This document shows positions 1 through 64,000 of a stretch of 64,000 nt of DNA, piece after piece. The position numbers were made by a program, and so were the translations under genes. The number at the start of each line of letters is the position of its first letter. Position 1 is the stretch's first letter. The notes under the pieces are model-generated. The model worked only from the letters and a program-made list of their open reading frames with translations, ran no database searches and was not told where the DNA came from. Source of the DNA: Mytilus galloprovincialis (lineage: Eukaryota; Mollusca; Bivalvia; Mytilida; Mytilidae); contig NC_134841.1 in assembly GCF_965363235.1 (NCBI RefSeq), forward strand, positions 61,029,078-61,093,077. The letters are read 5' to 3'.

Positions 1-855
1 CAATGCAAATGTCACAATAATTCATATAGTATTAGTCTAAAATGATTCTATATTGTACATTCTTCTATTTCTTCAATCTGATTTTTCGTTGAGCCTAATT
101 GGCTGAAATATGTAAGCTAAATTTTAACATGCTTCTTTTTTAAATAATATAATTCTTGCTCTGTATATTCAACATAACTTTGGCATAACTAATCAAAGAA
201 TGCAAATTTTGTACATTAATGTAAAAAACAACTATATTCTATCAATCTTGTTTGGGATAGGATTTCTATACATATGTATAGGCTGAGCCTTTATCAGTTT
301 CCTTTGTTTTAAACAATAAAATCTTTGGATAAATTGAAATATATTCTATATCACTTTTGAATCAAATTTTCTAACAAACAAATCTAAAAAAAAACTGAAA
401 AAGATTTAACATCATAGAGAAAGTTAGTCAATTTCCAGAGACTTCTGTTTTAACCCAAATTATTGATGATATAAGCCTAGACGTACATTATGTACATAAG
501 GGGGTTCAAAAGTAAGTCTAGAATATTTATGTATTTTACAAAAATCTTTGTATTATATTTTATACTGTTTACATGTACAGTAATTCATGATTCGGACGCT
601 TGTCTAAAGAAATAATTACTACTTTCCTCTGGTACACACTGCTAAGCACAGCAAACTGGATTTGTGAAAATAATCTATAAAAATGTGTGACCTTCAATAG
701 ATTTTTCACCTGTTTGATATATATTGAGGTCCTATTTAAGAATTTTGCAATCTAAAGTTTCAAATTCCACTATAACTTATCAAGCTTCCATTTAATTCCC
801 CATGCCATTAATTGAAAAGAAAAGAATGATAGGGTGTAAAAATATATTTGTTGAT

Positions 856-1065
856 ATATACTGTAAAAGCAGAAATTTTCATGGAGGATTTAATTTCGTT
901 AAGAATATATCCACGAAATTAAAAAAGTTAAAACCCACGAACATTTAACCTACATATAATATCACTTCCATTTACTGGAAACCATGAAATTAAATCCAAA
1001 TGAAATCTTATGTAGAGACAAAACTGTGAAGTTTTAACCCCACGAAATTTAATGTTTCTACAGTA
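856..1065. mobile_element. Short non-autonomous hAT-like MITE
   Basis: The segment has inverted ends: TACTGTAAAAGCA on the left against TACTGTAGAAACA read from the right, followed on both sides by CACGAAATT-type sequence. It is flanked by the 8-base direct repeat TTGTTGAT at 848-855 and 1066-1073. Eight-base target duplications are usual for hAT transposons. There is no coding capacity. Confidence 0.6.
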
Positions 1066-1576
1066 TTGTTGATGATAGTGTTTGTTGCAAGATAGACAAA
1101 ATATATTATCATGATCAACAAAACCTAGAACAGATGTCATTACTGACATTAAGTCTCCGCTACATCTTGGTCTTTTTTATCTTTGGATTATATTTTGGTG
1201 ATAAAAAAGTCTGTGGGATACATTTAAGGAATTAGACTAGTTTGAGAGGAATAGAATTGATCATTTCTTGAGATGAATAATAAAATGTTCTTAGTCATGT
1301 TAGTCTAGACTGCATCATGTAACACAAAAACTTTTATTGACTGGCTAGAAATTAATTTAAAGAAAAAGAAAATCATCTGTAGGGCAACTTTTTATGACTT
1401 TTTGCAGTTAACATTTAGTTACTGTCTTGGCACAAGTTTTTATGATTGAGAGATAATGTGACAAAAGTCACAGAATGTGATCGTGAGACAAATTGATAAA
1501 TTCATTCATTGGTGGTATTACCATCTGGCTGTGGTTGTGGCGTCAGCATACGGTATATAAATATGTATAAACATGA

Positions 1577-1795
1577 TAAATAGATATAGGAAGATGTGGT
1601 GTGAGTGCCAATGAGACAACTCTCCATCCACATAACCATTTATAAAAGTAAACCATTATAGGCCAATGTACGGCCTTCAACACGGAGCCTTGGCTCACAC
1701 CCAACAAAAAGCTATAAAGGGCCCCAAAATTACTGGTGTAAAACCATTGAAACGGGAAAACCAACGGTCTAATCTATATAAAAAACGAGAAAAGC
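1577..1795 (+). mobile_element. SINE-like dispersed repeat, subfamily 1
   Basis: It starts with ATAGATATAGGAAGATGTGG and includes ATGAGACAACTCTCCATCC, a block reading GTACGGCCTTCAACACGGAG, and AAACCAACGGTCTAATC. A near-identical copy is at 46370-46720, and a related subfamily at 17512-18000. Sequence is non-coding. The class is inferred from size and dispersion; no tRNA-like promoter was confirmed. Confidence 0.6.
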
Positions 1796-2009
1796 TTTAT
1801 ATTTTAGAGGGTAAGTGACTATATAGTTTGTAGACGTATGACTTATGTTAAGAAGTTTCCCTCTGCCATATGTCCATTGTTCATGTATTTGACCTGATTT
1901 TCCTTGATCATGCAGTGACTGCTTAAAAAAACCCTGATTTTTTGTCATGTGAATTTTTTACTCATTGTGAGTGATATGATAACCATGTTTGATATATAGG
2001 TACCTTGCA

Positions 2010-2560
2010 AAATTTTCATGTTCATCAGTCATGGTTCACCTGACCTTGACCTCATTTAATGGATCTATGATCAAGGTTAAACTAAAGTTATGTGGTTACG
2101 GTAGTTCATTTCTCAAATACTGTAAGCAGTAGGTCCACAATATTTGGTGTATGGAATGTTGTACAAAATGTTGTTAGGTTGTACATATCAGTCTTGCAGG
2201 TTTCATTCGACCTTGACCACATTTTGACAGTTCACTGGTCAATGTTACATCATATGTATTTGTGTTTTGGTCTGTTTTCCTAATACTATAAGCTATATAT
2301 AAAATGCCTTGTCGTCATGACAAATGTAAGACAATTAAAGTGACTTGATATAATATAATTCAATTAAAAAAATCAGACCAACAGCCACTAGTGAATTGCA
2401 GGATCCTAACTTGGGGCAAAAACATACAGAATGTGACAGAGTTACACATGTTTGCAACTGATAAACCTTTTATTTACCTTGCACAGTGATGTAAAAGCAG
2501 ATCATAAGAACAAACTGTTAAATCAATTTGAAAGGGCTTTAATCAGATCGACACGAGCAC
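2010..2560 (+). repeat. Diverged dispersed repeats (GACCTTGACCTCATTT family and SINE-like tail)
   Basis: From 2010 to 2290 there are units carrying GACCTTGACC and a TTTGGTCTG motif, the same family as the tandem stretch at 27600-28690. From about 2320 to 2560 there is the 3' part of the SINE-like family (ACTTGGGGCAAAAACATACAG, then a run resembling TTAAACATGTTTGCAA). The same order occurs at 30470-31120 in the right duplicate. Confidence 0.6.
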
Positions 2561-2565
2561 AAAAA

Positions 2566-2763
2566 ATCAAATACTCGATATTGATACACATAATAAATGT
2601 GTAAAAGAAATCTTGATTTTCCTACCAAAAAATTGTATTTCTGACAGATGAGATTTTTCTAACAACAGACCCATAATGGACCTCAGTCAGTCAGGCAAAT
2701 GCATGGTGGTACAAGCTTAAAGACAAGAAAGCTGTGGCACTGAAAAAGTTTCCTATAGAATGA
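2566..2763 (+). pseudogene. Coding-like fragment, frame broken (left copy)
   Basis: This matches the 3' part of the open frame at 31611-31853 in the right duplicate. Compared with that copy it lacks two bases near 2635, which shifts the frame before the Trp-Trp-Tyr stretch. The product is not recognised. See the right copy for the intact reading. Confidence 0.4.
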
Positions 2764-2884
2764 ATGACTTTCGAAGTATGAATTTCTTTTTCTTTTTTTG
2801 TCGAGCCTTTGACTTTTGTCGAAAAAGCGAGACTAAGCAATCCTACATTCCGTTGTCGTCTGCATCGTTGTCGGCAGCGTCCAC

Positions 2885-3545
2885 AAATATTCACTCTGTG
2901 TTTAAAGTTTTTGAAATTTTAATAACTTTCTTAAACTATACTGGATTTCCACCAAACTTGGACAGAAGCTTGTTTATGATCATAAAAAAGTATCCAGAAG
3001 TACATTTTTTAAAAATAAAATTCCATTTCTTCCGTATTTTACCTATAAATGGACTTAGTTTTTCTGCGAGGAAACATTACATTCACTCTGTGGTTAAAGT
3101 TTTTAAAATTTTAATAACTTTCATAAACTATCCTTGATTTGTACCAAACTTGGACAGAAGCTTGTTTATGATCATAAGATAGTAGCAAGAAGAAAATTTT
3201 GTAAAAATAAATTTCCACTTTTCCGTGTTTTACTTATAAATGGAATTAGTTTTTTTGCCAGAAGCAAAACATTCACTCTGTGGTTTAAGTTTTTTTAATT
3301 TTCATAATGTTCTTAAACTGTCCTTGAATTCTACCAAACTTGGACAAAAGCTTGTTTCTGATCATAAGTTATTATTCAGAAGTAAATTTTGTAAAAAAAA
3401 ATTCCACTTTTTCCGTATTTTACTTATAAATAGACTTAGATTTTCTTCCAGTTAACATTACATACAATCTGCAGTTAAAGTTATAAAACATTTATTAGAT
3501 TCATAAACTATCCTGGATTTTACCAAACTTGGAAGCTTCTATCAA
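2885..3545 (+). repeat. Four degenerate tandem units of about 185 bases
   Basis: Each unit holds an ATTCACTCTG-like start, a run resembling TTTAAAATTTTAATAACTTTC, then ACCAAACTTGGACAGAAGC and TTGTTTATGATCATAA, then ATTCCACTTTTTCCG and TACTTATAAATGGACTTAG. Units begin near 2888, 3078, 3268 and 3450. The last is the most diverged. The array is repeated in the right duplicate at about 31975-32600. It is non-coding; the short open frames here are incidental. Confidence 0.65.
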
Positions 3546-4097
3546 TCAAAAGACAGTATCAAGAGGGAAATTTTTATTGATGTTTTTCCTCATTTTTGTT
3601 GAGTCTGCGATTAACTGCAAAATTAGGCAAGACACTGGGTTCCACGGAACCCTTACGAATTTTTCTTAATTTTGATAATTTTAACAGAGCTCAGATCAAA
3701 TAAAATGAACACTGACTATACATGTACATTTTAGAATTGATTTAGTTTTGCAAAATGTTATTTAAATGTGTTGCACAAAACCATCCATTAAAGAAAGAAT
3801 GTGGCATTTCACAGAAATTTGGACCTGTACACAAGGCCACTTACTGGACTTGAGAACAAAACCAACTGAATATTGTTAATGCTGTGAAAATATTAACCAA
3901 GTTTAACAAAACAACCTTTGTATGACATATATATGCCATAGTACTGTTACACCATGTTTGTCTTTTCATTAAAAAGAAAGGCAATATGAAATTGTAATTA
4001 AAATTGTTATTAAAATTACAATAGTTTTTGTTAATACAATGTTTATCACATACCAAGTGTTTAGAAGTCTATAACAATTATGAGAAATATGTTTTTC

Positions 4098-5795
4098 TTA
4101 ACATCCCGAACAAGTCACTTCATAAATCTTTGCATCCTTGACTGTACTACTTGCTTGTCTACCACATCCTATATAGAGTTGTCCTGTTGGAGTGAATGCA
4201 AGGGAGTATGGATAATATATTCCTATGTCTGCAGTGTTATACCATGACACTAGGTTTCCCTTACTATCTAGAATGTGTATTATGTCAGTATCCAAATCAG
4301 TCACCATGACATTATCTCTTGGTGTTGTCACTATTCTTGCTGGTTTAAATGGTATGATCTTGTTTATTTCAGGATGGCCTTTATATGAGTTGATAACATC
4401 ACTACCTGTTGTCAAAACTACCACTCTACCTTCTTCACCATGATCACGATCTACTACATGTATATTCCCATTACTGGTACTGGTTATACTCCTTGGATAG
4501 GTAAATATAGGTTGATTATGTTTATCATGTTCATACACAGTCTCATGGTCTCCCTTCCCATTCATTACAAACACAGCTCTTCCTAGTTTATCATGATAAC
4601 CTCCTACTATAACTTTATTACCACTGGTAATGTAGATGCATGTAGGACCTAAAGGGCTCACATTATATACGGTGTTAGATATGTTACCGTTGGTTTTATT
4701 GAGTTGTTGTAGTCTGGATAGTCTGGATGTACCATTAGAAAGAAGGATGTTATTAGATGTGGTTATAACTATACCATAGACCTTCATGTTAAATTTAGAT
4801 TTTAGAACTTTGAGTTCTTTGCCTGCAGGTATTGCATTTGCCATACAAGAATCTAAATATGAATATATCCAAACTGAATTGTCAACACAAGGAACAATAT
4901 CGGTTATTGCAGAAAGTTTTGTTTGATATTCTTGAATAATGTTAAATGCAACAGTTAATTCCTCTGGACTCTCTTCACTTTGTAGCACCCCAATATTAAA
5001 TTGAGTTATCTCCCTTGGTACAAAATTAGGTATGGAATTGTAGGTTGATTGTGTTTTTGGTACTGGTACCTCCATGGATTTTTCCATTCTTCTTACATCA
5101 GAAAAAAAGTTTGCGACTTCTGTGGATTTTATTAAACCCTCGACTTCAGTGTTTTTCTCATTAGAATATTTCATTGATTTTGATACAATACTCAGGTCTG
5201 TGTCAATTGATTTGAAAATAGTTTTCAGGTTTTCATCAACTTCATCTTTTAATTCTTTAATGTATTTGTCAATGTCACTTTTCAGCACTTTTCAATGATT
5301 CAGAATATCTTGGATAACTTTGCTGCATTTTGCATTTTCAGCATTCTTACGCTTGATCAATTGTTCTTTTATTGCGACTGCCTTTTTTACTTCCATTTGA
5401 ATTTTACCTTGTCCATTTTTCAGTCTGTCTTTTTTCATATGATAGGCTTCACTGATTTTGATTAAGTGATTTGCATGTTTCTTATGAACTTTGGACACAC
5501 ATGTCGGACATACCAGACTGTCACAAATCTTACAAAAAAGACAGCAAGATTGTGTAGTATGGTCTGGACATTTGATATTTGTAAAATCCAATTCTCCACT
5601 GTGTACACCAATGTCTTTGATACTTATGACCTTATGTTCCTGTGCATTTTTAATTCTAAGATGTTTTCCATCTTTACACTTATCACATATTAGCAGTTCA
5701 CAGTCAATGCATTTCCACTTGATGTTTTTCTCAGTATCGCATAGATAACAGTTAATAGGTATCTGACTTGTTTTAACAGATTTTGAAAACGCCAT
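4098..5795 (-). pseudogene. B-box/NHL-type protein gene with one internal stop (left paralogue)
   Basis: This single-exon gene is nearly identical to the intact gene at 33187-34899. It encodes two B-box zinc fingers, a coiled coil and a C-terminal NHL-like propeller, with no RING finger. An in-frame TGA at 5292-5294 replaces the GGA (Gly) codon of the other copy, between the coiled coil and the rest. It is the only interruption, so two open pieces remain: about 167 codons upstream and 396 downstream. Against the right copy I count 8 residue differences before the stop and 4 after. The start chosen is the Met of MAFSKS, shared by both copies. It lies antisense within or beside the 5' part of SERAC1. 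It may be a recent pseudogene, a null allele, a read-through case or a sequencing error. Confidence 0.85.
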
Positions 5796-6058
5796 TTTGT
5801 TGTACAAATTATTCTATGTTACTTTGTTGTGTTTGTAATACATAACGTATGTGTAAAAAGTGAGATAATATTTAAATACCCAAGGTTTGAAATGCAGATA
5901 GATCAATAATTCGATATATTCTTTAATGGCATTATTTTTAGTTTTCCTGGTAAAGGTAGTAGATAACTATTCAAATGACAGTTTCAACATTGGAATCAAT
6001 AAACTGTATAGGTAGATAATTTTATAACCTATTGAAAATATGTTTAAAAAGAGTGTAT

Positions 6059-7055
6059 AAAAGGAATATAATGTGTTACATATTTGTTTTTCGTTCATTT
6101 TTTTACATAAATAAGGCCGTTAGTTTTCTCGTTTGAATTGTTTCAAGGGGCCTCAGATGTCTTGGTGTAAAACATCTGTCAAAACACCATGATTGGGAAG
6201 GTAAATCTATTGGATTTGTATAGTTATATAGTAAAGCCTATATTTACAGAACCTACATAGATTAGAAATCCATGTAAACTGAGCTGTTAAAGTCTGTTAT
6301 AAATGTCATTGGAGAATTGACATTTGTTCAATGCAATTTATGTATCAGAGTTACCTCCCATTTTCCAGAACAACAAAAAATACTGTGCATTCATTATTCT
6401 TTGGAAACTAATTTTTGTGGACTTCATGGGTATAGGTAAACCAAGAAGGTTGTAAAAAGTACAAATATTCAGAAGGCTCATATGAAGATTTTGGTAAAAC
6501 CAGGGATTCTGGGAATCAATTACCCGCAAAAACCCTCTGAAATAAATGAAACACAGTAGGTTATGTATGATGCATCAAAATTATTGCAAAATAAGGTCTA
6601 TGCTTGCCTTTGAAGTATAGAATATTTGAAAAAGTTTTGACAGGAATGCTGTTTTGATTCAACCCACTTAAAACATTGTTTGATATGAATAAAATCATAA
6701 TATGCAATAGTTTGGGCATATGCCTACATACCTTTTTTCTAGGATTTCTCGAACATCATTATTGTTAATCATGATAAAAGGGTTTTATGAGACCAAAAGA
6801 ATTCAGATATAGAGTCTTGAACTGAATCATTAAAGTTTACAAATCTACAGTGCCAGTAGTACTGTTAATAAACTTATAACAATCAGCCCTACAGTACAAT
6901 ACTCTAACAGGAAATTAAGGTTATTTGCTCATATGGTTGTAATACATGTAGTGAACTGTTAACATTAACATATACTATTTTTAGATGTTATACTGAAAGA
7001 GAGTGAAGTATTAGTTTTTTGTTTAGATTTTTAACATAGATTCCTACTTTAACAG
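6059..7055. other. No gene or clear repeat recognised
   Basis: This AT-rich stretch lies between the end of the duplicated block and the first SERAC1 exon seen. Its 3' end is SERAC1 intron (a T-rich run then AACAG before 7056). I saw no convincing upstream SERAC1 exon here. Confidence 0.5.
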
Positions 7056-7174
7056 ACTACCAGTATAGAAACATAGCCCAGGCTTTAGATACTAGAACAA
7101 TGATTGGACTAACCAGATCTCAGGACGTGGATCCAAGATTTTTCTTACCAATGCCAAAAGCACCACCAAGTAAG
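7056..7174 (+). CDS. SERAC1: SERAC1 exon (first seen in window)
   Basis: The acceptor is AACAG and the donor AAG|GTTTGT. The exon enters with the last two bases of a codon (D or N) and reads [18 protein letters not shown], then [17 protein letters not shown]. The human protein has a very similar stretch (YRQIAQALDARTLIGLARS), so the family assignment is firm. Confidence 0.9.
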
Positions 7175-10100
7175 GTTTGTACTGAATTAAATATGGAGGG
7201 AGGAGGGGGAGGGGGATGCACATGTTATACCAGTAAATATAGTATAAAATATTGACATCATTGAAGATAATACATTGTTGTAAGGGAGATAACTATTACT
7301 ACAAATTGTATTCGTAAATATATGTAAAAAAATGTAAAATGGATAATTTAGTGTTGGTTTATTGAGGGTTGTTACAGCATGGGATATAAGTTATGCCATG
7401 TATTTGTCTTTTTTGTGTGTATTTATCATTTTTTTCTCTACAGTGGGTACATGTATTATTATATATCATTTACAGATTTGGTTAGAAGACGAGTATAGGA
7501 CTTTGATATCCTCACTACAGAACGAAGATCTAGATAAATGTCTCAAACATTTTGCAACAAAAGCATTGCAGCTGGGCAATAATGCTGATGAGAGGGTAAT
7601 TCTAAAAATATTTGAAAAAAAGTATTTACAAACCCAAAATTTGGTTTTATATGTTTTTAAATACTGTTAAATCTACAGAGATCAAACTGTTGGTAGCAGG
7701 TCTACTCTGTGGTTTTAAAAACTATTTATTTTGTCAGTTTTTTTCCGAATAATGAAAACTTGATCTGCAATAAATTAGGAATGCCATTGTTTTTTTGTTC
7801 TAAGAAAAAAAATATAAAAATATGCAAATTTCTGCATATTAAAATAAAATTAAATAGGACATGCAGATATGAGTTAGATTTTAATGCAATGCATTTAGAT
7901 CCTTTCTCTAATGGTTGTCGTCTGTTATCTATTTCTTTCATGAAGAGATATTTTTCATATCACACTGCACTGATACAAAAAAAGTGGTACCAAAAATGTG
8001 TTAATTTGATAAATAGCTTATCCAGCATCATGGTGACAATGGTGCGACTTTTCCATTGGCTATTTGTCAGGTCATTGATGACTTTCAAAGGTTATGAAAA
8101 CAAAAATTTCATCCTTGGAAAAGGACATATGTGATTTCTTCTATAATATATAAAACACTCACACCTTTCACCTGAAAATCTTCTTCATATTAAATTCTAT
8201 TACATTCTGAAGCTACAAAAAGTTTTAAAATGTCTTATGTTTATGTTTGACGCTGGAAGAGGACATAAGGCTAAAAACATATCAAATCTTATTACATTTA
8301 AATAGTAATGATTAACTTGGCAAAAATATTGAGTTCATATCAAGCAATATCCAATCCTCACATGTTATTAAACCGATTATAAAGAACAATCTGTTTACAA
8401 TGTGTCAATTTGTGTTCACTGTGCAACTATTATAAGATTAACTGATTTTTGTTTCAGGACAGTTTATTCAGTTTTGGCGGAAGAGGTTTGGAATTTGCCA
8501 AGTCAGTCAGTTCTGTTCCAGAAGAAAGAGTAGAGATTGTTTGTTTACAGGCTTTAGCCAGTCATTCTGCAGTAAGACTTGTAAAACAATATTATATTTT
8601 TCATTTCTTTTTATACGAAAACAATGAAATTAACCATATTCCTTCAGATTCTGAAAAAAATTAATATGCTTTAATCTACTATTCTACATTACAAATAGTA
8701 GCTATACATATTTTATACAAAAATTCCGATAATATGAAAGTAAAATAACCCTGACTTCTATCAACATAAATTTTGTGATATTCTTGAACCTGCAAAATCA
8801 GAAAAGTTAGACCAAGAAAATTTTAAAATCGCTATTTATAACATGTCATGTCTAAAACTTTCTTATAGGACACTTGGCATTATTATTTTGTTCTTTAACT
8901 TTTAGGATTTTAGATGTTGTCAAAACATAATAAAGATGGGAGGCGTACAGTTGCTACAGCAGACGTACACCAAAAGACATAAAAGTATTGTTATACGACG
9001 ACAGATTGCCAAAACTCTTGGAAACCTTTCTGTTCATCAATGTTTCCATGAAGAAATTGTTAGAGCAGGTACATGGAATTTTATTAAGTATACATACTGC
9101 AGATGTTTTTATTGGTTTTGGTTTTGGATAAACCAGAAGTATATCTAATTGAAAAAAATACCACAAATATATAGCCTTGTATGCAAAAATTGTCAAATCC
9201 TTATAACATAATCATGATAATACAACTGTAGAATATTAAAAAAATATGACTTTCCTTTTCAGTCTTGCAGTAGATGTATTATGCCCACCTACGATAGTAG
9301 AGGGGAATTTAGTTTTCTGGTCTGTGGCTCCGTTCGTTCGTCCGTTCGTTCATCCGTCCGTTCGTTCGTTTGTCCCGCTTCAGGTTAAAGTTTTTGGTCA
9401 AGGTAGTTTTTGATGAAACTGAAGTCCAATCAACTTGAAACTTAGTATAATCTTAATGCTAAATTAGATATTTACTCAATTTCAAAGTCCATGGAACATG
9501 GAAAATGATAGTGCGAGTGGGGCATCCGTGTACTTTAGACACATTCTTGTTTTCAAATGTAAATGATTTTTCATACACTTTTCAGCAGCTTTGGAATATG
9601 GCAGAATATTGATAAGGACATTTGCTATAGTTTCATTCAGGATGCTACTTGTTAGAACTTTCACAAAATATATTTCAAAGTGGCTTTAATCACAATCTCA
9701 GTTATCATTTAGGTGCTTGGTGCTTCATATAAACAGTATTCATACTAATTATCAAAAACCTTTTTTTTTCTAATACAGGATGGGTAACAGTTCTATCGAG
9801 ATGGATATCCTCTTCTGACTTAACCTTGTCTCTCTTTCTAATACAGGATGGGTAACAGTTCTATCGAGATGGATATCATCGTCTGACTTAACTTTGTCTC
9901 TCTTTCTAATACAGGATGGGTAACAGTTCTATCGAGATGGATATCATCGTCTGACTTAACCTTGTCTCTCTTTCTAATACAGGATGGGTAACAGTTCTAT
10001 CGAGATGGATATCCTCTTCTGACTTAACCTTGTCTATCTTTCTAATACAGGATGGGTAACAGTTCTATCGAGATGGATATCATTGTCTGACTTAACTTTG

Positions 10101-13100
10101 TCCCTCTTTCTAATACAGGATGGGTAACAGTTCTATCGAGATGGATATCATCATCTGACTTAACTTTGTCTCTCTTTCTAATACAGGATGGGTAACAGTT
10201 CTATCGAGATGGATATCATCGTCTGACTTAACTTTGTCTCTCTTTCTAATACAGGATGGGTAACAGTTCTATCGAGATGGATATCATCGTCTGACTTAAC
10301 TTTGTCTCTCTTTCTAATACAGGATGGGTAACAGTTCTATCGAGATGGATATCCTCATCTGACTTAACTTTGTCTCTCTTTCTAATACAGGATGGGTAAC
10401 AGTTCTATCGAGATGGATATCATCGTCTGACTTAACTTTGTCTCTCTTTCTAATACAGGATGGGTAACAGTTCTATCAAGATGGATATCATCGTCTGACT
10501 TAACCTTGTCTCTCTTTATAATACAGGATGGGTAACAGTTCTATCGAGATGGATATCATCGTCTGACTTAACTTTGTCTCTCTTTCTAATACAGGATGGG
10601 TAACAGTTCTATCGCGATGGATATCATCGTCTGACTTAACTTTGTCTCTACATGCAGCCAGAACATTAGCTAATCTAGACACTGATTTTGTTTCTTGCAC
10701 TTTTGAAGATGGAGTCTACCTCATTCACCCAATATATAGGGAAAAGTAAGTTTAATTTTCCAAAGTAAAGGAAAAAGATTTAGTCACTTACCATTTTATA
10801 CATAGTTAATGGCATACATTGATGATAGTCCAAATAATTATGACGTCTGGGAAGGCTATTTTAAATTTTTGCTTTGACGCATTTCAATGTAAGGTGTCAA
10901 AGAAAAAAAATATCATAGCCTTTCAAGACGTCATAATTATTTGGACTAACATTGATGCAAGGAAAGGAATTAGGTAAATCTTACTTTATAGCTGGAAGTT
11001 AATTGGGTATCCAGTATGTATAGATTATAACATGCCCTTTTCCATATTGGCCCTGGAATCATCCCGAGACTCCATATCGGCCTCTAGGCTTTAGCCGAGG
11101 GCCGATATGGGTCGAGGGATGATACCAGGGCCAATATGGAAAAGACATGTTATAATCTATTTATCACATATTTAAGTTTTGCAGAGAGGAGAAAAAAGTT
11201 CAATTACAACACCGTCATTGCTCGCCGTTGTCGTTAAGGACACAATGACGTCACGTCATTTGGAATCAGGGCACAATATCAATATCTCTTTTTTGCCCCG
11301 GGCAATTTTGAGGTTATTGCATATGCAAAACTGAAGGTATTCATTACAAATATGTGATAAGTGGATTAATTTACAAAGAATAAATGTTTGATGGCAGATG
11401 GGGTATTGCCTTGACTAAAATTTTATGCTTCTTTGATTTTATTGAGTTTTCAGGGTGAGTAGATTTTTAACATTAAAATGTAAAATAAAAAATAAAAACT
11501 TATGAAGTTGATTTTCTACAATCTATTTTACTTGCCATTATTTTAGTCTACTTTGCTGCTTTAAAAATTTACAACTTTTCCCAAACTTATAGCCCCGAGT
11601 ATTGTCTTTGTATTCTAAGTACTTACTCTTACATGATGCTATCTTTGACTGATACAGAACATTATCAATTTTGCAAAAGTGAGTTGCAACTTTACTTGTA
11701 ATAGAATTTTATACACTTTTGTCTGAATTATGGTGTACTATAGTCCGTCTGTTTGTCCTTCCATGTGTTTATCCATTCATTTAAAATTAAAAGCCTTTCA
11801 ATATCAAACAACTAGACGATGTTTTGAATTAAGATCAAGGTAGTAGTACACAAAGTTTATTTAAAATTTATGCAAAATTGTTTGTTCATGTTTTCTTAAA
11901 GATGTTACCTTTATATAAGGTTGAATTTTAAAGGTATTCTAGTCAGCTTTTTAGCTCACCTGGCCTAAAAGGCCATGTGAGCTGTTCTCATCACTTGGTG
12001 TCCGTCGTCGTCTGTCGTCGTTAACAATTTTTCAAACATCTTCTTCTCCGAAACTACTGAATGAATTTAGATGAAACTGAGCATGATAGTTCCTTAGATT
12101 ATCCTGCACAAAGTGTGTGCTTCGATTTTTGATCCGTCAAAAAACATGGCCGCCGTTACTTAAAATAGAACATAGGGGTCAAATGCAGTTTTTGGCTTAT
12201 ATCTCAAAAACGGAAGCATTTAGAGCAAATCTGACATGGGGTTGAAATGTTCATTAGGTCAAGATCTATCAGCCCAGAAATTTTCAGATGAATCAAACAA
12301 ACCATTGTTGGGTTGCTGCCACTTAATTGGTAATTTTAAAGAAATTTTGCAGTTTTTAATTATCATTATCTTGAATATTATTATAGATGAAGATAAACAG
12401 TAAACAGCAAAAATGATCAGCAAAGTAAGATCTACAAATAGGTTAATATGACCAAAATTGTCAATTGACCCCTTAAGGGGTTATTGTCCTTTATGACAAT
12501 TTTTCACAATTTGTTCATCATATTTGCTAACTTTAAAAAATCTTCTCCTCTAAAACTACTTAACCAAATTCATCCAAACTTCAACTGAATGATCAGTAGG
12601 GTGTATAAAATAAAGTTTGTGCTTTATTTTTTATTTCGTCAAAAAAACATGGCCGTCATGGCTAAAAATAGAACACAGGGTAAAATGCAGTTTTTGGCTT
12701 ATATCTCAAAAACTCCAGCATTTAGAGCAAATAAGACAAGAAGTTAAAGTATTTATTAGGTCAAGGTCTACCTGTCCTGAAATTTTCAGCCGAATTGGGT
12801 AACTGGTTTTTATTTTGTCAAATGTGTTGACGTCTTTTCTATTATATTTATGTGTTATGGTAAAGAAAATTAATCACCGCCTTCATTTATCAGATTTGAT
12901 TTCGTTCAAAGTAATCAGTATGATATTTTACGTTTGAAGTTAGATTCATAACAAACCTGACATAGTTTTATAATATAGTTAATTGCTACCTCAGTTTTAT
13001 ATTAATAAGAATTAAAATGTGCTTTGTTATTAAATGCAATATCAGTATTTAGTTCAAATACATAATCTTAAATTAATCCTAATTCTATCTTATTCATTCT

Positions 13101-16100
13101 TATGTGACGTCATTTTTCATTTTTTGATGCTCTGTTTTACTAATTCAAATGACGTCATTTTTTCGTCATTTTTCAGTTTCAAATAGGACGTCACTTGGCG
13201 TAGAGGTTTAAACGTATTCGGATGTGTCTACTTTTGTGTTTCAAATGTCTGGTTATGTAAATGTATTTCAGTTGTTTCCTGTAATTAGTTAATACTTCAG
13301 CTTTATCATGTACATCTTTTGAATATTCATTTTATTAAATTTACTGTTTGCAAAAGTATAAATTACTCTAAATTATAGGGATTTTCTGGTAACTTAACAG
13401 AAAACCCTTGCCGTTTTTGGCACAACCTTTTTGATCTTTTGGTCCTCGATGCTGTTCAACTTTGTACTCGTTTCGGCTTTCAAACTTTTGTATCTGTGCG
13501 TCACACATAGGTCTTGTGTGGACAAAATACACTTCTGGCGTATTAAAATTTTGAACTTGTTGCCTTTTGTTGGCTGTTGTTCGTGTGATTCTTTGTCAAT
13601 TGTGTTCTCCAATTTATTTATATTGTAGTCCTGTGTTGTCATTTTGATGTTATATTTCACATGGCCATAAAAGTGCGAGGTTTGGCATGCCACAAAACCA
13701 GGTTCAACCCACCATTTTTTCCTTTAAAAATGCCCTGTACCAAGTCAGGAATATGGTCATTGTTATATTATAGTTCGTTTCTGTGTGTATTACATTATAA
13801 CGTTGTGTCGTTTGTTTTCTCTTATTTTTGAGTGTAAATTCACATTGCGATAAGACGTGTCACGGTACTTGTCTATCCCAAATTCATGTATTTGGTTTTG
13901 ATGTTATATATATATGTTATATTTGTTATTCTCGTGGGATTTTGTCTATATGTGTTACATTTTAGTGTTATGTCGTTGTTCTCCTCTTATATTTAATGCG
14001 TTTCCCTCGGTTTTAGTTTGTTATCCCGATTTTGTTTTTTGTCCATGGATTTATGAGTTTTGAACAGCGGTATACTACTGTTGCCTTTATTTTTCAGGTA
14101 TAATGCCCCTGAATTGATGATTTTAAAGAAATTTTGCAGGTTTTGGTTATTATCTTGAATATTATTATAGATACAGATAAACTGTTAATAGCAAAAATGT
14201 TAAGCAAAGTAAGATCTACAAATAAGTCAATTTGACCAAAATTGTCAATTGACCCCTTAAGGAGTTATTGCCCTTTAAAGACTTTTTTCACAATTTGTTC
14301 ACCATGTTGACTTACTTTAAAAAATCTTCTCCTTTGAAACTGCTGTATCAATTTCAGCCAAACTTAGGCTAAATGAGTTTCAGAGTATCTAGTATAAATT
14401 TTATATTTCATTTCCTTGTATGTCAGAAACATAGCTCCTATGGCTAAAATAAAACATAGGAGAAAATGATTTTTTTTTTTTGCTTTTGAAGAAAATAGGA
14501 CGATTCAAAGAACATTTAAATAAATTGAAAAGCCAAAATAATCATTGATGAGAGATTTAACCAAAAAAATTAAGGTGAGCGATTCAGGCTCTTGAGAGCC
14601 TCTTGTTTTAAGGCAGTTTCTGACTAAATTTTGTTTTCATTCACAGTTATTTATCATAACCTGATGTATTACAATCTATACAAATATTATCACAAAAGTT
14701 TTGTCTTAGTAAGTAAGAGCTCATTGAATGAGCTTTCAAATAAATCAGACTGCAAATTATTAATGCAAGTCCCTCTGGTATCTTTCACCCTCCTTTTCAT
14801 CTTTCAGGCCTTACAAAAAAAAGTTAAAATCATTAGCAGAGAGTATTTTCAAAAGACATTTAGCAACATAATATTTTCTTTACATGAATGAAGGAAACAA
14901 ACACAAAAAAATATGTACTTAGGATCTGAATATCGAAATTGTCCTACACATTTAGAAAAATTGTCATGACAAGATTTTTTTCAGCAGCACTTTGAGATAA
15001 ATTGCTAAAAAGGGAGATAATCCTGCACTGAATGTTAGAAATAAAAGAATGTATTCATACAATTAATACTCTCCCTCGAAAATTGGTCCAAACTAAAAAC
15101 ACTATACACAGGGCTTAATAAGAGGCAAGTCATAAAAAAGGCTTGGTTTGCTTGCAGTTACTTATTTTTTTCTGTGTGATACCCAAATACAACCCTGGCT
15201 TTACACTACTGCTGGTGGACGTTTCGTCCCCGAGGGTATCACCAGCCCAGTAGTCAGCACTTCGGTGTTGACATGAATATCAATTATATGGTCATTTTTA
15301 TAAATTTTCTGTTTACAAAACTTTGAATTTTTCGAAAAACTAAGGATTTTCTTACCCCAGGAGTAGATTACCTTAGCCATATTCATATTTGGCACAACTT
15401 TTAGGAATTTTTGATCCTCCATGTTCTTGAACTTTGTATTTATTTGGCTTTTTAACTATTTTGATCTGAGCGTCACTGATGAGTTTTTTTGTAGACGAAA
15501 CGCGCGTCTGGCGTATAAAATTATAATCCTGGTACTTTTGATAACTATTTACACTTAATAGAAACAATATACTGTAAATGATGTACTAAGCAGAATGTGT
15601 TGTACTGAGAAGTTACTATGAGCACCTTGGTACATATTTATAAGTATTGGACTAATATATGACTATAGAACTCCACCTGTAATTGTGCCAAAGACATATC
15701 TTAGTAGTACTAATACAGCAACTTATAATTAAAATACTTATTTTTTAGTTCTTCAAGAAGTGATATAATAGAAAATGGAGATTTCAAATATAACGTTATA
15801 GAAATAATAATACCGAAATACATGTCAATTTTATTAAAATTAGAAATTACTTTAAATTGAGGAATTATTGCGAGGTTTTTATTAAGGAAGCTCGCTTGTC
15901 ATGTTTTAAAATTTTGGTCAGATTTTCGGAATCCTCTGATTTTATCCATTTGTATGCCTTAACAAATTTTGAACGGTGACCCCCATTTTTCTTTTTATAA
16001 TTATTTTATATGTATAATGATAAGCTGTCTGTTAAAGTCTTATGAAATTTTAATTATTTTTTAATAGTTTTTGAGGACTTAAACTTGTCAATAATAAAGC

Positions 16101-19100
16101 TATGAAAAGTCAAGAGAGAACATTTTCCCGCCAAAATTTCAATGGCTAATAACTCGAAAACAAGCACGGTGACTTATATATTTCTTGGGCTCTTTTGATT
16201 TCTTTATTAATCACCTATCAATATATGCTAGTGTTTTGAAAAATTAATTATTTTGAAACTGAGAAGGTAACTCCCTTAATGCAAATAATGCATCTGGATG
16301 TGTATCACAATGATAAGAACTTGCATTTTAGTACAAATGTACCTGATATATATATTTCTGTAGGCAGGTTTTTCTAAAATCATAATTATTAATCTCACAT
16401 GTTTGCCCTTTCTTTAAAAATCACAAAAATAAATGCACACAATAATTTCTGAATTTACAATATTAAATAGAAAAACATATTACATAGTGTCTTTTTGGTT
16501 TTTTTAGGGAATCTATCAATGCAGATATTGTCTTTGTACATGGCTTACTAGGAGGACCATTTAAGACCTGGAGACAACAAGATCGTAAAGGACCAGGGGC
16601 AGATAAATCTTCAGATGGTACAGAAAGTGTAAAAAAAGGAACCTATACATTTTGCTGGCCCAAGGTATTAAAACTTACATAAGTAGATACTTTTACTATT
16701 TAGAATACTGGAAAGGGATAGACGAAACAAAAATATTGTATTTTTTCCACATTGTTTTGTTCAAAGATTAAATTATAAAGTTAAAGAAAAAGAACAAAAA
16801 AGAATTGTTGATTGAGTTGGCACTGTTTTGGTTGACAAGGAAAAAATGCTTGTTTTTTTAATTTTGTATGTGCACTAAAAAAATATTGTTTGTGAACAGA
16901 CATCTTTTCTTACTTATATCATAAATTTGATATTTCTCACTTTTTCTGAACCACACAACTCCAAGTATATGTAAAGAGACTGTATTACAAGAAGAGAATA
17001 GTGCAGTTGTTATTCGGCATGTATCTTCTTTTTAAGTGTGTAAGACTTATTTATACTAAACATCCTTTCTATTTTCAAAAAATTATTATGTGTAAGTGTA
17101 TATTTGACTACTTTCAGGATTGGTTGGCAAAAGACTGTGGTAATATACGTATCCTATCTGTGGAATATGATACAGATCTCAGTACCTGGAATGCTAACTG
17201 CCCTTTTGAGACAGAGAAGTATGGTTTGCTCAGATTTTTGTCTGTTTTTTTTTAAATAAAGAAAATATCTCTTGCCGCAATATAGCCTATTAGTGCTGAT
17301 GCAGCATAATGCCATCACCAATCAATCAATCAATTTGCTCAGATTAGATTCTCTTAATAATTGATTTTTATTTTCACAAATTATTTCATAATTTGAAAAA
17401 AAGGTTAACACTAACAACCATTATTAAAAAGTTCATGCATCACATTGATTTTCTCTTTCCTATATATTTTGTGGAGGAGGGTTGACAGCTTTGAAGGTTG
17501 AGAAAATATAAAAAAGAAGATGTGGTATAATTGCCTACGAGACAACTCTCCACAAGAGACCAAATGACACAGAAATTAACAACTATAGGTCATCGTACGG
17601 CTTTCAACAATGAGCAAAGCCCATACCACATAGTCAGCTTAAAAAGGCCCCGAAATGACAATGTAAAACAATTCAAACAAGAAAACTAACGGCATAATTT
17701 ATGTACAAAAAATAAATGAAAAACAAATATGTAAAAATAAACAAACGACAACCGCTGAATTATAGGCTTTCAACTTGGGACAGGCACATACATACATAAT
17801 GTGGCGGGGTTAAACATGTCAGCGGGATCCCAACCCTCCCCTAACCTGGGACAGTTATGGAACAGTACAAATATAAATCTATAAATACCAAGAATACTTT
17901 CCAATGTTTTTCCCAGCTGTTGGTTAAATCTACAATTATCTTCAAATTTTATTTGGTAGATAGGACTAGGTACCAACACCAACAATAGACAAGCCAACAA
18001 ATAGATCCAAAGCTGATGAAATTTTGGATGAAAGTGACTTTCTAAACATGATTTTCAAGTTGAGTGGATAAATATTGTTCCTCATTGTCTCTTGAAAAAA
18101 AAGAGAAAAATAACCTTCAACAGAAAAATTCAATTTTTTCAATTTTAGTATATATCATCTCAAACTATATCAAAATTTCAATTTCATTGGAAACTAAAAC
18201 CTGAAATTTTCACTGGGGGTCTCATCTGGAGGTTCCGATCCATATCTCGCTTACTGTTTTGTCAGATTCACATATCCGCTAACACTCTATACGTAAGCAA
18301 TTCTCATTTTTTTTTATAATTTCCTGTATCCCAGGCCAAAATTAAAGATATGTTTGTTTCCCCTCCCCCACCCGGGTCAAAAATAAGCCCCCGGGTCAAA
18401 AAATTATTTTCCACAAAAAAATCGAAACTATTTTTTCCTGAAAATAATTTGTTTCCATTTTTGGAAAGTGCTTGAAAGCAGAAGGATTAATAATCTAAAT
18501 AAATACACTCAAATTGAGCACAAACAACTGATAAGTGGCCTGGACTTGACAAGTCAAACCATTCATGTGACCATGCTATGACAATCACATCCAGTTAAAA
18601 AAAAAAAAAAAGAACCTGCCTTCCTTGTCTGTTTACAAAGGGTAGACCCGGGAAAGGGGAAACAGACATTCTTTCAAATGTGGCCCCACTAGACTTTTTT
18701 AAACAATTTCCTGTTTTCACGGAACAATTATTTGACTTTCATATGTCACGACAGTCCTGTTTCACGCTTAGACCCCAATGAGACCCAGTTCACCCTTGGA
18801 GGACCAACAGCAGACATTCTAGACCTTTGTGAGACCAAATTGTATTTTGTTCTTTTAGGAGGTCTTTAACTGTGAGAGCATCAAGCATATTACAGAAGTT
18901 AAAGAAGGCAGATATAGACTCCCGACCTATTATATGGGTTGGCCATTCCATGGGAGGTAGGCATATTACAGAAGTTAGAAAAGGCAGACAGAGGCTAAAG
19001 ACCTATTATATGGGTTGGCCATTCCATGGGAGGTAAGCACTGGAGATGCTACTGATGTATCTAGAATTTTCTTTGTAAAAAGCAAGTAATTTTATCAAGT

Positions 19101-22100
19101 CATTCATAACTTTATAAATGCATAAAAGGTCATCCGTTATTGCCACTAATTTCCAAAGCAGTGGGAGGGTTAAATCAACAAAATATTTAATGTACACTTT
19201 TACGTTCTAGAATAGATGTATATTTTTGTCAAAGGGAAGTTTTATTCTATTGAAATGGGTTGATTCTTACTTTGTGGGAAAAAAGAAGGTTAAAAAAAGT
19301 GTATATATATTAATTGCTTGTGTACTAAAGAAAAACAGTTGAATATTATGGATGACCTTAAAGGCAATATACATTAAAACAAGAATTTGTCCATAGTACA
19401 CATATGCCCCACTCGCACTATCATTTTCTGTGTTTAATGCACCTTGAAATTGGGGTAAAAACTCTAATTTGGTATTTAAATTAGAAAGATCATATCACAG
19501 GGAACATGTATACTAAGTTTCAAGTTGATTGGACTTCAACTTCATCAAAAACTACCTTGACCAAAAACTTTAACCTGAAATTTGCACTATCATTTTCTAT
19601 GTTCAGTGAACCGTGAAATTTGGGTCAAAACACTAATTTGGCATTAAAATTAGAAAGATCATATCATAGGGCACATGTGTACTGAGTTTCAAGTTGATTG
19701 GACTTCAATTCATCAAAAACTACCTTGACCAAAAACTTTAACCTGAAGCAGGACGAATGGACGGAAGGACAGACCAAAGAACAGACCGAAGGACAGACGG
19801 ACGAAAACGAACGAATGGACGCACAGACCTGAAAACATAATGCCCCTCTACTATCATAGGTGGGGCATAAAAATGAAAGAAAATGCTTATGCATCATAAC
19901 CTATGAATTTGAACCAATAATTCCATGGAATGTTTATTAAAAAGGAAATAGTATGTACTATATATTATTTGTCACAAACTTATTGTTCAGAGTTTATATG
20001 ACAAGAAATATTTGAATATATATTAAATTTTCTTTTTCAGGCTTACTTATCAAACAGATTCTGTCCATTGCTGATGATACTCAAGGCCTTGACAATATAG
20101 TGAATAATACAGTGGGTGTGTTGTTCTACAGTACTCCTCATAGGGGCTCCAGTTTGGCACACCTGTCTAATCAGGCCAGTCTTATTGTAGCACCTACTGT
20201 GGAAGTCAAAGAAATGGGTAGAGGTATTGAATTAGTGATTAGATTATATCATTATATTGAAGCAGCTCATTTTAAAGCTTAGATTTTTACTATACTCCGT
20301 GTAAAATATATATTTTTGCTATGCCCAGTGTTTGATTTATAAAAACATACCTGTTCATGTTTTTGTCAACTTTTTAAATCAATATCTGGTTTTTTTTCAT
20401 CTTCTGGAAAAACGTATTCAGGTAGGCTTATTGTCCAAAAGTTTGGAAAGGCAGAAATACAAATAATTATAATGCATATAATCCAATAAAGACTTAAGTA
20501 TTTGAGATAACTTAAAAGTTGGTGCCCTTTTATACTTTCATGTAAATGTTTGTATTATGTAAATAATACAAATATTAAAATGCTGGATTTGATTTGACAT
20601 TGGATATTTGTTTGATTCCCTTAATTGCACAAAAAACAGATAACTTTAACAAAAATGTTTTACATTTTGAATATAAATGATGCATATAAATTCATCTTTT
20701 ATTAAAAAAAAAAATCAAAAACTATCAGTAAAAATTATGTACAAAGTGGAGCAACTCAATGATTATTTCATTTATTTGAAATTTTATAGGAACTCTTCAT
20801 AATTATACCCTTGCATTTATACAGATTCACCAATGTTAAGAAGGTTGCATAAAGATTTCCAACAGCTTGTTATGGAACATGGAATTCCCTGCCTAAGTTT
20901 TGGAGAATTAGAGAAAACCCAAATAAGGACAACAAAACTCAAAATGCTCATAGTACCACCAGAGTCTAGCGGTAAGAAAATCATTTAAAATGCACTTGTC
21001 ATAGACCAGACACAATATGGTATCCCTGTTTGTCTATTTGAAATGTTCGAAATACTATGGATTTTCTACCCCAGAAATAAATAAAATTGAGAATGGAAAT
21101 GGGGAATATGACAAAGAGACAACAACCCGACCATAGAAAAAAAAACCAACAGCAGAAGGTCACCAACAGGTCTTCAATGTAGCGGGAAATTCCCACACCC
21201 GGAGGCGTCCTTCAGCTGGCCCCTAAACAAATATATGCTAGTTCAGTGATAATGAACGCCATACTAATTTCCAAATTGTACACAAGAAACTAAAACTAAA
21301 AATAATACAAGACTAACAAAGGCCAGAGGCTCCTGACTTGGGACAGGCGCAAAAATGCGGCGGGGTTAAACATGTTTGTGAGATCTCAACCCTCCCCCTA
21401 TACCTCTAGCCAATGTAGAAAAGTAAACGCATAACAATACGCACATTAAAATTCAGTTCATAACCAATGTCATGCCAACAACTGGTTTTTGAATAAATGT
21501 GTTTAGTTCCGATGCAAAATCCCTATAAGTGAATCAATATTAACGCCAAAATATGCAATCTTTAATGACCTGACAACAGTATCGTAACTATATCCCTTCT
21601 TAATAAGTCTATTCAAAGGTTTTGTTAGTTTTTGAGGTGAATACTGACACCTTTGTGCTTTATAAAGAATATTTCCATAAAAAATTGGATGTGAAATACC
21701 TAAACGTATAAGAAGTCTGCATGTTGAGCTATATTTACGAATGATGTCCTTATACCGATGATAAAATTTAGTGAATGTTTTGACTAGTTTGTGATATCGA
21801 AAACCCTAGTGTAATAATTTTTCAGTAATACATAAATTTCTCTCGTTAAAATCTAAAACATTGTTACATACACGAGCGAATCGTACAAGTTGAGATATTT
21901 AAACACCGTAAGATGGTGACAAGGGAACGTCACCATCTAAAAATGGATAACTAACGATAGGGAATGAAAAATCATCTCTTTTATTATAAATTTTAGTATT
22001 CAGCTTTCCCTTAGTGATATAGATATCAAGATCGAGGAAAGGGCAGTGGTCATTGTTAGTATTAACTTTATTTAAAGAAAGTTCAACAGGATAAATTTCT

Positions 22101-24383
22101 TTGATATACATACTGAAGTCGTCATTATTGAGAGCCAAAATATCATCCAAATATCTAAAAGTATTATTAAATTTGTTTATCAGATGTTGTTTCGATGTGT
22201 CTTTGCTTATTTTTGTCATAAATTGTAACTCATAGCAATACAAAAACAGGTCCGCAATAAGTGGTTCACAGTTAGTCTCCATTGGAATTCCGATAATCTG
22301 ACGATATACGGAATCCCCAAAGCGAACAAAAATGTTATCTAGTAAAAATTCAAGGGCAAACATAGTATCAAAGCATGTCCAATTGACATAGTTTTTTTTG
22401 TTTATTGCTACTAAAAAATGACCTAAAAGAGTTTGAACATAAATATTCACATTCTGACTTTTTAAATGCCCATTTAATTAGGTGTGTGAATTTTTTCTTA
22501 ATGAGAATGTGAGGCAATGTGGTATACAGGGTAGAAAAATCAAAACTTTGAACAGATTCAAAATCACCAATATAAGCATGCAATTTATCAAGTACTTCCA
22601 ACAAGTTCTTGACACTCCAAAAGTAATTAATTCCACTATTTTCGAAGGCCTTATTTGAACAATTTATTATCAGGTTTTTAATTGTACCAAGTGTGCTTGT
22701 AAGAAGAATAGACAATTTAGTAGTGGAACAATGGCTTGAAGACGAAATAAATCTATATTTGTAAGGTGTTTTGTGTAGCTTCGGAAGCCAGTACATAGTT
22801 GGGACCTTCATTGTATTTGGCTCTGCTTGTAAAGCGGTAGCTAAAAGTTTATGTTTGTTACAGATGTCGTTTTCTGAAAATGGAGTCATTTGGAATGTTG
22901 GTGAATTGGTGATTTCTTTTTTCAGAACCTCAATGTAAAATTTACGTCAAACAATAATAATATTATTAGCAGCTTTATCGGCCAGGACAAAACAAATTTC
23001 TTGGCTAGTTCTTTTAGTTTATGTTTGATACGAGAAATAGGTTTTTTGTGGCTATTGTTAATAGTAAAATGTTCTTTAAAATGTTGAATACGTATATCAA
23101 CTATCTTCATTACTGAATTAAAAAAAGAGTCCAAAGATTTTTTGTCAGCTTTTTCCAGAATATATTTGCTATATTTAGCAAAACCTTGAATTAATAATGA
23201 TCTGTCCTCAATGACTCCTTCAAATTGTATTTTATTTTGCCTTCCGCCTTTTTTTTATTCATCTATATGTCCATCTACCCAGCATTTTACATTTGTTATT
23301 TTTTAGATCAGTTAAAGGTTAGCAACCTTTTGAACATTTTATAATTTTTCATGAGTTTTATGACTCTCAGTGTTAAAATTTAGGCAAGTTTTACTAGTTT
23401 GGCACTGCTCAAGTTGAGTATGATTAATTTTCTTTTAACTTTTATATTTTTGGTAAGATATATTGTGGATTCACTTTTATTCATTGGAGACGAATTTTCG
23501 TGGGTATTGGCGAGCTACGAATCTAAATGTTCAACAAATTACAAATTCTATATAGAATTGGAGACATTATCAAAACCAGGAAATCAAATATCCACGAAAA
23601 TGCAAGTTTTCCTCAATCCACAAAAAAGTGAGTTACTTGAAATTTTGAAAAAAAATGGAATTTTTCATACCAGAGCTATTTGACCTCAACCGTCAAATTA
23701 TAGGAATCTTTTATAAGCCTAAGTATGTCTTATTGAAAGTTTTCTGCAGAGTCATTTTTCTGACCAGTGATTGAAGCCTTCTCCAATATTCTTGTTCTTT
23801 TAAACAATTTAAATATAGGTACGATGAGCATATCTAGCAAAGCTGTTTATTGATAACCTGAGACTTTTTTAGTATATTTGTCAAGTTTATGTCCATATTT
23901 TTCACATGTGCTTGAGTAGTATACCCATTATATCTTAAAATTAATAAAGCAGCAATTTTTTGGCTCAATTAAATAAAAAAATTTGAAGGCTGAATTAAGT
24001 CAGGTGGAAAAATTAATTAATTTATTGAAGAATCCAATCACAACTGAGGCATACAAATCATAAAAGTAAAATATATATAAAACAAGTAAACTTAAATTAA
24101 ATAAAGTTATAATTCTTTGAATAGGTAATAAATTATAATATCTTTGTTTTGTATGAAAACCTGTTCTATAAACTTTTAGATAAATCTTTGAACGTTTTTT
24201 GTAGATCCTGGTATTGGAGAATTCCATGCTATGAAAACCAGTCATCTGAACATCTGTAAACCTTGGGACAGAGACTCAGAACTTTACACAGAAACACTTA
24301 AATTTATACGACGATGTCTACCTCAGGGCAGGATAGAAAACATCCTCAGAGCTGGAATGACATTCAAAGACTCTGATAGATAA
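7056..24383 (+). CDS. SERAC1: SERAC1, 3' part of gene (eleven exons, about 510 residues, to the stop)
   Basis: SERAC1 is a serine-active-site, alpha/beta-hydrolase-fold protein of mitochondria-ER contacts, needed for phosphatidylglycerol/cardiolipin remodelling; human loss causes MEGDEL syndrome. Eleven exons splice in frame with GT-AG introns: 7056-7174, 7476-7595, 8458-8571, 8906-9068, 10595-10745, 16508-16664, 17118-17218, 18859-18956, 20041-20223, 20825-20971 and 24205-24383. The product aligns end to end with the remembered human protein: [16 protein letters not shown] early, then an armadillo-like region, [28 protein letters not shown], the nucleophile elbow [15 protein letters not shown], and HLNICKP carrying the expected catalytic His. 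Human SERAC1 is about 650 residues, so the N-terminal exons are missing from view. Oddities are the repeated acceptor before exon 5 here and a partial copy of the GHSMGG exon. Confidence 0.93.
7476..7595 (+). CDS. SERAC1: SERAC1 exon
   Basis: The acceptor is TTTACAG and the donor GAGAGG|GTAATT, phase 0. It reads [18 protein letters not shown] then [16 protein letters not shown], matching the human region with DQLRQLLASLPQTELDEC in layout. It belongs to the helical N-terminal half. Confidence 0.88.
8458..8571 (+). CDS. SERAC1: SERAC1 exon
   Basis: The acceptor is GTTTCAG and the donor GCA|GTAAGA, phase 0. It reads [20 protein letters not shown] then [18 protein letters not shown]; human has WCFGGNGLPYAESFGEVPS at the same place. 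Confidence 0.9.
8906..9068 (+). CDS. SERAC1: SERAC1 exon
   Basis: The acceptor is TTTTAG and the donor AGCAG|GTACAT. It reads [17 protein letters not shown] and later [20 protein letters not shown], an armadillo-like helical repeat. It ends one base into a Gly codon that exon 10595-10745 completes. Confidence 0.92.
9280..9550 (+). repeat. Dispersed repeat with ATGCCCCAC-type inverted ends
   Basis: It begins ATGCCCACCTACGATAGTAG, runs through a TTCGTTCG-rich microsatellite (CGTTCGTTCGTCCGTTCGTT near 9340), and ends at GTGCGAGTGGGGCAT. An inverted, longer copy with an internal duplication is at 19395-19870 in another SERAC1 intron. The ends are roughly inverted (ATGCCCCAC against GTGGGGCAT). 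No coding sequence was seen. Confidence 0.6.
9779..10594 (+). repeat. 68-base tandem array copying a splice acceptor and exon start
   Basis: There are twelve 68-base units, each starting GATGGGTAACAGTTCTATCG and ending TCTTTCTAATACAG, followed by a thirteenth start at 10595 that is the true exon. Starts are exactly 68 apart from 9779. Each unit is the polypyrimidine tract and AG of the intron plus the first 50-odd bases of the SERAC1 exon. Units differ only by scattered single bases. Because 68 is not a multiple of three, entry at an upstream unit meets an in-frame TAA in the following unit (GAT GGG TAA). Only the last acceptor keeps the SERAC1 frame. Confidence 0.95.
10595..10745 (+). CDS. 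SERAC1: SERAC1 exon preceded by the acceptor array
   Basis: It reads [20 protein letters not shown] then [15 protein letters not shown] and [13 protein letters not shown], very close to the human stretch around AARILANLDRE and DGVYVLHPQYR. The acceptor is the thirteenth copy of TAATACAG. The donor is GAAAA|GTAAGT. This start is preferred because only it leaves the frame open. Confidence 0.92.
10825..10948. mobile_element. 124-base MITE with 9-base target duplication
   Basis: The inverted ends are near-perfect over about 32 bases, beginning TAGTCCAAATAATTATGACG on each side. The direct repeat ACATTGATG flanks the element at 10816-10824 and 10949-10957. Nine-base duplications fit Mutator-like elements. 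It lies in a SERAC1 intron and is non-coding. Confidence 0.75.
11021..11370. mobile_element. Large palindrome, probably a nested MITE
   Basis: From 11021 to 11159 the DNA is an imperfect palindrome: AGATTATAACATG, CTTTTCCATATTGGCCCTGG and ATCATCCC on the left are mirrored on the right, with a loop near 11085. Directly beyond, TTATCACATATTT at 11160 is answered by AAATATGTGATAA near 11350, a second inverted pair. Both are typical of fold-back non-autonomous DNA elements. Confidence 0.6.
12805..14097 (+). mobile_element. Inserted retroelement fragment, possibly a Penelope-like terminal region
   Basis: This segment splits the surrounding AGCTCACCT repeat. Its 3' part (TTTAATGCGTTTCCC, then ATGGATTTATGAGTTTTGAA and CAGCGGTATACTACTGTTGC) recurs at 27120-27440. 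In the middle is a stretch laid out like the hammerhead units: TTTGGCACAAC, a TTCAACTTTGTACT block, and a hammerhead-like core at 13498-13541. Penelope-like elements are known to carry hammerhead motifs in their terminal regions, hence the guess. No long open frame remains. Confidence 0.4.
13498..13541 (+). ncRNA. Decayed hammerhead-like sequence
   Basis: GCGTCA and CTGGCGT flank a hairpin GTC...GAC just as in the active-looking hammerheads elsewhere in the window, and surrounding text is alignable. The conserved CTGATGA and GAAA cores are not preserved, so no activity is expected. Confidence 0.4.
14607..15180. other. Nothing recognised
   Basis: AT-rich SERAC1 intron sequence with only short incidental open frames; no repeat matched inside the window. 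Confidence 0.5.
15195..15556 (+). repeat. Single hammerhead-ribozyme repeat unit
   Basis: One copy of the roughly 356-base unit found in tandem at 29137-30215. It contains CTGCTGGTGGACGTTTCGTC, a block reading TATCACCAGCCCAGTAGTC, then TTTGGCACAAC, and closes with the hammerhead and ATAATCCTGGTACTTTTGAT. It sits in the long SERAC1 intron in sense orientation. Confidence 0.85.
15470..15514 (+). ncRNA. Hammerhead ribozyme (type I, minimal stem III)
   Basis: GCGTCA pairs with TGGCGT to form stem I. CTGATGA is followed by a weak stem II (GTT with GAC, one G-U pair) and the core GAAAC. A self-complementary CGCGCG leads into the cleavage triplet GTC. The whole core is conserved. The very short stem III suggests it works best as a dimer. 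Confidence 0.75.
15557..16507. other. Intron sequence, nothing recognised
   Basis: AT-rich end of the long SERAC1 intron, with a T-rich acceptor tract just before 16508. Confidence 0.5.
16508..16664 (+). CDS. SERAC1: SERAC1 exon
   Basis: The acceptor is TTTTTTTAG and the donor CCCAAG|GTATTA. It reads [20 protein letters not shown] then [13 protein letters not shown] and TYTFCWPK. The [13 protein letters not shown] block starts the hydrolase domain and matches human [15 protein letters not shown]. Confidence 0.93.
17118..17218 (+). CDS. SERAC1: SERAC1 exon
   Basis: The acceptor is CTTTCAG and the donor GAGAA|GTATGG. It reads [20 protein letters not shown] then [14 protein letters not shown], a close match to human WLAKDCPALRIISVEYDTS. 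It is a core beta strand region of the hydrolase fold. Confidence 0.93.
17512..18000 (+). mobile_element. SINE-like dispersed repeat, subfamily 2
   Basis: It begins AAAAGAAGATGTGGTATAAT, includes GACAACTCTCCACAAGAGAC and CTAACGGCATAATTTATG, and ends with ACTTGGGACAGGCACATAC, TGGCGGGGTTAAACATGT and CCAACCCTCCCC. Related partial copies are at 25090-25240, 28860-29010, 30890-31120, 45450-45625, 51740-51800 (inverted) and 55428-55560. Non-coding. Confidence 0.65.
18859..18956 (+). CDS. SERAC1: SERAC1 exon with the catalytic serine
   Basis: The acceptor is TCTTTTAG and the donor GGGAG|GTAGGC, a weaker match to consensus than usual. It reads [20 protein letters not shown] then [18 protein letters not shown] is the GxSxG nucleophile elbow of serine hydrolases; human has SHSMGG. 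A tandem partial copy follows immediately. Confidence 0.93.
18957..19036 (+). pseudogene. Tandem partial copy of the SERAC1 GHSMGG exon
   Basis: From 18961 the text GCATATTACAGAAGTTA repeats the exon interior 76 bases downstream of its first occurrence (18885), and runs to CATTCCATGGGAG|GTAAGC. The copy has no acceptor of its own but carries a stronger donor (GTAAGC against GTAGGC). The 76-base step is not a multiple of three, so use of the second donor would shift the frame before the next exon. Confidence 0.85.
19395..19870 (-). repeat. Inverted copy of the 9280-9550 repeat
   Basis: It reads from ATGCCCCACTCGCACTATC to ATCATAGGTGGGGCAT, with the AAAACTACCTTGACC block and a GGACGGAAGGACAGACC-type microsatellite. 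The middle part is duplicated (the ACTAATTTGGCATT and GTACTGAGTTTCAAGTTGAT blocks appear twice). Confidence 0.6.
20041..20223 (+). CDS. SERAC1: SERAC1 exon
   Basis: The acceptor is TTTTTCAG. Two donors are possible (ATGG|GTAGAG and AGAG|GTATTG); the second keeps the Asp codon with the next exon and matches human VEVKELSKDSPAL. It reads [20 protein letters not shown], then [20 protein letters not shown] and VEVKEMGR. Confidence 0.92.
20825..20971 (+). CDS. SERAC1: SERAC1 exon
   Basis: The acceptor is TACAG and the donor AGCG|GTAAGA. It reads [20 protein letters not shown] then [14 protein letters not shown] and MLIVPPESS, matching human KLHVVPVESAD at the end. Confidence 0.92.
21040..23260 (-). 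mobile_element. Penelope-like element, broken fossil copy
   Basis: Minus-strand reverse-transcriptase text is present at 21640-23140: [39 protein letters not shown] and [20 protein letters not shown], a layout seen in Penelope-like elements of bivalves. At 21040-21500 is the non-coding 3' tail, with GGAAATTCCCACACCCGGAG, ACTTGGGACAGGCGC and GGGTTAAACATGT. The coding part is broken in several places and no endonuclease domain was recognised. It lies in the last SERAC1 intron, antisense. Tails of the same family are at 56330-56690 and 57960-58240. Confidence 0.75.
23460..23630. mobile_element. MITE with TTGTGGATT inverted ends
   Basis: The left end is TTGTGGATTCACTTTTATTC and the right end, reversed, TTGTGGATTGAGGAAAAC, each followed inward by TTTTCGTGG. 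A related copy is at 58235-58435. Non-coding. Confidence 0.55.
24205..24383 (+). CDS. SERAC1: SERAC1 last coding exon
   Basis: The acceptor is TTTGTAG. It reads [20 protein letters not shown] then [20 protein letters not shown] and ends GMTFKDSDR before TAA at 24381-24383. HLNICKP is identical to the human motif and carries the presumed catalytic His. Confidence 0.93.
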
Positions 24384-24532
24384 CAGTGTGGACAGACAAC
24401 ACCATTCACCGTTCAATTCATTAGTCGTATCTTATTTCTGATTCATTAGCTCATACCTAATCCTTGGAAGGTTTTAACATAAGAGATTCAGTTATCTAGT
24501 TAAAGATGTTAGAAATATTTGTTGTTTTATTT

Positions 24533-24538
24533 AATAAA
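24533..24538 (+). terminator. Probable SERAC1 polyadenylation signal
   Basis: AATAAA lies 150 bases after the stop codon in sense orientation. A T-rich stretch follows near 24555. Confidence 0.55.
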
Positions 24539-24559
24539 GGGCATTGACTTGAGGCATTA

Positions 24560-25440
24560 TGTTTTATTTATGATGTTTTGCTAATGTGTTTTATTCATTA
24601 CAGTTTGGTTATCACCAAGATGTACTGTCATACCCTGGCTCCAAAGGAGGGATATGCAGTTTTGCCCATGTCATCTTACAAAATGTCCATCTCATTTTTC
24701 TCAGGAACTAAAAATCAAACCTTTCTGAAAGTCGCTTTCAAGGCTCATTAAATTTTTGTTTACAAATACTTATATATATATATCCAATATGGCCATGTAA
24801 GAATTTGTTATCAAGCTTCTAGTAAAAATGCTATACACTGTGAATGTATTTTCACATTCACTGTTCATCAACTCCCTGTTTTAATTTTATATATTTACAC
24901 ATGTAATGACCCTGTATTAAATTTTCGTCTCATTTTTCTAGGAAACTACACATAAAAAAACTTTATTGTTAAATATTTGACAACTAAATAACAGAGTCAC
25001 AAAGAGTCAAAATGAAGCAGATCAAAGGAAACTTTACATCACCTCACATCTTTCCACAGTGAGAAAAACCCACAGAGATAGACAGCTTTAAAAGGCCCAG
25101 CATGACAAAATGTGAAACAATTAAAACAAAAAATTGTTGACCAAACTGATTTATGACAACAAATATTGAGACTATAATATTGCATATAAAAAGAAGATGT
25201 GGTATGATTGTCAATGAGACAACTCTCCACAAGAGACAAATTAAATCACATCAGAAATATTCAGCTGTACAACATTGCAATCCTCATAATATTTGATTGA
25301 TAAAAAAAACACAGAATGTGTATATACTATCTATTTATGAAGTTTTTATTTTAATCAATTGAGGAAAGATTGCCTCCCCTGACTCACTGTGAAACATTAT
25401 TGCAAAATTATGTATATGACTATTTGTATACAAAACAAAA
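24560..25440. other. Intergenic, with scrambled SINE-like fragments
   Basis: Most is unremarkable AT-rich DNA. Around 25075-25240 there are pieces of the SINE-like family (AAAGAAGATGTGGTATGATT, AATGAGACAACTCTCCACAA) in a rearranged order. Confidence 0.5.
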
Positions 25441-25704
25441 TTACATTAATTTAAAAACCAATTATTATTCTATCCTTCATTTATAAGAAAGGATTTCTAT
25501 CCGTATGTAGGCTGAGCCTTCACCCTGACATGAATTATCATTGATATGGTTATATTTATAAATAAACTGTTTACAAAATTTTGAATTTTTGAAAAACTAA
25601 GGCTTTTCTACCTCAGCTGTATTTGGCATAACTTTTAGGAATTTTGGTTCTTAATGCTCTTCAACTTCGTACTTTATTTGGCCTTTTTAACTTTTTTGGA
25701 TTCG

Positions 25705-25748
25705 AGGTCACTGATGAGTCTTTTGTAGACGAAACGCGCGTCTGGCGT
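25705..25748 (+). ncRNA. Hammerhead ribozyme
   Basis: CTGATGA, stem II GTC with GAC around a TTTTGTA loop, GAAAC, CGCGCG and the cleavage triplet GTC are all present; TGGCGT follows. The upstream stem I strand (AGGTCA) is slightly off the usual GCGTCA, so stem I is weaker. Confidence 0.7.
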
Positions 25749-26051
25749 ATATACAAAATTTAGTCCGGTATCTATGATGAGTTTATTTACAACCACTGGG
25801 TCGATGCCACTGCTGGTGGAGATTTATTTCCCCGAGGGTATCACCAGCCAAGTAGTCAGCACTTTTTGTGCTGACATGAATTATCATTGATATGGTTATA
25901 TTTATAAATTAACTGTTTACAAAATTTTGAATTTTTGAAAAACTAAGGCTTTTCTACCTCAGCTGTATTTGGCATAACTTTTAGGAATTTTGGTTCTTAA
26001 TGCTCTTCAACTTCGTACTTTATTTGGCCTTTTTAACTTTTTTGAATTCGA

Positions 26052-26095
26052 GCGTCACTGATGAGTCTTTTGTAGACGAAACGCGCGTCTGGCGT
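26052..26095 (+). ncRNA. Hammerhead ribozyme
   Basis: GCGTCA pairs with TGGCGT in stem I; CTGATGA, stem II (GTC with GAC), GAAAC, CGCGCG and GTC follow in order. All core positions look intact. Confidence 0.8.
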
Positions 26096-26249
26096 ATATA
26101 CAAAATTTAGTCCTGGTATCTATGATGAGTTTATACACTCCCTTTGTTTTGATATAATTGATTTAAACAATAAAATCTATGAACTGAATTGAAATGTATT
26201 CTACTTTTCTTTTGAATCAAATTTTCTAATAAACAAATCAAATTAGTAA

Positions 26250-26300
26250 TCAAAGGTACCAGGATTATAATTTAGTACGCCAGACACGCCTTTGGTAATT
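26250..26300 (-). repeat. Inverted scrap of a hammerhead unit
   Basis: GGTACCAGGATTATAATTTA and GTACGCCAGAC match, in reverse, the 3' end of the hammerhead units. The core is missing. Confidence 0.5.
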
Positions 26301-26947
26301 CGACTAGCTTGAGTGGAATCAGAATTGGACATTTCTTGAGATAAATTCTTAATCTTAATTTTGTAATACAAAATTGACTGACAAGGGATCAATTTAAAAA
26401 AAAAATGAACACCAGGTTCAGTGTTATCGCCTGTACTTTGACCTACAATTGTTTACTTTTTACACAATGTGACTTGAATTGGCACTCATACATGTACCAC
26501 ATCTCTTTATTTCTATCATCTCTAGTGCAACTTTATATGACAGTTTTTTTGGCAGTTTACATATAGATACAGTCTGGATTTGAGGTTTTTCAGATATGAA
26601 TAATTTTGTCAAACCATCATAGAAGTTCATGAATCTCGGGCACCACAAGCTTTTCTCATAATTAAGAGAAAATGTTAAGTGTTTTGCAGAATGCAAAACA
26701 TGAGGATTCAAGTGATTACAATCTGGGTTTGGTAGCGGTGGCATCATAAACTATTTGTATAAATTAAATTAAAACTAAAATTGTCCTGTTTATAAATTAA
26801 TAAATTATTTAGAAACTAAGGTTTAACCTCCCTCAGGCAAAGTGGGCTTTAGATGACTTTGGCTATTTATTTTAGGTATGTTTGATATATAGCTCTTCAA
26901 TGGTTTCGGTACTTATACATCTTCGGAATTCAAATGTTTGGCTTTGA

Positions 26948-26989
26948 GCGTTCCTGATGAAGTTAAATCTAGAAAAGCGCTTCAGACGC
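26948..26989 (+). ncRNA. Second, diverged hammerhead-like motif
   Basis: GCGTT upstream can pair with GACGC downstream as stem I. Between them are CTGATGA, a short AG with CT stem, GAAA and an AGCGC turn, in the order expected of a hammerhead. The cleavage triplet is TTC rather than GTC. The surrounding text (AAATGTTTGGCTTTGAGCG, AAGAAATTATTAAACATG) is a different repeat family from the 356-base units. Confidence 0.5.
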
Positions 26990-27119
26990 AAGAAATTATT
27001 AAACATGTTGTTTTCCATTTTTTTAAAGCTTTATATTTCAGAGGGTAGTAGACCTGGATTGCTTCTTAGTAAATAAACAGATGTTTTATGATATGAAGTT
27101 TCCTCTGTCATAACGTTAA

Positions 27120-27440
27120 TTTTAATTGTACTTTTAACGTTGCGTCGTATGTTTTCTCTTAATTTTGAGTGTAAATTCACATTGCGATAAGACGTGTCAC
27201 GGTACTTGTCTATCCCAATTTCATGTATTTGGTTTTGATGTTATATTTGTTTTTCTCCAGTGATTTTATCTGATGCTTGGTCCGTTTCTGTGTGTGTTAC
27301 ATTGTAGTGTTGTGTCGATGTTCTCCTCTTATATTTAATGCGTTTCCCTCAGTTTTAGTTTGTTACCCCGATTTTGTTTTTGTCCATGGATTTATGAGTT
27401 TGAACAGCGGTATACTACTGTTGCCTTTATTTATAAGTCA
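27120..27440 (+). mobile_element. Retroelement fragment, same family as 12805-14097
   Basis: It shares AAATTCACATTGCGATAAGA, CGTGTCACGGTACTTGTC, TTTAATGCGTTTCCCTC and AACAGCGGTATACTACTGTT with the segment at about 13800-14090. It is truncated on both sides and has no coding potential. Confidence 0.55.
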
Positions 27441-27599
27441 GTTATACTTGACCTCATTTTTGTCGAGCCTGCGACAAAACATAGGGATAGTGATCCGGTG
27501 GCAGCAGCTCCGACCGCGGCGTTAGCTAACTTCTTAAGGAGTTTTATATTTTAAAAGGTGGAAGACATGGATGCTTTATACTTTGAATAAAAATGGCTC

Positions 27600-28690
27600 A
27601 TGTTACGAAGTTTCCGTCAGTCACATGTCCAATGTCCTTGACCTCATTTTCATTGTTCAGTGATTTTTTGTAATGTTAATTTCTCTCTTATTATGAGTAG
27701 GAGGATAACTATATTTAGTATGTGCGTACCTTGCAAGGTCCTCATGCCATCAGACAGTTTTCACTTGACCTCGACCTCATTTCATGGATCAATGAACAAG
27801 GTTAAGTTTTGCTTGTCAAGTCCATATCACAAATACTATAAGCAATAGGTCTTATATATTTAGTGTATGGAAGAACTTTAAGGTGTACATGTCTAACTTG
27901 CAAGTGTCATCTGACCTTAAACTTATTTTCATGGTTCAGTGGTTATAGTTCAGTTTTTGTGTTTTGGTCTGTTTTTCTTATACTGTATGCAATAGGTCTA
28001 CTATATTTGGTGTTTGGAAATATTTTATGATGTACATATTAGTCTTGCAGGTTTTATTTGACCTTGACCTCATTTTCACGGTTCATTGCTCAGTTTTATT
28101 TTTTTGTGTTTGGTCTGTTTTTCCTATAAGCAATAGGTTAACTATATTTGTTGTATGGAAGAATTGTAAGCTGTACATGTCTGCCTGGCATGGTTCATCT
28201 GACCTTGACCTCATTTTCATGGTTCATTGGTCAATGCTTAGTTTTCTTGCGCTTTTAATTATGTATATTGTCGATAAGCTATAAGAGTTAAACAGATTTT
28301 ATCTTTTCCCAGAATTCAACACATCGGGCTAAAACGTCACGACCCAATCGAGAAGGTCAACCAAAAAAGTTACAAATACTTGATTTTCTCCGTAATTAGA
28401 AAGAATATAAATTTAAAATTTTGCAAATGTGTTTTTTATGTTAAGATGAACATAATTAGATGATCAGTAAAAAATCCCAGAATTTCCCTTTAAGTCTTAC
28501 GTAGAAACTTAAAGCAATAGGTGAACTAAATTTAGTGTATTAAATGATTGTAAGGTGTACATGTATTTCTTGTTTGGTTTATATGACCTTGACCTCATTT
28601 TCTTGGATCATGTTGAGTTTATCTGATAGTTGTAGTAAAGCTTTATATGTTTATGATTTGGTCTGCTTTTTGTTTAATTTAAGCAAAGGT
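27600..28690 (+). repeat. Degenerate tandem units with GACCTTGACCTCATTTTC
   Basis: About six diverged units of roughly 165 bases. Each has AACTATATTTGGTGTATGGA-like text, a GTACATGTCT block, GACCTTGACCTCATTTTC, GGTTCA and TTTGGTCTGTTTTTC. One unit is split by unrelated sequence at about 28290-28500. Related units occur at 2010-2290 and 30470-30840. Confidence 0.6.
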
Positions 28691-29431
28691 CAACTATATT
28701 CGCAGTTACCAATTAAATACAGTCTAGGACTTGAATTGTTTCTATTATAAAGTAATAAGAAGCTGAGATATAATTACCAGTGTCACAAATAACCTCCAGA
28801 GACCAATGATGTGGATGGAAAGCATCTTTAGTTACTGTCAATGGCATTTAACAATCAGAAAAACCGATGCCTTATAGAAATCTATGAAATGCCCTTATAT
28901 GACAAATGTAAAACAATTGAAGCGACCTGATATATGTAAAAAATAGACCTACAGCCACTGAATTACAGGCTCCTGACTTGGGATAGAAACATACAGGATG
29001 TACAAATGTCTTGTAAACATATGAAAGTCACTTATCGATTTTTTTTTTTTTTTGTCATTTGAAAAGGAACTCACGGGGTCATAAGTTTGAATTTTGATCA
29101 TTTGATCAGAAATTAGATAAAAAAAAAGAGAAACACGTACTTTTGATAACTATTTACACCACTGGGTCGATGCCACTGCTGGTGGACGTTTCGTCCCCGA
29201 GGGTATCACCAGCCCAGTAGTCCGCACTTCGGTGTTGACATGAATATCAATTATATGGTCATTTTTATAAATTTTCTGTTTACAAAACTTTGAATTTTTC
29301 GAAAAACTAAGGATGTTCTTACCCCAGGAGAAGATTACCTTAGCCGTATTTGGCACAACTTTTTGGAATTCTGGGTCCTCAATGCTCTTCAACTTTGTAT
29401 TTATTTGGCTTTTTTAACTATTTAGATCTGA

Positions 29432-29475
29432 GCGTCACTGATGAGTCTTATGTAGACGAAACGCGCGTCTGGCGT
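29432..29475 (+). ncRNA. Hammerhead ribozyme, array unit 1
   Basis: GCGTCA with TGGCGT forms stem I; CTGATGA, GTC with GAC around TTATGTA, GAAAC, CGCGCG and GTC follow. The core is complete, and an ATTT with AAAT pairing may extend stem I beyond an internal loop. Confidence 0.85.
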
Positions 29476-29787
29476 ATAAAATTATAATCCTGGTACTTTT
29501 GATAACTATTTACACCACTGGGTCGATGCCACTGCTGGTGGAAGTTTCGTCCCCGAGGGTATCACCAGCCCAGTAGTCAGCACTTCGGTGTTGACATTAA
29601 TATCAATTATATGGTCATTTTTATAAATTTTCTGTTTACAAAACTTTGAATTTTTCGAAAAACGAAGGATTTTCTTACCCCAGAAGTAGATTACCTTAGC
29701 CGTATTTGGCACAACTTTTTGGAATTTTGGGTCCTCAATGCTCTTCAACTTTGTATTTATTTGGCTTTTTTAACTATTTTGATCTGA

Positions 29788-29831
29788 GCGTCACTGATGA
29801 GTCTTATGTAGACAAAACGCGCGTCTGGCGT
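29788..29831 (+). ncRNA. Hammerhead ribozyme, array unit 2 (core variant)
   Basis: Same layout as its neighbours, but the conserved GAAA core reads AAAA, which should greatly reduce or abolish self-cleavage. Stems are otherwise the same. Confidence 0.7.
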
Positions 29832-30143
29832 ATAAAATTATACTCCTGGTACTTTTGATAACTATTTACACCACTGGGTCGATGCCACTGCTGGTGGACG
29901 TTTCGTCCCCGAGGGTATCACCAGCCAAGTAGTCAGCACTTCGGTGTTGACATGAATATCAATTATATGGTCATTTTTATAAATTTTCTGTTTACAAAAC
30001 TTTGAATTTTTCGAAAAACTAAGGATTTTCTTACCCCAGGAGTAGATTAACTTAGCCGTATTTGGCACAACATTTTGGAATTTTGGGTCCTCAATGCTCT
30101 TCAACTTTGTATTTATTTGGCTTTTTTAACTATTTTGATCTGA

Positions 30144-30187
30144 GCGTCACTGATGAGTCTTATGCAGACGAAACGCGCGTCTGGCGT
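30144..30187 (+). ncRNA. Hammerhead ribozyme, array unit 3
   Basis: Complete core: GCGTCA with TGGCGT, CTGATGA, stem II GTC with GAC around TTATGCA, GAAAC, CGCGCG and GTC. Confidence 0.85.
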
Positions 30188-30469
30188 ATAAAATTATAAT
30201 CCTGGTACTTTTGATATCTAATTATGTACAAGAAAGAATTAATCAAGTTTATAAATAATATATTTATAAATGTATTGCACAATTACCCTCTACTAAAGGA
30301 AAAATGTGGTATTTCATCGAAAATGACAGCTTTACTCAAGGCCATTAACAAATGAAGAAAAAAGCAACTTAATATTTTAACTCTGCTATGAAAATATTTA
30401 CCAAGTTTAACAAAACAACCTTTGTTTGACATATATATGCTATAGTAAGTACTGAGTGATATGATAACC

Positions 30470-31130
30470 ATATTTGATATATAGGTTCCTTGCAAAGTTT
30501 TTATGTTCATCAGTCATGGTTCAGCTGACCTTGACCTCATTTAATGGATCAATGCTTCCTTACTTAATCCTCTTCGTGCTGCTTTGATGCACATAAGGCC
30601 GACCTTATCAATGATCAAGGTAAAGGTTATGTCATTACAGTAGTTCATTTCTCAAATACTGTAAGCAGTAGGTCCACTATATTTGGTGTATGGAATGATT
30701 GTACAAAATGTTGTAAGGTTGTACATGTTAGTCTTGCAGGTTTCATTTAACCTTGACCACATTTTTACAGTTCACTGTTCATTTTCACATTGTTACATCA
30801 TATGTATTTGTATTTTGGTCGGTTTTTCTAACACTATCAGCTATATACATGATATATAAAATGGCTTGACATCATGAAAAATGCAAGACAATTGAAGTGA
30901 CTTGATATATGATAAAACAATAATAAAAATAAAATAGACCAACAGCCACTGAATAACAGGATCTTGTCAGACTTGGGGCAAAAACATACAGAATGTGGCA
31001 GGATTAAACATGTTTGCAAATGATCAACCCTTTCTTTACCTTGCGCAGTGATGTAAAAGCAGATCATAAGAACAAACTGTTAAAATCAATTTGAAAGGGT
31101 TTTAATCAGATCGACACAAGCACAAAAAAT
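30470..31130 (+). repeat. GACCTTGACC units and SINE-like tail (right duplicate)
   Basis: These correspond to 2010-2560 in the left duplicate with many differences, and contain an extra 60-odd bases (GCTTCCTTACTTAATCCTCT onward, near 30554) absent on the left. Confidence 0.6.
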
Positions 31131-31610
31131 CAAAAAACAAAAAGATAATCAGACAAACGACACAAACAACAAATCTATGAGTACTCACTGTTACTGAAAC
31201 CCAGTTCAAAACCAAGTACAGAGTATCTAGATTACTATGACTTTTTAAGCAATTCTATTGGTGATGTTTTGCATCATGGATCAATGAATCTGACTCAGTG
31301 TGTCGGTCTAGTAAAGAACAGGGTTCATATTCTTATTGCATTAGTACATAACATGGATTTAACTTTCCACTGGACATTAAATAGCAATGCATCTATCCAC
31401 CCATCAATATGTTGCTCATAGAGCATATGTTGGCTATTTCCAAACAGTATGTGCTGCATGTGGAGAATGGTATTGTTACCAATAAGAAGAGCTTCTATTT
31501 TTTTTTAACAAGATAAAGAACAATTTTTCAGTATTTTTTTTTTAGTGGATTTTACTGTTTTTTAATTATGATATACTAGTATTAATTTTTTTTTTTGAAG
31601 TTGCTTTTGA

Positions 31611-31853
31611 TGTTTATTCACTGTAATTTATTGTTTGCCACATCAACTTCAAACACAAATACTCGATATTGATACACATAATAAATGTGTAAAGGAAATC
31701 TTGATTTTCCTACCAAAAAATTGTGTATTTCTGACAGATGAGATTTTTCTAACAACAGACCCAAAATGGACCTCAGTCAGTCAGGCAAATGCATGGTGGT
31801 ACAAGCTTAAAGACCAGAAAGCTGTGGCACTGAAAAAGTTTCCTATAGAATGA
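31611..31853 (+). pseudogene. Unidentified coding-like fragment, open to a stop
   Basis: The frame is open from 31611 to TGA at 31851-31853. It reads QTQILDIDTHNKCVKEILIF, LPKNCVFLTDEIFLTTDPKW and SQANAWWYKLKDQKAVALKK, a composition that looks like real protein. I do not recognise it. No splice acceptor sits at its start, so it is likely a gene fragment carried in by the repeat or an old retrocopy end. The preceding 31190-31400 also has a long open stretch on the same strand in another frame. The left duplicate has a frame-shifted copy. Confidence 0.35.
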
Positions 31854-31974
31854 ATGACTTTCAAAGTATGAATTTCTTTTTCTTTTTTGTCGAGCCTTTG
31901 ACTTTAGTCGAAAAAGCGAGACTAAGCAATCCTACATTCCGTTGTCGTCTGCATCGTTGTCGGCAGCGTCCACA

Positions 31975-32600
31975 AATATTCACTCTGTGATTAAAGTTTT
32001 TGAAATTTTAATATCTTTCTTAAACTGTATGCTGGATTTCCACCAAACGTGGACAGAAGCTTGTTTATGATCATAAAAAGTATCCAGAAGTAAATTTTGT
32101 AAAATAAAAATTCCATTTTTTCCGTATTTTACCTATAAATGGACTGAGTTTTTCTGCGAGGAAACATTACATTCACTCTGTGGTTAAAGTTTTTAAAATT
32201 TTAATAACTTTCATAAACTATCTTTGATTTGTACCAAACTTGGACAGAAGCTTGTTTATGATCATAAGATAGTAGCAAGAAGAAAATTTTGTAAAAATAA
32301 ATTTCCACTTTTCCGTGTTTTACTTATAAATAGAATTAGTTTTTTGCCAGAAGCAAAACATTCACTCTGTAGTTTAAGTTTTTTTAATTTTTATAATGTT
32401 CTTAAACTATCCTTGAATTCTACCAAACTTGGACAAAAGCTTGTTTCTGATCATAAGTTATTATTCAGAAGTAAATTTTGTAAAAAACAAATTCCACTTT
32501 TTCCGTATTTTACTTATAAATAGACTTAGATTTTCTTCCAGTTAACATTACATACAATCTGCAGTTAAAATTATAAAACATTTATTAGATTCATAAGCTA
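31975..32600 (+). repeat. Four degenerate 185-base tandem units (right duplicate)
   Basis: Same units as at 2885-3545, in the same order and with few differences, within the high-identity part of the duplication. Confidence 0.6.
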
Positions 32601-33186
32601 TCCTGGATTTTACCAAACTTGGAAGCTTCTATCAATCAAAAGACAGTATCAAGAGGGAAATTTTTATTGATGTTTTTCCTCATTTTTGTTGTGTCTGCGA
32701 TTAACTGCAAAATTAGGCAAGACACTGGGTTCCACGGAACCCTTACGAATTTTTCTTAATTTTGATAATTTTAACAGAGCTCAGATCAAATAAAATCAAC
32801 ACTGACTATACATGTACATTTTAGAATTGATTTAGTTTTGCAAAATGTTATTTAAATGTATTGCACAAAACCATCCATTAAAGAAAGAATGTGGCATTTC
32901 ACAGAAATTTGGACCTGTACACAAGGCCACTTACTGGACTTGAGAACAAAACCAACTGAATATTGTTAATGCTGTGAAAATATTAACCAAGTTTAACAAA
33001 ACAACCTTTGTTTGACATATATATGCCATAGTACTGTTACACCATGTTAGTCTTTTCATTAAAAAGAAAGGCAATATGAAATTGTAATTAAAATTGTTAT
33101 TAAAATTACAATAGTTTTGTTAATACAATGTTTATCACATATCAAGTGTTTAGAAGTCTATAACAATTATGAGAAACATGTTTTTC

Positions 33187-34899
33187 TTAACATCCCGAAC
33201 AAGTCACTTCATAAATCTTTGCATCCTTGACTGTACTACTTGCTTGTCTACCACATCCTATATAGAGTTGTCCTGTTGGAGTGAATGCAAGGGAGTATGG
33301 ATAATATATTCCTATGTCTGCAGTGTTATACCATGACACTAGGTTTCCCTTACTATCTAGAATGTGTATTATGTCAGTATCCAAATCAGTCACTATGACA
33401 TTATCTCTTGGTGTTGTCACTATTCTTGCTGGTTTAAATGGTATGATCTTGTTTATTTCAGGATGGCCTTTATATGAGTTGATAACATCACTACCTGTTG
33501 TCAAAACTACCACTCTACCTTCTTCACCATGATCACGATCTACTACATGTATATTCCCATTACTGGTACTGGTTATACTCCTTGGATAGGTAAATATAGG
33601 TTGATTATGTTTATCATGTTCATACACAGTCTCATGGTCTCCCTTCTCATTCATTACAAACACAGCTCTTCCTAGTTTATCATGATAACCTCCTACTATA
33701 ACTTTATTACCACTGGTAATGTAGATGCATGTAGGACCTAAAGGGCTCACATTATATACGGTGTTAGATATGTTACCATTGGTTTTATTGAGTTGTTGTA
33801 GTCTGGATAGTCTGGATGTACCATTAGAAAGAAGGATGTTATTAGATGTGGTTATAACTATACCATAGACCTTCATGTTAAATTTAGATTTTAGAACTTT
33901 GAGTTCTTTGCCTGCAGGTATTGCATTTGCCATACAAGAATCTAAATATGAATATATCCAAACTGAATTGTCAACACAAGGAACAATATCGGTTATTGCA
34001 GAAAGTTTTGTTTGATATTCTTGAATAATGTTAAATGCAACAGTTAATTCCTCTGGACTCTCTTCACTTTGTAGCACCCCAATATTAGATTGAGTTATCT
34101 CCCTTGGTACAAAATTAGGTATGGAATTGTAGGTTGATTGTGTTTTTGGTACTGGTACCTCCATGGATTTTTCCATTCTTCTTACATCAGAAAAAAAGTT
34201 TGCGACTTCTGTGGATTTTATTAAACCCTCGACTTCAGTGTTTTTCTCATTAGAATATTTCATTGATTTTGATACAATACTCAGGTCTGTGTCAATTGAT
34301 TTGAAAATAGTTTTCAGGTTTTCATCAACTTCATCTTTTAATTCTTTAATGTATTTGTCAATGTCACTTTTCATCACTTTTCCATGATTCAGAATATCTT
34401 GGATAACTCTGCTGCATTTTGCATTTTCAGCATTCTTACGCTTGATCAATTGTTCTTTTATTGCGACTGCTTTTTTTACTTCCATTTGAATTTTACTTTG
34501 TCCATTTTTCAGTCTGTCTTTTTTCATATGATAGGCTTCACTGATTTTGATTAAGTCATTTGCATGTTTCTTATGAACTTTGGACACACATGTCGGACAT
34601 ACCAGACTGTCACAAATCTTACAAAAAAGACAGCAAGATTGTGTAGTATGGTCTGGACATTTGATATTTGTAAAATCCAATTCTCCACTGTGTAAACCAA
34701 TGTCTTTTATACTTATGACCTTATGGTCTTGTGCATTTTTAATTCTAAGATGTCTCCCATCTTTACACTTATCACATATTAGCAGTTCACAGTCAATGCA
34801 TTTCCACTTGATGTTTTTCTCAGTATCGCATAGATGACAGTTAATAGGTATCTGACTTTTTTTAACCGATTTTGAAAACGCCATGATTGTGTTGTCCAA
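33187..34899 (-). CDS. B-box/coiled-coil/NHL-like protein, intact single-exon gene
   Basis: The product is 570 residues, or 565 from the conserved Met of MAFSKS (residue 6), which I prefer because both paralogues share it. B-box 1 uses C21, C24, C34, C37, C42, C45, H50 and H59. B-box 2 uses C81, H84, C93, C96, C101, C104, H109 and H112. A Lys/Glu-rich coiled coil spans about 115-260. The C-terminal 290 residues have NHL-like repeats (GIVITTSNNILLSNG, RSITSTSNGNIHVVD, SLAFTPTGQLYIGC). There is no RING, so E3 ligase activity is not expected by itself; such proteins may act as adaptors. The family (TRIM-like) is hugely expanded in bivalves. A near-identical, stop-containing paralogue lies at 4098-5795, but the two upstream regions differ strongly, so the promoters may act differently. 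Confidence 0.9.
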   Translation of the reverse strand: MDNTIMAFSKSVKKSQIPINCHLCDTEKNIKWKCIDCELLICDKCKDGRHLRIKNAQDHKVISIKDIGLHSGELDFTNIKCPDHTTQSCCLFCKICDSLVCPTCVSKVHKKHANDLIKISEAYHMKKDRLKNGQSKIQMEVKKAVAIKEQLIKRKNAENAKCSRVIQDILNHGKVMKSDIDKYIKELKDEVDENLKTIFKSIDTDLSIVSKSMKYSNEKNTEVEGLIKSTEVANFFSDVRRMEKSMEVPVPKTQSTYNSIPNFVPREITQSNIGVLQSEESPEELTVAFNIIQEYQTKLSAITDIVPCVDNSVWIYSYLDSCMANAIPAGKELKVLKSKFNMKVYGIVITTSNNILLSNGTSRLSRLQQLNKTNGNISNTVYNVSPLGPTCIYITSGNKVIVGGYHDKLGRAVFVMNEKGDHETVYEHDKHNQPIFTYPRSITSTSNGNIHVVDRDHGEEGRVVVLTTGSDVINSYKGHPEINKIIPFKPARIVTTPRDNVIVTDLDTDIIHILDSKGNLVSWYNTADIGIYYPYSLAFTPTGQLYIGCGRQASSTVKDAKIYEVTCSGC

Positions 34900-35176
34900 A
34901 TTATTCTATGTTACTTTGTTGTATAATATTGGTAATATATAACTTGTGCTTAAAAACGAAGATAATATTTAAAAACACAAAGTTTTATGCGCAGGTAACT
35001 CAACAACTTGATATATTCTTTCGCCGTATTAAATTAAGTTAATAGATAACGTTTTTGTTGAATTTTACCTAATGTACACATGATGTAAATTATAAAGTGT
35101 ATATATAGATAATATTACACCCTATAGAAAATATGTTTGAAAAGAGTGCACAAGAGAGACACAAGTGGATATAATT

Positions 35177-36953
35177 TTTAGCTCACCTGGCCCGAAGGGC
35201 CAAGTGAGCTTTTCCCATCACTTGGCGTCCGGCGTCCGTCGTCGTTAACTTTTACAAAAATCTTCTCCTCTGAAACTACTGGGCCAAATTAAACCAAACT
35301 TGGCCACAATCATCATTAAGGTATATAGTTTAAAAAATGTGTGGCGTGACCCGGCCAACCAACCAAGATGGCCGCCATGGCTAAAAATAGAACATAGGGG
35401 TAAAATGCAGTTTTTGGCTTATAACTCAAAAACCAAAGCATTTAGAGCAAATCTGACAGGGGTAAAATTGTTTATCAGGTCAAGATCTATCTGCCCTCGA
35501 ATTTTCAGATGAATCCGACAACCCGTTATTGGGTTGCAGCCCCTGAACTGGTAATTTTAGGGAATTTTTGCTGTTTTTGGCTATTATCTTGAATATTATT
35601 ATAGATAGAGATAAACTGTAAACAGCAATAACGTTCAGCAAAGTAAGATTTACAAATAAGTCAACATGACCAAAATGGTTAGTTAACCCCTTTAGGAGTT
35701 ATTGACCTTTATAGTCAATTTTTAACCATTTTTCGTAAATCTTAGTAATCTTTTACAAAAATCTTCTCCTCTGAAACTACTGGGCCAAATTAATCCAAAC
35801 TTGGCCACAATCATCTTTGGGATATCTAGTTAAAAAAATGTGTGGCGTGACACGGCCAACCAACCAAGATGGCCGCCATGGCTAAAAATAGAACATAGGG
35901 GTAAAATGCAGTTTTTGGCTTATAACTCAAAAACCAAAGCATTTAGAGCAAATCTGACAAGCAGTAAAAGTGTTTATCAGGTGAAGATCTATCTGTCCTG
36001 ACATTTTCAGATGAATCGGACAACCTGTTGTTGGGTTGCTGCCCCTGAATTGGTAATTTTAAGGAAATTTTGCTGTTTTTGGTTATTATCTTGAATACTA
36101 TTATAGATAGAGATAAACTGTAAACAGCAATAATGTTCAGCAAAGTAAGATTTACAAATAAGTCTGCATGACCAAAATGGTCAGTTGACCCCTGAAGGAG
36201 TTATTGCCCTCTATAGTCAATTTTTAACCATTTTTTCGTAAATCTTAGTAATCTTTTACAAAAATCTTCTTCTCTGAAACTACTATGCCAAAATAAACTA
36301 AACTTGGTCACAATCATCATTGGGGTAATTTGTTTAAAAAATGTGTGGCGTGACCTGACCAATCAACCAAAATGGCTGCCACGGCTAATAATAGAACATA
36401 GGTGTAAAATGCAGTTTTTGGCTTCTAACTCAAAAACCGAAGCATTAAGAGAAAATCTGACAGGGTTTAATTGTTTATCAGGTCAAGATCTATCTGCCCT
36501 GATGTTTTCACATGGATCAGACAACCCGTTGTTAGGTTACTGTCCTGAATTGGTAATTTTAAGGAAATTTTGCCGGTTTTTGTTATTATCTTGAATATTA
36601 TTATAGATAGAGATCAACTGTATACAGCAATAACGTTCAGCAAAATAAGATCTACAAATAAGTTTGCATGACCAAAATAGTCAATTGACCCCCTAAGGAG
36701 TTATTGCCCTTTATAGTTAATTTTTAATATTTTTCATAAATTTTTGTAAATGTAGAAAATATTTTCCACTGTAATTACAGGGCCAAGTTCATTATAGACA
36801 GAGATAATTGTAGCAACAAGAATGTTCAGTAAAGTAAGATCTACAAACACATCACTATCACCAAAACACAATTATGTCATGAATTTATCCGTGTCCATTA
36901 TTTAATATGCACAAGACCAAGGTGAGCGACACAGGCTCTTTAGAGCCTCTAGT
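35177..36953 (+). mobile_element. AGCTCACCT-family repeat, full length
   Basis: It runs from TTAGCTCACCTGGCCCGAAG to AAGGTGAGCGACACAGGC then CTCTTTAGAGCCTCTAG. Inside are three similar units of about 480 bases starting near 35260, 35750 and 36240, each with CAAAAATCTTCTCCTCTGAA, an AAGATGGCCGCCATGG block, TTTTTGGCTTATAACTCAAA, and GTTATTGCCCT. Non-coding. Confidence 0.7.
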
Positions 36954-37459
36954 TAACTTTATATAAAATTTCTTACCTGTATATTGTTATGCAATCCTTT
37001 TTTTTAAATTTTACAAAATATTCCTTGGCAAAAAACAAAGACCTGAGTTTGACACAGTTGTATTTATTTAATGGTTTATTTAAAAAAAAGTTTTTTAAAT
37101 ATTCCTTGACAATAATTTGGACAAGAAACATGTAATTTTTGTCTATATTTGATGAACTATTGCATGGGCACAGTTAGTTCTTTAGGCATACCCCCCCCCC
37201 CCCGCCCCCCCTAAAAAAAATAAATAAAATAAAAATAAAAATAAAATAACAGTTGTTGTTGAGAATTTAAGTTAAATTTACAAAAGTAGGCTTGTAACCC
37301 CTTTTATTTGGGAATAAGGTCAAGACATTTGACAGAATTTCAATTTGATTAGGATCATATGTTTTTTAATCCCTAATCATTTGCTTTGATTTTTACTACT
37401 TCATGTATATTTTTTTCCAGTTACTATGTCCCCTTACATATTTAAGGAATGACTGTAAT
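36954..37459. other. AT-rich with a C homopolymer
   Basis: A run of about 14 C followed by GCCCCCC at 37190-37210, then A/T-rich simple sequence. No gene seen. Confidence 0.5.
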
Positions 37460-37580
37460 ATTTTTTCTGTCTATGAAGAAATAACATAAAAAATTTGATG
37501 CACACTGAATAATGCGCGTAGCGGGTTATTTAACAGTGTGCACCACATTTTTTTGTTATTTCGAATATACAGAAAAAATG
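37460..37580. mobile_element. Fold-back element
   Basis: Imperfect inverted repeat of about 48-base arms: TTTTTTCTGTCTATGAAGAA, AATAACATAAAAAA and GTGCACACTG-like text are mirrored in CAGTGTGCACCACATTTTTT and CAGAAAAAATG. The centre has AATGCGCGTAGCGGGTTATT. A TGACGTCA-type site (GATGACGTCACGG) lies shortly downstream near 37650. Confidence 0.55.
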
Positions 37581-39299
37581 TTAGTCATTTCTTATAATTT
37601 AATTCTAAATACCATTTTAAACCGTAGAAAACCATGAAAAAGCGTTGATGACGTCACGGTCACATGACTAAATTATGTCTATGGGCTGATAACAAAATAA
37701 TATCAGCCAATCAGAAGACACGTTACATCCAAAATTAAATTATTGTTATTTAACCTTATTAACTTGTATAATATGTTAGATGTTTGAGCATTAAACATTA
37801 AAAAAAGTATACATTTGTTCCTTAAAGTTAAAATGGAGATTTACATGTTGTTAAGTACTGAAAATTGAATAAAAGTATAAGTTGAGGTAGATAGCAGGTC
37901 CAGATTGCCTACTACATACATAATATTATTTCTCATATTCCTTTCTGAAGTATAGAAACTTTTCGAATAAAAGGGTTTTATTGAACCTTGAGTATGTTGA
38001 CTGAAACCTCCAACTAATATTGTGGGGGAAATGTTCAAACTGGACATAACTCACAACCAAGAGGATTTTACTCCCTTAACAAAAGTTGATGTAAAAGCTC
38101 TTGAGTATCCTAAATCTAAGACTCCCTCGCATTTATTTAACTTAACCTCTTATCAAACTTATTTCTTTTACTTTCAGATTATTTTGAAATGATGGATTCT
38201 GGCACTAAAAACCTGTAATAAAACATTTATCCTGTTACAGCCCGTAACAGAGTAGTGATCGAATTCGCGTTTCTTTACCGTCAGAATAAGTTACGTTATC
38301 GACAAACTTATTTCAGAAGTGACATAATTTAATTTTCTTCATCGACAAAATATTTCATGTCCAACGTGTAAGTTTTCATTGTTGAAGTCGAAGTTTTTTT
38401 AACATCGTCAAACATTTTTTATAATCAACCTCTGTCATTGGCATTTTCATTTTAACGGTAAAGGATCAAATACGGGATCTCCGAAATTTCTATCATTTGT
38501 TACGAGGAAATCATTATTCAATCGAACATTATGTCTTTGTTCATGACACATATTATGAAATACAAAGGAGTTGATGTTTTAAGGAACTGTAGAGGTCTCC
38601 ACAGGTATTAAACAAGGGTAGAATTCAAAACCTTGAATATGAAAGCCTCGAAATCCATGATACTTTTTCTGTGCGGTAGTTATATCTACAAATTCCAATC
38701 ATGTACACGACATAAAATACATGTATATTCATACATGTATATTTATATATTGGGAATTTATTTTTGTTTCCAAACAGAATTATAAGGTTATGTATAAGTG
38801 CCTCCGTTCACTGCACAATTGTAAATTGTCTTCCTAAAGACCAGCAAAAATAAATGGCACAAGTTCACGTAGTCATAAAAAAGTCGTATAATTTACGTTA
38901 TCGAACAAAAACTCAGAAATACGGAATATTATATGTGAATGGTTAGGAAATCCGTTTCCCCTACATGTTTTAAAAGTCAAAGAAAAATGTTTTCCCTGAT
39001 ACAAACGTTTTAAGAACCAGCTTTGTGTAACCTATAGACAAATTCGACTGGATATAAGGAAGTTAATATGTTTACTCTGATTTGAAATTATCTTTTAGAA
39101 TTTTTTTTAGTAATTGAGAACCTATGTTGTTTATGGGTAATAGATGAAATGTTGCAAGATACCTCAAAATGACAGCAAGCGCAGTTTTCCGGACGATTTT
39201 CATTTGTACACTGCTAAAAACTGTCAGGTCCTGGCCATGATATATTTTGGAGAAATTTTTTTTTACTAATTTTTACTAAAAAAAAATATTCTCTGTGTG

Positions 39300-41345
39300 T
39301 GCCATTGCAAGAAATAGTTTCATAGTTTATTTCAAACCAAAAGCAATACAGCTTATAGGTATATCATAAATATGTACATGTATATCATAACAGAACATTT
39401 TAAATACAATAGGAGGCAAGACTACATAGTATAAATCATTCAGAAGATTGTCATGAAAATTTTATATCTGTGGCGTATTTCAGATATTTTCCTAAATTAG
39501 ATAATTCCGAAACATTCTTTGTTGACAATAATTGAACTAATTTAAAAACAGATGCATTTGTATAATAATACCTTTTTATATACATTTTTCTAATATTTTC
39601 ATATTTTGGACATTTTAAAATAAAATGAAACTCATCCTCGATGTCACCCTGGTTACATAAGATACATAATCTTTCATTTTTTGCTTTTTTAATGAATCTA
39701 CCATATTCAATATTCAATTTGTGAGAACACAGTCTATACTTAGTTAAAAATCTAATACATTGTGGACTTAAATTTTTTGTCAAATAAAACTGCAATTGAA
39801 CATTATCCACAAGGTGTTTATAGATAGTACATTTTGATGATGAATCGAAAAACATATTTCTTTCTTGAAGAAAATGGTCAATAAGCCTTTGTTTGAATAA
39901 AATAATCAATGCTTCTTCGCATACAACATTCTGTGCATACCACACATGTCCAAAACCTAGGCTAAGTAACATACATTTAACATTATTAACCCATGATGAC
40001 TTATTTCCTGATTCACACTCATCATACATATCATTATATATAGCATTAAGAATACAATTTCTCGTCCGTAATAGACGAATCCAATATTTTAATATTTTTA
40101 CTTTCCGAGATATCAATAAAGGAAATCTTCCCAACTCAGAATAAACCATTGCGGTAGCAGTGGATTTTTTAACAGTCAAAATATTTTTACAAAATTCTAT
40201 ATGAAGTTTTTCTATATCAGATGCATTATGAAAACCCCATATTTCACTTCCATATAATAAAACAGGTGATACATAGACATCAAATAAATACAATTTTGTT
40301 TGTACATTTAAACACATATGTTTTATTTTACCATACAACATTGATAAACATTTTCTGCCTTTGGCAGCAATATTTAACTGAGTTTGATTAAACTTTGCAT
40401 TGTAATATAACATAACACCCAGATACAAATAATGATCAGCAACTTCAATAATTTCGCCATTATAAAACCATTTTTCATCGCTTCGTAATTTACCACCGTT
40501 TCTGAAAACAACCACCTTAGTTTTGCTTGTGTTTACAATAAGTTTCCACTTTTTACAATAATTATGTAGTGAATTCAACATATTTTGCAACCCATCAATA
40601 GTTTCGGAAAATATAACAGTGTCATCTGCATACATCAATAAAAACAATGAAAGTTCTTTTATGTCTACTGGTAGACATAAGCTATTAATAAACTCATTTT
40701 CAAAATCATTTAAAAACATTGAAAATAGTATAGGTGATAATGGTTCCCCTTGCAATACTCCTTTTTCTACAGAAAATATGTCAGAAAATTCACCTTTAAA
40801 TTTTACACAGCTCATAGAATTATCATATAAAGATTTAATAATTGAAAAAAGTTTACCACTTATACCACATTTTGCGAGCTTATAATATAAAAAATTTCTA
40901 TTCAAGTTGTCAAAAGCACTTTTATAGTCTATAAAACAACAATAAAGTTTTTTCTTCAATCCCAAATATTTAGTAATAATTGATTGTAAGGCAAAAATAG
41001 TATCAGTTGTGCCATGACCGGGTCGAAACCCAAACTGAGCATCAGTTAAAATGTCATTTTCGTTAGCCCACAATGTAAGCCTTTCATTAATAATAGTAGT
41101 AAAAAGTTTGCAGAAACAACTGCTTAGTGTTATACCTCTATAATTATCAGTAACATTTACATTATTTTTTTTATGCACAGGAATAAGTATTCCTTTACAC
41201 CACTGTTTCGGCATATATCCAGTTTCAAAAATTACATTAAACAATTGCACAATTAAAGGTACGAGAATGTCTTTAAAATGTATAAAATACTCATTTAACA
41301 AATTGTCAGCACCTGGCGATTTGTTACATTTTAACTTCAAAAAAA
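39300..41345 (-). mobile_element. LINE (non-LTR retrotransposon), 5'-truncated, inside the inverted-repeat element
   Basis: This covers the reverse-transcriptase frame plus about 150 bases of 3' sequence. The endonuclease half expected upstream is absent, as is usual for 5'-truncated LINE copies. I could not find clear target duplications, so the borders are estimates. Confidence 0.7.
39451..41340 (-). CDS. LINE reverse transcriptase (C-terminal 629 residues)
   Basis: It starts directly in the finger region (KCNKSPGADNLLNEYF). It then has FGFRPGHGTTDTIFAL, CCFIDYKSAFDNLNR with the first catalytic Asp, GVLQGEPLSPILFSMF, and LLMYADDTVIF with the YADD pair. The C-terminal part is typical of LINE proteins and ends with a C-x2-C-x9-H-x4-C zinc motif (CILCNQGDIEDEFHFILKC). 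The frame is open throughout, so the insertion is probably young. The apparent Met start is an accident of truncation. Clade not assigned. Confidence 0.88.
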   Translation of the reverse strand: MKLKCNKSPGADNLLNEYFIHFKDILVPLIVQLFNVIFETGYMPKQWCKGILIPVHKKNNVNVTDNYRGITLSSCFCKLFTTIINERLTLWANENDILTDAQFGFRPGHGTTDTIFALQSIITKYLGLKKKLYCCFIDYKSAFDNLNRNFLYYKLAKCGISGKLFSIIKSLYDNSMSCVKFKGEFSDIFSVEKGVLQGEPLSPILFSMFLNDFENEFINSLCLPVDIKELSLFLLMYADDTVIFSETIDGLQNMLNSLHNYCKKWKLIVNTSKTKVVVFRNGGKLRSDEKWFYNGEIIEVADHYLYLGVMLYYNAKFNQTQLNIAAKGRKCLSMLYGKIKHMCLNVQTKLYLFDVYVSPVLLYGSEIWGFHNASDIEKLHIEFCKNILTVKKSTATAMVYSELGRFPLLISRKVKILKYWIRLLRTRNCILNAIYNDMYDECESGNKSSWVNNVKCMLLSLGFGHVWYAQNVVCEEALIILFKQRLIDHFLQERNMFFDSSSKCTIYKHLVDNVQLQFYLTKNLSPQCIRFLTKYRLCSHKLNIEYGRFIKKAKNERLCILCNQGDIEDEFHFILKCPKYENIRKMYIKRYYYTNASVFKLVQLLSTKNVSELSNLGKYLKYATDIKFS

Positions 41346-41948
41346 TTTTACATACTTACTTTACATACAAAATAGTTTTGCTCGTTATTTTGTCATATTA
41401 AAAAAAATTCTCAACAAAATTTTCCCGTTTAAACTGTACTAGAAAAAAGTTTGGCATGTGAAACGGACGAAGACATATTCTAACAGAAGTACAAATACCA
41501 GTCCTCCCTTTTGTGTATACACATGAGAAAACATCACACATACGGTACACATTGTAGTCCGAAAAAATAAAGGACTTCATTCCTATCAAACACTTTTTTA
41601 ATTGTTTACCAGTATATTTCTTTTAGTTTTGGGTAAAATTGTAAAGGAAATAATACTACCAAGACGTCCTTCCATAAATCTTTCTTTTCTGTTCTGACTT
41701 TGAAGAAATGACTACTTTTCGCCCAATCGAAATGGTCATGAACATATTTTGTTTCATATTATTAGAATTATTTTCAATATTATCGGTCTTAAACTTGATT
41801 ATCGACACATGAAAGTTTGTCAGCATTGTCAATCTTTTTAACGTTAAAGTACCAATAGTTCGGTCACTACGCAATTAAGTTTGTCTATAACGTAGCTAAT
41901 TTTGACGGTAAAGAAACATCAATTCGATCACTTCTCTGTTACGGGCTG

Positions 41949-42534
41949 TATGTTCAGTGGTCTACTTTACAAGCTATATCGACCTGGACGGTATACTTTA
42001 TTTGTAAGGAAACAGCTTTATCATACCAGGAAAAAACATACGAGGAAAATACAGTGTGAGTTTTAAAACAATACTAAATACAGTTGAAAGTTAGTTGTTC
42101 TTTTCCTTTAGACTTAATTTTAATGATTTAAAAATAGTATGAGTTGCCTTTGTTGATGATTTAATGGACAGTTTAAAAGACATGCTTGCTTGTCAAAACA
42201 ACCTTATAATAAACTAGAAATCTTATTTCAAACAAGATCTTTTTTTGGTTTAAATGAAGTATGTAGAAATAACCTTACTGTATTTTTAATTTACTTATAA
42301 ACTTTCAAAATAAGAGTAAAGGTTTTTTTTTTAATTATTTGAAAGAAAGAAAAAAAAAGGAATTGAAAATCTCTGTTCAGGTGATAAACATATGTAGGAG
42401 AGCATTATTAAACAACAGATATGTAGATTTTCAAGCTACCAAAAATCATACAGTTACAGCAAATATGTATGCATTTTTATGCTTTAGAATTTGTAGGATG
42501 TATTAAATTTACTTTAAATATTTTCTTTTCATAG
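41949..42534. other. Nothing recognised upstream of the candidate exons
   Basis: AT-rich; a possible splice-like TACCAG near 42029 was not convincing. Confidence 0.4.
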
Positions 42535-42568
42535 ATTGTGTGGGTGAATTCACAGTTTCAGCTATTTG
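42535..42568 (+). CDS. Candidate exon of an unidentified gene (34 bases)
   Basis: The acceptor is TTTTCATAG after a pyrimidine-rich tract, the donor ATTTG|GTAAGT. Read in the frame that joins to 43168-43298 it gives CVGEFTVSAI followed by a split Cys codon. It is short; support comes only from good splice sites and the matching phase. Confidence 0.45.
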
Positions 42569-43167
42569 GTAAGTTAAAATCCTTGTTGAAATACATGTAT
42601 CTGTGCCATTGTTTTCCTGGTCAATTAAGCACCTCAAGTGAAATATTTGACTTGGTCAATGTCCCTGTCAAACAGATGGCTTAAAGTTTAGTTCCTTTTT
42701 TACAACTTCTGCGTTAAGCAATTAAGGGTCCAGATTGAATGATTCAGAGTGGAGTGGCATATTCTTCTGCATATCATCAATGATAAATAAACCAAATAAA
42801 AGTCATTCTCAGTGGTCTGATCCAGAACTAAAAGTTCATATGCATAAACATGTATATATTTTTACATGTAATAGCTTCATTTTTGCTGATTGTAGTTTTA
42901 GGTTTGAGCTTTCCATCTTTTTAAAAATACAATTTCAAAATTTTAATCTATATAGGATTGTCTCATTTTGTAGTTATTTTCAAATAGTTATACAGATATT
43001 TTGTAGTTATTTTTTTTCTTCTAAATCTCACTTTTAAAATATAACACATCTCACCCTAAAAAAGATGAAAAAAGAACACAAATCTTTCAAAGATTTGGAG
43101 AAACTCATGCTTGATGTATGAGGACATGAGGATAAAATTTTGATTTTGGAATGATTTCATTTTTCAG

Positions 43168-43298
43168 TGGCGCTGTAGTATATTTAGAGATAAGATATTT
43201 AGGAAACCAGTTTTCCACAGTCACTGATGTGTTTGATACAGAGAAGAATAAATCCACATATATTTACTTGGACCCTGACAAACAAGAATCTTTCAAAG
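43168..43298 (+). CDS. Candidate exon of an unidentified gene (131 bases)
   Basis: The acceptor is ATTTTTCAG, the donor TCAAAG|GTAATG. Joined to the exon before it reads CGAVVYLEIRYLGNQFSTVT then DVFDTEKNKSTYIYLDPDKQ and ESFK, with no stop. The text looks like real protein, but I do not recognise the family. No further exons were found on either side, so this may be part of a gene whose other exons are short or lost, or a relic. Confidence 0.5.
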
Positions 43299-43440
43299 GT
43301 AATGTAAAGTATAGAGACAATACTTGAAAGTATTGGTCACATGATAACCGTGTACAAACTAGAGATGCACCCTTATCATTTTAGTTTTCTACAAAATATT
43401 TTCTTTTAACTTGGGTTAAATATTGTAAAGATAGAAAAGA

Positions 43441-44010
43441 ACTTTTCTGTTAGTCTGTTTAAAAGATCTACAAGAGAGGCGAAAGATATCAAAGGGACAT
43501 TCAAAATCATTTGCTGAAAATAAAGTGACAAATCCATGGCTAAAAAAGAAAAAGACCAACAAACGAATATTTGTACACAATACACAATATAGAAAACTAA
43601 AGACTGAGCAACACTAACCCCACCAAAAACTTGGGATGATCTCAAGTGCTCTGGAAGGCCTGGAAGGGTACACAGATCCTGCTCCACATGTGACAACTGT
43701 CCTTTGCTCATGTTAGTACAAGCCCGGTATTTGGTAGGACTCATTTGGGAAAAGGGGACAGGATTGTAGTTATGACATTTGGAACATATTCACTATCATC
43801 TGAAATGGAAATTCCATAACGGTTAACCAACTCCTGATGGCATCCATAAAATTTATGAAGGGATGATTTCAACTTCATCACATAGAAATCTTGGTTCAAT
43901 AGAGCTATAAAGGAATTCGTGATAGGAAATACAAGCCCTTCGATATATCTATCAACTGGGAGATATATAATCTGTATGAAGGCGCTGCTGGAAGTTCACA
44001 ATTGTTTTAT
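43441..44010 (-). mobile_element. Penelope-like remnant, second lineage
   Basis: The + strand shows AAAGATATCAAAGGGACATT, CCATGGCTAAAAAAGAAAAA, AACCCCACCAAAAACTTGGG and, at 43820-43990, reversed reverse-transcriptase C-terminal text (SLHKFYGC-like and APSYRLYISQL-like). It is heavily decayed. A further small piece of the same 3' region is at 62026-62150. Confidence 0.55.
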
Positions 44011-45055
44011 AGTTATTAAGATTATAATACAATGTTAACTGCTACGGGTACCGTAGTTTTGACATTAAGTTTACCTTTTTATGTCCGATTGTTTTGTTCA
44101 CATATTGTTGTCAATATAATGGAATTTTATGTGAATGTCATACAGAGAGAGGTTTAGCTATCTATAAAACCAGATTTTATAATCCACCATTTCCTACATA
44201 AAAAAATGCCTGTATCAAGTGGTACCAATTCAAGAATATGACAGTTGTTATCCATTCTTTTGATGTGTTTGGGTTTTTGATTTTTTACTATTTGATTACG
44301 GACTTTCAGTTTTGAATTTTCCTCGTAGTTCGGTATTTTTGTTATTTTACTTTTTTCGAATGACGTCAAAGTTGGTCTTATGACACCCATTTGCTGCCAG
44401 TAATTGCCTGGCATAATAAAAAATATTACCACATTTGATTAGAATTTCAAAAAAGTACTTGCAAGAGATATTGGTAATTTATTACACTGATTCAGAAATT
44501 TTCAATTTAGAAAATATCAAAATACCCATTCCCACTTCAATGGTATTTCGTTTAAAAGTATGTGAGTTAACTTAGTTTGGTACAATCCGAATGAGAAAAT
44601 AAAAGAATGAAACCTGAAAATTACTATTCTAAAGCATGTGTATTAATTAGCAATACTTCATGTATGTACATTTTCCTTACTCAATGGTTTAAATGATTAC
44701 TTCAAATTCCCAATTTTTTTTTTGAATAATGCAAATATTAAAAGTAGTTTATTATTATGAGGTTCCAAATGTCATAAAGATAATTGATAAATTACATGCA
44801 TATAAATTACATGCATTCAAAAGAGGGTGAAAAACAAATTGACACCATTTACTAAAAAACAAAATGAGTCATTTATAACAGATCGGGACTAGAAATTCTA
44901 AAGTTGGATTAATTTTAACAAATAACCAGATTTTAATATTAAACAACGTTTAACTTAATATCAAGCATTACTGAAGAGATTTTAGTAATGGAAGTATGCA
45001 TATATTAAGTGCAGTGAAATACCCTGTCGAATATGTCAAGTTCCAAGTTCATATA
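44010..45055. other. No gene or repeat recognised
   Basis: AT-rich, with a minus-strand open frame at 44154-44432 that shows no recognisable domain and lies among stops in flanking sequence. Confidence 0.4.
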
Positions 45056-45069
45056 ATATATATATATGT

Positions 45070-45252
45070 AAGACTCAGGTCGACGTCCAGTCTCTAACCG
45101 ACGTCCGTTCCTCAAATTGACGTCCAAATCTGACGTCACAATAAAATATCTTTCCAAATCAGGTGTCCAATACTATTCCTATCTAGTCGACGTCATTTTT
45201 TTTGTCTTTTCTAATCGACGTCCAATTTTTAGCCTCTCTAATCAACGTCTGT
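45070..45252. repeat. Cluster of GACGTC motifs
   Basis: GACGTCC or GACGTCA occurs about six times within 180 bases, with one AACGTC variant, often as CTAATCGACGTCC or CTAACCGACGTCC. Units are irregularly spaced. It could be a degenerate satellite; GACGTC also resembles half of a CREB/ATF site. Confidence 0.45.
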
Positions 45253-45409
45253 TTAAGACACATAATACAAAATTGACAAGAACCGACAGTAGCCGAAACC
45301 TTTAGACCTTTTAACAAATTATGTGTGACAAATAGGATATATTTAAACAAATTTTTTTTTAAAGACTTATAACATACTAGACTAAATATGTAAACAGGTC
45401 GTGATATCC

Positions 45410-45625
45410 TTTTTTTTTTTTTTTTTTTTAGAGATTACATGAAAATAAGGAGATGTGGTATGACCTGAATAATGTAAACAATTAAAATTAGAAAATTAAA
45501 GGTCTTATTAATAAAAAAAAAATCCGAATATACAGACATACACCAACGACAATCACTAGACTGGCTACAGGCACATAAAGAATATGACCGGGTTAAACAT
45601 GTGTGTGAGCACTGAACCTAGATCA
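45410..45625 (+). mobile_element. Decayed SINE-like copy after a T tract
   Basis: A run of about 20 T is followed by GGAGATGTGGTATGACC, and further on GACCGGGTTAAACATGTGTG, the head and tail of SINE-like subfamily 2 with most of the middle shortened. Confidence 0.5.
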
Positions 45626-46369
45626 GTTGTGTAACAGCACAGCATAACACATTATGCCAATGTTTTGCGTATATGTTTGCTTCCAGGTGTAAAACTCAGA
45701 AATGTGTTGCAAAATATCTTACATACTAGTAGTCTGAATTATAATACTCTCAAAACGGTTGGCTGTACTTCATGTACTTCTTTTTTTTGTCTATTGTTGA
45801 GGATTGAATAATGCTCTCTAGATATCGTTTGGTAGTGCGTTTTTTTATCGTTAGGGTGCTTTCTCCTTGACTTCCACTTTAATGCATGTCATTTATTAAC
45901 ATGAATAGGAATGACACACTATGTAGATCGATTCAATTATTTTTTATCAAGATTAACTTTAATATGCATGATGCCTATTTCGGGTTGAAAAAATCTATAT
46001 GGAAAGTATGTTTAAATGTTTGAACCCTACAAAACTTAAACATGTTACAATACCAAGGGTTTAAAAGAAGAATGTTAACCCTTGGTTACTTTACCCTCAG
46101 TTAAATGATTTATCTCTAGGTTATATTTAAACAAGGGTTTTAACCGAGAGATGAATAACTGCAGGGTCCTGGTGGCATAAGGATCAATCTGACACATATT
46201 CAGAGACTGACAATTAACATGTATTTTTTACTTCCATACCAAATTCTAATGATTTAAATTCAAGTTCACACATTTTCAATTGTGTGCCTGATTTTGCAAT
46301 GATTTAGTTCAAGTTCAAAGTTATACAATTATTTGATGAACTTTGAATAGGCTGCATTCAATCATTTAA

Positions 46370-46720
46370 ATAGATATAGGAAGATGTGGTGTTAGTGCCA
46401 ATGAGACAACTCTCCATCCAAATAACAATTTATAAAAGTAAACCATTATAGGTCAATGTACGGCCTTCAACACGGAGCCTTGGCTCACACCGAACAAAAA
46501 GCTATAAAGAGCCCCAAAATTACTAGTGTAAAACCATTCACACGGGAAACCCAACGGTCTAATCTTTATAAAAAACAAGAAACGAGAAACACGTATACAT
46601 TATATAAACAAAAGACAACTACTGTGCATCAGATTCCTGACTTAGGACAGGTGCAAACATTTGCAGCGAGATTAAACGTTTTAATTGTACCAAACCTTCT
46701 CCCTTTTTCTCAGTGAAACA
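46370..46720 (+). mobile_element. SINE-like dispersed repeat, subfamily 1
   Basis: Very similar to 1577-1795 (AGATGTGGTGTTAGTGCCAA, ACGGCCTTCAACACGGAGCC) but longer: it continues to ACTTAGGACAGGTGCAAACA and GATTAAACGTT, the tail common to these families. Confidence 0.6.
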
Positions 46721-47923
46721 ATAGCATAACATCACAACATAGAAAACCACACGATAAAATATCAATTGGAAGGCTTAACTCAATCAAAAAACGTAAATTA
46801 ACACACTATGAACGAATAAATTTGATCTGCGATACCTGAATGCAAATGCACAGTTAATAAAATATTAGGGACAAACATACAAGGCCAAAAAGCAAACAAA
46901 AAAGTCCAAACAAAGCCATGGCAAAACACCACCGCGAAATATTTAACCCTTCGAAAATAATGTATATATATGTAATGTTTATTTGTGCAATTTCCAGGGA
47001 GTTGTGCATGGCGAACAGATCGTATGAATATTGCAAAACAATACATGGCAAGTTAAACAAACAGTAGCAAAAATATACATTACATAAATATCAAAGCATG
47101 TACAGTATTACAATTGTTTGCCGAACCTGCATGGGTGTATTACTTATCGTGTATAAGAATGCACAGTCATTTTTACAATTGTTGGATGGTCTAGTCTGCA
47201 TTACTTTACATGAATATATGAACTGCTCACTTGTACAATTTCTAGGGGGAATAGTGCATTGTGTCACAGATAAATCGTATGAAAATTGTAATACAATGCA
47301 AGTTTAGTTCAACAAACAATTGTAAAATTAGGCATGCTCAGTTCTGCAAAATCATATGATACACAGTTGAGTTAAGGTTTTTTCACTTCTTAAATAAATT
47401 AACTGTAAACGTGTTGATGGCTTTTTAACTTTCTGTGTTGTACAAATGTACATACGTAAAGATGTCAACAGAAACACCCATGAACTTAATTAGTACATAT
47501 ATGTTATGCCCTTTCGTAACTGTGTAACAATGATATGATAACTTAGACCAACGCTTTGGTCTTATAAGATACTGATGATGATCATGACAGTTTTTCTATT
47601 CAGCAGCTACCCTTTTAGGATCTTTTAGGGAATGAAATCCTTTTGAATTAATAAAAATATATCAATACTTAATTCAATGACGCGGATGAACTTAAACATG
47701 ATCATGATGATACTCAAAACAGTTCAAAATTTACCCAAGGAAGTTTATATTTTGCTGTAGCACAATCCTACAATTAAAGTTCAACATGTACCACATTCAA
47801 CTTTCATTTATTTTTCGCGTCATCTTTTCATGTCCTTCATGTGTAATGCGTCCCTTTTTTCTGTGGTTTTGTGCATTCGTTAATTTATGAAAATATATTG
47901 ACATTCAAAAGAACAAAATCAAT
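46720..47923. other. 3' flank of the TRIM gene; nothing else recognised
   Basis: Contains two loosely repeated blocks around 46970-47060 and 47190-47300 (TTACAATTGTTGGATGG, ACAATTTCTAGGGGGAATAG, AAATCGTATGAAAATTG), perhaps a diverged tandem pair. No gene was supported. Confidence 0.4.
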
Positions 47924-49795
47924 TTATTGGTAAGAAAACATTTTCATAGTTTTTTCTTCATTGAACACCCACAACAGGCCCCATTCATCAATAGAAATAT
48001 GGAAAGTACTGTATATGATTCGATCATTATTTACATTATTCAGCAAGTTTCTCTGAAAAACACCGTCTTCAGATAAAATATCGATAAAATCATTCTCAAA
48101 GTCCGCTACTAAAATTTGTCCGTAATTATCTACAGCTATACCTCTGAAAATTGCATTTGGTCGTTCAAATGCCTCGAGAATTGTCCCATGTTTATCAGCG
48201 ATTACAACAGTTTTTTTTAGTGATGAAATAACAAGATTTGAGTTCTTAGTTTCCGCCATCAAAATATTTTCGCTAGTAAAAATGTCTGTGTTTTGCAGTT
48301 TATTTTTGGGATCTACGATTTTTATTTTCTGTTGGACACCTTTTTGTTCTGACACCTCATAGAATTCCTTTTCATCTTTATTATATACAAGCAAATTTCC
48401 ATTTTGAATGAAACAACCAACCAATCCATTCTTAAATGGAACTTTATACCCTTCTAGATGATTTGTTTTTACTTTTTTCACTGCAGATTGTCCAGTCCAG
48501 AACCATAACTCATCTGCAGACTTTCTAAGCATTCGTTTGCTTTCGGCAATTGGTGCATAAGTCGATTGCACAACGCCATCGTGATTACACAGACTGACCA
48601 AGTTCTCCGTAAATATCCACATATTGTCGTTATTAGCGGTTGCGATATCTATGATTTTGTGTGGAAACTTAAAACTATGTCTTTCTTTGACAGGTAAAAA
48701 TTCAGGCATCGGTAATTCTGGGTATAAAGGGGTTATCACGTTGTCCTTTGCACACACATTTATTTGTCCAAACAATTTCTCAATTGTTGCTTTTTTGAAT
48801 TCGCCACTTTTATATTTCAACTCATGCAAATTCAACGGGTTCACAGTTTTGTTCAGGACTTTGTCAAGATGTCTGCCAATAATATAAAAATCTTCCATAA
48901 ACTGTTTTTCCGAAGACCGTGTAATGAAGTCTTCCGTTGTCTTGACGAGACCAGCCAATGAAAGTTGTTCTGTTTCGATTTCATTCAAGTACGTGTCAAT
49001 CGCTTTAACATCTTTCTTTTTAACGTTGTCGATTATAGCCAAGTTTTCGTTCATCAGAACATCAACAGTATTACAAAATACATCTTTAATGCTTGTAGCA
49101 TGTGCTATCATATCCTTCTTCACTATACTGCAGTGTTTGTAACTGTTGTTTTCTTCTTGTTTGATCCTCTCTGTGGTGTTTCCAAGAACCGATATTCTGG
49201 ATTTCAAGCTTGCTGTTCTGGCAAGTAACATTTTCTTTTTAGCTTGGATTAATATTGCCAGGTTCTGGAAATCATGAAAGCGATGTGCTTTTTCTGAGCA
49301 CTCACTACACAACAAAATATTACAAGGTTTACAAAATAAAGTAAACTCCTTTTTATGTTCTTTGCATTCATGTGCTGAGTTATCATTGTGTTTGTCCAAT
49401 TGATCTAACTTCAACTTCTCAAGCGAGTGACTATGCGACGTTTTTATTTTCTTATGGTAGTCTCTACAGTTTGTGCATAAATTTATTTTACAGTCCAGAC
49501 ATTTAGCTACTGCAATATTTTCGTCAAAACAAAATTCGCAAATGTCAGTTAATTCATTGTCACTTTGAGATCGTTCAAAGTTGAACGGATAAGACTTCAA
49601 ACCACTTACCCCTTTGTCTGATATAGGAATTTTTGTCCTACATAACGGACACGTCAAATAACTATCATTCACATCCAGTTTTTCCAGACACGGTGTGCAA
49701 AAAGTATGGAAACAGTCCAAGAGTCGCGGTTCTGTGTACGGAGACCAACAAATCCCACATTTTGATTCAATATCGGAATATTTTCCTTGCGCCAT
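47924..49795 (-). CDS. TRIM protein: RING, two B-boxes, coiled coil, NHL-like C-terminus
   Basis: The product is 623 residues, one exon, start at MAQGKYSD. The RING is a full C3HC4 (C13, C16, C28, H30, C33, C36, C49, C52), so ubiquitin E3 ligase activity is expected. B-box 1 uses C86, C89, C99, C102, C107, C110 and H114; B-box 2 spans about C144-H174 (CKEHKKEFTLFCKPCNILLC). A coiled coil follows at about 180-300. Residues 370-623 hold diverged NHL-like strands (FRGIAVDNYGQILVADFEND, HISIDEWGLLWVFNEE). It resembles the TRIM2/3/45/56/71-like proteins that are abundant in bivalves; the exact subgroup and substrate are unknown. It is not a close relative of the B-box genes in the duplicated blocks, which lack the RING. 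Confidence 0.93.
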   Translation of the reverse strand: MAQGKYSDIESKCGICWSPYTEPRLLDCFHTFCTPCLEKLDVNDSYLTCPLCRTKIPISDKGVSGLKSYPFNFERSQSDNELTDICEFCFDENIAVAKCLDCKINLCTNCRDYHKKIKTSHSHSLEKLKLDQLDKHNDNSAHECKEHKKEFTLFCKPCNILLCSECSEKAHRFHDFQNLAILIQAKKKMLLARTASLKSRISVLGNTTERIKQEENNSYKHCSIVKKDMIAHATSIKDVFCNTVDVLMNENLAIIDNVKKKDVKAIDTYLNEIETEQLSLAGLVKTTEDFITRSSEKQFMEDFYIIGRHLDKVLNKTVNPLNLHELKYKSGEFKKATIEKLFGQINVCAKDNVITPLYPELPMPEFLPVKERHSFKFPHKIIDIATANNDNMWIFTENLVSLCNHDGVVQSTYAPIAESKRMLRKSADELWFWTGQSAVKKVKTNHLEGYKVPFKNGLVGCFIQNGNLLVYNKDEKEFYEVSEQKGVQQKIKIVDPKNKLQNTDIFTSENILMAETKNSNLVISSLKKTVVIADKHGTILEAFERPNAIFRGIAVDNYGQILVADFENDFIDILSEDGVFQRNLLNNVNNDRIIYSTFHISIDEWGLLWVFNEEKTMKMFSYQ

Positions 49796-50289
49796 GTCAA
49801 ATCAATGTATCTTGGCAACAAAACCAAACAAGGAAGTTCACGTTTATCCAAGTATTGGCTTTTCAAAAAGTTTGTTTGACCTTATAATTAAATGGATATA
49901 CAAATGTGTACAGCTATAAGGGTAAATGCGTCTTTAGTGAAGATACAAAAAGGTATTAAAACAAATAACTTAACATATTCAGTATAACGTTATAGTGATA
50001 AAGGAAGGATTTGTGCTTATTATTTATGAATTAGAAAGGGCGTGCATTTGGTTCCGTTTAACGATATTGCCGGATTATGTTTTTGAGAACAGTTTGACTT
50101 TCCTTATTTGTTCAGAACAAGTGATACTAGGATCTACTGGTCTAGTCTTTCCAGACACTAAACTGGCCCTAAATTAGACTGAACATGTTATTTGTAATGA
50201 GTAACACATAAAGATCATCAGTCTCTTAAAACGATGTAATTTGATGTCAAATGAAAAACATACAGTTATCAAATCAATATTTCATTTTA

Positions 50290-50730
50290 ATTTTACTTGT
50301 TAACAAGACAATAACAATCAAAACAAAGTAGTACACACCAAATGACATTTACATCAACAGTTATAAATAATAAATAAGAAACAACACGAACTCCACTAAA
50401 AACCGGGAGTGAAATCAGGAGCTTCTGAATGTAAGCATTTCCTGCACCGTATACGACACCTGTCGTGTTATTTCTCTGCACAGTTTGGTAATGATGGAAG
50501 GTTATTATGACTAAAGAATATCAGATATGATTTCTGACATACTTTTGTCATAATGGCCAATCAACTCATGATGGCGACCGTAAAATTTCTTGAGTGATGA
50601 CCTTAATTTGATTTATTCATAGCCCTGTCTTAGCAACTTTTGAGAAAGCAGTATTCCTCGTGAAACAAAATCAACGTACTTTGAGACACATATACTCCAT
50701 ATGCTAGTGCCGCTGATATGTTGCTACACA
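50290..50730 (-). mobile_element. Penelope-like remnant, third lineage
   Basis: Minus-strand text resembles the C-terminal part of Penelope-like reverse transcriptases (VSKYVDFVSRGILLSQKLLR, SSLKKFYGRHHELIGHYDKS), differing from the two other copies in the window. It is short and broken. Confidence 0.55.
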
Positions 50731-50932
50731 GAAAGTATAAAAAACAGTTTTTAGAGTTAAAACGTCTCCAAAATTTAAATGTTTCTAAATCTTAGTTTCA
50801 TGCTGTTTTTACTGTGAATTCCTAATAAAAAGTACTGTCTGTATTTTTAAGTATGATTTGTAGGAGCACTTAAATGAAAATAACACAAAATATAAATTTG
50901 GTGTGTCGTGATTGATTTTCAGGATTCACTTT

Positions 50933-51094
50933 CAGTCGCGGATCCAGAAATTTTCATAAGTGGGGGCCCACTGACTGACCTAAGAGGGGGCCCGTTCCAG
51001 TCACGCTTCAGTGATTCCCTATATAGGCAACCAAATTTTTTTCCAAAAAGGGGGGGCCCGGGCCCCCTGGGCCCCCCCTCTAAATCCGCCTCTG
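50933..51094. mobile_element. hAT-like MITE, GC-rich
   Basis: The left end is CAGTCGCGGATCCAGAAATT and the right end, reversed, CAGAGGCGGATTTAGAGGGG. It contains GGGGGCCC blocks unlike the AT-rich surroundings. The CAG-GGCGGATC end type is common in hAT-derived MITEs. Target duplication is not clear. Confidence 0.6.
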
Positions 51095-51249
51095 ACTTTC
51101 ATGAGCAAATGCTTACGGTCTTTCAATCTATAAGGAGCCAAAGGGAAAAGTATATGAAATTTTCAGCTTTTGAATCGAAATTTTTGATATAATTCTTAGA
51201 AAGTGCCAAAGACAACAAACCCACCAAAGAGTTGAAAACAGCCAAATTG

Positions 51250-51400
51250 GTCTTAAGACTCTTAAAAACAGCAAGAAATTCCCACACCCGGAGGGCAGGC
51301 TGTCTTCAGATGGTGCCTAAAAAAAATTGTGTACTAGTTCAGTTTATTTCACTGTGGAATGGTGCATGGTCAAAGTGGAGAGGAGAAGAAAATTATTGTT
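51250..51400 (+). mobile_element. Penelope-like tail fragment
   Basis: AGAAATTCCCACACCCGGAG and GTACTAGTTCAGT match the 3' tail of the element at 21040-21500, cut short on both sides. Confidence 0.45.
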
Positions 51401-51739
51401 TTCATCACATAATCATTACTAGTATTCCATATTTGTAAAGTAAAAATTCAGTTCCCAATTTGCTTTAAAGCTTTTGATATATTGTAAAGATATTTTCTTT
51501 TATTGAAGACTTGTTAGTTTTTGTTTCATTAGATTGCTGTCTAATTGTCAGGTATATGCCTAACACCAATTTTGTTCATACTTGATCATCATCGTTAATC
51601 TTCCAAAAAATTGTATTGTTCTTTTTTATTGGAATAGAAAAGTAGTAAAAATAGAGTGTGTGTGTTGCTCACATAGGTCTATGTGCATCTTTAACGATGG
51701 GCATTCTCCGACATTGTAGACTAGAATTGCTGTGTCATT

Positions 51740-51805
51740 TTGGTCTCTTGTGGAGAGTTGTCTCATTGGCATTCATACCACGTCTTTTTTTTTTTTTATA
51801 TAAAA
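51740..51805 (-). mobile_element. SINE-like 5' end, inverted
   Basis: GGTCTCTTGTGGAGAGTTGT then CTCATTGGCATTCATACCAC is the reverse of the conserved head of SINE-like subfamily 2, ending at a T run. Confidence 0.55.
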
Positions 51806-51819
51806 TATGATGCATGCTT

Positions 51820-52660
51820 AAAATCTCTTCTTTGTTGATCTTGTGTTGCTGATCATTTTTTATTTAATTCCTCTCTATCTTCTATAGATTTTGCCCAAAA
51901 CCCAAAAGGGTAAAAATTGTCATGTAGGACCTAATGTCCCATAAAAAGATAACTTACAATTTCCATCTAAGCTGACCTTTATTTGCAGATATTGTCTTAC
52001 TGATTATTTTTTATGTTCAACACTATTCAAAATAATAGGCAATAACACCAAAAAATGTTAACTATCATCATTAAAGGACAATAATTCTATTAAGGAGTTT
52101 GACTGACAATTGTTGACTTATTTTATAGATCTTAATATCTTACTGATCATTTTTGCAATTCGAAGTTTCTATCTATATCTATTAGTTTGCAAGCTAATAG
52201 ACAAAGGTAAAAAGAAAATGGTAAAATCGTCATTAAAGACAGTTAATCCCGACCAATAGGAAGTCCAATGATGATTTGGGATATGTTAACTCATTTGTAG
52301 ATTTTGTCTTGCTGATCATTTTTTATATTCAAAGTTTCTATCTATCTAACTACTATAGTTTTTAAGATATTAGGCAAAATGCAAAATGAGTAAAAATCGT
52401 CACTAAAGGGCAATTACTCCAATAAGAAGTCAACTGACAATTTAGGATATATATGTTAACTTGTTTGTAGATCATGTTTTGTTCTAACTATAATTTATTT
52501 CAACATAAAAAGGGGGACATAAAAATGGCAAAATCCCATTATGTACGGGTAATAACTCATATAGATGTCGTCTGACAGTTTTTATGTAAATGGACAGTAG
52601 GTACATCTTAATATTCCGAACAATTCTGTCCTTGTCAAATTTTACAGCTGTTTTCAAGAT
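51820..52660 (-). repeat. Degenerate tandem units, inner part of the AGCTCACCT family
   Basis: About five units of around 165 bases, each with TAGATTTTGTCTTGCTGATC, a TCTATCTATCTA-like block, AGGCAAAA, AAAATCGTCA and AATTACTCCAATAAGAAGTC. The same words appear, in reverse order, in the AGCTCACCT repeats. Confidence 0.5.
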
Positions 52661-52799
52661 ATTGACAAAACTTTCACTCTCTGTTCTGTTATCGGCCATA
52701 TGGCCATGTGGATTGACTGGCAACATTATCAGTCACATTTTTAACTAGATACCTCAGTATTGATATTGGCTTAGTTTGATTAAATTTGGCCTAGGAATT

Positions 52800-53500
52800 T
52801 TGAGAAAGGAGTTTTGTAGAAGCTATAAGACGGCAATGGACAATGGATGCCAAATGATGACAGAAAAGCTTCTAACTTAGAGAGGCCTTCATTCAAAGTT
52901 TTCATTTTAAATGTTTTTAGTGTGGGATCAAAAGGAAAAAAAATTATCATTTTGTTTATAGTAGAAAGAATTATGTAAACAACCTTAATTTCTAATAAAC
53001 ATAAGTTGATTTAAAAAAAAATATATAACTACAATGGAATCTTCTTATATATGTCCATAAATTTGTCTCAACAATTTCAAGAGGTTGCCACAACTCCTGA
53101 AAGTAAGGCTGTAGATATATTTGAAGGTAACTTCTGTCATATTTGTCCATTTTACATTTTATGCGAACACAGATTAGCTTGAACAAATTCAGCAAATGTT
53201 GGATCTGTTCTATACAAGGCAAAATATTGTGTACATACTATTTCAAGATTGATTTTCAGTACTTATTAACACTGGCACACAACCATTTCTGCATACATCG
53301 CTTTGTTTATCTGCAGCCCCATGAAAACAACTTGAAAGAACTCTATCAAACTTTTTTTTACCATTTCTGCTATTTCTAATTTTATTATCCTAAAACAAGC
53401 TTTACAGATTTCATCAAAACTTGCACTTATTCAGCAACAGGACATATTGTTCACCTACTATTTTTTGGTATGAATGATTTTGTGAGTTTCACATACCAAA
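52800..53500. other. Nothing recognised
   Basis: AT-rich DNA with no supported gene or repeat. Confidence 0.45.
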
Positions 53501-53502
53501 CT

Positions 53503-54125
53503 AGAGGCTCTCAAGAGCCTGTGTCGCTCACCTTGGTCTATGTGCATATTAACCCATGGATACAGATAAATTCATGACAAAATCGTGTTTTGGTGGTGGT
53601 GATGTGTTTGTAGATCTTACTTTACTGAACATTCTTGTTGCTACAATTATTTCTATCTATAATGAACTTGGCCCAGTAATGACAGTGGAAAATATTTTCT
53701 AAAAATTTACAAAATTTTCAAAAATTTATGAAAATTGTTAAAAATTGACTATAAAGGGCAATCACTCCTTAAGGGGTCAACTGACAATTTTGGTCATGTT
53801 GACTTATGTGTAGATCCTACTTTGCTGAACATTATTGCTCTTTACAGTTTATCTCTATCTATAATAATATTCAAGATAATAACCGAAAACTGCAAAATTT
53901 CCTTAAAATTACTCATTCAAGGGCAGCAACCCAACAACGGGTTGTCTGTTTTGTCTGAAAAATTCAGAGCAGATAGATCTTGACCTGATTAAAATTTAAA
54001 CCCTGTCAGATTTGCTCTAAATGCTTTGGTTTCAAAGATATAAGCCAAAATCTACATTTCACCCCCATGTTCTATTTTTAGCCATGGCAGCCATCTTGGT
54101 TGGTTGGCAGGGTCACCTTTCAGGT
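53503..54125 (-). mobile_element. AGCTCACCT-family repeat, inverted and truncated
   Basis: Starts CTAGAGGCTCTCAAGAGCCT then GTGTCGCTCACCTTGG, the reverse of the 3' end of the copies at 11951 and 35177, and ends within the AAGATGGCTGCC-type block. The AGCTCACCTGGCC end is missing. Confidence 0.65.
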
Positions 54126-54129
54126 CAGG

Positions 54130-54860
54130 TGACCAAAAAACGGACTTCACCATTTCTGCTTATACTATTTGGAGACAGTATGTCAGTATGTGACACATAT
54201 CCCTCTTCATTCTTGAAATAATCTTCCATTCAAAAAAGATGATCTCAGTTAAGACAAAAATGTTCATTCATTGTGAAAAAAATTATATTCTTTGTTCTGA
54301 AAAAAAATTTAACAAGAATTTTTTTTTGATAAGCACAAAAATGGTATGAAATTGGTTTCACTATACATGAAATATTGATCACCTTATTTATTTAAATTCT
54401 AAATAAAGAAAAAGTCAAAATTATATACTTTCAAGTACAACTCTACATCTTGAACACCATAAAACTTTTGTGTTAACCTATTAAACAAGATATATTAAGG
54501 CCTGCTTGTTTCCACACTACTGAGTGTTTATAAAATAAATTCAATTAAAAACAGGGAATCTTAGACATTACTTGAAAATTTTGAATTGTTACAAAGGAAT
54601 AGCAATTTCATTTTTTCTCCCTGAAAATCTACACTGATTTTGTTGGTTAAATAATATCAGTACTGAACTAAAACTAATTGCATGGTAGTACTTATATGTT
54701 TGTTTAGATCTTTGGACAATAATCCAGGCATCACCAATGATACAAATTCATTCCTTTTGTGAGTTATTGTGATGACGGTTTGCTGTCCCATTAATGAATA
54801 CCAAAAATTTGTATTTTTTCTTACCTTTTTTTTTTATAGAAAAATCAAAATCATGATGAT
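54130..54860. other. 3' flank of the PTCD2-like gene
   Basis: AT-rich. No other gene was supported; no clear AATAAA for the minus-strand gene could be singled out. Confidence 0.4.
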
Positions 54861-55091
54861 TTATAGCACTTTTATTTTATGCACCGGGGTACATCTATCA
54901 GATGTAAAATATTCATTTAATTCACATTTGCATATATTAGGAGGATTACTATATAAAGTTTGTGAAAGTTTTTGAAATAATGTCACACAGTTTATTAGTC
55001 CAGCTTCTCGTAAATTGTATTTCATTTCTGTAAATTTCTCTAGAATTTCTGGATCACTATTTCTTTTGACCATGTCATTCAATGCATTTAG
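54861..55091 (-). CDS. PTCD2: PTCD2-like last exon
   Basis: The acceptor is TTATTTCAG. It reads LNALNDMVKRNSDPEILEKF, TEMKYNLREAGLINCVTLFQ and ends CTPVHKIKVL. It corresponds to the human region around VLAKVREKV and LVAKFDEIYG. Confidence 0.82.
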   Translation of the reverse strand, partial: LNALNDMVKRNSDPEILEKFTEMKYNLREAGLINCVTLFQKLSQTLYSNPPNICKCELNEYFTSDRCTPVHKIKVL

Positions 55092-58000
55092 CTGAAATAA
55101 AATAAAAACCATATAGTACTACTAAAACATAATTCAGTACCTTATTAAAATAAATCTTGTAATAATTTTTTTCATATGCTAGTAATAAAAAACTTGTTTA
55201 AAGTAAATAACACAGTATTAACTAGACTTTAGAATCCTGATATATTAAGAGGTGAACATTTTTTTTTTTTTTTTTTTTTTAATCTGAACATATAATCATT
55301 TCCAATTGTTAATCACTTTTTTTATAACTTTTTTTTAAATATTGCAATAAAAAAATGTTTAAATATTGGTAATGACCACTGGCTCTAATAATGAAATATG
55401 TCTCTACAGTAACTATACAATATAAAAAAGAGATATGGTATGATTGCCAAAGAGACAACTCTTCACAAGAGACCAAATGACACAGAAATTAACAACTATA
55501 GGTCACTGTACTGCCTTTAACAATGAGGCCTTTAACAATGAGCAAAGCCCATGCCCATAAAATGATGTGACACTGATGATGATGTGGTAAATCTTTCAAC
55601 TATATACTTTTGATAAGTGGAGGTCTCCTCCAACTTTGGAGGTTTTAAAAGTTAACATCAATGAACTAATCAATACAAAAAATTGATCAAGTTGTCATGC
55701 TAAGCATACTCATAGTTCAAATTATCATCAAACAAGAATTTGAATGTGTTGACAGACTTTGTCAATCTTCTGAACAAATATAAAGGCATTCCCATTCAGT
55801 AGTTCCTGAGAAAAAGGTGACAAAATAAACTTTTTCATTCAACATATGGAAAATTAAGGTATCAGCAAACAGGAAATTAATGTGCGAGTAATACCACCAT
55901 TGATTTACGCCTATAAGTCTTTGATAAATATGCACTTTTCAAAAAAAGTGCAGAATTTATCTGTTTCAAATGAATAAACACTTGCCTTGCATGGGTACAA
56001 ATTGTATCCTGTCAAGTACTATAGACAAATATAAACATGAAATTTAATTGCATATATATGATAATTACAATCACAGGAAGTTAACCAATCAAAATTCACC
56101 CCTTTTTATGGTTTTTATGCTTTAGTAACCATGTGCCTGATGTTCATATGATGAAATCATAACCTTTCAGTCAGTTTAATTTAAGTCTGGAGCTGGCATG
56201 TCAGTTAACTGCTAGTAGTCTGTTGTTTTTTATGTATTATTGTCATTTTGTTTATTTTCTTTGGTTACATCTTCTGACATCAGACTCGGATTTCTCTTGA
56301 ACTGAATTTTAATTTGCGTATTGTTATGCGTTTACTTTACTACATTGGTTAGAGGTATAGGGGGAGGGTTGAGATCTCACAAACATGTTTAACCCCGTCG
56401 CATTTTTGCGCCTGTCCCAAGTCAGGAGCCTCTGGCCTTTGTTAGTCTTGTATTATTTTAATTTTAGTTTCTTGTGTACAATTTGGAAATTAGTATGGCG
56501 TTCATTATCACTGGACTAGTATATATTTGTTTAGGGGCCAGCTGAAGGACGCCTCTGGGTGCGGGAATTTCTTGCTACATTGAAGACCTGTTGGTGACCC
56601 TCTGCTGTTGTTTTTTATTTGGTCAAGTTGTTGTTTCTTTGAGACATTCCCCATTTCCATTCTCAACTTTAACCTCAAGTTTCCAAAATATTTTATACAA
56701 ACACCAAATAAAATAAACGGCTGTGCCATGAGCACATGATACGCCCATCACATTTTCAAAGAATAAAGATCAATACAGTTCAATTAATTCTCAATGTCAT
56801 ATTAGAAATTTATGAAAATCAAAAGGGAGCTTACATCTGACAATAGATATAAACAATTTACCAAAGTTTTATGAGAATTGCTAAACTGGAAAATCCTCCC
56901 TTTTTTTAATGAATAAAACCCCATAACTCAGAAACGTAAAAAGCAAAATTTATAAAATTAAGTTTCATAAGAAATGCTGAAAGCATTTTTGAGCTTAAGT
57001 CAGAAAACTTGAAAATCATACTTTTTTATTGAATAAAAACCCTGTAACTCAGAAACATAAAATCTAAAATTTATAAAAATCAAAAGGGAGCTCATGTCAC
57101 CACAATTTCTTGCAAGTTGATGATAGCATTCTGGAGTTATTGTCTGAAATTTGGAAATTCCACCTTTTTTTTAATGAATAAAACCCCATAACTTGAAAAC
57201 ATTAAATCTAAAATTTATAAAAAACAATAGGGAGCTCACGTCAATAGATATTAACAATTCATTAAAGTTTTATGCAAAATGGTTAAAGAGTTTCTGAGTT
57301 AATGTCCGACATGTTGACAACAGACGAACAGACAGATGGACAACGGTATACCATAATACGTCCTGTAAAAGGGTGTATAAAAAGATAGGTGCTTTGATGC
57401 ACCCAAGATATAAATATATGTTTATGACTCAGAATTTTGTTCCGAAATGAAATGCAGGATTAACTTCCTTCAACAGTGAAATTCAAGGGAATATTTTTTT
57501 TCAACCCTTTTTTGTTATTAAACCAGATGTGATGTACTATGATTTGGTGGTATTACACCTATGACAGTTTGGAAAAGCATTGACACATTTCATCTCATTT
57601 TGTAATCTGCTGAACAAATGTGATGTCATTGTGTGAAGAAGTTCCTGACAAAAAAGAGTGATTAAAATAATTGTTAGACAAAGGAAGGGACAATGATATT
57701 GCAATAAACCCCCCCCCCCCCCCTCCTCACAAAAGCAAGATTTCAAATTGATATTTGTGATGCAAAGTGTTGATATAGCAATCCTATTGAGAACATGTAC
57801 CGTGTCCTAGTGTCCTATGATGAAGACATAAATATCAATCAGTTTAATCCAGGTCTGGAGCTGGCATGTCAGTAACTGCTAGTAGTCTCTTGTTATTTAT
57901 GTATTATTGTCATTTTGTTTATTTTCTTTTGTTTCATATTCTGACATTGGACTCTGACTTCTCTTAAACTGAGTTTTACTATGTGTATGGTTGTGCGTTT

Positions 58001-61000
58001 GTTTTTTCTACATTGGCTAGAGGTATAGGGGGAGGGTTGAGATCTCAAAAAACATGTTTAACCCCGCCACAATTTTGCGCCTGTCCCAAGGCAGGAGTCT
58101 TGTATGATTTTTTATTTTATTTTCTTGTGTATAATTCGGAGTTTAATATGATGTCCATTATCACTGAACTAGTATACATATTTATTTAGGGGTTACATAT
58201 TTGTTTAGGGGCCAGCTGAAGGACACCTCTGGGTCATTCTCAATTTTACTGTGTGTTCATTTATTTTTGTGGGTTGAGGAAAACTTGCATGTTCGTGTAT
58301 ATTTATCTTCGTGGTTTTGGCAAAGTCTGCATTAACACCTTTATAAAATATGTAATTTGTTGAACATTGAAATTTGTGGTCCCCCTGTACCCACGAAAAT
58401 TGGTATCTAAGGAATATTAATGAATCCACAGTATACTGATAACAAACTTACACATTCTGGGTAAATTCTAATTGGCTTTTTAAAGGTTTCACCTTCATGA
58501 CCTATCTGATTATGGAATGAATCTAACATTTGAAATGCTTCATAAACTTTATCTAACTTTGCCAGTGCCATGACCTGAAATAAACAGTAAAATAATCATT
58601 AAATGTACATCATGTACATTCTTCATCATTTGAAGCAATTCAATAATTTCTGTGCACTTAAATTCAACAGGAGTAAGTGAACTCATTTATTGATATATTT
58701 CCTATTGTTTACACTTGTGCAGAGTAATGTAAACTAGAGGCTTCCATGAACCTGTATTGCTTACTTGTACCTGGCATTTTTGCATAAAATTGATACAATG
58801 CAATAAGGCTATTTCCAATTCTTCACGCAACACATACAATAAATAGAGAATGTGTCCATGGGACACAGATGATCCCCCTCACTTGCGTATAACACTATAA
58901 AGAGACATAACTCAAAAAAGGTAAAAGTGACGCCACCAAAATACGAACTTGATCTGAGTTTTGTGGTAATAATTTTTGTGTATAAGTTTCACAACATTTG
59001 GTTGAGACAAGCTGAAGTTTGAGAACCAAAACCATTTCAGGAAATACATACAGAGGGACAAGGGTAATACTTAATGTCCCCTCCACTGCTGTGGGGGGCT
59101 TAAAAATGTGACGAAATCAACATTCAAGTAAAAAATTTCATTTAAGGACAACATCTCTAATAATCAGTTAATATTGATGTCTGCTATATACCTATTTGTT
59201 GTTTTTTTATTTTGCTTATCACTTTTGCTAGTACAGTTTCTCTACATCTGTTATAGTTTCAGTATAATGCACAAAATTAGGTCAAAGTTTGTGACTTTAT
59301 TTTGATGAAAAATGATAAGGTTCACAAATAAAAAATTGGGAAAACATTTCTCAAACAATTCCATTATAAAAAGTGCACAACTTCATAACATGGACAATCA
59401 TCTTGTGTCGTTTCAGAGATCTGGGATGAAAACTGTAGGGGAATTTGATTACACAAATTTTCAAGTAGATACACATTGTTGAGAAAGGGATTTCCCTAGC
59501 TTTTTAAGAGTTTTAAAGTAATTTAGTGTTTCCTGCAGCTTTTAAAAAGGGCAGGGTAATTGTTAGCTCAGAGGGCACATTAGGCGCGATGGACAACAAT
59601 TTTAGGGCACTTACTTAACATAAACAGGCAATTTCTATAAAATGGATTCATTTAAAACATACTAGTTTAATATTATAAAAAGGACATATACATCTGTAAT
59701 CAATCATTAAAACAAATTGTTAAACAAGAAAAAGTGTTTAAAACATATATATATGAAATATTTAAAACAATAAACACAATTAAAAACAAAATCAGTTCTT
59801 TAAAAACAAGAAAGCACTATGTCATATACATGTATATAAAAATATTGCTTTGGTCATATCAATTGTCATTGACAAATCCTCCTTTTTTTCCCTAAAAACA
59901 GGTTGACACATTCCCTGATATCCAGGGTAATTTTTAGTAACCAAAATTTATTAAATTACAAAAAAAAAATAACTTTACAAATTAACCCCTTCCCCTCTAC
60001 ACCGTTTTCCAAATTAAATTAATATAGATACAACAAGTGTTACTACTTTCATAGCACTACCATATCAGCTGTTTATTTTAAATGTCTATAAATAGCCAGA
60101 CATAGTTGTCTGTTACTTAGGTGTTTTCCCAAGTATTTTTCCCGCCTAAAATGATCATGTGACATGTTTGTAAACAAAAGAAAACATTTGATCAAGGAAT
60201 TCATTTATTTTCTGGATTATTCTGCTTTTAATAATTTAGTTTGGATTTTTATTCATTTCATTTAAGGTACAGTCAAGCATTTGTATCTAAAAAATAGTTT
60301 GAAAAGAATTTTTACTTTTCAATTTGACAAATGTCTCATGATCGCCGTTCATTGGCTTGTTCAACCATGCAAACAATGTAAATTATGTAAATTAGAAATC
60401 TATCAGCTGTAAAAAAAAAATTATCTAAGCATCACATCGATGTTTTTTCATTAATCTTCTAGACAAAACGATGTTTCTGGGACTTGGGGGATACAATCAG
60501 GACCCGTGATTAGTATCTGTATTCACTATTCAATCTATTGCAGTTTGCTAATCAGCTGATTACGAAATCGATTACAAAATGGCGACCTAGTGAACTTTTG
60601 TTTTGAAGGGAAATAACTCGAGCGGTATTCATAAAATATGTCTTTCAGTACCGGTTGTTAATTACGATGATAAAGGCATGGCGTCAGGAATTTCGACAAA
60701 ATTAGGGCAGGGCGCCAATTTTTTTTCCCAAAAAGGGCAGGGCGTCGAGAAATCGCGGCAGGGCGCCATTACACGCCAAAACCACCTGTAGGAAACACTA
60801 TAATTGCGTTATTTATTTTGGATTCTGTTTTAATGGTTAAATCTTTACAGCATTACAATGCATATAACAAGTATAATAGATCTGTTAGTATTTTTGGTTG
60901 CCATCTTGGTACTCGAAAAGCCTATTGAAAACTTGGAATATTCTAGTAACAAAAGAAGTTGTCACTTTTATAGTTTATTCCTTATATAAGGAAATCTATT

Positions 61001-64000
61001 ACTACTATTTGAATCTATAACACCTTTTAGTTGTATAATGTGAGACTTGTACATCAAAATAGACAAGAAGAATTATTACTATTACTTACTCTTATTGCTG
61101 AGTTTATATTATTTATGGAATGACTTTCAGAACCAAGCTGTAGAATATTCAATGCCAGATTAGGATCATCCTGAAACAAATGTCGCGACAGTTCATATAG
61201 TATTAGTCTAAAATGATTCTATATTGTACATTCTTCTATGTTACTATAGTTATTTTTTACAGGAATAACATGTAAGAGGGAGTTCTTTTACTTTTGCTCT
61301 TTGAAAATTTGGGGTTGATGTCAGAACTCAGAAGAAGGGTAAACCTTGGTAAGGATTTTCAAAACTAGTCAACATCAAACACAAATTAAATGTTCACATA
61401 TGGTTTAAAGTCTGGTACCTAACACCTTGACTAAAATTAATTTGGCTCGTTTTATTTTCATAAAATTTTGACAAAATATTTACTTTGACCCTTTGATAAC
61501 CATATAAAAATTTCAAAAAACTTGAACCAATCACTTTCTCGTTAAAATTTCATAGGATAAATAGCAGTTTGACAAACACTAATTTTGATCTTTAAGAAGC
61601 TTAATCTTTCCTTAACAATACAATGTGATTAAAACGTTAAGTTGATTTTACAGAGTTATCACCCTGTAGTGTTAGGTACCACCTTAAAAATATTGAAGGC
61701 CTAAATATTCACCTCTACATGTCTTTCTGGATTTATTGTTTTGTTGAGATACTGACCATGTCTATTCATGTATATCAAAATCATCAATTCCATATTTTTG
61801 TCGAGTCCAATTGCTCAATTAGATATTTTAGCATGTTCTTTGAACAAAATTTAATCCTAGCTCTGTAGTTATAACATTAGTATAGAATAACTAATCAAAT
61901 AATTCAAATATAAAAAAAACATATTCTTTAAGTGTCTGAACAACCCGTTAAATCATGAATGTGTTTAACTTTACCTATTGTTCAACCAGATTGTAAAATT
62001 GACAATACAATTGGGACATTTAAAAGAGGGACGAAAGATACCAAAGGGACAGTCAAACTCATAAATCTAAAACAAACTGACAACTCCATGGCTAAATATG
62101 AAAAAGACAAACAGAAAAACAATAGTACACACGACACAACATAGAAATTAAATTGATCAGTTGGTATTTTGAGAGTTGAATGCTACCTGTATTGTTTTTT
62201 GGCCACACAACCCAATCTTGTCAAATTTACGAACTGGTTGAACAATAGGTAAAGTTAAACGGCAACACTTTCGGCCAAGTCACAGAATTTATCAGGGTTG
62301 CTTTTATAACAAGTTGAATATTTTTGAATATTTGATACATGACATACTGCTAAATAGTTGCATCTGTCATGTCTGTATTATTATACCTGTCTTAGAGCTA
62401 AAGCTGCAGCAAATGCTCGTGCCTTTGGTGGTGTCACGGTTATATCTTGTAAATATTTGTCACGTATGATTTCAACAGCTTTCTCCAAAGCTTCCTGTGT
62501 ATTCTAAAAACAAAATTGAATACTGTAACAAAATTAAAGTAAAAAAAGGAAAAAACACAGATATTCTTCTCTTGATTGGCATTTCTTTTAGGGATGTAAT
62601 CTCGGTAAGGAATTACTAATCGAGTACTTGTTGGTTTTACCTATAGTTAATCAAGTTCTTACTAAAATATCTACAAAATGGGAACACAAATTCTGCAACA
62701 ATGGATCAGGAATTACTCAAAAGAATTATCACTGGTGTGTGTGTGCATTATACATTGTAATTAAGCAGTATAAACACTTTGATGTGTTTGTCATCACTTT
62801 CCGTCACATACATCCAAGAAAAACGAAATTGAATTAATGTTGTTGTAAATATGTGTAACCATTTGCTTTGTATCTATCCTCATGACCCTTGAATTTCTGA
62901 CATTTTTGAAAGGTTTTATTGGTGTAACTACACCCCTACTACCTTCCCTTTAATACCCTGCCTGAAAAAAAACTGGACCAGCGCCTGATAATTAATATGT
63001 ATGCACATTAAAAGCTTTATAGGCTGTGCTTTTTATTTTAAATGTGAAATGCAATAAAATACTTACTAAATTATATAAAGCTGCCATGACCAGTGTCATA
63101 TGATTTGTAAGTTTTTGTTCATTAAAATAATCTATTTCTTCATAAGTTCTCACAACTTTCTCATATTCTTCTGTCTTGAATAGTAAATCCATATACACAT
63201 CAATCACAGAATTGTTATACAGAAAATTCCTCATGGTGGACTGAAAATATAGACATGATAGATAGTATTCGTCATAAAATGTCTAAATACATTTCAACAT
63301 TAATTTTCATATCATTAATTGTGGTGCTTTTTTTTTGTTGTTGTTGCTCAAATTTCATAAATAACACAGCTCTTTGGCTTTGCATCAATTAGTTTCAGAC
63401 CAGTCATTGTCAGACGCCAACAGACAGTTAGTTAACAGCATAAAACAAGGTACGCTCCATAGTGGTTTTTCTATTACCAGTATTGAGTAAGTAATCTATA
63501 AATACAAAATTTGGAAAATATTCATCAAAATAATAACTTAGTAACTTATTTAAAAAAAATCCAAGGTCTACTTAGATTACAGAAGTAATTTCACCTGATA
63601 AACCTACAAAACTTAAGAAGTCGTGTCATCAGAAGATAAATTCAAAAGCAAATTCTGTTGTTTTCATATGTCTTATAATAATTTTTTGCAATAAAAAAAT
63701 ATATAATTAAGGCAACTTTAGTTTACTAGTAAATGTTATATCCTATTCTTCAAAAACTAAGATTTCTTTCCAGATTTAGGACTCCAATTCAAGAAGACCT
63801 TTGACAGTGATTTACACAAAACTCTTTAGCATTTGCTCAAGTTTGAGCTGGAAATCTGAAAAATATTATAAATGGTGATCATACGCATTCTAGCATTATT
63901 GAAATAAAAACCTTGGCAATTTTTCAATGTGTTACCTGATAACTTGAGTATGCTTTAACAAATCTTTAGAAAATTTACAAACCTTTTTATTCAATAACAT
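54861..64000 (-). CDS. PTCD2: PTCD2-like pentatricopeptide-repeat protein, 3' part of gene (six exons)
   Basis: PTCD2 is a mitochondrial PPR protein involved in processing or stability of mitochondrial transcripts, notably cytochrome b in mouse. In coding order the exons are 64000-63983 (cut by the window), 63240-63067, 62503-62387, 61170-61090, 58574-58452 and 55091-54861. All junctions are phase 0 with GT-AG introns, giving about 248 residues to TAA at 54861-54863. The text MRNFLYNNSVIDVYMDLLF aligns with human LRGFFSDSTSFNILMDMLF, and ARAFAAALALRQDDPNLALN with human ASCFAVALALNQNEMAKA. Human PTCD2 is about 390 residues, so the N-terminal exons lie beyond the right edge. Introns contain SINE-like, Penelope-like and MITE insertions. 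Confidence 0.85.
55428..55560 (+). mobile_element. SINE-like dispersed repeat, subfamily 2, truncated
   Basis: Starts AAAGAGATATGGTATGATTG, has AGACAACTCTTCACAAGAGA and ACAATGAGCAAAGCCCATGC, with a short internal duplication of CCTTTAACAATGAG. Confidence 0.55.
56330..56690 (+). mobile_element. Penelope-like 3' tail copy
   Basis: Reversed copy of the non-coding tail seen at 21040-21500: AGAGGTATAGGGGGAGGGTT, GTTTAACCCCGTCGCATTTT, GCCTGTCCCAAGTCAGGAGC and GGCCAGCTGAAGGACGCC. No coding part. Confidence 0.6.
56870..57370. repeat. Degenerate units with AAACCCCATAACTC
   Basis: Three to four diverged units hold AATAAAACCCCATAACTCAG, AAACGTAAAAAGCAAAATTTAT and AAAAGGGAGCTCA-type text. The stretch ends with AACAGACGAACAGACAGATG. 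A related phrase (CAGTAGTTCCTGAGAAAAAG) is near 55797. Confidence 0.5.
57840..58240 (+). mobile_element. Penelope-like 3' tail copy, more diverged
   Basis: Same words as 56330-56690 (AGAGGTATAGGGGGAGGGTT, TTTAACCCCGCCACAATTTT, GGGGCCAGCTGAAGGACACC), with a short tandem duplication of TTTGTTTAGGGG-like text near 58180. Confidence 0.6.
58235..58435. mobile_element. MITE, same family as 23460-23630
   Basis: Inverted ends around TTTTTGTGGGTTGAGGAAAA on the left and ATTAATGAATCCACAGTATA on the right, with inward CCACGAAAATT text. It lies next to the PTCD2-like exon at 58452. Confidence 0.5.
58452..58574 (-). CDS. PTCD2: PTCD2-like exon
   Basis: The acceptor is TTATTTCAG and the donor GAATGT|GTAAGT. 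It reads VMALAKLDKVYEAFQMLDSF then HNQIGHEGETFKKPIRI, 41 codons, phase 0. Confidence 0.83.
58580..59520. other. Intron, nothing recognised
   Basis: AT-rich intron of the PTCD2-like gene; a short stretch near 58735 (AACTAGAGGCTTCCATGAACC) is a scrap of the AGCTCACCT family end. Confidence 0.4.
59524..60800. mobile_element. hAT-like non-autonomous DNA element (about 1.28 kb)
   Basis: The left end is TAGTGTTTCCTGCAG and the right end, reversed, TAGTGTTTCCTACAG, 14 of 15 bases matching. Subterminal blocks rich in GGGCAGGG sit at both ends (AAAAAGGGCAGGGTAATTG; AAAAAGGGCAGGGCGTCG). The TAGTGTTTCC end type is known from hAT transposons. No transposase frame was found, and an 8-base target duplication is not clear. 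It lies in an intron of the PTCD2-like gene. Confidence 0.6.
61090..61170 (-). CDS. PTCD2: PTCD2-like exon
   Basis: The acceptor is TTGTTTCAG and the donor ATAAGA|GTAAGT. It reads DDPNLALNILQLGSESHSIN then NINSAIR, 27 codons, phase 0. Confidence 0.85.
61180..61930 (+). repeat. Sequence shared with the left edge of the window
   Basis: TTCATATAGTATTAGTCTAA and AATGATTCTATATTGTACAT at 61193-61233 recur at 20-60, and the region near 61800-61920 resembles 85-230 (GAGCC/GAGTCCAATTG, ATAACTAATCAAA). About 480 bases are present here that are absent there. It is probably a dispersed repeat rather than a gene. Confidence 0.5.
62026..62150 (+). mobile_element. Fragment of the 43441-44010 Penelope-like family
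   Basis: AGAGGGACGAAAGATACCAA, AGGGACAGTCAAACTCATAA and CAACTCCATGGCTAAATATG match the same words near 43470-43560. The open frame here is incidental. Confidence 0.5.
62387..62503 (-). CDS. PTCD2: PTCD2-like exon
   Basis: The acceptor is TTGTTTTTAG and the donor AGACAG|GTATAA. It reads NTQEALEKAVEIIRDKYLQD then ITVTPPKARAFAAALALRQ. The AFAAALALRQ stretch is the clearest match to human PTCD2 (CFAVALALNQ). Confidence 0.87.
63067..63240 (-). CDS. PTCD2: PTCD2-like exon
   Basis: The acceptor is ATATTTTCAG and the donor AATTTA|GTAAGT. It reads STMRNFLYNNSVIDVYMDLL, FKTEEYEKVVRTYEEIDYFN and EQKLTNHMTLVMAALYNL, two PPR-like helical hairpins. Confidence 0.87.
63241..63982. other. Intron of the PTCD2-like gene
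   Basis: AT-rich; nothing recognised. Confidence 0.5.
63983..64000 (-). CDS. PTCD2: PTCD2-like exon, cut by the window edge
   Basis: The visible six codons read MLLNKK before the donor AAAAAG|GTTTGT. Joined to the next exon this gives MLLNKKSTMRNFLYNN, aligning with human ELMKDQHLRGFF. Confidence 0.65.

Follow-up and report, generated by a model that had tools for sequence, protein, structure and literature searches.

Tandem hammerhead arrays in Mytilus galloprovincialis as probable target-primed insertions of a non-LTR retrozyme with a fixed internal start

How a short non-coding repeat that carries a self-cleaving ribozyme comes to stand in tandem in a chromosome, and which enzyme places it there, is the question raised by an array of 356-nt units in a 64,000-nt stretch of the M. 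galloprovincialis genome (hereafter, the window). Animal hammerhead repeats have reportedly been known since the newt satellites of 1987, and the element itself is of an already known kind, an animal non-LTR retrozyme that matches the published description for this mussel. Its insertion ends across the genome are described here, and the array is probably one insertion of this non-autonomous element, target-primed on an RNA circle from a fixed internal start, with a Penelope-like enzyme as the most likely agent.

The array, its ribozymes and the retrozyme family

Tandem Repeats Finder reports a period of 356 with 3.1 copies and 96% matches at 29137-30224, which bears out the three tandem 356-base units described in an earlier note on this DNA. 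The retrozyme array itself occupies 29137-30220 (+), 1084 nt in all, and comprises three laps of the unit plus 16 nt. With position 1 of the unit defined as the first base 3' of the hammerhead cut, the 5' end of the array is truncated at position 24/25 and its 3' end lies at position 39, the fixed end of the family. The three comparable 333-nt pieces of the array show 9 or 10 base differences. The unit has a GC content of 38.3%, its longest ATG frame encodes 34 aa and its longest stop-to-stop frame 87 aa. Animal non-LTR retrozymes lack an LTR, a primer-binding site and a polypurine tract, and no LTR-like terminal repeats were seen at the array in tandem-repeat and similarity scans. The traits of animal non-LTR retrozymes, namely a type I hammerhead in each repeat, a repeat size within 150-450 bp, occurrence as dimers to large multimers, a GC content below 45% and the absence of a protein-coding frame, are all present. 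The identification as an animal retrozyme made in the earlier note is thus backed by the unit size, the type I hammerhead, the tandem arrays, the 38% GC, the lack of a long open reading frame and the existence of a mussel family already published with this description.

Type I hammerheads are located at 29432-29475, 29788-29831 and 30144-30187 (all +). The first and third have an intact core, recognised also by our own descriptor, and are predicted to be cut after C29469 and C30181, while the cut site of the middle unit is C29825; these are the cleavage positions predicted in the earlier note. The covariance model check proposed there gave Rfam Hammerhead_1 matches in all three units (33, 26.5 and 33 bits, with 28900-30400 searched alone), each below the curated cut-off of 34. 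In the whole-window scan at this cut-off the only match (36.3 bits) was at 25705-25748, within a related copy, and the strict version of our descriptor found five matches on the two strands of the window, every one in retrozyme copies; no other minimal hammerhead was found in the 275 kb scanned. The hammerhead fold was not returned by plain minimum-energy folding of the array stretch, and a 75-nt hammerhead piece was no more stable than its shuffles (z 1.01).

The middle hammerhead is predicted to be inactive through the loss of the catalytic G12, which is an A at 29814 (CpG to CpA) and a G at the equivalent positions 29458 and 30170, so a core change confined to this unit had been noted correctly. 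Stem III, previously given as a self-complementary CGCGCG, is more precisely the 8-nt palindrome ACGCGCGU, which may also fold as two base pairs and a tetraloop. The cleavage as a dimer that had been deduced from it is not needed according to published mussel data, in which self-cleavage of a repeat cloned from the genome had a rate of about 0.1 per minute (PMC7229834).

The family is abundant in the 1.385-Gb assembly of 331 contigs, with matches across fourteen long contigs (C1-C14). The 22-nt hammerhead core GACRAAACGCGCGTCTGGCGTA, in which position 12 may be G or A, was counted 18,821 times, against none for the same string read backwards; about 5000 type I hammerheads are reported for a M. 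galloprovincialis genome in PMC7229834. Apart from the array, the window holds a related copy of about 1.04 laps with the same 3' end as the array (15177-15547, +), a subfamily B copy of about 1.7 laps with a matching 3' end and the hammerhead that exceeds the Rfam cut-off (25525-26133, +), a strongly 5'-truncated 47-nt stub ending at position 39 (26244-26290, -) and an old remnant, 72% identical (13294-13550, +). Other repeated sequences in the window are a near-tandem duplication of a B-box/NHL-repeat gene (2568-6063 and 31656-35156, 96% identical over 3.5 kb), in which a 572-aa open frame is kept at 33187-34905 (-) and the other copy is split (4098-5813), and a minisatellite of 13 copies of a 68-bp unit with 96% matches (9767-10649).

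In a sample of close copies the hammerhead core was intact in 215 of 235 hammerhead-like stretches. The compensatory stem changes on which the earlier note would have its reading depend were not seen, no pair being changed on both sides in 57 distinct hammerhead sequences, and the copies are too alike for this to be telling. The G12-to-A change of the middle unit recurs in 836 of the 18,821 genomic cores. None of the 85 such cores listed on C1 has a similarly changed neighbour one unit away; for intact cores, of which the first 100 on C1 include 95, the count is 31. Selection against dead ribozymes was considered as the cause and rejected, since rare CpG transitions outside the core are equally unshared with the next unit in the sampled arrays (0 of 10, with 0 of 9 for core changes and 121 of 416 for other rare non-core changes), and the pattern may be plain CpG decay.

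Insertion ends and target sites

Insertion ends were mapped at 78 loci, 57 of subfamily A and 21 of subfamily B, which comprise 35, 20 and 20 loci from three similarity-search lists and three copies from the window; the two sets of 20 are mostly short arrays picked from longer lists. Four loci (L085, L088, L100 and L104), in which the sampled stretch stops before the 3' end, are left out of the 3'-end count, and three others (L072, L097 and L098) have only the 3' end in the sample. The 3' end is fixed in 70 of the 74 loci in which it is visible (52 of 55 in A and 18 of 19 in B), at 39 nt past the hammerhead cut in subfamily A and at 43-44 nt in subfamily B; L043, L055, L065 and L090 end elsewhere and are counted as misses. 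The fixed tail is CCTGGTACTTTTGATAACTA, adjoining TTTACA, and in the 52 A loci the tail up to position 39 reads GATAACTA, with divergence setting in within a few bases. These loci match the unit to 96-100% over positions 23-39 (98-100% at 33-39), where positions up to 36 served as the anchor; identity then falls to 77, 75, 60, 60, 35, 40 and 23% over positions 40-46 and is about at background beyond. In the window array this tail is the 39-nt segment 30182-30220 (+) between the last hammerhead cut and the 3' end of the element, and its last bases are GATATCTA.

The 5' ends behave otherwise. Those of 56 A loci fall all along the unit, in a manner not different from uniform (KS p=0.16). Among 53 A-type arrays, a set in which short arrays were in part favoured by choice, the length ranges from 0.96 to 17.4 units with a median of 2.1. 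The sequence GTACTTTTGATA, which the earlier note had reported on both sides of the array, is confirmed there, but it is incidental: it belongs to the unit's own sequence and borders the array twice because the truncated first lap happens to start about 14 nt before the fixed end position. Its interpretation as a target-site duplication or attachment site was rejected for this reason.

A further sample, drawn without regard to similarity with the unit in the window, was formed by the first 100 exact 23-nt tails on contig C1. These run on into TTTACACC in 21 of 22 inner tails, 2 of 17 3'-most tails and 3 of 61 single tails, and the fixed end is therefore a property of the family. A single exact tail was present in 61 of the 78 tail clusters on C1, in which decayed tails may hide more units. 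Genome-wide, the exact tail was found 4222 times, the tail with 8 downstream bases 1560 times and the tail with 9 upstream bases 2366 times, counts that lean in the expected direction and are blurred by subfamily differences. As to the mode of spread, which the earlier note had left open, this anatomy of the insertions points to target-primed copying from one internal start.

The flank 3' of the fixed end is similar to the bases that follow in the unit itself, TTTACA or, at greater length, UUUACACC. Beyond the first mismatch, 105 of 260 flank positions still match TTTACACC, where a fraction of 0.243 is expected and 50 control windows gave a mean of 0.256 and a maximum of 0.306; because the match persists past the first mismatch, the likeness is not merely a ragged end of the element. 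In subfamily B the flank begins with T, T, T and A in 17, 15, 13 and 15 of 18 loci, respectively. The same picture would be expected if the enzyme that cuts the target preferred such sites.

Empty-site relatives spanning the junction were found for 12 of 66 loci with joined flanks, five at 82-94% identity and seven at 70-75%, the latter being left out of the sizing of duplications. In L071 and L042 the unit-like bases after the junction are already present in the unoccupied target, and the weaker relatives of L047 (74%), L056 (74%) and L048 agree. The arrays L047, L048 and L071 sit within copies of reverse-transcriptase elements, which makes empty-site relatives available, and L048 is accompanied by the apparent loss of about 90 bp of its target, a decayed reverse-transcriptase copy. 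For the site of the window array itself, the empty-site relative has no more than 70% identity and is too diverged to judge.

Compared with the empty site, there is no target-site duplication at L071 (92%) and L076 (94%), one near zero at L042 (82%), one of 4-5 bp at L063 (83%) and one of 7 bp at L051 (91%), where TCTTGAA flanks both sides of the array and is single in the empty site; at L056 the duplication is about 7-9 bp. Where animal non-LTR retrozymes have target-site duplications, these exceed 4 bp. Most loci have no clear duplication, and in a looser scan 6 of 37 loci reached the 99% null score. The flanks of L039 share a 56-bp stretch, about 86% alike, which may be an old long duplication or a tandem repeat that existed before.

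Template and mechanism of insertion

The fixed 3' end, the scattered 5' ends, the uniformity of young arrays and the UUUACACC-like flank bases that also occur in related empty sites are features read from the genomic sequence; from there we infer a circular template, the pairing of a primer and the class of the enzyme. Transcripts would be cut by the hammerheads into 356-nt units and closed into circles, a process shown elsewhere for the mussel, since circular RNAs of M. galloprovincialis retrozymes have been demonstrated, and both self-cleavage and linear and circular RNAs of unit length in tissues have been published (PMC7229834). The copying enzyme, most likely a Penelope-like reverse transcriptase, would then begin on the circle at position 39, just 5' of the exposed UUUACACC, with the cut end of the chromosome as primer, and would round the circle until it falls off, after three laps in the window and up to about seventeen elsewhere. 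The outcome would be one constant 3' end and random 5' ends. The more specific version, in which the cut chromosomal strand pairs with UUUACACC where it lies exposed beside the base of a hairpin, and many rounds of the circle by a Penelope-like enzyme from one start yield a whole array in a single event, with the unit set by the hammerhead and the 3' end by the start motif, has about an even chance of being right.

The putative primer-annealing site UUUACACC occupies unit positions 40-47 (29509-29516, +, with a second copy at 29865-29872). Its 8 bases are predicted to be unpaired in the circle, with values of 0.73-0.85 in all five A circles. Of 14 distinct B circles, 12 reach at least 0.66, the exceptions being L104 (0.41) and L105 (0.51); L106 lacks the motif. 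A hairpin is predicted just 3' of the putative start in most A circles, at about positions 48-106 (29517-29575, +, in the array). The 191 nt round the start site were no more stable than shuffles (z -0.76). Compared as whole circles with 20 shuffles each, five A circles lie within 1.4 sd, and four B circles are 1.0 to 2.1 sd more stable.

The nature of the template can be approached through the differences between units of one array. Their mean is 0 in L033 (6 units), L041 (4) and L073 (2), 0.29 in L036 (7), 0.5 in L058 (12) and L046 (4), and 0.69 in L062 (17), while the same uniform arrays differ from other arrays by means of 5.7 to 9.4. Variants fixed in the full units of an array recur in its truncated first lap in 32 of 33 cases, and array-private variants in 7 of 7. 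Since these variants reach the truncated first lap, copying from one circle is suggested, exchange within an array being expected to homogenise its edge last. A linear template cut by the hammerhead stops before position 1 of the next unit, so that a start at position 39 would yield 39 nt only, and arrays of many laps need either a circle or an uncut multimer. The latter would be provided if the template were linear multimeric RNA transcribed from an array already in place, on which copying could begin at position 39 of one unit or another, with circles as a by-product. This is possible but rather doubtful. It agrees with the use of uncut RNA by a purified Penelope-like enzyme, which needs no hammerhead cleavage in vitro (PMC11167929), with the existence of mixed or alternating arrays (L035, L044 and L061), and with the presence in L033, L041 and L046 of a unit identical to one in another array, owing to which their uniformity could also stem from a uniform donor array. 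It sits poorly with the six of twelve arrays of at least four full units that differ by less than one base per unit pair, one of them over 17 units, and with the extension of array-private variants into the truncated first lap. The window array and L037, L043, L048, L057 and L082 are about as mixed inside as between arrays; in L035 (14 units) the 5' units alternate between two types (ABAB) about six sites apart, as if a dimeric circle had been copied or a duplication had occurred in place, and in L032 a three-unit block is repeated. Mixed and alternating arrays could be explained by age, dimeric circles or linear templates. In the window array, 6 of the 10 columns that differ between units 2 and 3 show variants that recur in other arrays, so that its history can be read less clearly than the history of young arrays.

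Other rivals concern the enzyme or the process as a whole. Mobilisation by a LINE-type enzyme that recognises the tail, in place of a Penelope-like one, is unlikely; it would account for the fixed 3' ends and 5' truncation, which are general marks of target-primed reverse transcription, and for flanking direct matches of at least 5 bp in 14 of 51 loci (3.6 expected), and a LINE-like frame of 634 codons with an RVT_1 domain lies in the window at 39451-41355 (-). However, no match to the retrozyme unit was found near this frame, and the start is internal, has no poly(A) or simple-repeat end, and lies close 3' of a hammerhead and beside a hairpin, as in the assay of the Penelope-like enzyme. One fixed end, variable other ends and tandem laps are also produced by rolling-circle transposition of DNA in the manner of Helitrons or one-ended IS91 elements, and Helitrons and Helentrons insert between A and T without target-site duplication and have a 3' hairpin before their end. 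The fixed end CTA with a preferred following T and the insertions without duplication at L071 and L076 would suit such a process. Even so it is very unlikely here, given that just 9 of 51 loci obey the A|T flank rule, the predicted hairpin lies downstream of the element end and outside it, duplications occur at L051 (7 bp) and L056 (about 7-9 bp), and each unit contains a ribozyme. Hardly credible is an ordinary satellite DNA spreading by unequal exchange with hammerheads as passengers: the internally repeated blocks of L032 and L035 are of the kind that it would produce, but dispersed insertions with one fixed end, a truncated first lap and empty sites are not.

Candidate enzymes, related elements and implications

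Target-primed copying of the retrozyme calls for an enzyme supplied from elsewhere. A Penelope-like frame (reverse transcriptase and GIY-YIG) is absent from the array, the longest ATG frame of which is the 34-aa one; the array is not a Penelope-like element and possibly only a client of one. Scoring of 150 of 1001 candidates gave 147 GIY-YIG matches, and frames of 781-911 codons with such matches occur, so that candidate enzymes probably exist in the genome, a GIY-YIG domain alone being no proof of a Penelope-like element. Among the scored matches there are about twenty GIY-YIG pairs within some 5 kb on opposite strands, nearly all minus-then-plus, with some frames of 780-911 codons. The one GIY-YIG element sampled contains no hammerhead core in the 801 bp round its ORF start, and no Penelope-like element with the retrozyme tail was found in this sample. 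For the dependence on Penelope-like enzymes considered in the earlier note, the support is an analogy with the behaviour of a purified enzyme; an autonomous element to match was not found.

The retrozyme tail is missing from both reverse-transcriptase remnants in the window. One of these, at 21899-22946 (-), is reverse-transcriptase-like by its motifs and has 13,880 first-look candidates genome-wide; many of the 150 scored contain a 480-codon open frame, at 96-97% identity. This family was rejected as the autonomous partner, as it gave no Pfam match at E 0.001 and only a chance-level one (0.15) up to E 10, and two window copies end in the unrelated CTCAATTTTA or CTCAACTTTA.

SINEs depend on a borrowed enzyme and have a fixed 3' end and 5' truncation. 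The mussel family shares these features with them and with other non-autonomous target-primed elements, but the mussel family stands apart in its successive laps of a single unit, a feature suggestive of a template that has no ends.

The closest relative by description is the non-LTR retrozyme of M. galloprovincialis (Cervera and de la Pena 2020, PMC7229834), with which the family shares the type I hammerhead, tandem repeats of about 350-390 bp, low GC, thousands of copies and the absence of an LTR. Two ribozyme families are described in PMC7229834 and two subfamilies were sampled here, compared by description and not by letters; the parts of that paper drawn on here contain no map of insertion ends. 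Plant LTR retrozymes are likewise non-coding, hammerhead-bearing retroelements that move through circular RNA (PMC4918200), but they have type III hammerheads, LTRs, a tRNA primer site and 4-bp duplications (PMC7761336, PMC7229834), while the mussel family has neither an LTR nor a fixed 4-bp duplication. For the mussel retrozymes a primed circle, either target-primed or primed by small RNA, has been proposed with Penelope-like elements as strong candidates (PMC7229834), and Penelope-like elements and Terminons are likewise proposed as retrozyme enzymes in PMC7761336.

A mechanistic precedent is provided by the Penelope-like element Poseidon of the lizard Anolis carolinensis (PMC11167929). Its purified protein starts reverse transcription internally, 111-118 nt into the ORF, with the hammerhead cut at 26; the start site is in an AC-rich stem-loop, is used at AT-rich cuts and corresponds to the tails of genomic copies, and hammerhead mutants were still inserted in vitro. 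Poseidon shares with the mussel family a type I-like hammerhead, a tandem structure, AT-rich targets, a 'tail' on genomic copies and, on the present reading, an internal start of reverse transcription in an AC-rich stem-loop downstream of the hammerhead. In the mussel, the 3' ends of genomic copies likewise lie inside the unit beyond the hammerhead cut, at position 39 in 52 of 55 A loci. Unlike the lizard element, the mussel unit has no ORF, its start lies 39 nt past the cut instead of about 85-92 nt, and its flank bases match the start site, whereas the DNA cut by the lizard enzyme is not homologous to it (PMC11167929). This lack of homology and the insertion of hammerhead mutants in the lizard assay both depart from the mechanism proposed here. 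The mussel tail, the start just 5' of UUUACACC and the hairpin that follows fit the pattern of this enzyme, and by this comparison the Penelope-like class appears to be the best candidate.

Among the titles and abstract openings listed in a literature search there was no report of a fixed internal 3' end, 5' truncation and target match for animal retrozymes. In the papers drawn on here, the enzyme that inserts retrozymes is only proposed (PMC7229834, PMC7761336). This proposal becomes testable through a start site that is near base-exact, a short stretch that is a candidate for the primer site, and insertions in their thousands; any candidate enzyme must start at position 39 of the circle. If the mechanism set out here is true, these arrays would show that in nature a single RNA circle can be copied into a genome as tandem DNA, and it may explain the birth of some satellite DNA.
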